From a virus, in the IMG/VR virus record IMGVR_UViG_3300037847_003296, positions 1 through 26,745 of that record: a stretch of DNA of 26,745 nucleotides; one strand, 5' to 3'. The position numbers were made by a program, and so were the translations under genes. Below are positions 1 through 26,745 of the stretch, piece after piece (within the stretch, counting starts at the first letter, position 1; each line of letters starts with the position of its first letter). The notes beneath the pieces were generated by a model that worked only from the letters and a program-made list of their open reading frames with translations, was not told the DNA's origin and made no database searches.

Positions 1-511
1 ACCTGTTGACTCCACCGTTCTTCAGCTCTAACACTTGAACAGCTTGCAGATCAAACGATACACCAAACCCTGCCATTGCTGTGTACCAAAACCTCGGACG
101 GACAGCCATGTTGACCACGCTTCCACCCCAAATCTGTACATCTTTTGGCATTGGTTTACCTTGTGCATCGAACAACGCTATTGATAAGCTGTACACGCTT
201 CCGTCTTTTCTCTCACCGCCAGCTTTCAACTTAGACTTAACAAGGAATCCTCCATCTGTCTCATCAACAGGTATGCCTCTTTGATTGATCTCTTTACCAG
301 CGTTCTCTTCCTTAACAGCTTTGAGTTCCTCTTCGTACAAGGGACGTAACGTATTCTTTATCATCTCCGCTTGGTCTTTATCTACTACTAGATCACAGCT
401 GTATGTTCCGAACTTAGGTTCAAACCTTTTGTTAGGTGCGTTCAAGTGGCAGTACTTAGCGATGCCTTTTACTTTTATTACCGGGTATTTCTTTCTACTT
501 TGTATACTCAT
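1..511 (-). CDS. ssDNA-binding protein, T7 gp2.5-like (partial, C-terminus beyond left edge)
   Basis: The frame opens with ATG at 511 (protein begins MSIQSRKKYPVIKVKG) and stays open to the left edge, giving 170 visible residues. The visible part looks like the OB-fold ssDNA-binding proteins of T7-like phages. It has an N-terminal segment with paired aromatic and basic residues (AKYCHLNAPNKRFEPKFG), a middle part with DETDGGFLVKSKLK, and the segment DVQIWGGSVVNMAVRPRFWY, which fits the nucleic-acid-binding beta barrel. These proteins coat single-stranded DNA during replication and recruit polymerase and primase-helicase, usually through an acidic C-terminal tail that lies outside this window. 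The gene sits 21 bases after the RNA polymerase stop, matching the T7 order of gene 1 before gene 2.5. No strong Shine-Dalgarno sequence precedes the ATG. The family call rests on motif memory and position. Confidence 0.8.
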   Translation of the reverse strand, partial: MSIQSRKKYPVIKVKGIAKYCHLNAPNKRFEPKFGTYSCDLVVDKDQAEMIKNTLRPLYEEELKAVKEENAGKEINQRGIPVDETDGGFLVKSKLKAGGERKDGSVYSLSIALFDAQGKPMPKDVQIWGGSVVNMAVRPRFWYTAMAGFGVSFDLQAVQVLELKNGGVNR

Positions 512-532
512 ATTTCTGTTAGTGTTTATTAG

Positions 533-2836
533 TTAAGACAGCAGATACATAGCTCGATCTATTGCGGTAACATCTAAGTTACCAAGTTCAGGCAGGTCAG
601 GCAGTTCTGCTGTCGGGTTGTTGTTTATTAACTCACATCTGAACTCTTTAAGTAAGTCAATAGCATAAATATTTTTGTAGGTTTTTCTTACATCTTGGTG
701 TACTTTACGTGCGTTGCAAGCGTGGCTTATAAAACAGTCGTGAACAAAACCCATGTCGTACGTCATTCCGTACGCTAGTGTGTGTACAACTGTTGCATCT
801 AAAGCGTGTATAAAGTTAGCAGTGATACAGTTCTTCTGTTCCCGTGGGTCAATGTCATCCAGTGCTTCTGAAAATCGAATATATGTCTTGATGTTATCAA
901 TGATCGTAGCAACCTTGACAACTTTACTTGTGGTCATCTTCTGTATCACTTTGAAACCAAAAGGTGTAGTCCACTTTATCTCTTTATTACCCATATCACC
1001 TGCACAAGCACGTAAGAATTTATGTACACGATCTACGGACACTAACACTTCACGAGCTACCGTATTGAACTGTTCAGCTAGATAATTAATAGCATCTATC
1101 TGTTCACCGTCTCTAAATGGGTGGTTGTCTCCGATCTCATGCAAAAACTTTTGAAGCACGTGAAAGTACGACTGACCGTATGGTTTGTTCATGATAGCTA
1201 ACTTAGCCAGCTTCCTTGTAACACCATATTGAAACCACTGTGACGCTATGTAGCTCTCCTTACTCTGTTCTTTCAGTCGCTCGTACACAAGGTCAGCTAC
1301 CCATTGGTACATATCACCGGGTGGTTGGTCAGGTAAAAGGTTGCAGTGCCTAGCCAGTCCTTCATCACGCAACAACAAGTGAAGTATCTGCATACCATTG
1401 TTACTGCAATCCATACGCACAGGAAAGTGTGACACATATCCGTATCCTTCGTCGTTAAACTTCTTAAACTCATAACAAAAGGCTAAGAATCCAAAAGGTT
1501 CACTCGCTTCCATCCACCAATCGTTCTCGTATGGGTCTTCAGCTGTCTCCAGCATCCAACCTTCGTGCTTCTTTATCCACTCCAGTCGTTCTTCTATGCT
1601 ACCCTTGACTCCCCAGCAATTAGCACCATGTATCAACAAGCGTTCAAGATCGTCTTCATCTACTATCTGCTGACCATTCTTAAATAATAACAATCCTTTA
1701 GCTAAGTCAGTACCCTGTGGATTCAAGTAAGCTGGCATATAGTACAGACGACCACGATAATCAATACGACACGGGAAGAAAACACTATCCCACTCCTTAT
1801 ACTTGTTAGCAAGATGTAGTAACTTCATGTGTACCAAGCGTTTAGATCGGTTGCTCTCATTGATGCGTCGTATCTTATTCTGTTTAAACTTCCACGCACG
1901 TAATTCGTGAGGTCGTTCCAATCCGTTCTCAAGGTACGGTTGCAATGGCACTTCTGTGTAATCCATCAGTTGTCCTGTGTCCCACATATGCTGTGCTACT
2001 TCCAACACCTGCTCATTGATACACCAAGGCACACGCTGCACATTATTCACGGACACGTACATCTTACGTAGATCGTTAAAGGTGTAATGACTCTTGTTAG
2101 GTTTGTTCATTACTAACGGATCATCAAACGTGTCGTATCCTCCGTTGAAATAGTCACTCCAATCGTTTGGTTTGTGTGGTAATGCCATTCGTATCGGATC
2201 AGCTACCTCTTTCCAATGATCAAATCGTCGTGTCCAATCTTTAAACTCAGCACTTAAATGGATAACTCGTAGTTGTTTCTTACCATTGCGTTCCATCCGT
2301 ACTTCAAACAGACCAGTGTGCTTTACTATCTCACCTAACAACCACGCACCCAACGCTATCTTGTGTCGTCGCTCCCACAGCTCAAACCTTCGGTTATTCT
2401 TTTCAGCAGTGTAGAACTTAATACGCTTACCCTTCACACTCTTTGTGTGCTTGATATCGTACATACGATTCTTTGCTATGGTCTCTTCAGCTACTCGTTG
2501 TCGTAGTATATTCTCAAACTCCTTACCTACATTAAACGATAGTCTTGTGTATGCATTGCAACTAGGTATGTAATCAAGTGCTGTCTTCAGTGCTACATGA
2601 GCGATAATTTGTGGATGCAAGTCAGCAATAAAGCACAACCAAATAGGCATACTAACACCCTCTTTGTTGTACCTCTCCATGAAGTCTTCAATCGGTTGTG
2701 CCAGTTCGGGTGCTACTTTAGATAAGATACGCTTGCTACTGGCTAACTCACTACCTCTTTCATTCTCTCGGTAGTATTGTTGGAACTGGCGGTAGGTTGT
2801 CCGTCCCCAGTCCTTCATCTCGGATTCTACGGACAC
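533..2836 (-). CDS. T7-type single-subunit DNA-directed RNA polymerase
   Basis: This 767-residue protein is the phage transcription enzyme; T7 RNA polymerase has 883 residues. All catalytic motifs are visible. Motif A is FPVRMDCSNNG with the metal aspartate D476 (T7 D537). Motif B has R541, K545 and Y553-G (T7 R627, K631, Y639). Motif C is GFVHDCF with D700 (T7 D812). Other T7-like blocks are FPCRIDYRGRLY, NPQGTDLAKGLL, LLIHGANCWGV and FGFLAFCYEF. The 116-residue shortfall lies in the N-terminal domain and in shorter spacings between motifs (K545 to D700 is 155 residues, against 181 in T7). The start is GTG at 2836, two bases after the TAA of the upstream gene and preceded by a GAGAAG ribosome site; an in-frame ATG six codons later is the alternative. 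The polymerase should transcribe the middle and late genes from its own promoters. Confidence 0.97.
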   Translation of the reverse strand: MSVESEMKDWGRTTYRQFQQYYRENERGSELASSKRILSKVAPELAQPIEDFMERYNKEGVSMPIWLCFIADLHPQIIAHVALKTALDYIPSCNAYTRLSFNVGKEFENILRQRVAEETIAKNRMYDIKHTKSVKGKRIKFYTAEKNNRRFELWERRHKIALGAWLLGEIVKHTGLFEVRMERNGKKQLRVIHLSAEFKDWTRRFDHWKEVADPIRMALPHKPNDWSDYFNGGYDTFDDPLVMNKPNKSHYTFNDLRKMYVSVNNVQRVPWCINEQVLEVAQHMWDTGQLMDYTEVPLQPYLENGLERPHELRAWKFKQNKIRRINESNRSKRLVHMKLLHLANKYKEWDSVFFPCRIDYRGRLYYMPAYLNPQGTDLAKGLLLFKNGQQIVDEDDLERLLIHGANCWGVKGSIEERLEWIKKHEGWMLETAEDPYENDWWMEASEPFGFLAFCYEFKKFNDEGYGYVSHFPVRMDCSNNGMQILHLLLRDEGLARHCNLLPDQPPGDMYQWVADLVYERLKEQSKESYIASQWFQYGVTRKLAKLAIMNKPYGQSYFHVLQKFLHEIGDNHPFRDGEQIDAINYLAEQFNTVAREVLVSVDRVHKFLRACAGDMGNKEIKWTTPFGFKVIQKMTTSKVVKVATIIDNIKTYIRFSEALDDIDPREQKNCITANFIHALDATVVHTLAYGMTYDMGFVHDCFISHACNARKVHQDVRKTYKNIYAIDLLKEFRCELINNNPTAELPDLPELGNLDVTAIDRAMYLLS

Positions 2837-2837
2837 G

Positions 2838-3035
2838 TTACTTCTCGTTTATGTGGTTGAACCACACCTTAGGACGAACACGAGGGCGGTCTGAACGGAC
2901 AATATTTAAGTGCTTGTCGTAAGTCAGTTCATTCTGTCCCCAAAACCAATCCCAACCCTGATTAACTAAATCAACAATTGTAAGACTTTCGTCGTAGTCA
3001 ATCATTATCTCCTCGTGTTCGTCCGTATCGTCCAT
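2838..3035 (-). CDS. small acidic early protein, unknown
   Basis: This 65-residue protein has an acidic N-terminal half (MDDTDEHEEIMIDYDES), a Trp-rich centre (QGWDWFWGQNEL) and a more basic C-terminal half with several Arg and Pro residues. Its ATG at 3035 comes three bases after the stop of the previous gene, with a weak TGAGAG site. Its TAA lies directly before the polymerase GTG, so the two genes are probably translationally coupled. I do not recognise a family. Its position just before the polymerase corresponds to the host-takeover part of T7-like early regions, but nothing in the sequence defines a role. Confidence 0.75.
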   Translation of the reverse strand: MDDTDEHEEIMIDYDESLTIVDLVNQGWDWFWGQNELTYDKHLNIVRSDRPRVRPKVWFNHINEK

Positions 3036-3038
3036 CTC

Positions 3039-3185
3039 TCAGTCTTGTTTGTTTGTTTCGTAACGATCAATCATTGCGTCCTCGTACAAAGCTTTAAGTT
3101 CTTCTAGTTCTTCTTCGGTTAAATCATCTTCGTCCTCGTAGTCAAGGAAGCTTGTTAACCAACTGTCGTAGTTTACTCCTCTCAC
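3039..3185 (-). CDS. 48-residue acidic protein with GTG start, unknown
   Basis: This short gene reads MRGVNYDSWLTSFLDYEDE at its start and continues with a very acidic helix-like stretch (DDLTEEELEELKALYED). It starts at GTG 3185, overlapping the TGA of the upstream gene in a GTGA arrangement. The start is supported by a strong GGAGGAA ribosome site ending six bases upstream, within the end of the previous gene. It ends at TGA 3039, three bases before the next ATG. Close packing on both sides, the good ribosome site and the intact frame make it a likely real gene. No family is recognised. Its charge would suit a DNA-mimic or protein-binding inhibitor, but that is speculation. Confidence 0.7.
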   Translation of the reverse strand: MRGVNYDSWLTSFLDYEDEDDLTEEELEELKALYEDAMIDRYETNKQD

Positions 3186-3433
3186 TTTTCTTCCTCCAAA
3201 TATTCAACAGACTCTATCTTGACCTTTACCAAGCGTTGAGTGCTACTAGGTTTATCAAACCCACGATGTTTCGGTACACCTTTGATTAAATCCTTAGCCT
3301 TCATATTCATTGCTAGTTCAATTAAATAGACCGCCGGATAGAAAAACTTCAAGCGTCTTTCATCCTCTTCAAACATTGCGTACAATACATCAGGTTCTTC
3401 TCCGTCATTTCTATAGTCTGTTATTTCATTCAT
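3182..3433 (-). CDS. small early protein, unknown
   Basis: This 83-residue protein starts at ATG 3433 with a good AGAGGAAG ribosome site. The N-terminal half is acidic (EEPDVLYAMFEEDERR) and is followed by a hydrophobic, helix-like segment (FFYPAVYLIELAMNMKAKDL, about residues 30-49). A basic and then acidic C-terminus follows (QRLVKVKIESVEYLEEEK). Eight bases of its start overlap the end of the preceding gene, and its TGA overlaps the GTG of the following gene, as in a translationally coupled operon. I recognise no domain. The hydrophobic segment is broken by charges, so a soluble helical protein is more likely than a membrane protein. Confidence 0.8.
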   Translation of the reverse strand: MNEITDYRNDGEEPDVLYAMFEEDERRLKFFYPAVYLIELAMNMKAKDLIKGVPKHRGFDKPSSTQRLVKVKIESVEYLEEEK

Positions 3434-3581
3434 AGGTTTCTTCCTCTCTTAATTTTTCTCTCAGGTCTGTGAGCATGGCATACAACTCAAAGTGTTCATT
3501 CTCATCGTCAATCTCACCATTCATTTCGTTGTGTAAAATATGATCTAGGACTCGGTTAATGTGTGCTATCGTTTCTCTCAT
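3426..3581 (-). CDS. 51-residue early protein, unknown
   Basis: The frame runs from ATG 3581 to TGA 3426 and begins MRETIAHINRVLDHILHNEM. It is helical and acidic in character throughout. Its ATG overlaps the TGA of the methyltransferase-like gene by the ATGA arrangement, and its end overlaps the next start by eight bases. No Shine-Dalgarno site is visible, so re-initiation after the upstream gene is the likely way it is translated. The segment NEMNGEIDDENEHFELYAML resembles the start of the 134-residue protein at 4168-4572 (WWIHQNEMGGDFIDPDNRFF, then PLYIEL), which hints that the two share an ancestor. No function is assigned. Confidence 0.7.
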   Translation of the reverse strand: MRETIAHINRVLDHILHNEMNGEIDDENEHFELYAMLTDLREKLREEETYE

Positions 3582-4171
3582 TTGTTTTTATTAATAGTTA
3601 TTTTATCAAGTACAAGCTCAAACCAATCAATCAATGCTTCGGGCGTGTACTCTCGTTGGTATTGTGTACATCTTGTTGTACCTTTTACATTACCACAGAT
3701 GCTCCTTCTCTTTCCCTTCTCACACACATGGATCGTTTCATCTTTAGGTGGAAGGTCAGGTAATTCATCACGACCAATACCCTTTATTAACAGCTTGGTT
3801 TTCTTGTGTGCTACATGACCGAAGTCATACTGATCTATCTCGATAACGAAACTACCATCAATGTAAAATACCTCAGAATCAGTTACAATGTGTCGATAAA
3901 TATCCCACAGCTTACTACCACTCGGATGTTCAACAATACCACCGACTCGGTTAAGTTTTTCTAGTGACCAAACAGCTAGTTCTTTTTCTCCCTCACGAGG
4001 TGATGCCATGTGCGATAATCTACCCCAAGCACGACAAGGTGGATGACAAACGACAGGTAAGTTTCCATTATATTTAGTAGCATCCCTATCAATGTCGTAA
4101 ACATCCCACGCAGTGCGTTTTTTGTAAGCACTATCGGTTCGACAAAACAAAGCTGTGTACTTCTTACTCAT
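3578..4171 (-). CDS. DNA methyltransferase-like protein with PPC motif (putative)
   Basis: This 197-residue protein has VCHPPCRAWGRLS around residues 41-53, with C46 in a PPC motif like the catalytic motif of cytosine-C5 methyltransferases. It then has VGGIVEHPSGSKLW (about 76-89) and YDFGHVAHKKTKLLI. The C-terminus has a Cys-containing stretch and a QREYTPEALIDWF ending. I recall phage and prophage proteins with the same order (PPC near the N-terminus, a G-V-EHP-G-S-LW block, a GH..KKT block and a TP..W tail) annotated as methylase-like. It is too short for a full methyltransferase and lacks an obvious target-recognition domain. A role in modifying or protecting phage DNA is inferred. Both ends overlap neighbours by four bases (ATGA). 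The start ATG 4171 is well fixed by that overlap. Confidence 0.6.
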   Translation of the reverse strand: MSKKYTALFCRTDSAYKKRTAWDVYDIDRDATKYNGNLPVVCHPPCRAWGRLSHMASPREGEKELAVWSLEKLNRVGGIVEHPSGSKLWDIYRHIVTDSEVFYIDGSFVIEIDQYDFGHVAHKKTKLLIKGIGRDELPDLPPKDETIHVCEKGKRRSICGNVKGTTRCTQYQREYTPEALIDWFELVLDKITINKNK

Positions 4172-4572
4172 AGGTAATGTACATTTGAAGGTTCAACTTT
4201 ATCCCAACGGACGCAAAACTCGTGCAACCATTTCCGCTGTGACTCCTTAAGTTTTAAAGAACCACCTTCCAATGACTCATAAAGAATACTTTCAGCAGAA
4301 CAATCTTCGTTTTCCACGTAATTTCTAGGTAAATTTTCAACGAGCCAGTCTGTGTATTCGTTTTGCAATTCGGTTATTTTCATCTCGGTTTTATCTTTCT
4401 TTAGTTTCATCATTTTCTTTTGTTGCTCATGGTCAAGTAATTTCTGCAATTCTATATAAAGAGGAAAGAATCGGTTATCTGGATCAATAAAATCCCCTCC
4501 CATTTCATTCTGGTGAATCCACCACATTAATTCTTCGATCATGGTTTCAGGTGTTAGTATGGTTTCTTTCAT
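4168..4572 (-). CDS. 134-residue early protein, unknown
   Basis: The protein looks as if built from two parts. An N-terminal helical part (about residues 1-50) contains MIEELMWWIHQNEMGGDF and is followed by a Lys/Met-rich linker (KKMMKLKKDK). A C-terminal part from about residue 64 contains ITELQNEYTDWLVEN and ends in LKESQRKWLHEFCVRWDKVE. The second part resembles, from memory, small proteins common in marine phages that end in a Q-R-W-L..F..RWD helix; no function is known to me. The N-terminal part resembles the 51-residue protein at 3426-3581. It starts three bases after the upstream stop and overlaps the next gene by ATGA. Confidence 0.8.
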   Translation of the reverse strand: MKETILTPETMIEELMWWIHQNEMGGDFIDPDNRFFPLYIELQKLLDHEQQKKMMKLKKDKTEMKITELQNEYTDWLVENLPRNYVENEDCSAESILYESLEGGSLKLKESQRKWLHEFCVRWDKVEPSNVHYL

Positions 4573-4575
4573 AGT

Positions 4576-4773
4576 TCAATCCTTTATCATGGTCAGGTAA
4601 CCTTCTTCCTCTACCCAAAAGTTCCAACCTTCTCTCCAGTCGGTTTCATCGTAGTCTTGCCAGTCTCCCGATCTATCTCGGTTAATTTCTGCTAACACTT
4701 CAGTCAGTGTCCATTGAAATGTTCTATTGGTTTCAGTGTCTTTCATTGTGTAAGTCATGGTTTCTTTAGTCAT
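4576..4773 (-). CDS. small Trp-rich acidic protein, unknown
   Basis: This 65-residue protein has an unusual density of Trp, Asp and Glu in its second half (GDWQDYDETDWREGWNFWVE). The N-terminus is Thr-rich. The start is ATG 4773, which overlaps the last eight bases of the tiny membrane-peptide gene upstream; a second ATG five codons in is an alternative. Neither has a clear ribosome site, so coupling to the upstream reading frame is likely. No family is recognised. It may be a small protein-binding factor, but I see nothing specific. Confidence 0.75.
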   Translation of the reverse strand: MTKETMTYTMKDTETNRTFQWTLTEVLAEINRDRSGDWQDYDETDWREGWNFWVEEEGYLTMIKD

Positions 4774-4840
4774 CGGAGTATAGTATGGATATTAATAGTA
4801 GTGCTAACATGGTTAGGCTTAGTAGTGTTATCATTGACAT
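4766..4840 (-). CDS. 24-residue hydrophobic membrane peptide (putative)
   Basis: This very short frame (ATG 4840 to TAA 4766) encodes one hydrophobic helix, MSMITLLSLTMLALLLISIL, followed by YSDD. It fits exactly between the lipoprotein gene (ends 4844) and the next gene (starts 4773, eight-base overlap), leaving no gap. That packing is the main reason to call it real. A single-span peptide of this size could be a membrane-perturbing or regulatory micropeptide. The ribosome site is weak (GAAAG, about seven bases upstream). It could instead be a leader that couples translation. Confidence 0.5.
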   Translation of the reverse strand: MSMITLLSLTMLALLLISILYSDD

Positions 4841-4843
4841 GGT

Positions 4844-4987
4844 TTATCTTTCGGTTGGTACTTCCAGTCCACAGATCGGACAAAAATCTCCGTGACCGGG
4901 CATTGGACAGCATAAGTTTTGCTTGCAAGGATTCATTGAACAGCTCGCAAAGGTTAATAGTAGTAATGTTATGAGTATTGGTTTCAT
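4844..4987 (-). CDS. small Cys-rich lipoprotein (putative superinfection-exclusion or envelope protein)
   Basis: This 47-residue precursor has a classic lipoprotein signal peptide: MKPILITLLLLTFASC, with lipobox F-A-S-C and the lipidated cysteine at C16. The mature part is only about 32 residues and has five more cysteines (C21, C26, C27, C36, C39), including the knuckle-like pattern CCPMPGHGDFCPICG, which could bind a metal or form disulfides. Small phage lipoproteins made early include receptor-blocking ones such as T5 Llp; outer spanins of the Rz1 type are the other well-known class but belong with late lysis genes. Here the gene is in the early operon, so superinfection exclusion is the better guess. 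Its ATG overlaps the upstream TGA (ATGA), and a tiny membrane-peptide gene follows four bases later. Confidence 0.75.
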   Translation of the reverse strand: MKPILITLLLLTFASCSMNPCKQNLCCPMPGHGDFCPICGLEVPTER

Positions 4988-5178
4988 CTTACGTTGAGTT
5001 GTCTCTTTCCCCTACATAGTTCATCATATTCGTAATCACTCACTACATGAGTTTTAAAGTCAAGATCAGTTAGTTCTTTCTTCACGTACAAATTATAAAA
5101 TCCTTTAAAATCTTTCTTTGGATGTTTCGATATTATGTACCAATGTTCGTTGTTTGTATCGGTTATTTTGATTTTCAT
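4984..5178 (-). CDS. 64-residue early protein, unknown
   Basis: A small basic protein beginning MKIKITDTNNEHWYIISKHP, with alternating hydrophobic and polar residues that suggest a beta-rich fold (YNLYVKKELTDLDFKTHVV). It starts one base after the upstream TAA (TAAATG) and ends overlapping the ATG of the lipoprotein gene. No Shine-Dalgarno site is visible, so it probably depends on coupling to the upstream gene. No family is recognised. Confidence 0.75.
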   Translation of the reverse strand: MKIKITDTNNEHWYIISKHPKKDFKGFYNLYVKKELTDLDFKTHVVSDYEYDELCRGKRQLNVR

Positions 5179-5179
5179 T

Positions 5180-5485
5180 TCATTTAGATATTTGTATTTG
5201 CTCCAACACGCAATCGGCTAGCTGTTCAGCAAGGTCAATAGACAATTCTTCAATGTCATCATCCGCACTTAATTCTGTCACAGCCCAGTGTTTGTGAAAG
5301 TAACAAGCACCAGAGAAAGAGTTGTCACCAGATTGAAAGTTCAATTCTTCAAGATTATCACAAGTGCTAAATGTCATTTGTATTGTATCACTGTTTCCAG
5401 TTTCATCGTAACTAGGTAAGTAGTCTTCAAGAATTGAAAAGATGGATGTTTGTAATGCTTTTATTTTTTGATCAATGTTTTTCAT
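5180..5485 (-). CDS. 101-residue acidic early protein, unknown
   Basis: The protein is acidic. It has an N-terminal helix (MKNIDQKIKALQTSIFSILE), a middle beta-like part with TIQMTFSTCDNLEELNFQSG and FSGACYFHKHWAVTEL, and an acidic amphipathic C-terminal helix (DDDIEELSIDLAEQLADCVL). The layout suggests a small alpha/beta protein. The ATG at 5485 follows an 11-base A-rich spacer that holds one copy of the AACCGA motif discussed in the findings, with no ribosome site. It is followed one base later by the next gene. No function is assigned. Confidence 0.75.
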   Translation of the reverse strand: MKNIDQKIKALQTSIFSILEDYLPSYDETGNSDTIQMTFSTCDNLEELNFQSGDNSFSGACYFHKHWAVTELSADDDIEELSIDLAEQLADCVLEQIQISK

Positions 5486-5496
5486 TTTTATCGGTT

Positions 5497-5649
5497 TTAT
5501 TTAGATAGTTCTATTAGTCTTTGTTTTGCTTGGTAAAAAGCTGGATGTACATTTCTTAATGTCGGTAAGTCAATACTACTATATCCCATCCTTTCCATTA
5601 GTTTTCGTTTCATCTTTAAATAGGCTCGGTTTGCTTGTGTTCTTGTCAT
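5497..5649 (-). CDS. 50-residue basic early protein, unknown
   Basis: I place the start at ATG 5649, four bases after the upstream stop (5654), giving a protein that begins MTRTQANRAYLKMKRKLMER. An in-frame ATG at 5679 would add ten residues but would overlap the preceding gene by 26 bases. The N-terminal half is a strongly basic helix, and the C-terminus (HPAFYQAKQRLIELSK) is also helical. A nucleic-acid-binding role would suit the charge but cannot be shown. No family is recognised. Confidence 0.65.
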   Translation of the reverse strand: MTRTQANRAYLKMKRKLMERMGYSSIDLPTLRNVHPAFYQAKQRLIELSK

Positions 5650-5653
5650 GATA

Positions 5654-6070
5654 TTATATTGATAAGGTTTGATCGTCATTTACATAAATCCAACACTCGC
5701 CAAAGTCTTTGCAAGCATCGGTTAATCGGTTGCCCAGATCATCGTCAATTCCGTTTCTATCCCAAAAGCCCGCCCCGTGCCCGTTTCTAGTAAGCCAAAA
5801 ATCATGACCGGCAACCTCATAAGGTGACAAACATTCCTCGGAGTTATAACTAACATTATCTGCATACTCCACTAGATCATCATGATTTGATTCAATGAAC
5901 TTTATACAATCGTTTGTAATGGTTTGTTTTGCGTCATCATCAAAAGCAGTGATATCAAACTTTTCATCTAAAAATTCACATTCGGTTTGGTCAGGATCAT
6001 TTGAACTCCACAAGCTTGCAATCTTATAGCCAGTTATAAAGTCTTTGTAGTAATTAGGTTTATTTTTCAT
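5654..6070 (-). CDS. 138-residue conserved phage protein, unknown function
   Basis: This acidic protein has a distinctive C-terminal block: YEVAGHDFWLTRNGHGAGFW, then DRNGIDDDLGNRLTDACKDF, then GECWIYVNDD. The G-HDFW-TRN-GHG-GFWDR signature recurs, as I recall, in many unnamed phage proteins, so this is probably a conserved family rather than an orphan. Its function is not known to me. The N-terminal half (DFITGYKIASLWSS) is helical and acidic. The gene lies five bases after the previous stop. No ribosome site is seen before ATG 6070; the spacer is A- and T-rich. Confidence 0.85.
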   Translation of the reverse strand: MKNKPNYYKDFITGYKIASLWSSNDPDQTECEFLDEKFDITAFDDDAKQTITNDCIKFIESNHDDLVEYADNVSYNSEECLSPYEVAGHDFWLTRNGHGAGFWDRNGIDDDLGNRLTDACKDFGECWIYVNDDQTLSI

Positions 6071-6075
6071 AAGTT

Positions 6076-6219
6076 TTAAAATTCGGTTTCTAATATTGTT
6101 TTAATGGTTTCAATTGGTTTGCGGTCTCTTAAAGCTTGCAAGATATTATCGTTTTCAAGTGCAATACTTGGTTCAATCAATAGTTCATTGCAAAGTAATA
6201 TGAATTGTGTCTTTGACAT
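6076..6219 (-). CDS. 47-residue early protein, unknown
   Basis: The frame (ATG 6219 to TAA 6076) begins MSKTQFILLCNELLIEPSIA and is predicted helical throughout, ending in LQALRDRKPIETIKTILETE. It fills the gap between two clear genes and ends six bases before the next ATG. The alternation of hydrophobic and charged residues is that of a small soluble helical domain. No family is recognised, and the call rests on packing and composition. Confidence 0.65.
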   Translation of the reverse strand: MSKTQFILLCNELLIEPSIALENDNILQALRDRKPIETIKTILETEF

Positions 6220-6236
6220 AATGGTTTTTTCTTTCG

Positions 6237-6431
6237 TTAGTAGTTTACTATTTCGTACTCGTTGCGCTTGAGTAGTAATTCAATTTGTAAATCTTCATTA
6301 GGTTCAACAAATATCTTACCCTCTTTCTGATAGTCTGGTTGGTTGGTTGCAATTACAGCTTTATAAGTTTTATTTTTGTTAAGTTTGCCATATCCGTCTA
6401 TTGAATAATTAGATTTAGGTTTTATTTTCAT
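6237..6431 (-). CDS. 64-residue basic early protein, unknown
   Basis: A small basic protein (MKIKPKSNYSIDGYGKLNKN) with a likely beta-barrel pattern: short strands separated by glycines and turns (KTYKAVIATNQ, GKIFVEP, LQIELLLKRNEYEIV). This resembles small SH3-like or KOW-like folds in length and rhythm, which is only an impression. The ATG at 6431 is preceded by the purine-rich stretch GAAAGAAAG, a weak ribosome site. No family is recognised. Confidence 0.75.
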   Translation of the reverse strand: MKIKPKSNYSIDGYGKLNKNKTYKAVIATNQPDYQKEGKIFVEPNEDLQIELLLKRNEYEIVNY

Positions 6432-6456
6432 GTTAGTTTTCTTTCTTTCGTTGTGA

Positions 6457-6654
6457 TTAATCGGATGAAATACAAGCGTAAACCGCTATTCCCCATGCCA
6501 GTAAACATAACACTGGAGATAGTAAACAAACAGCAATAAAGCTTTTCTTACTTGGTTTTGGCATATGTCGTTCTAGTGAATCATGATTGCTATAATTAAT
6601 GATACGCTCTTCGATGGTTTTTTGTTTGTTCATGCTCATGTTCTTAGTCTTCAT
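6457..6654 (-). CDS. small C-terminally anchored membrane protein (putative)
   Basis: This 65-residue protein has a polar, basic N-terminal 40 residues (contains KTIEERIINYSNHDSLERH and PKPSKK) followed by one hydrophobic segment, SFIAVCLLSPVLCLLAWGIA, ending VYACISSD at the C-terminus. This is the layout of a tail-anchored inner-membrane protein with its soluble part inside. The ATG at 6654 overlaps the end of the preceding gene by 11 bases. It may act on a host envelope process early in infection; that is inference from position only. Confidence 0.65.
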   Translation of the reverse strand: MKTKNMSMNKQKTIEERIINYSNHDSLERHMPKPSKKSFIAVCLLSPVLCLLAWGIAVYACISSD

Positions 6655-6808
6655 TTTGTACTAAATCACTAAATAAAAACTTATTTCTTAAGTCGCTAAC
6701 AACGATAGAAAATGTTATAAAGTAAATAGTCATATCGAATATCTCACATAAGTGCATGACTGAAAGTAATAATCTACCTTTTAAAGTATCCTTTAAGTTA
6801 AGCTTCAT
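6644..6808 (-). CDS. 54-residue hydrophobic early protein, unknown
   Basis: The frame runs from ATG 6808 to TAA 6644 and begins MKLNLKDTLKGRLLLSVMHL. It has a hydrophobic centre (MTIYFITFSIVVSDL, about residues 26-40) that could span or touch the membrane. It begins just after the stop of the 117-residue gene (6813), with AGGAGG 12 bases upstream, a spacing longer than ideal. It overlaps the next gene by 11 bases. With its neighbour it would make two adjacent small membrane proteins. No family is recognised. Confidence 0.55.
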   Translation of the reverse strand: MKLNLKDTLKGRLLLSVMHLCEIFDMTIYFITFSIVVSDLRNKFLFSDLVQNED

Positions 6809-6812
6809 GTTC

Positions 6813-7166
6813 TTATGCAACCTCCTCTTTTACTTGCTCGTTGTACTTTTTAAGAGTTGCAGTCTTTAAGATATAAAAGGCGTAATGCAAAATAATATCG
6901 TTTAAGCTTGTGGTTTCGTCGTATCGGCAAAGTTCTTTAACTTCCAGTTCTACTTCGTCAAATAATTGAATCTTTGCTCCGTTGTCGTACATATCGAAAC
7001 GAACAAAGTTGACCAACGTCCAAGCCTTGTAGTATTCAAAGTAATAGTTGCAGTTCTCGCATACTTCAATAATTGCATCGTAATAGTCGAATGCATCAAG
7101 ATCATAGTTTAAAGTTACAGACTCAACAAGTGAGTCTATTAGTTCGTCAAATTCGTTTTGGTTCAT
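6813..7166 (-). CDS. 117-residue acidic early protein, unknown
   Basis: A strongly acidic, Tyr-rich protein: MNQNEFDELIDSLVESV, then DLDAFDYYDAIIEVCENC and NYYFEYYKAWTLV. The C-terminus turns basic (TATLKKYNEQVKEEV). The composition (many Asp, Glu and Tyr) is typical of small phage inhibitors, including DNA mimics such as T7 Ocr, which is likewise an early T7 protein of exactly this size (117 residues). I see no sequence similarity to Ocr, so this is only an analogy of size, charge and position. The leader before ATG 7166 is A-rich with no ribosome site. Confidence 0.8.
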   Translation of the reverse strand: MNQNEFDELIDSLVESVTLNYDLDAFDYYDAIIEVCENCNYYFEYYKAWTLVNFVRFDMYDNGAKIQLFDEVELEVKELCRYDETTSLNDIILHYAFYILKTATLKKYNEQVKEEVA

Positions 7167-7196
7167 AATGTTTTTTGGTTTTGGTTTTATTAATAA

Positions 7197-7514
7197 TTAA
7201 GATAATGCCAATCCTACTTTTACAGACTCGCAAGATTTGTCGAAACGAATCAATACTGATGAAAAGTAAGAATCAGAATGATAACCATCCCAGTCGTGAA
7301 GCTCTGGGTCTAAGTTGTTGTATCTAGTCTTAGCCATAAACTCACCTAAGTCATAAACTCTTTTCCTGTAGCGTACAAAAGATGATTCTTCAACTGTATC
7401 GTATGAATCTTTTAATTCGTTTTGCTCTTTTGTTGTGAGGTCATGCCAGTATAAAACTGGTCTATAGTGGTTGTTAGTGATAATTTTCATTCGTAATGTT
7501 TTTTCGTGTTTCAT
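7197..7514 (-). CDS. 105-residue conserved phage protein, unknown function
   Basis: The protein begins MKHEKTLRMKIITNNHYRPV. Its core is VRYRKRVYDLGEFM, then LHDWDGYHSDSYFSSVLIRF, ending VKVGLALS. The combination of V-YDLGEFM and WDG..SDS.FS.V..... is, from memory, shared by many small phage and plasmid proteins without a known role. The start ATG 7514 is firm because AAGGAGA lies at the right distance upstream, one of the few strong ribosome sites in the early region. It is the second gene of the early operon. A link to antirestriction has no support in the sequence. Confidence 0.85.
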   Translation of the reverse strand: MKHEKTLRMKIITNNHYRPVLYWHDLTTKEQNELKDSYDTVEESSFVRYRKRVYDLGEFMAKTRYNNLDPELHDWDGYHSDSYFSSVLIRFDKSCESVKVGLALS

Positions 7515-7527
7515 TTTGTTATTCTCC

Positions 7528-7680
7528 TTATGCGTTGTAATCAGTAGTCACAATTCCCCATCCACTGACTGCTTTCCGTCTACGTTCAATTTCTGCTTTG
7601 GTCACGCTTTGATCTCTGAAGTAGTGTTTAACTATTTTATTGTAATAGTCTAACCGCTTTTGATTTATTGGTTTTTTCAT
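7528..7680 (-). CDS. first gene of early operon, 50-residue basic protein, unknown
   Basis: The frame runs from ATG 7680 to TAA 7528 and begins MKKPINQKRLDYYNKIVKHY. It continues basic and helical (TKAEIERRRKAVSGWG). It is the first gene after the 655-base gene-free region and ends 13 bases before the next start, whose ribosome site lies inside that spacer. The leader directly upstream is a CA-repeat run without a ribosome site. As the first gene downstream of the candidate early promoter it would be among the first expressed. No family is recognised; the charge would suit DNA or RNA binding. Confidence 0.65.
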   Translation of the reverse strand: MKKPINQKRLDYYNKIVKHYFRDQSVTKAEIERRRKAVSGWGIVTTDYNA

Positions 7681-7738
7681 AGTGTGTGTGTGTTTGGTGT
7701 TTTAATAGTTGCGAGCGATTGCTCTAGGTTTTCACAAC

Positions 7739-7767
7739 TCTAAATAGTAATTACAAGCTTGAGTCAA
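7739..7767 (-). promoter_or_regulatory. candidate host sigma70-type early promoter
   Basis: On the minus strand, TTGACT (7762-7767) is followed after 17 bases by TTTAGA (7739-7744), with a very A/T-rich stretch upstream. Transcription would start near 7732 and give a leader of about 50 bases before the first early ATG at 7680. The -35 box matches the consensus at five of six positions and the -10 box only at three, so the call is tentative. The position is right for host-driven early transcription. Confidence 0.35.
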
Positions 7768-7800
7768 CATCTAAAATAAAAAGTTATTCACAATTGCCAA

Positions 7801-7840
7801 TGATTGATAATGATTGCTTTTGATCGTTTATGATCGTTTT
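7801..7840. repeat. four tandem 10-bp phased repeats (TGATYG)
   Basis: Four consecutive 10-base units each begin with TGATTG or TGATCG: TGATTGATAA, TGATTGCTTT, TGATCGTTTA and TGATCGTTTT, at 7801, 7811, 7821 and 7831. The period of exactly 10 bases places the conserved six bases on one face of the helix. The array lies 34 bases upstream of the candidate -35 box in the direction of early transcription, so it could be a binding array for a regulator or for end-processing proteins. Confidence 0.7.
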
Positions 7841-7881
7841 GAGAGTCATGCAATGACGATGAGAGCACAGCCAACAATGAC
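7841..7881. repeat. imperfect direct repeat GAGAG...CAATGACG
   Basis: GAGAG at 7841 and 7861 is followed in each case by CAATGACG (7851-7858 and 7874-7881), giving two imperfect copies of a roughly 20-base unit directly next to the 10-bp array. The first copy also contains the inverted repeat GTCAT-GCA-ATGAC (7845-7857). A further short palindrome, CGAC-A-GTCG, follows at 7883-7891. Confidence 0.5.
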
Positions 7882-7908
7882 GCGACAGTCGATAAAAATA
7901 CAAGTGTA

Positions 7909-7940
7909 AACGCATCAACGCATCATGATCGAATGATACG
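7909..7940. repeat. 8-bp tandem repeats
   Basis: AACGCATC occurs twice in tandem (7909-7916 and 7917-7924). It is followed by the near-duplicate pair ATGATCGA and ATGATACG (7925-7940). The unit length is 8 bases, unlike the 10-base array just upstream. Confidence 0.55.
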
Positions 7941-8095
7941 AACTGACGCAATCTTACCGCTTGATCTGTCGATTTGCGTTGCCAGTCTTAACAACACCAT
8001 AACTACAAACTAAGCTGTTGCATAACCTATTGATAATTAGATGTTTGCGTGCTTTACTCGTGTAAATTAGACATAATCAATCTTGTGCGAACAGC

Positions 8096-8150
8096 GTTGA
8101 TAATCAACAACTTACGATCTAGTTTCTAGTAGGTGTTAACAAAAGCTTTT
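8096..8150. repeat. cluster of short palindromes
   Basis: Four palindromes lie within 55 bases: GTTGAT-A-ATCAAC (8096-8108), CTAG-TTT-CTAG (8119-8129), GTTAAC (8135-8140) and AAAAGCTTTT (8141-8150). Any one could be chance, but the density is notable for a gene-free stretch and would suit binding sites for dimeric proteins or a processing site. Confidence 0.5.
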
Positions 8151-8335
8151 AATGTATTGCACAAATAACCTACCCACAGCAGAAAAACACAAGGGTAGCC
8201 GGGGGGTAAACAACGACCGCGTATATAGCGTAAGCCGCTCAGATTTTTTCAACTAATTTTACAAAAACCGTTGCAGCTAAAGAGTATTCTACGAGCTGTG
8301 CGAGAGAATACGATAGGAAGGAACGTAGTGACTGA

Positions 8336-8560
8336 CTAGAACTGCGGGCTGATAAAGCCGTTATCGTCGTCCTCATCGTCATCTAACACATTCCCTTCAT
8401 CCACTGTAAACAGTATCTCAGCGTCTGTTAGAACCGTTAGTTTAGCAAACTCTAGAGCACCCACAATCGTCTGATCATTCAGGTCGAACTCCTGCTGGTA
8501 ACGTCGTATTAGGTTGTCTAGGTCGAACATAAAGGAGTCCGTTTGATTATTCTGATCCAT
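8336..8560 (-). CDS. 74-residue acidic protein, unknown
   Basis: The protein begins MDQNNQTDSFMFDLDNLIRR and has a helical middle (ALEFAKLTVLTDAEILFTV) and a very acidic tail (DEGNVLDDDEDDDNGF). It follows the packaging genes and is the last gene before the gene-free junction. In T7 this place holds small dispensable genes such as 19.5. From memory, similar short proteins with an L-E-AK helix occur after terminase in marine podoviruses, with no known role. The ATG at 8560 lacks a ribosome site. A TATAAT on the same strand (8571-8576) would start a transcript only a few bases before this ATG, so it may be leaderless. Confidence 0.7.
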   Translation of the reverse strand: MDQNNQTDSFMFDLDNLIRRYQQEFDLNDQTIVGALEFAKLTVLTDAEILFTVDEGNVLDDDEDDDNGFISPQF

Positions 8561-8570
8561 AGTATGTTAC

Positions 8571-8599
8571 ATTATATGTTATTGCTTTAATTTTTACTA
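8571..8599 (-). promoter_or_regulatory. candidate promoter with perfect -10 TATAAT
   Basis: On the minus strand a perfect TATAAT (8571-8576) lies 17 bases after a poor -35 hexamer TAGTAA (8594-8599). The predicted start near 8564 is only about four bases before the ATG at 8560. The surroundings are A/T-rich, so a chance match is quite possible. Confidence 0.3.
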
Positions 8600-8617
8600 G
8601 TCGTTTTTACCTTAATT

Positions 8618-8818
8618 TTATATAACTGATATACAACGACTTACAACTTTAGGCTTTACAACGTTCCCGTATGGGTTGTATAAAGGTATAATGCCTAGCG
8701 GAGCGAGTGTCGTACTAACACACTGTGTCAGTCGTACAACAGTTCTAATAAATATTACTACAACAAATGACGTTAACAACGTAGTAGTTATAAAAAGATA
8801 AATAAAAACGTTAAACAT
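8618..8818 (-). CDS. 66-residue putative membrane protein
   Basis: The frame encodes a strongly hydrophobic N-terminal helix (MFNVFIYLFITTTLLTSFVV, then VIFIRTVVRL), consistent with one membrane span. A short tail containing APLGIIPLYNPYGNVVKPKV follows. It lies between TerL and the 74-residue gene, in the same orientation. There is no ribosome site before ATG 8818, and the start sits on the edge of a 9-bp inverted repeat. No family is recognised. It could be a real small membrane protein or an A/T-rich chance frame; the Pro/Gly-containing tail and its conserved look slightly favour a gene. Confidence 0.4.
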   Translation of the reverse strand: MFNVFIYLFITTTLLTSFVVVIFIRTVVRLTQCVSTTLAPLGIIPLYNPYGNVVKPKVVSRCISVI

Positions 8819-8853
8819 AAAGAAACCTTAAAAACGACGACTACGGTTTCTTT
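8819..8853. terminator. 9-bp perfect inverted repeat, possible terminator after TerL
   Basis: AAAGAAACC (8819-8827) pairs perfectly with GGTTTCTTT (8845-8853) around a 17-base loop. Read on the plus strand it is followed by TTTTAACTTTT; read on the minus strand the second arm itself ends in TTT. The stem is A/T-rich and the loop is long, so termination would be weak. It is the only clear hairpin in the 187 bases downstream of the TerL stop. Confidence 0.35.
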
Positions 8854-9005
8854 TAACTTTTAACAACAGATTTATCGTCGTATTCTTTCTATAGTTTTTA
8901 AGGATAGGTGTATTCATAAATGAATCTATAGATGTAATAAGTCTGTATTTAAACTAACTACTTCATCACAAGTATAACATAGATAGATATATAAAGAGAG
9001 ATTTG
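8854..9005. other. A/T-rich spacer downstream of TerL
   Basis: No gene is seen here. On the minus strand AAAACTATAGAAAGA at about 8889-8903 matches the core of T7-class promoters around the start site (ACTATAG followed by A.AGA after two changed positions), but the upstream recognition bases do not match. It is therefore only a weak candidate for a site used by the phage RNA polymerase. A short run of ATCT/TATA repeats lies at 8979-8995. Confidence 0.3.
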
Positions 9006-10208
9006 TTAACTCCAAAGAAGAGTACCACTACTACGTGATCGTTTATAAAAGCTATCAGTAAACTTTGTTAACTCTTGTTGTAGTAGTTCTTGTTTCCTAC
9101 TGGATATGTTTCTATCAGCATCAGCAGCCATTTGTTCTATCCAGTAAGCAACAGCAATAGCTAACGCATCTAATCTATCATCCTTTAACAGACTACCACG
9201 TTCTCTTGTTATTCGTGATAGTTGATACATAAGTTGATAGGAAGCTTGTTTCTCAGTAGGATAAGCCAAAGCTGAGTTATAGTCGTTATTGATTACTCTA
9301 GGGTCTATGATAAGCTTATGACTGTTAAGCACAGGTTCCAGTGTATCGATTATACGTAGTTCTTTTTGTTTACTGTGACGTACTTCCTCTAGTGTTACCG
9401 GGTACGTAGTACGAAACAAAGGTTTAATCAGTTCAGAAAAGATACCGTCACCAAAGTTACTTTCTACTACGACTTTGTTAACCTTGTTACGTTTAGCTAC
9501 ATCAACCAGTTCTTTTAGTGTTTGTTCTCCGTATCCACCCTTTAGACCACCTGCTTCAGGTACGTACAGATAACCGTTAAGCATCTTTACTACAGCATAA
9601 CCTGTTTCATCAACACCGCGACCAGACGGGTCTATAGACATAACACTACCACTGTACGGTACGTCCTCTCCAATAACCTTACTGGGACGTTTGTATCGGT
9701 CGCCGTTAAAGCCTACGTTAGGAAGCGTCCTGTCAGCTTTCTCAGGGTCACTTGACCACAGTATCTTTTCAGGAGCTGTATCAACGTCTACGTCGTAAAG
9801 GACTAGATCGTTAATCTTCAGAGGGAATCTGTCTTGGTCTGATAGTCGTGGGTTGAGTAAGAACTGAAGGGAATAACCACTACGACCATAAGATAGCTTA
9901 CGTTCGTCTAAGTCCATATCAGTGAACCGTAGTGGTTCTGTAGTCTTACCTATGTTATCCTCAGTGGTGTTATCTGATATAAAGGGTGCTAGAGCGTCTC
10001 CATAGATGTTTGTTACCGTAGAGGGGCATGGGTATTCAGAAGGCATGATAAACGCCTTGTAGCCCCGTTCCTGAAGCTTTTGATAGATACTCTCTTCTGT
10101 TTGGGGAGTACCAAGGAATACGATCTTGGAGGTGTCTAGTGGTTTAATGATAGCGTCTGTTTCCTTTACGGCTTCCGATAGCTTGTCTCTCATGCCCTGT
10201 GTGGCGGA
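9006..10208 (-). pseudogene. terminase large subunit, C-terminal part (T7 gp19-like), out of frame with its N-terminal part
   Basis: This frame holds the rest of the packaging ATPase and its nuclease, about 400 residues from the join at 10208. Visible T7 gp19 blocks are SATQGMRDKLSE, IVFLGTPQTEESIYQKL (the coupling motif), LSYGRSGYSLQFLLNP, then the RNase-H-like nuclease: SIDPSGRGVDETGYAV, VVVESNFGDGIFSEL, LRIIDTLEPV and LLKDDRLDALAIAVAY, with the metal-binding acids. The frame is open further upstream to 10256 only because of overlap with the first part; nothing conserved lies there. The expected block between SVKSL and SATQG is absent (T7 has about 24 residues there, including the Walker B ADD). 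As written the sequence cannot make a working terminase. An assembly or sequencing error and a genuinely defective copy are both possible. Confidence 0.9.
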
Positions 10209-10632
10209 GAGACTTGACGGACGGGGCGTGTGACGCTGGAGCAGGACCAACATCAAAAGACACCTTACTGAACCGTTGGTCTTCCGTTGGTTTTAGTTGG
10301 TGCAGTACTGGTATATCATTAATAAGACGCTGACAAAATGTACTAAATTCATCAGCACGAACCTTACTAGCAGATACAACAAGTATGTTTTTAGATGGGT
10401 CCATCAGCAGTTCCCACACTACATAAGCACTTGTTATCCAAGACTTTCCACAACCACGAAACGCCATGACAATACTACGCTTCGGACCGTGTTGTAGGTG
10501 GTCACATATAGCGTACTGTAGCGGTGTTGGATCAGGCAGGTTTAAGTGCCTCCATACCAAACAGACAAAGTTCTTAAAGTTCTTTAACTGTGGTGGTACG
10601 TTAAGCTCCGGCTGCTTGTTGCTCTTCCTCAT
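10144..10632 (-). pseudogene. terminase large subunit, N-terminal part (T7 gp19-like)
   Basis: This is the start of the packaging motor ATPase. It has the T7-like entry LKNFKNFVCLVWRHLNLP, the Walker A segment AFRGCGKS (residues 57-64 from ATG 10632), VWELLMDPSKNILVVSASK and SFDVGPAPASHAPSVKSL. Homology stops after SVKSL at about 10210. The frame then reads 22 unrelated residues to a stop at 10144, while the conserved protein resumes one base away in another frame. I prefer the ATG at 10632, which overlaps TerS by 32 bases and gives a T7-like N-terminus; an in-frame TTG at 10656 is the alternative. The ATPase and nuclease would normally be one protein of roughly 560-590 residues. Confidence 0.9.
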
Positions 10633-10849
10633 TCTCGGTGAAAGGTAAGGCTTCAAATTCTTTTGCTAGGTCATTAACAGGAGTACCATTACGATTATCA
10701 ACAGTTATGTTGTTATCCTTTAGCCATTTACCCACAGCGTTCATAAGTGCTGGGTTGTACTCCTCCATAGTATTCATGTACTCAACAGCATTCTGGCACA
10801 CCTTTGTGTAACTGTCAGCTAGTTTACATCCTTCTACGTGATCTTTCAT
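10601..10849 (-). CDS. terminase small subunit, T7 gp18-like
   Basis: This 82-residue protein (T7 gp18 has 89) begins MKDHVEGCKLADSYTKVCQN. It has the helical core YNPALMNAVGKWLKDNNITV, which resembles the P-L-NA-GK-L---N pattern of T7-type small terminases, and an acidic, Gln-rich tail. It lies directly before TerL and overlaps it, as small and large subunits do in this group. The small subunit recognises the concatemeric DNA and regulates the large subunit. The start ATG 10849 is seven bases after the stop of the fibre gene. The call rests on position plus this short motif. Confidence 0.8.
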   Translation of the reverse strand: MKDHVEGCKLADSYTKVCQNAVEYMNTMEEYNPALMNAVGKWLKDNNITVDNRNGTPVNDLAKEFEALPFTENEEEQQAAGA

Positions 10850-10856
10850 AAGTTGT

Positions 10857-12548
10857 TTATGTCACAATTGTTACATCGTTAATTCTTGCACCAACATGGT
10901 AAAGGGATACATCGACATACAGATCGTTTCCGTTGGTGAGCGTTGGTGCTGTGTAAAAGGTGACATAATCCTGCCCTGCTTCTTCGACTACTTCAAATCT
11001 TACACCGCGAGTTCCCTGACCATGATACCCGTGAGCATTACCACTTAAGTCTCTTAAATAAAGTGCTTGGGTATCCCCCGCTCTAACAGTATAAACCTCA
11101 TACAACTCACCTATAGTAAGATTCCCTGTTCCGTCTAATGAAATTACTTTTGGTCTTGATGCAGATGGATAGCTGTAATTACTGTCTGTAGCTGTTTCAA
11201 AAACAAAGTTTGGATTCTGACTATAGACTGTCTCTTTGCGTTGATACTTTATTTCGTTCGTAGATGCGTAGTGCCTTATACGAAAAAAGTCGCCCGGTGA
11301 TACGCTTTTAGTGCCTACTGTGTTAGTTGTGCTATCAATTTCTAAGTAAGGCGAATCTACATCGTAATCTGTATCGCTATACTTTAGCCCTACCCTGACA
11401 TTGTCAGAACTCCATTGGAACTGCACATAACCATCTGAATTGCCTTCTATCTTTTGCGATGAAGACGCTCCTGCGTTCCATCCGTTTGTACCGCTTATCT
11501 TTTCAAGACCACCACCGGCATACGCTTGAACTGTTCCTCCACTCACTGTTCCTTGAAAGATTGAGGCCGAACTGAACTCCCGTAGGGTATTCAAGGTGCT
11601 TATTTTAAATCCCGACACGGCAGTTACTGTGGTATACTCAGCGTATCCGGCGGAACCCGAAACAGTCACCGAATTATTATTATCGGTCTGCCCGTTACTT
11701 TTTATGGGAAAGACTCTTATACTATCGTTACTTTCAATTTTGATTATTAAATCAGTCCCCGAAGCGATGTTTTGAGAAAATATTTGTTTGATCGCAACTT
11801 GACTGCCTGAACCCTCTATAATCCCTTTAGCTAACTTAGTTTGATTGAGACTTCCATTTGATACAGTCCAATCGGCAGGAACTTTATCAACTACTTCCCA
11901 ATTTATACCCCTGTGGCTAACCCATACCATGTTATCAGTTGAAATTTGAATATTGGCTTTGCCATTCCCGACATGGTATCTGTGCATTTCATATACTTCA
12001 CCCTCAGTTATTCCGTCTATTGTTTTTAACGCAATGACAAGAGGACGATTTGTAGATGCAAAAACATAGTGGGTGTTATGGTTTCCGTTTGGACTTGTAG
12101 GAAAAGTATAGGAAGTGTTTTCAACATAACTTAATTGCGAAAAGTCTCCGTTAGTAAGTTTTTCCCCACTCAGATTTATCTCCGTAAGATTCGTCCAACT
12201 AACGGCATTGCTAATTCCTTTGATACCTAGAGTTTCTAACGCGGTTACACGGTTTGTCAGAGCGGTCATATCCGACTCCATCGTGGACATCTTCGTGTCC
12301 TTCTCGTTCTTGTCGGATTCTAGTGCAGATACCCTTGTGTCTTTGTCGTTTTTATCAGACTCCAGATTAGCTATTTTAGCATCCTTTACAGCTTTGTCTG
12401 CTTCTAGATCGGCAAGCTTCGTATCCTTTACTGATTTATCAGCTAAGAAGTCTGTTTCTAATTTATCTAAGTCACTAGCAGAACTAACCGCAATCGTCCT
12501 AGATGCAGCTTTAGTAGGATCAATGCGTACTCTCGGAGTCCTAGGCAT
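10857..12548 (-). CDS. tail fibre or spike protein with coiled-coil stalk and repeated beta domain
   Basis: This 563-residue protein has an N-terminal basic segment (MPRTPRVRIDPTKAASRTIA) and then five tandem 14-residue heptad-type repeats (residues 36-105, pattern DKxxKDTxxxxLE), a trimeric coiled-coil stalk by appearance. A long beta-rich region follows. Two similar domains flank it: one around residues 167-222 (NRPLVIALKTIDG, GEVYEMHRYHVG, INWEVVDKV) and one around 464-523 (SRPKVISLDGTG, GELYEVYTVRAG, VRFEVVEEA). Between them lies a lectin-like block from about 355 (GTNGWNAGASSSQ, DGYVQFQW, DFFRIRHY). The duplicated domains suggest host-surface binding. It follows the 47-residue gene as TAAATG. 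It is not the gp17 homologue, which is at 14887-16095, so the particle probably has more than one adhesin. Confidence 0.7.
   Translation of the reverse strand: MPRTPRVRIDPTKAASRTIAVSSASDLDKLETDFLADKSVKDTKLADLEADKAVKDAKIANLESDKNDKDTRVSALESDKNEKDTKMSTMESDMTALTNRVTALETLGIKGISNAVSWTNLTEINLSGEKLTNGDFSQLSYVENTSYTFPTSPNGNHNTHYVFASTNRPLVIALKTIDGITEGEVYEMHRYHVGNGKANIQISTDNMVWVSHRGINWEVVDKVPADWTVSNGSLNQTKLAKGIIEGSGSQVAIKQIFSQNIASGTDLIIKIESNDSIRVFPIKSNGQTDNNNSVTVSGSAGYAEYTTVTAVSGFKISTLNTLREFSSASIFQGTVSGGTVQAYAGGGLEKISGTNGWNAGASSSQKIEGNSDGYVQFQWSSDNVRVGLKYSDTDYDVDSPYLEIDSTTNTVGTKSVSPGDFFRIRHYASTNEIKYQRKETVYSQNPNFVFETATDSNYSYPSASRPKVISLDGTGNLTIGELYEVYTVRAGDTQALYLRDLSGNAHGYHGQGTRGVRFEVVEEAGQDYVTFYTAPTLTNGNDLYVDVSLYHVGARINDVTIVT
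12234..12443 (-). repeat. five 42-base repeats encoding a coiled-coil stalk
   Basis: Five in-frame units of 42 bases encode 14-residue repeats (ADKSVKDTKLADLE, ADKAVKDAKIANLE, SDKNDKDTRVSALE, SDKNEKDTKMSTME, SDMTALTNRVTALE). The repeats diverge at the base level but keep the heptad pattern, so length variation by recombination is plausible. Confidence 0.85.
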
Positions 12549-12692
12549 TTAAGCAGTACCGTCAGAAACAATCTCTGTCCAAGCAGCTCCGTCCCAAACG
12601 ATAATCTTATTAGTGTCCGTCTCAAAGTATGCTTCACCAGCAGCTGGCGAACTAGGACGGGTGGATGATGTGACTGTGTTTAAAGTAGCCAT
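12549..12692 (-). CDS. 47-residue small virion-associated protein (putative)
   Basis: The frame runs from ATG 12692 to TAA 12549 and begins MATLNTVTSSTRPSSPAAGE. It continues with AYFETDTNKIIVWDGAAWTE. The RP..P..G..YFETDTNK...WDG..W pattern is a small beta-hairpin module seen, from memory, inside many phage tail fibres. Here it stands alone as a gene. The ribosome site GGAGGAAG lies about nine bases upstream. It abuts the next gene (TAAATG), so it belongs to the adhesin cassette. A similar motif (GEIYMKAAG, VVYDNGSWRTF) opens the LamG protein upstream. Confidence 0.75.
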   Translation of the reverse strand: MATLNTVTSSTRPSSPAAGEAYFETDTNKIIVWDGAAWTEIVSDGTA

Positions 12693-12695
12693 GTG

Positions 12696-12926
12696 TTATT
12701 CTTCCTCCGCAGGTTGTGTCCAAGCTTCCCCTCCCAAAACGGTCAACATTGCCGAATGACTAAGGGTATCTTTTCCATATAAGAATCGTGGTTTAGCTCC
12801 TTCGTATTTAACAAAGGTTTCATCACCTGCTGTATTATACCTTAGTGTATCAACTGATGTTTCAAGTACTTCGTCAAAGTTAACGGTACTTACTTCATCA
12901 GCGTTTAGAATTACGTAATTTCTCAT
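12696..12926 (-). CDS. 76-residue conserved marine-phage protein, unknown
   Basis: The protein begins MRNYVILNADEVSTVNFDEV. It contains TSVDTLRYNTAGDETFVKYE and then TLSHSAMLTVLGGEAWTQP. The V-I--A-EV--V-F--V-ETS-DTLRY pattern followed by T-VKYEG--P-FL resembles, from memory, small proteins found next to tail-fibre genes of marine podoviruses and cyanophages. A small chaperone or attachment accessory for the fibre is possible but unproven. The ATG at 12926 is five bases after the upstream stop and has no ribosome site, suggesting coupling. Confidence 0.75.
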   Translation of the reverse strand: MRNYVILNADEVSTVNFDEVLETSVDTLRYNTAGDETFVKYEGAKPRFLYGKDTLSHSAMLTVLGGEAWTQPAEEE

Positions 12927-12931
12927 AGTTA

Positions 12932-13726
12932 TTAAGATGGTATGTCTGTGTCAATGAAAGCCCCGTTAGCCAATGTAATGTCTTCACCACCCATTTCATC
13001 GGTAATCGTTGTTCCTGTACCTCCATCAGAATCACCCATTCTCCAGTGACCTGCCAAGGTAGAGTACCCTGATAAATCACCCGGCACACCGTTATTATAG
13101 ATGTTGGTTATATCTGATGCTGATAAAGCACTGTTGAAGGTAGCAAATTCGTCGTAGTTAGCATTACAGGATGGTCCGAAGGTTGCATATCCTATAGGTG
13201 TGAAACTACTACCTGTGACTGTAGCTGATAGATCGTCTGATGCAGATTTAACATACGAGGTGTGATTAGTTCCATCGCAAGATAAAGCTAGGAAATACCA
13301 AGTACCAGCAGTAATCGTGTGTATGTGATGCTTATTTGCACCGGATGTATAAAAACGGAATCCGTCAGTTCGTGTCCGTATTTGTATGGTAGGATGCGTG
13401 AAGAAGTTGACCCTATGAGGTATTGTACCTGTAATTTTCATCCAAAAACATAAGGTAAACGCAGTACCTGTGATACCTAATCTGTTACCAGTTGAAGGTA
13501 ATCCTGCTGGCAGTTGAAGCTGATCGTTAGTTCCGTCTGTTTCTACGCTGTAGGTGTTAACAAAACTAACCGCTTCGTTAGCAAATGTTCTCCACGATCC
13601 ATTATCGTATACAACAAGAGCACCTTCATTAGTACTACCTGCTGCTTTCATATATATTTCTCCGTTTAGAGCTGTTGATAGCAGTGCTGTCTGTTCACTG
13701 TCGTTTATTAATCGTATATCACTCAT
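12932..13726 (-). CDS. LamG/concanavalin A-like lectin-domain protein, putative adhesin
   Basis: This 264-residue protein has a short N-terminal module (residues 1-50, with GEIYMKAAGSTNEGALVVYD and NGSWRTFA) and then a LamG-type jelly-roll domain from about residue 55 to the end. Diagnostic pieces are YSVETDGTNDQLQLPAG, FTLCFWMKITG, TWYFLALSCDGTNHTSYV, YDEFATFNSALSASDITNIY, NNGVPGDLSG and GHWRMGDSDGGTG. Such domains bind surface glycans and are common in phage particles. It has no signal peptide, so it is probably a virion component. It starts 21 bases after the preceding small basic gene, across an A/T-rich spacer. Confidence 0.85.
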   Translation of the reverse strand: MSDIRLINDSEQTALLSTALNGEIYMKAAGSTNEGALVVYDNGSWRTFANEAVSFVNTYSVETDGTNDQLQLPAGLPSTGNRLGITGTAFTLCFWMKITGTIPHRVNFFTHPTIQIRTRTDGFRFYTSGANKHHIHTITAGTWYFLALSCDGTNHTSYVKSASDDLSATVTGSSFTPIGYATFGPSCNANYDEFATFNSALSASDITNIYNNGVPGDLSGYSTLAGHWRMGDSDGGTGTTITDEMGGEDITLANGAFIDTDIPS

Positions 13727-13747
13727 AGTTCTTTGTTGTATAAAATA

Positions 13748-14002
13748 TTAGCACTTCCAACGACGCAACGCCAAAGCTTTACGGGTAGGTTTACCGTTCT
13801 TTTCCATTGCACCTTTCATTCCCCTAAAACGAGCACAGAAGGACTTCTTACGAGCTTTCCTTCTACCTGTTGGTCTACTCTCCGTTACAGGAGGTTTTAA
13901 GTTTGAACCAGTCTTATTGTTGATCCTGTTCCTACCTGAATCACTAAGACCACCTTTAGCAGACTTATCCGAAGCTCTTAAAGATATAGAGGCAGACCTC
14001 AT
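13748..14002 (-). CDS. 84-residue basic protein conserved in marine phages, unknown
   Basis: The protein begins MRSASISLRASDKSAKGGLS. It has the recognisable core GLSDSGRNRINNKTGSNLKP followed by PVTE, then RKARKKSFCARFRGMKGAME and NGKPTRKALALRRWKC. From memory, the same order of blocks (SKGGL...GR..YN..TGSNLK.PV, then RRKSFCARM.GM, then NGKPTRKALAL.KW.C) is found in cyanophages and other marine phages with no assigned role. It is strongly basic, which suggests contact with DNA or RNA. Its ATG overlaps the TGA of the upstream gene (ATGA). Confidence 0.85.
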   Translation of the reverse strand: MRSASISLRASDKSAKGGLSDSGRNRINNKTGSNLKPPVTESRPTGRRKARKKSFCARFRGMKGAMEKNGKPTRKALALRRWKC

Positions 14003-14121
14003 TTCTTCTTCTTTATCGCAAGCTTCTTGCGTTGAGCAACAGCAATTATATCAGCTTTAGTTATCTTCTTTTTATCGCCAGCCATAGCAGCTAGTCGTTT
14101 TTGTTTAGGCGTGTATGGCAT
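13999..14121 (-). CDS. 40-residue Lys-rich protein, unknown
   Basis: The frame (ATG 14121 to TGA 13999) reads MPYTPKQKRLAAMAGDKKKI, then TKADIIAVAQRKKLAIKKKK. It starts one base after the upstream stop and ends overlapping the next ATG. The tail KLAIKKK is shared with the 48-residue protein at 14488-14634 and is encoded by an almost identical 28-base stretch. It also shares the MPY opening with the 33-residue gene just upstream. It is very basic and is probably one of a set of related small proteins. Confidence 0.65.
   Translation of the reverse strand: MPYTPKQKRLAAMAGDKKKITKADIIAVAQRKKLAIKKKK
14006..14033. repeat. 28-base direct repeat, copy 1 (copy 2 at 14492-14519)
   Basis: Twenty bases (TTCTTCTTTATCGCAAGCTT), then one differing base and TTGCGTT, occur at 14006-14033 and again at 14492-14519. 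Both copies encode the KLAIKK tails of two small basic genes 486 bases apart. This shows duplication or gene conversion of the gene ends. Confidence 0.85.
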
Positions 14122-14122
14122 C

Positions 14123-14224
14123 TTACTTATCTTTCTTAATCATCAAGCCCTTACGACGCTTCATCTTTTGTTTCTTAGGTGGTCGTCCTACTTGCGATCC
14201 GTATGTTCCAGTACCGTATGGCAT
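14123..14224 (-). CDS. 33-residue basic protein, unknown
   Basis: The frame (ATG 14224 to TAA 14123) begins MPYGTGTYGSQVGRPPKKQK and ends MKRRKGLMIKKDK. It has a Gly/Tyr-rich head and a Lys/Arg-rich tail. It starts two bases after the upstream stop and ends one base before the next ATG. The head pattern MPYGTGTYGS-VGRPPKK is, as I recall, seen in other marine phages as a stand-alone tiny gene. No function is known to me. Confidence 0.6.
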   Translation of the reverse strand: MPYGTGTYGSQVGRPPKKQKMKRRKGLMIKKDK

Positions 14225-14226
14225 AA

Positions 14227-14484
14227 TTAGTTCCTCTTTTTAATCTTTAATGATACCCGTGCTGCGGGTGTATTACTAACAAATTGTTTACCTCTAGCAC
14301 CGCCAGCTTTCTTCTTTCTAGCAGTTGCTGCTCTTTGAGAAGTGGACAGTGCACGTGCTTTAGACATAGGAAGACAACGATCAGGATTATTTTTGTTCTT
14401 AGAAGTCCCACACTTACCTGCTATCTTACCTGAGCTACTAATACGTACCCAGTTCTGTGCTACCCACTCTTGTAATTTACCCAT
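14227..14484 (-). CDS. 85-residue basic protein conserved in marine phages, unknown
   Basis: The protein begins MGKLQEWVAQNWVRISSSGK and continues with IAGKCGTSKNKNNPDRCLPM, SKARALSTSQRAATARKKKA and a C-terminal VSNTPAARVSLKIKKRN. The NWVRISS.G.IAGKCGTSK...NPDRCLP pattern is familiar from cyanophages, where it is unnamed. The two cysteines (C25, C37) lie in the conserved part. It is strongly basic and lies within a run of five such genes. The start ATG 14484 is three bases after the upstream stop. Confidence 0.8.
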   Translation of the reverse strand: MGKLQEWVAQNWVRISSSGKIAGKCGTSKNKNNPDRCLPMSKARALSTSQRAATARKKKAGGARGKQFVSNTPAARVSLKIKKRN

Positions 14485-14487
14485 CTC

Positions 14488-14634
14488 TTAATTCTTCTTT
14501 ATCGCAAGCTTATTGCGTTTACCGTATGTAGGACTCTTGCAGTACTTAGACGCAGCCATACTAGCATACGCACTAGGCCACTTTTTAAACTTGCGTTTAG
14601 CCCACTTTTTTCCATCTTCACAAATCTTAGCCAC
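14488..14634 (-). CDS. 48-residue Lys-rich protein with GTG start, unknown
   Basis: The frame runs from GTG 14634 to TAA 14488 and reads MAKICEDGKKWAKRKFKKWP, then SAYASMAASKYCKSPTYGKR and NKLAIKKN. It begins inside the end of the membrane-protein gene (overlap 14627-14634), with GGAG about 12 bases upstream. Similar short proteins with CEDGK.WAKRKFK.WPSAYAS..ASKYCK are, from memory, frequent in marine phages. It is strongly basic with two cysteines. The tail NKLAIKK duplicates that of the 40-residue gene. Confidence 0.75.
   Translation of the reverse strand: MAKICEDGKKWAKRKFKKWPSAYASMAASKYCKSPTYGKRNKLAIKKN
14492..14519. repeat. 28-base direct repeat, copy 2 (copy 1 at 14006-14033)
   Basis: Second copy of the repeat at 14006-14033, differing at one base in 28. 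It lies at the end of the 48-residue basic gene. Recombination between the copies would remove or duplicate the intervening small genes. Confidence 0.85.
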
Positions 14635-14881
14635 GTTTCATTAACATCTCCATTAAGCGATCAAGCTTAGTGTTTATCTCTTTAATATTTGTTTCAAGAC
14701 CACCCATGCGTTTCTCAACAGCAGTGTCTCTTTCGCTTTGAGCAGCAAGTTCTACCTCTATTTTAGTCAGTCGTTTCTCGTCACTATCTAATCTATCTGT
14801 CAGCTTTTTTATCATCCACCCGATAACGGCAAGTATTACAGCAAGAGCGGTGTCTAAGAAGTGTGAGATAGATTCCGTCAT
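14627..14881 (-). CDS. holin- or inner-spanin-like membrane protein with coiled coil
   Basis: This 84-residue protein has one N-terminal membrane span (about residues 7-26, FLDTALAVILAVIGWMIKKL) followed by a heptad-type coiled coil (RLDSDEKRLTKIEVELAAQS through the C-terminus, with MGGLETNIKEINTKLDRLM). It comes directly after the tail-fibre gene, where T7 has its holin (gene 17.5, 67 residues). The layout could be that of a T7-type holin, an XhlA-like protein (which has the membrane span at the other end) or a short inner spanin. No endolysin gene is present in the window. The ATG at 14881 is five bases after the fibre stop, without a clear ribosome site. Confidence 0.6.
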   Translation of the reverse strand: MTESISHFLDTALAVILAVIGWMIKKLTDRLDSDEKRLTKIEVELAAQSERDTAVEKRMGGLETNIKEINTKLDRLMEMLMKRG

Positions 14882-14886
14882 CGTTA

Positions 14887-16095
14887 TTAAAGTTTTATGC
14901 GAAGCTCCCCGGTTGCTGTTTTATATACGTCACCAGTACCTAAACCACCAGCACCAGCAGCAGTATCGTCTGCATATGTTCCTAAATTTACTAGGTTCAG
15001 GATGCCATCTATCGTTAGAGTGCCTGTGTTATCCATCACCACTCCGTTTGAAGTTGTTTCATTGACAAAGTTTAACCTACCGTTAGCTCCTCCTATAAAA
15101 ACAGAGTAGTGACCTTCGTTCGTTGATGGTGGTGTAGTTGATTGTAAAGTTATCGAAGCAGAGCCTCCACCTGTTTTATTAGTAAGAAGTTTCAGCTTTG
15201 CTATACCTGTGTCGTTCTCTATAAATGCTCCGTCTTTGACTTGTGCTTTGAAGGTTGTAGTACCAAACACGTTAGTAGCGTCAGGTTCCATACCAATACC
15301 AACAATATCGTTTTGACCGTTAGCATTTATAAGGTTGGTGTTATTGTCACCTTCCACTCTAAAGTCTACATCAGCACCTCCTTCGTTTACTACGACATCA
15401 GTAGCAGATACTTTGAAGGTGTTATCGCTGTCGCTTATCTTGGCACTTGTAACAGCGTTATCAGCTAGTGAGAAGTTATTAGCACCATCTTCTACATTCA
15501 ACACTGTCCGTACTTCAGCAGCAGTTAGTTCCTGTACATTTTGATTAGTACCATTGTCGTTACCAAGCAGTACATTATTAGCTGCTACTTCCTGTATCTT
15601 AGCGTACGTTACTGAATCGTCAGGCAGAGTGCCAACAGCTACAGAACCAACTACATCGTCTACATAGTCCTTAGTGGCTGCGTCTTGATCGGCTACTGGA
15701 TTGGCTAAGTTTAAAAGTCTTTTATTGAGTCCGTCCCATCCAGCAGCTCCTTCTTTAACACGCAACGAAACGTCGTTCTGTTCAGCACTTTCTTCAGCTA
15801 GATAACGGTTGTGCAGGTATGCCCTGTCCAGTTCCGATTCCGTTAATACAGAACCATTTACGAAGTCTACTAGGTTTTGATCAGGTTGACTGACACGACT
15901 CACTCTAACAACCTGTCCAGCAGTTGCTCCTACATTTAATACAATCTTAGTGGACGGAGTGGTGACGATAGTAAAGTCTGTAGTAGCACTGCCATCTATT
16001 TGTACTATTACGTGTTCGTCTTCTAAATAGGGAAAAGAAAATGCAAAGTCAGTTTGTGCTGCTGTTGCCGTGTAATCTACGTAAGTTATTGGCAT
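14887..16095 (-). CDS. tail fibre protein, T7 gp17-like N-terminal domain
   Basis: This 402-residue protein opens with the T7 tail-fibre attachment domain: MPITYVDYTATAAQTDFAFS, FPYLEDEHVIVQIDG, VRVSRVSQPDQNLVDF, GSVLTESELDRAYLHNRYLA and EESAEQNDVSLRV, within the first 120 residues. This part binds the tail tube. The rest is beta-rich and less conserved. It has a repeat-like section with LPDDSVTYAKIQE and LADNAVTSAKISD, then SIT- and Gly-rich beta strands, ending in GDVYKTATGELRIKL. It is shorter than T7 gp17 (553 residues), so other adhesins probably share receptor binding. It starts 16 bases after the gp16-like gene, across an A/T-rich spacer. Confidence 0.92.
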   Translation of the reverse strand: MPITYVDYTATAAQTDFAFSFPYLEDEHVIVQIDGSATTDFTIVTTPSTKIVLNVGATAGQVVRVSRVSQPDQNLVDFVNGSVLTESELDRAYLHNRYLAEESAEQNDVSLRVKEGAAGWDGLNKRLLNLANPVADQDAATKDYVDDVVGSVAVGTLPDDSVTYAKIQEVAANNVLLGNDNGTNQNVQELTAAEVRTVLNVEDGANNFSLADNAVTSAKISDSDNTFKVSATDVVVNEGGADVDFRVEGDNNTNLINANGQNDIVGIGMEPDATNVFGTTTFKAQVKDGAFIENDTGIAKLKLLTNKTGGGSASITLQSTTPPSTNEGHYSVFIGGANGRLNFVNETTSNGVVMDNTGTLTIDGILNLVNLGTYADDTAAGAGGLGTGDVYKTATGELRIKL

Positions 16096-16111
16096 GATAT
16101 TATATTATTAC

Positions 16112-19100
16112 TTATTGAGCGAGGAGTTCAAGCACATCTTCTGTTCTTTGCGTTCTCTTTCCTCTTCTAACTTCTTGTTGTAGTCTCATTATCTCAGGAA
16201 ACTCTTTCAACATTTCTAATTTAGCTTTCTGTCTATAGCGTCCCATTACTCTACGTAAATAATCAACACGAGGACTAGGAAGACCACTAAAAGACTGAGG
16301 ATCAAGTGCTTTGTACTGCTTAGAGTTTATAAGCTTAGTTAGTGCTTGTCTTAATGTAAGATTGTTTATTTTAACTTTTGAATGCAGTTCTAACCACCTA
16401 TCGTATGCACTTCTATCATTAGGTCCGTCGTAGTTAGTTAGGTCAATAAGACCCTCTAGTTTAGCACTAGGTGCAGAGAAACCGTGAGCAACATTAGCTA
16501 ATTCCGTTAATACAGGATCGTCTTTCTTACTGCCCCACATTATAGGATTTAAAGGATTAATAATACCCGCAGCACCTTCAAAGTATTCTTGTACAACAGG
16601 TTCACCAAGTGGATTACGCTTTAAGTCCATAGCCACGCCCGGTATTCGTTTAAGAATAACATCAGCAGCGTCGCGTGTTTCTTTTAACTCTTGGTCTCCT
16701 GTTATAGATTGCCCTTGGTTAAGTATATTAGGAACAAAACCACCTGCAACACCTCCTAGATATTTTCCGGCACTTGTCGACTCAGGATCAAAGATAAAAC
16801 TAAAAAACTTATCTATACCTGCTAAATAGGATTTATTGGTAGCGTTTCTAGTCATCGTCAACATACTAGCTGCCATAACTTTCTCAAAAGTACTAGTATC
16901 AATGCTGTGCATCTTACCGTCATCTAGTAGGTCAGCCATATCGGCAAACACACCTATCATAGTGGCTACAGGGTCTAATCTTTGATAACTAATCCACTTG
17001 TCACCCACCCTAAAACTGTATGGCATATTACCAGCAGCTTGCCACGCTTGTCGTTGTTTAAAATCTTTCGGTCCACCTCCATTAATACGATCTTTATACA
17101 TACTAACTACCGAAGCTAAAGCTGTCGTCATTATCGTACCAGTAGCTAATCTACCACGTGCTTCCGCTCTAGTTAACAAATCAGGAGTACCATCAGGTTT
17201 AACAGCTACCATTTGCTCCATTAAAGACTTACGTGTTTTTTCCAACGCAGGAGCTTTGCCGTTCATTAGTGCGTCTATCTTATCTCTGTATTCTCCTCCT
17301 TTAAGATACTTAGCTATGTTATAACCAGCTTCCGCAGGTGCTAGTACTCTACTAAAAGAGAACTTTAATATGTTGGTAGGAGTACGAATGAAGGGTGCAA
17401 CTATAAAACCTAACGGCACACCGTTAACAAAACTTTGTAGTTTTTGCATACTTTTACCCAACTGACCACTGAAAGTAATTTCATCTGCTGATCTAATATT
17501 AGGATCAACCCAATCACGTGCTAGTTGTTCTAGTGCCATGAAGTCGTTATCTCTTGTTTCTGTTCCTACCAACTGTTGCTGTCTAGCTATTTCAGCTACT
17601 TCCTGTTGTCTTCCTTCTACATATTCTGCAATAGCTTTTTCTCTGTCAGCAGGTGTAGCAAATTGTTCGGGTTTAAAAGTTTCGTTAGCTTCTTTAATTA
17701 AATTAGACTGTGAGAAGTTTCTATTAGACCTAGTTACCAAAGCATTCAATGAATCAGTTACATACTCGGCTACCTTTTCGCTGTCCCTTATGCCTAATTC
17801 ATAAGCTTTCAATGTTAACTGTGCAACAGCTCTAGTCTTGTACTCGTTAAATTTGTACATCTGATCTACAGACGTATTGAATCTATTTGGTACTCTAATA
17901 ACATTGCCAAAGTAATCTATGAACTGCTTGATACCGTCGCTTTCTATTTCCTTACCACGCATACGTTCCACGTTCTTTGCAGTTATAGAACCGATACTTC
18001 CGCCAGTTTGCTCAACAAAAGCTGAACCAGCATCTCCTATATAGTGGTCGCCACTCTTCCAAGCATTAAGCATAAACCTTACGAGGTCTTTCAACTGCAT
18101 ACCTTGTGCCCAAGAATTAACAACAGCTTGTTTAACTTCAGGTCCAGCACTAAGCCAACCACCGATGTATCTTTCAAAGTTCTTTATTGAAGACGATAAC
18201 GCACCGCCCAAAGCATTAACTGTTAAAGTACGTGGTCCCCACATCAAAGAGTTCTTGTAATACTCCTGCACCATATCCATGAACTTACCACCTTCTGCAC
18301 CTCTTACAGTTTTGTTCATAGCTATAATAGTATTCCACAGGTCATCATTACTACCATTCTTAGCCAGCAGTATGTTCTCAACAATATTATCTACAGTCAT
18401 GCCACCTCTTTTATTTAGGTAGTCTTGGCGTAATTTAGTATCAGATATTTCTCTTTCACTTAGACCAATCTTAACACCCATCTGCCTAGATTTAAGACCT
18501 CTACCAAAACCACTGGCTAAACCTGATTGACTAGCTTGTATGTGTAGTTGTTGTTCTATTAAAGTTTTCAAACGAGCTTCAGTCATCTCCAACTCGTCTT
18601 CACTCACTTTTCCTTTAGTTCTCTTGTATTGTTCAGCTACGTCTAGTATTTCTTTACCGTTAGCTGTTAACATCGATTTCAATGCCGACATCCTTGCTGT
18701 TATACGAAACAACTCTTGCTTGTCTTTAGACGCTTGTTGTACTAATGAGTTTAACATCTTTCCATCCGAACCCATTGCGTCAGCTAGTTCATTAACTACA
18801 CCTTCGTCTAGCATCTCTTGGCTTAACTTAGGTTGCTTCTTAGCTTCTTTTAACAGCTTAGTTGCGGCTTGATCTGCTATACCCGCTAACTCTTCTGGAT
18901 ACATTCCTTTAGGAAGTTTTGCCATTGTCTTAACTAACCCTGTCAATGATTGTTTACCTCCGACTCTAAAACTAGAAACATCAGCGTCCTTGACTAAATC
19001 ATCAACAATATCGGAAGGCTTTAAATCAGGTAGATCAGCAAACCTTTTACCAAAGTCTAATGGCATCTCTGAACGCTTAGTTACATTACGTTGTTTAAGA

Positions 19101-20629
19101 AAGTCGTTGAATATCTTTTGTCGTTGGTCGATGCCTAGCTTTGCCTTTAAAGAAGCAAACATATCTTTAAGCATTATAGCTACTTCTTGTGCAATTCTTT
19201 TTAGTGTACCGCTAGGTGCTAAATCTGCTTCGTCTAATCTTTTTAGAAAAGAGTCAGTCATTTCTTCAGCAAAGTATTCGTCTAAATCTTTAAAACGATA
19301 ATTATCAGAAGTGTATTTACCCTCTAGGAATCTTTTTAACTCACGTGGTATTTCTCTTTTTAACAACGACGAAGGGTCAACACCCTCTTCCAACTCCACG
19401 CCAAAACCTCTAATGTAGTCTTCTCTAGCTTTTTGAAACTGTTTACTTAAAGCATCTACATCAGTCTTCGGTAAATAACGACTAAGACCGTGCCACAACT
19501 CGTGGATCATAGTACGTTTAATACCACCCTCTTCTATTACGGACTGTCTTATTTGTAATAGATTATTACCAAAGTTATAACGACCAGCAGATGGTATCTT
19601 ATTTGTTATTGATAACGAAACGTCACCAAACAAACGCTGACCCATTACATCTATAAACTTCTCTACATCAGCTACATCTTGTGCGTCTGCTCCCTTTACT
19701 GGGAACTTCTTCATCAACCTATTTTTTAAAGTGTCAGCTCCTTTAGGAATAATATCCATCATCCCTTCTTCTTCGTAGGTCTTAAATGGACGTGGTCTTA
19801 TCTCAATAGCTTCTTCTAAATTTTCAACAGTGTTTTCGACCGTCTCTAGTTTTTCCTGTAGATCGGGTTCAGGTCTTTTTTCTCTAAAATCAGGCAGATC
19901 GGCAAAACCTAAATCTTTAGTTTCATCCTGCCACTTCATCATTGCCGTGGTAATAGCGTCTCCTCTGTCTGCTCCTTTTTGTAGTTCTACATTCTTTGTC
20001 TTAATAGCGTTTATACCTGCCATCACAGACTTAGCTACAGCACCTACACCTAGTCCAACTAACACACCTTCCAGTACATTCTTAACCCTACCCATCGCTT
20101 CGTTGTCGTCAGGGTCAGCTGCTAAGTATTCAGTTACTGGATTCTGTAGTTCAGGGAATTGTTGTATAAGATTAGACAGTCTTTCTTCTTGTCCGTCGAA
20201 CGCTACAAAATCAGAAGCCATCTCAGCTCCTAAGTAACCCTTCCAACTAAGATCAGTAAACTGTCCGGGCTTTGCACCTTTGGTTACCGCTTTAGCAGCT
20301 TTACTCGCAACACCTGTTAATCGTCCTGCTCGTGCTGCTCTACCTGCTACGCTTATACCCTTACCAATAATACCAAACGGTACTGCAAATTGTGTAAGTC
20401 CTTCTATTAAACTACCGGGTAATGTTTGAGAGCGTCCAAAGAAACGTTGTTCGTCCCAATCAGGAAGCATATCAAAAGATAAAAAATCTCCTAAGTTATA
20501 AACACCGTGTGCCAATCCCTCCAACCCACGTACAGGAGCAGCGAACGCATCAAACACATAATCACTTATTCCTAGCTCCTTTTCAGTTGTATCTTCTGCA
20601 AAATCAGGTGTGTAGTTTTCTAACTTCAT
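16112..20629 (-). CDS. internal virion (ejection) protein, gp16 position, with HELWH metallopeptidase motif
   Basis: At 1505 residues this is the largest gene (T7 gp16 has 1318). In T7 such proteins leave the head and form the ejection channel. Here the N-terminus (MKLENYTPDFAEDTTEKELG) shows no transglycosylase signature. Instead HELWHGLSRYLP lies at residues 376-387 (H376, E377, H380), followed by DEYFAEE at 450-456, a pattern of zincin metallopeptidases with a downstream acidic helix. After it comes a long helical region and a C-terminal block with FIVAPFIRTPTNILKFSFSR, then YRDKIDALMNGKAPALEKTR and YQRLDPVATMIGVFADMADL, resembling domains of large phage polyvalent proteins. A Gly/Ala-rich segment near 190-210 (VLVGLGVGAVAKSVMAG) may touch membranes. 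The ATG overlaps the gp15 stop (TAATG). Confidence 0.88.
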   Translation of the reverse strand: MKLENYTPDFAEDTTEKELGISDYVFDAFAAPVRGLEGLAHGVYNLGDFLSFDMLPDWDEQRFFGRSQTLPGSLIEGLTQFAVPFGIIGKGISVAGRAARAGRLTGVASKAAKAVTKGAKPGQFTDLSWKGYLGAEMASDFVAFDGQEERLSNLIQQFPELQNPVTEYLAADPDDNEAMGRVKNVLEGVLVGLGVGAVAKSVMAGINAIKTKNVELQKGADRGDAITTAMMKWQDETKDLGFADLPDFREKRPEPDLQEKLETVENTVENLEEAIEIRPRPFKTYEEEGMMDIIPKGADTLKNRLMKKFPVKGADAQDVADVEKFIDVMGQRLFGDVSLSITNKIPSAGRYNFGNNLLQIRQSVIEEGGIKRTMIHELWHGLSRYLPKTDVDALSKQFQKAREDYIRGFGVELEEGVDPSSLLKREIPRELKRFLEGKYTSDNYRFKDLDEYFAEEMTDSFLKRLDEADLAPSGTLKRIAQEVAIMLKDMFASLKAKLGIDQRQKIFNDFLKQRNVTKRSEMPLDFGKRFADLPDLKPSDIVDDLVKDADVSSFRVGGKQSLTGLVKTMAKLPKGMYPEELAGIADQAATKLLKEAKKQPKLSQEMLDEGVVNELADAMGSDGKMLNSLVQQASKDKQELFRITARMSALKSMLTANGKEILDVAEQYKRTKGKVSEDELEMTEARLKTLIEQQLHIQASQSGLASGFGRGLKSRQMGVKIGLSEREISDTKLRQDYLNKRGGMTVDNIVENILLAKNGSNDDLWNTIIAMNKTVRGAEGGKFMDMVQEYYKNSLMWGPRTLTVNALGGALSSSIKNFERYIGGWLSAGPEVKQAVVNSWAQGMQLKDLVRFMLNAWKSGDHYIGDAGSAFVEQTGGSIGSITAKNVERMRGKEIESDGIKQFIDYFGNVIRVPNRFNTSVDQMYKFNEYKTRAVAQLTLKAYELGIRDSEKVAEYVTDSLNALVTRSNRNFSQSNLIKEANETFKPEQFATPADREKAIAEYVEGRQQEVAEIARQQQLVGTETRDNDFMALEQLARDWVDPNIRSADEITFSGQLGKSMQKLQSFVNGVPLGFIVAPFIRTPTNILKFSFSRVLAPAEAGYNIAKYLKGGEYRDKIDALMNGKAPALEKTRKSLMEQMVAVKPDGTPDLLTRAEARGRLATGTIMTTALASVVSMYKDRINGGGPKDFKQRQAWQAAGNMPYSFRVGDKWISYQRLDPVATMIGVFADMADLLDDGKMHSIDTSTFEKVMAASMLTMTRNATNKSYLAGIDKFFSFIFDPESTSAGKYLGGVAGGFVPNILNQGQSITGDQELKETRDAADVILKRIPGVAMDLKRNPLGEPVVQEYFEGAAGIINPLNPIMWGSKKDDPVLTELANVAHGFSAPSAKLEGLIDLTNYDGPNDRSAYDRWLELHSKVKINNLTLRQALTKLINSKQYKALDPQSFSGLPSPRVDYLRRVMGRYRQKAKLEMLKEFPEIMRLQQEVRRGKRTQRTEDVLELLAQ

Positions 20630-22920
20630 TACTTATAAAATTTCTTACCAAGCTTACCGTTAAGGTTAATAAATTCTTTTATCTTTTCTTGGTCGTTTTC
20701 ATCTAATGATGTACCAAAAATAGAGTTATACAATTCTAGTTCAGGAGAGTAATCTTCAACCCTACCTGCTTCAATTTCAGATAATCTTTCTTTTGCTATC
20801 ACAGGATAAATGCCCACTAAATCTTTTACAGCTTCCTTGTCAATCGGTATTTCTAACTCTCTAGCTGGTCTTGTTTCAATAATAGCACCTACACCATATG
20901 CACCCACTCTGTCTATTATTTTCTGACCTCGCTGGTTAGCGTGTTTGTAAGTAGTTCGTCTAGTAACCCTTGGTATTTTTAATAAGTATTTACCATTCTT
21001 AATGTTTTCCAAGTTGTACACGTCTTCCCCTTTAGCCATTAGATACATAACAAGACTACGCTGTGCTATCTCTTTTTGCTGCTTAGTTGTGGCTGTAGAT
21101 TGAATTGTATTAACAGCACCTTCTATAGGGTTTTCATATAAAGAAGTTTGTCCGTATATGTTATTAGCGGTTCGCACTGTGAACTCAGAACTCTCTAAAG
21201 CTTTTGCTATTCTGTTTGCTGATTTAAAATCTCCCTCTAATAGCTTTTCCTCTATATCAAAAAAAGTTTTACCAACGAGAGGTATTGCTTCTTCTAAATC
21301 TCGTGTAGGATCAATTAAAGATTTCTTAGCTGCTTCTATGTTCTTTTGCCCGCTTACGATAGCAGAGGCTTTTTGTTCGTTTTTATATTCTGTAATAAAC
21401 CCATTTAGCTCGTTCTCGTAGTCCTGTATAAACTGCTGGTCCCATGCTTCCATATCCTCCGATACTTCAGTCTGCCACTTCGTACTGTCAACTTTATCAC
21501 CCTTAACATTACGATAGCTACCTGTGCTTAATTCTAAAAACTTTTGATCTCTTAATTGTGAGTACTTTATTTTTAGCTCTTCTGATTTGTTAAATATAGT
21601 AGGGTCAATTTGTGACTTACCAGTAAGATCATCTTGTATTACATTGGTAGGTAAACTAGCTATTCTATCCGCTGTATACTTAATTTGATTCGTATAACTA
21701 GAAGCCCCCGTCACCCGCTGTTCGTGTATTTGTTTAAAGCGTACAACGTTTTCGTCTTCCGAAGTCAACGACATAGCGGTGTTTATAACTTTGATACCCT
21801 CCGAACCTCTAGCATAAACATTACCACTTTGTTGTAGTTTATTAATAAAATAATCTTTTACCTCTTGCTCTGTTCTTAATACAGTATCTTCGATTTCAAA
21901 AGATTTTCCTTTACTGATAGCAAGCATAGCACTGACAACATCAGCTTCTGTCTCTTGCAATAACAAAGCAGCGTCGCCTTTATCTTTAGATACTCTGCGT
22001 TCGCTTACTTCAGCTACACGTTGTCTTATCCTAGCTTCCTCCGCACCATACTCACCAAAAACATCATCTATAGAACTCTCCGGGTCAGTTCCCATCTTAG
22101 TGGTTCCTACCCTTAAATGACCTGCTGCGTAATCTAACCACTGTTCGGCTGCCTCTTCATTACCATTAACAGCATGGGTAAGAGCTACGTCTTCTATAAG
22201 TTTAAATAAATCAGTTGGACTTAAAGCACCTTCGTTTGTTTCCCACCATTCATCAATAGCAGGTATATTTGCCAGACCTCCTTGTTGATCTAGCAACGAC
22301 GCATTATATAGCACAGACTTTCCTGCTAACTTTAACTCTTGCCTTGCTTGTGTTGTACTCAAACTATCGTGAGCCAATGTGTAACGTCTTGTTGTATCTC
22401 GTATAGCACCTTCAAATCCATCATTAACAAACACGCTGCCTAATGAGTCGTACTTCTGTCTAAGTGTGTCTTTAGATTCGTTAATTAAATCATCAATGTT
22501 AGCGTCTGCATTCGCTGGGTTTTCTACACGACTCTTTAACTCTCTTTCGTATTCGTCGTGCATTAAAGCACCTATCGCCTTCAGCTTACGCTTTTGATTC
22601 AACGGAGATGTCAACCACCCCATACCACCACGACGTACTTGTTTGTCCAGTTCTCCTTCCGTCTGTTTCAGCATAGCCTGAACTTCTTCAGGACTCTTCC
22701 CTGCTAACTCTTCTTCAAACTGTTCTGCTTCTATATCGGCTACTCGTGTGTACTGCTGTAACAACGGGTTAACTTCACCCAACGCATCAGCTAGGTCATG
22801 CCACTTATTACGTCCTGCTCGTTGAACTTGTATCCCGTACTGACCAGCCCGTTGAATGGTAGGTGATATACCGGGTACTTGCCCGCCTAATCCTTGTACT
22901 TGTACTCGTTCTCTAGCCAT
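20629..22920 (-). CDS. internal virion protein, T7 gp15-like
   Basis: This 763-residue protein is close to T7 gp15 (747 residues) in length and lies in the same place between gp14 and gp16. It begins MARERVQVQGLGGQVPGISP and has an early segment NKWHDLADALGEVNPLLQQY that resembles the N-termini of ejection proteins. The rest is mostly long helices with charged repeats (EEELAGKSPEEVQAMLKQTE, KDKGDAALLLQETEADVVSA). It should form the internal core and, after ejection, part of the tube across the periplasm. Its TAA overlaps the ATG of the next gene by one base. The assignment rests mainly on order, length and helical character, not on a diagnostic motif. Confidence 0.85.
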   Translation of the reverse strand: MARERVQVQGLGGQVPGISPTIQRAGQYGIQVQRAGRNKWHDLADALGEVNPLLQQYTRVADIEAEQFEEELAGKSPEEVQAMLKQTEGELDKQVRRGGMGWLTSPLNQKRKLKAIGALMHDEYERELKSRVENPANADANIDDLINESKDTLRQKYDSLGSVFVNDGFEGAIRDTTRRYTLAHDSLSTTQARQELKLAGKSVLYNASLLDQQGGLANIPAIDEWWETNEGALSPTDLFKLIEDVALTHAVNGNEEAAEQWLDYAAGHLRVGTTKMGTDPESSIDDVFGEYGAEEARIRQRVAEVSERRVSKDKGDAALLLQETEADVVSAMLAISKGKSFEIEDTVLRTEQEVKDYFINKLQQSGNVYARGSEGIKVINTAMSLTSEDENVVRFKQIHEQRVTGASSYTNQIKYTADRIASLPTNVIQDDLTGKSQIDPTIFNKSEELKIKYSQLRDQKFLELSTGSYRNVKGDKVDSTKWQTEVSEDMEAWDQQFIQDYENELNGFITEYKNEQKASAIVSGQKNIEAAKKSLIDPTRDLEEAIPLVGKTFFDIEEKLLEGDFKSANRIAKALESSEFTVRTANNIYGQTSLYENPIEGAVNTIQSTATTKQQKEIAQRSLVMYLMAKGEDVYNLENIKNGKYLLKIPRVTRRTTYKHANQRGQKIIDRVGAYGVGAIIETRPARELEIPIDKEAVKDLVGIYPVIAKERLSEIEAGRVEDYSPELELYNSIFGTSLDENDQEKIKEFINLNGKLGKKFYK

Positions 22921-22924
22921 AATT

Positions 22925-23548
22925 TTAAATATCGTATCCAGCTCCTACTGTGCCGGGTGCGTATGATGCTGTCCTACCTGATATAGTTCCAGCAGGTGCA
23001 CCTCCTCCACCGCCTCCTAGTCTACTGCTTATATCCATACCCATACCTAAAGCACCGAGACCGCCACTGATTGTTTGTAATCCTGCTACTAACGCACTTG
23101 GCTTACTTACTGGTTGTCTAATACCGATCTGACGTTGTTGCGTTGCAAACCCTGCCTGTTCAAGACCCATGCCTGTTGCTAACGCTCCTAACTCTTGTTG
23201 TCTTAAAAGTGCTTGTCTGTATGCTCCCTCTTGTCGTGTGTAGTCATCCATCAACGCTTGCACACTAGCTCCCGCTACACCTGCTTCTCCAGCAGACACT
23301 CTAGCACGAGCCATAGCTTCACGGGATTTACGACTCACTTGTTCTAACTCACGACCCACTGCTTCCTGCTCTTGTGCTTGACGCATACGAATGGAAGTTT
23401 GTTCTTGTGCAAAACGTAAGCGTTCAGCTGCTGCTGCCTGTGCTTGGTATCTAAGTTGTGCTTTAGCTTGCTGTCTAGCTCCAACAAAACCAGCGATGTT
23501 TGAACCTACTGATGTTGCTACTAGAGTTGCTGATATTGGGTCACACAT
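22925..23548 (-). CDS. internal virion protein, T7 gp14-like
   Basis: I start this gene at ATG 23548, two bases after the gp13 stop, with AGAGAGGAAG just upstream; this gives 207 residues (T7 gp14 has 196). The start MCDPISATLVATSVGSNIAG is typical: a small hydrophobic Gly/Ala-rich segment like those that insert in the outer membrane. A long Gln/Arg/Ala-rich coiled helix follows (AKAQLRYQAQAAAAERLRFA, QEQEAVGRELEQVSRKSREA), then a Gly-rich tail (LGGGGGGAPAG). A longer frame open to 23596 overlaps gp13 and lacks a good start. Confidence 0.9.
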   Translation of the reverse strand: MCDPISATLVATSVGSNIAGFVGARQQAKAQLRYQAQAAAAERLRFAQEQTSIRMRQAQEQEAVGRELEQVSRKSREAMARARVSAGEAGVAGASVQALMDDYTRQEGAYRQALLRQQELGALATGMGLEQAGFATQQRQIGIRQPVSKPSALVAGLQTISGGLGALGMGMDISSRLGGGGGGAPAGTISGRTASYAPGTVGAGYDI

Positions 23549-23550
23549 AC

Positions 23551-23988
23551 TTACTTCCTCTCTAATATAAATGACATATACCCGTCGTACTGGCAATCGC
23601 TAAACTCAGCACCCAACCACTTCAACCACCTGTAACTCAACGTGTTACTCTTCATTACCATGTTTGTTAGAAAGTCAAAACCTACCATCAATTCGTCTAC
23701 CCACTTCTGTGAGTTCTGTATAAAATACTTCTTAGCAGTAGCTAGTCGTCGTGTTCCTAACAACCACACAACACCGATGTTCTCGTTAGGACTAACACCA
23801 AAACTACAGTACAATCCGTCGTTACTTCTGAGTGAATATACTTTACTACTATTTTCAAACGACAGGTTAACTGCGTCCTTTGGGTGATGCATAAGACCGA
23901 TACACTCCATCATGTCTTCTTCCCTCATGTCGTCATACAACTCAAAGGCATCCATATCACGTTGTGCTTCCTCGACTCTAAGACCCAT
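23551..23988 (-). CDS. internal virion protein A, T7 gp13-like (acetyltransferase-like fold)
   Basis: I start at ATG 23988, preceded by the strong site GAGGAG eight bases upstream; this gives 145 residues (T7 gp13 has 138). A longer frame from TTG 24021 is less likely. The protein begins MGLRVEEAQRDMDAFELYDD. It has the T7-like layout of an N-acetyltransferase-type fold: VSPNENIGVVWLLGTRRLAT in the middle, then KYFIQNSQKWVDELM and a C-terminal LSYRWLKWLGAEF, like T7 HIRFLKTIGAVF. T7 gp13 is needed to assemble the internal core. The gene overlaps the end of gp12 by 11 bases. Confidence 0.85.
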   Translation of the reverse strand: MGLRVEEAQRDMDAFELYDDMREEDMMECIGLMHHPKDAVNLSFENSSKVYSLRSNDGLYCSFGVSPNENIGVVWLLGTRRLATAKKYFIQNSQKWVDELMVGFDFLTNMVMKSNTLSYRWLKWLGAEFSDCQYDGYMSFILERK

Positions 23989-26745
23989 ATCTTCTGCTCC
24001 TCGGTACAAACATAGATTCAAACTCAGCAGCTAATAACTTCACAGGCAACGCACTATCGGTCTTCACCTCAATGGTAACTTCACCGGGTTGTGCTTGTAC
24101 AGGAAACCTGAAGTGTCCGTCCTGTGGTATAAATTCATTCAATGCTAGATTAGCTCCTACTATGTCAGGGTTAAATGCATAGCTGTATGTATCTCTGTAT
24201 TTAGGAGTTACTTCAACAGTAAAGTGTCCAGTGTCTGCATAATTAACACTACCACTACGTATTGTTTGGAATGTGTAATCAGATGCACTACGTCCTCCTC
24301 GTTCTGTTGGTTGCTTTAACGACTGATTAGAGAACCTGTACAACATATTGTACGGGATACCAGCTACGAACGGTACGGATGTTATATCACCACTGACCTC
24401 ACCCGCTGTTGCTGATGTCCTAGTAAAGTCGTACTTATGTCCAATCTTACTGTACACTTCCACATCTGTTGGATCGTAAGGAAAACCACTGATAGTAGAC
24501 TTCTTAGTAGTAGCACTATAACTAGCAGTCAATGTACTACCATCAACCCTGCTGTCTAAATACAACGTGTAGTCTAGTCCTTCGTCCGTTAGTCCATCCT
24601 CTAGTGTTAACTGTTCTAGGTGTATGCCTTCGCTATCCTGAGTAAACAAGAACAACTGACTGTCTATAAAATCAAACCCTACAACATTACGACCAAACGA
24701 GAACTTCATCCAAGCACTCTGTATCTTCTCTCTGTTACTCCAAAAGTATTTATAAACATACAACGTAGTACGATCAGAGTCTGTACCAATCACTAACGTA
24801 TTCTCTGCCTGTGTACCAACAATCTTAGAAGCATCCTTTGGTATGTACTTAGGTACTTGTTGTGTTATCTCATCAGCATTGAACGTCTCTGTATTGTTAT
24901 CAACAAAGTATTCGTACACTCCTTCAAAGTCGTTCCGTTTAAATGTAAAGTATATATAGTTACCCAGTGCTACTGGTTCGATACTATCTGATATATCGTA
25001 CTCAGTAACAGGAGATATAGCTACCGTCTTAGGACTTAATATGTCAGCTCCCCGTAGTACAAACTGTGACTGCTTACTGAATAACATCAGCTTCTCTTGA
25101 AACGGTATAGCGTGTTGTAGTTCTGCTACTTTTGTGTGACTGAGTCCTACGTCTATCGGTGCACTGTCCAGTAACTGCTGGGTGGTAGTCCTGAAGAAGT
25201 TAAAGTATGCATCTGCTTCACTGAACACCACAGCGTTGTTTGTCAGAAATCCTAAACGGTTCTTAAAGAAAAATACATCGTTGATAGTCTGTCCAACAAA
25301 CGACGGAAATGGGTTGGTAAAGTCGTCACCTGACCCTCTAGAATCATAACTGACTGACCTCTCAAAGTACTTTTCATCAGTTACCCAATCTCTCAGTACT
25401 GTTGTATATTTTGTGTTTACTATCCAGTACTCTTCCCAATCAGCACCTGTACCCGGTTCGTTGTCACTGCTTGATGTGTGACTTTCTAAAAGATTATAAA
25501 CTACACCGTTGTGCTCTACCATGTTAACCATCTCGTTAGGAGTCTGAGCTATAAAGCGAGCAACACTACCATCAGAGTTAAACTTAGGAACAACAGTAAC
25601 AGGCATGGTGCTATAATTCAAAGCAGTCGCTATACCTTTTATTTCTCCTGCTGATCTAACATCGTCTTCCCAACCTGCTATCTCTACCCAACTACCTTCT
25701 CCGTAGTCTTCTTTATCTTTTGTTTGAAACTGAACGTAGTAATCATCTTGTGCTATATCAGCATCACCACGAACTTTTATACGGAAGTCATTAAAACAAC
25801 GTTGTGGTAAATCTGTGATACTAGCTACTTCTTTATAAGCAACACCTAACCCTTGATTAGCTAGTCCATCTTCTACTGCTATACTGAAGTCTGTTTCTCC
25901 TGTAATCTTAATAACAGAACCTTGACGCTCCACTGTATAATTAGTACCAGTACCTACTGCTGTAGCACTGACTGTAAAAGTGGGCAGAACATATCCCGGT
26001 GTAGTTGATACTATATCAGTCTTATCTGAACCAGCAGCAGTGCGAAACTTTCTACCCCTAGTGCCTAATTTGCTCTTAAATATAAACTTCTTTTCGTGCT
26101 TTCTGATTGTAAGCTTATAAGTGTTAGCAGCTAGACCTCCGTCGTACCCTGTACCCTTATGCGTCAGCTTATAAGATTGAATAGCACCGTTTTTAAATAC
26201 AGCTGTACCTTTTGCTCCGTATCCTATCTTTGTGGTGTGTGCTGATGTACTGAACTGCTCAACAAAGAACTCGTATGAAATCTCAAATTCTGGGTCATAT
26301 AAGAATCTCTTAGACCGCAAACCACTGTCTTCAAACCCACTACCACCTGACAACGTTACACTGTTTACTTTACCGTCATTGCTTCCGCCTATATAAGCAT
26401 TTAAAACTATCTCTAAATCTTCTGCTATGACTTCGGTATCTGCGTGTGTACCGCTGCTGCTCGTTCCACTTTCGTAAGTATGTCCAGCAGGTGCTGTTTT
26501 GTTGCTCGCTAAAAGCGATTGACTAATAGCGGGTACTTCTTTTCCATCTAAATAAATGTTGTATGTCTTCTCGTAGTCACCAAGCTTAACAAAGACTAAC
26601 GCATCGTACTTACCCTCACTGTTTCGTATGTCATCACTTAGTGTGTCTTCGCTCGTATTGATAGCTACCGTTCTCTTCTTATTAACAAGAAATGTATAGT
26701 CAGCTACCGTCAGTGCTCGTAAGTCCCTAGCTGGATTCTGTACTG
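23978..26745 (-). CDS. tail tubular protein B, T7 gp12-like (partial, N-terminus beyond right edge)
   Basis: The frame is open to the right edge, so this gene is cut there; a TTG at 26353 is only an internal codon. Visible length is 921 residues, already more than all of T7 gp12 (794), with roughly the first hundred residues missing. T7-like pieces are RDLRALTVADYTFLVNKK near the edge (T7 NDLRMVTVADYTFIVNRN), NPFPSFVGQTINDVFFFKN, RLGFLTNNAVVFSEADAYFN, PIDVGLSHTKVAELQHAIPF and SKQSQFVLRGADILSP. Near the C-terminus it has FTVEVTPKYRDTYSYAFNP and GHFRFPVQAQPGEVTIEVK. gp12 forms the tail nozzle below the adaptor. The extra length lies mainly in the N-terminal third, where Gly/Ser/Thr-rich beta segments are inserted. 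Confidence 0.95.
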   Translation of the reverse strand, partial: VQNPARDLRALTVADYTFLVNKKRTVAINTSEDTLSDDIRNSEGKYDALVFVKLGDYEKTYNIYLDGKEVPAISQSLLASNKTAPAGHTYESGTSSSGTHADTEVIAEDLEIVLNAYIGGSNDGKVNSVTLSGGSGFEDSGLRSKRFLYDPEFEISYEFFVEQFSTSAHTTKIGYGAKGTAVFKNGAIQSYKLTHKGTGYDGGLAANTYKLTIRKHEKKFIFKSKLGTRGRKFRTAAGSDKTDIVSTTPGYVLPTFTVSATAVGTGTNYTVERQGSVIKITGETDFSIAVEDGLANQGLGVAYKEVASITDLPQRCFNDFRIKVRGDADIAQDDYYVQFQTKDKEDYGEGSWVEIAGWEDDVRSAGEIKGIATALNYSTMPVTVVPKFNSDGSVARFIAQTPNEMVNMVEHNGVVYNLLESHTSSSDNEPGTGADWEEYWIVNTKYTTVLRDWVTDEKYFERSVSYDSRGSGDDFTNPFPSFVGQTINDVFFFKNRLGFLTNNAVVFSEADAYFNFFRTTTQQLLDSAPIDVGLSHTKVAELQHAIPFQEKLMLFSKQSQFVLRGADILSPKTVAISPVTEYDISDSIEPVALGNYIYFTFKRNDFEGVYEYFVDNNTETFNADEITQQVPKYIPKDASKIVGTQAENTLVIGTDSDRTTLYVYKYFWSNREKIQSAWMKFSFGRNVVGFDFIDSQLFLFTQDSEGIHLEQLTLEDGLTDEGLDYTLYLDSRVDGSTLTASYSATTKKSTISGFPYDPTDVEVYSKIGHKYDFTRTSATAGEVSGDITSVPFVAGIPYNMLYRFSNQSLKQPTERGGRSASDYTFQTIRSGSVNYADTGHFTVEVTPKYRDTYSYAFNPDIVGANLALNEFIPQDGHFRFPVQAQPGEVTIEVKTDSALPVKLLAAEFESMFVPRSRRYGS

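What the first reader, a model, noticed from the sequence alone, without database searches (positions are those of the whole stretch)
1847..6088. A hexamer (TCGGTT, AACCGA in the mRNA) is massively and locally enriched
Reading by eye I find TCGGTT on the plus strand 16 times between 3552 and 6088 (3552, 3947, 4134, 4370, 4385, 4471, 4640, 4678, 4851, 5159, 5491, 5626, 5718, 5726, 5982, 6083), plus 1847, 2390, 2692 and 3115. I see none in the rest of the window; chance would give roughly one per 4 kb per strand. The signal is strand-biased: I saw the reverse orientation only once (near 17988). It is not codon bias, because it reads in two frames (AAC-CGA for Asn-Arg, ACC-GAN for Thr-Glu/Asp) and also occurs between genes (5491). 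It usually has A or T just before AACCGA. Possible meanings: a primase or lagging-strand signal, a modification site, a Chi-like or packaging guide, or an RNA motif recognised in early transcripts by a protein or sRNA.
Basis: seen in the sequence. Interest (0 to 1): 0.68.

Follow-up and report, generated by a model that had tools for sequence, protein, structure and literature searches.

The report
Sense-strand motif tags phage early transcripts
A large group of uncultured T7-like phages peppers the messages of its early genes, in one direction only, with the short word AACCGA and keeps that word out of its later genes, which suggests an unknown way of telling early messages from later ones; what reads the word is not known.

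Summary
In mRNA sense the word is AACCGA. It is the most enriched hexamer of the early genes and is not explained by codons: the window's own genes carry 17 copies against 4.7 expected (0 of 5000 codon-preserving shuffles reach 17). About 100 related IMG/VR contigs in three subclades (RNA polymerase 44-93% identical) show the same pattern between about -3.2 kb and +1 kb of the polymerase start: 945 sense copies against 3 antisense in 279 kb of early region. Gene content there differs widely, and masking all homologous DNA leaves the enrichment. Copies lie in all three frames and between genes. Later genes avoid the sense word (5 seen, 30 expected) but much less the antisense (13 seen, 22 expected). 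A second sense-only element, TAC[CG]TG[AT]CC(GT), marks the same region. Most tested T7-like isolates lack such a signal; T7 is borderline. Best reading: a transcript-level early tag, read by an unknown RNA-binding protein or endoribonuclease, working like T4 RegB/GGAG. A pause or termination word for the phage polymerase and a stoperator-like roadblock remain open.

The parts
1847..1852 (-). AACCGA (element A) in RNAP ORF
2390..2395 (-). AACCGA in RNAP ORF
2692..2697 (-). AACCGA in RNAP ORF, frame 1
3115..3120 (-). AACCGA in small ORF 3039-3185
3552..3557 (-). AACCGA in small ORF 3432-3581
3947..3952 (-). AACCGA in ORF 3578-4171
4134..4139 (-). AACCGA in ORF 3578-4171
4370..4375 (-). AACCGA in ORF 4168-4572
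4385..4390 (-). AACCGA in ORF 4168-4572
4471..4476 (-). AACCGA in ORF 4168-4572
4640..4645 (-). AACCGA in ORF 4576-4773
4678..4683 (-). AACCGA in ORF 4576-4773
4851..4856 (-). AACCGA near the end of the small lipoprotein-like ORF 4844-4987
5159..5164 (-). AACCGA in ORF 4984-5178
5491..5496 (-). AACCGA between ORFs, 5 nt before the ATG of ORF 5180-5485
5626..5631 (-). AACCGA in ORF 5497-5679
5718..5723 (-). AACCGA in ORF 5654-6070
5726..5731 (-). AACCGA in ORF 5654-6070
5982..5987 (-). AACCGA in ORF 5654-6070
6083..6088 (-). AACCGA upstream of the ATG of ORF 5654-6070; first site in transcript order
4591..4600 (-). element B, TTACCTGACC
4051..4060 (-). element B, TTACCTGTCG
3754..3763 (-). element B, TTACCTGACC
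1327..1336 (-). element B, TTACCTGACC in RNAP
2829..2838 (-). element B variant ACGTGTCCGT, over the RNAP start codon
   Evidence: read
2049..2058 (-). element B variant ACGTGTCCGT in RNAP
   Evidence: read
533..2836 (-). single-subunit phage RNA polymerase gene; its first kb carries sites, its second kb few
2838..6088 (-). tagged part of the early region, small ORFs
6089..7680 (-). first early genes, no AACCGA
9006..26353 (-). terminase, tail and internal virion genes, no sense AACCGA

Best explanation
AACCGA (often UAACCGA), with a second element UAC[CG]UG[AU]CC(GU), is a transcript-level tag that marks the mRNA of the second half of the early region and the 5' part of the RNA polymerase message in one clade of Autographiviridae. 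I propose that a phage-encoded or phage-redirected sequence-specific RNA-binding protein or endoribonuclease recognises the tag on these mRNAs and shuts them off (cleavage, decay or translational block) when the phage polymerase takes over; messages from middle and late genes escape because the word has been purged from their sense strand. Shown by computation: the sense-only, early-only enrichment, frame independence, maintenance under gene turnover, site conservation, and sense-biased avoidance later. Inferred: that the early region is transcribed by host polymerase (from T7-like gene order), that the tag acts in RNA rather than in DNA during transcription, and that its effect is negative.
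For: Pooled over 104 loci, AACCGA sense|antisense is 945|3 in 279 kb of early region, 304|17 in the first kb of RNAP and 98|24 in 429 kb elsewhere. The density profile peaks at 4-5.6 per kb at -2 to -1 kb and falls to 0.2-0.6 per kb in the second kb of RNAP. Early genes of 48 non-redundant relatives: 391 seen, 135+-9 after codon shuffling. Non-homologous early DNA: 96 in 40.6 kb against 5 in 143 kb of late DNA; TAACCGA 54 against 0. In each of four near-complete relatives AACCGA is the best early-versus-late 6-mer and beats the maximum of 60 codon-shuffled genomes. Among 4096 6-mers it is the most enriched in early genes. Later genes: sense 5 seen, 30 expected; antisense 13 seen, 22 expected; near-cognate AACCGT not avoided. 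Site conservation 0.38 against 0.18 for all 6-mers at 60-70% identity. Three frames (163, 142, 77) and 127 sites outside called ORFs, in proportion to the non-coding share.
Against: No reader gene was recognised: no RNase or RNA-binding family among the proteins examined. Sites are not significantly more unpaired than the same word placed elsewhere in these mRNAs (0.617 against 0.592, p 0.17). The first 1.6 kb of early genes has no sites. The strand-specific avoidance in late genes ranks only 18th of 3066 words, so it is not by itself exceptional. All evidence is sequence statistics; nothing shows RNA rather than strand-specific action on DNA.
Confidence: 0.45

Rival explanations
1. Pause or termination word for the phage's own single-subunit RNA polymerase, like the T7 class II signal ATCTGTT: phage polymerase that reads into the early region is stopped, host polymerase passes, and the word is purged from genes the phage polymerase must transcribe.
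For: Sense-only, about 7 nt, early-enriched, late-avoided. T7 and Syn5 polymerases stop at ATCTGTT while VSW-3 polymerase does not, so sensitivity differs between polymerases (PMC9624206). The sites end inside the RNAP gene.
Against: The word is shared by polymerases only about 45% identical. T7 has only one sense ATCTGTT, at 161, and none in its early genes. Dozens of weak terminators over 4 kb seem wasteful, and there is no downstream T-run preference.
Confidence: 0.2
2. Directional roadblock: a phage repressor binds the asymmetric word in double-stranded DNA and halts host polymerase in the early region, as mycobacteriophage stoperators do, for early shut-off or superinfection immunity.
For: Stoperators are numerous, asymmetric and oriented with transcription, and reversal abolishes function (PMC9283540).
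Against: Stoperators are 13-mers in short intergenic spaces; here about three quarters of sites lie inside ORFs in all frames, in proportion to coding content. No repressor gene was recognised among the early proteins examined. Avoidance of the word in late genes is not required if only host polymerase is blocked.
Confidence: 0.15
3. A positive early-mRNA signal, for example a translation enhancer or a stabilising protein or sRNA site, favouring early messages in a host with little Shine-Dalgarno use.
For: Few early or late genes have a Shine-Dalgarno match; some copies overlap or abut start codons.
Against: Sites occur throughout ORFs; no perfect complement of either element is concentrated in the loci read, so no antisense RNA is evident. 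It does not by itself explain avoidance in late genes.
Confidence: 0.1
4. DNA-level site: Chi-like, primase, type III restriction or modification site.
For: The complement TCGGTT lies on the strand that would be 3'-ended at the early genome end, the orientation a Chi needs (inference). All copies in one orientation would also evade type III enzymes.
Against: Two unrelated elements share the distribution. Priming or restriction evasion would not concentrate sites in 4 kb and purge them elsewhere. The host is unknown, so Chi could not be tested.
Confidence: 0.05

Closest known systems
T4 RegB endoribonuclease and its GGAG sites
   Different: GGAG is mostly in translation initiation regions; AACCGA is spread through ORFs and UTRs. 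No RegB-like gene was recognised. T4 late mRNAs may still carry GGAG and resist by context; here the word itself is purged.
T7 class II termination or pause signal ATCTGTT
   Same: 7-nt, strand-specific, hairpin-free word acting on a single-subunit phage RNA polymerase (PMC9624206).
   Different: T7 has one sense copy, at 161, and no early cluster; the sequence is unrelated.
Cluster A mycobacteriophage stoperators
   Same: Many asymmetric copies oriented with transcription (PMC9283540).
   Different: 13-mer, intergenic, temperate phages; here a 6-7-mer mostly inside ORFs.
Chi sites
   Same: Short, polarised, over-represented (PMC8022716).
   Different: Chi is spread over host core genomes; here the word is confined to 4 kb and avoided elsewhere, with a second element alongside.

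Membership tests
RegB/GGAG-type early mRNA inactivation | specific short word in early mRNAs, escaped by later mRNAs | tested here: met
RegB/GGAG-type early mRNA inactivation | sites mainly in translation initiation regions | tested here: not met
   most sites inside ORFs in three frames, intergenic share equals non-coding share
RegB/GGAG-type early mRNA inactivation | phage-encoded RegB-family endoribonuclease | tested here: inconclusive
   no such family among the window proteins scanned; relatives' proteins were inspected but not scanned, and the genomes are incomplete
RegB/GGAG-type early mRNA inactivation | cleavage at the word | not testable with these tools
   needs infection RNA data
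T7 class II termination signal | ATCTGTT sequence | tested here: not met
   the word is AACCGA; ATCTGTT is rarer in the sense than in the antisense strand of these genomes (24 against 55)
T7 class II termination signal | pausing or termination of the cognate polymerase | not testable with these tools
   needs in vitro transcription
Mycobacteriophage stoperator | 13-bp asymmetric site in intergenic spaces | tested here: not met
   6-7 bp, mostly intragenic
Mycobacteriophage stoperator | orientation correlated with transcription | tested here: met
   945|3
Mycobacteriophage stoperator | cognate repressor gene | tested here: inconclusive
   none recognised among early proteins
Chi site | over-represented and polarised in the host genome | not testable with these tools
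   host unknown; no relative of the RNAP in bacterial and archaeal genomes

The most novel reading that the evidence does not exclude
A two-word, sense-strand RNA code (AACCGA and UAC[CG]UG[AU]CC(GU)) written across unrelated early genes of a phage clade by selection and erased from its later genes, read by an undescribed phage-specified RNA-recognition system that separates early from later transcripts.
Probability: 0.35. Interest if true: 0.85.

Novelty: new variant of a known kind. Interest (0 to 1): 0.7.

Why it matters
T7-like phages are thought to separate early from late expression mainly by polymerase choice and host shut-off. A clade-wide word written in the sense strand of early genes and removed from late genes points to a second, sequence-based layer of control. 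It also shows that short nucleotide-level codes can run across dozens of unrelated phage genes in all reading frames.

Tried and rejected
Codon bias or protein repeats: rejected by codon-preserving shuffles and by three frames. Shared ancestry of genes: rejected by masking all homologous DNA. RNA accessibility of sites: no significant bias. Regular spacing: gap CV 0.96, close to random. Phage promoters of T7 type were sought; TTAACGACTACACTATAG before the early region turned out to be coding sequence (DLNDYTIAG) of the ORF 8336-8560 family. Generality: a de novo early-versus-late scan with codon-shuffled genomes in T3, K1F, SP6, Syn5, LUZ100, RHEph01, CRP-113 and HTVC019P gave nothing above shuffles; T7 (CGCAAG), P-SSP7 (AAGGAC), AP013544 (TGGGCCG and CGTTGGG), BB8 (CACTGGG) and CRP-361 (CCTGCCG) are borderline; ProddE's TTTTGC and TAGAAA exceed the 6-mer shuffles but look like base composition. 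Apparent motifs in L094, L086, L115 and L123 are 10-12-bp arrays, tandem or nearly so, after terminase, as near T7 ends, not the same thing. Rfam and tRNA searches of the window: none. Host through integrated relatives: none.
Full report
1. Observation. TCGGTT lies at all 20 stated places on the + strand and nowhere else in the window; the reverse orientation occurs once, at 17989. All genes here run on the - strand, so mRNAs carry AACCGA. The word is the most locally enriched 6-mer of the window (20 in 1800-6100, 0 elsewhere, p 1.3e-16) and its one-mismatch variants are not enriched. In the window's own 12 early ORFs, RNAP included, 17 copies compare with 4.7 after codon-preserving shuffling, never reached in 5000 trials.

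2. Setting. The window is part of a 27.8-kb IMG/VR virus record of an uncultured T7-like podovirus: single-subunit RNA polymerase at 533-2836, small early ORFs to 7680, a largely non-coding stretch, then terminase, internal virion proteins, tail fibre and tail genes. No close isolate is in the phage collection.

3. Conservation. Loci were gathered through the ORF 3578-4171, terminase and RNAP searches. AACCGA is densely present, sense only, in the same place in every subclade near the window: RNAP over 75% identical, 63-70% identical, and about 45% identical. Pooled over 104 loci (sense|antisense): early region 945|3 in 279 kb; first kb of RNAP 304|17; elsewhere 98|24 in 429 kb. In near-complete relatives of 28-37 kb nearly all copies sit between -2.5 and +1.8 kb of the RNAP start. 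More distant relatives that share the ORF 3578-4171 or terminase families lack it.

4. Not ancestry, not codons. Gene content of the region differs widely among these phages. After masking every homologous stretch, 112 copies remain in 52.8 kb against 1 antisense. Codon-preserving shuffles of the early genes give 135 against 391 observed. A de novo early-versus-late scan of four relatives returns AACCGA as the top 6-mer each time, above the maximum of 60 shuffled genomes, and it is the most enriched of 4096 hexamers in early genes. Copies use frames 2, 0 and 1 (163, 142, 77), with 127 outside called ORFs, in line with the non-coding share. Aligned sites are kept about twice as often as other 6-mers, so positions turn over but are under selection. 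Counts pooled over related contigs are not all independent; the masked, shuffled and per-genome tests are the ones that bear weight.

5. Purged later. In late and DNA-metabolism genes sense AACCGA is seen 5 times against 30 expected, TAACCGA 0 against 9.5, while antisense TCGGTT is 13 against 22 and AACCGT is not avoided. The sense bias of this avoidance ranks 18th of 3066 words, strong but not unique. Together with the early enrichment this gives a 62-fold density ratio.

6. A second element. TTACCTG[AT]CC in the window's group and the 45% group, and TACGTGTCCGT mainly in the 63-70% group (also in the others), share the form TAC[CG]TG[AT]CC(GT) and the same region: AC[CG]TGTCCGT is 125 sense and 0 antisense in the early region. 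It too appears in non-homologous contexts and in different frames. The window has six copies. Treating the two forms as one element is my inference.

7. Mechanism. What is shown is a strand-specific, frame-independent word that marks early transcripts and is removed from later ones. The simplest reader sees RNA: an RNA-binding protein or endoribonuclease that shuts early messages off, as RegB does at GGAG in T4 (PMC3014915). Two rivals read the same strand during transcription: a class-II-like pause word for the phage polymerase (PMC9624206) and a stoperator-like directional roadblock (PMC9283540). RNA folding does not separate them. No reader gene was recognised; host and timing are unknown.

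8. Generality. Among the cultured isolates and one metagenomic genome (AP013544) tested for an early-specific word, most show nothing; T7 (CGCAAG), P-SSP7, CRP-361, BB8 and AP013544 are borderline and would need their own clade-level analysis.

Noticed in passing
L205 (phage T7), 500-6200: CGCAAG occurs 12 times in the early region against 3 later (11.9 expected later), above all 60 codon-shuffled genomes; T3 does not share it. Borderline, but the same kind of pattern in a model phage.
   Followed up: partly
L202 (AP013544), sense 9635-13047: ATCGTTGGGC-like word clustered in the integrase gene (4 against 0.57 expected) and in the RNAP gene (3 against 0.12), in several frames.
   Followed up: partly
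early region of the clade, -4 to -1 kb of RNAP: Leaders just before start codons often read TACTACTA(CT)ATG or CCTTACCTGACCATG, with few Shine-Dalgarno matches in early or late genes.
   Followed up: partly
L094 12745-12861, L086 12775-12858, L123 15459-15573, L115 11671-11906: Directly repeated 10-12-bp units in short arrays after the terminase gene, resembling the repeats near T7 genome ends.
   Followed up: no
clade late genes: Strong avoidance of palindromes such as GAATTC, AGATCT, GGATCC, CTGCAG, GATATC, and of GCGC, pointing to restriction pressure.
   Followed up: no
window 4844-4987 (-): 47-aa ORF with a lipoprotein-like signal (LLLLTFASC) and a CPICG motif, missed by the 60-aa ORF cut.
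   Followed up: no
window 3432-3581, 4168-4572 and relatives: Similar small ORFs with a shared NEMxGExDxDxxxFxLYxxLxxL pattern, apparently several copies per genome.
   Followed up: no
window 3578-4171 (-): ORF of phrog_12600; a relative in Rhodobacter phage Ebor is annotated as a putative DNA methylase.
   Followed up: no
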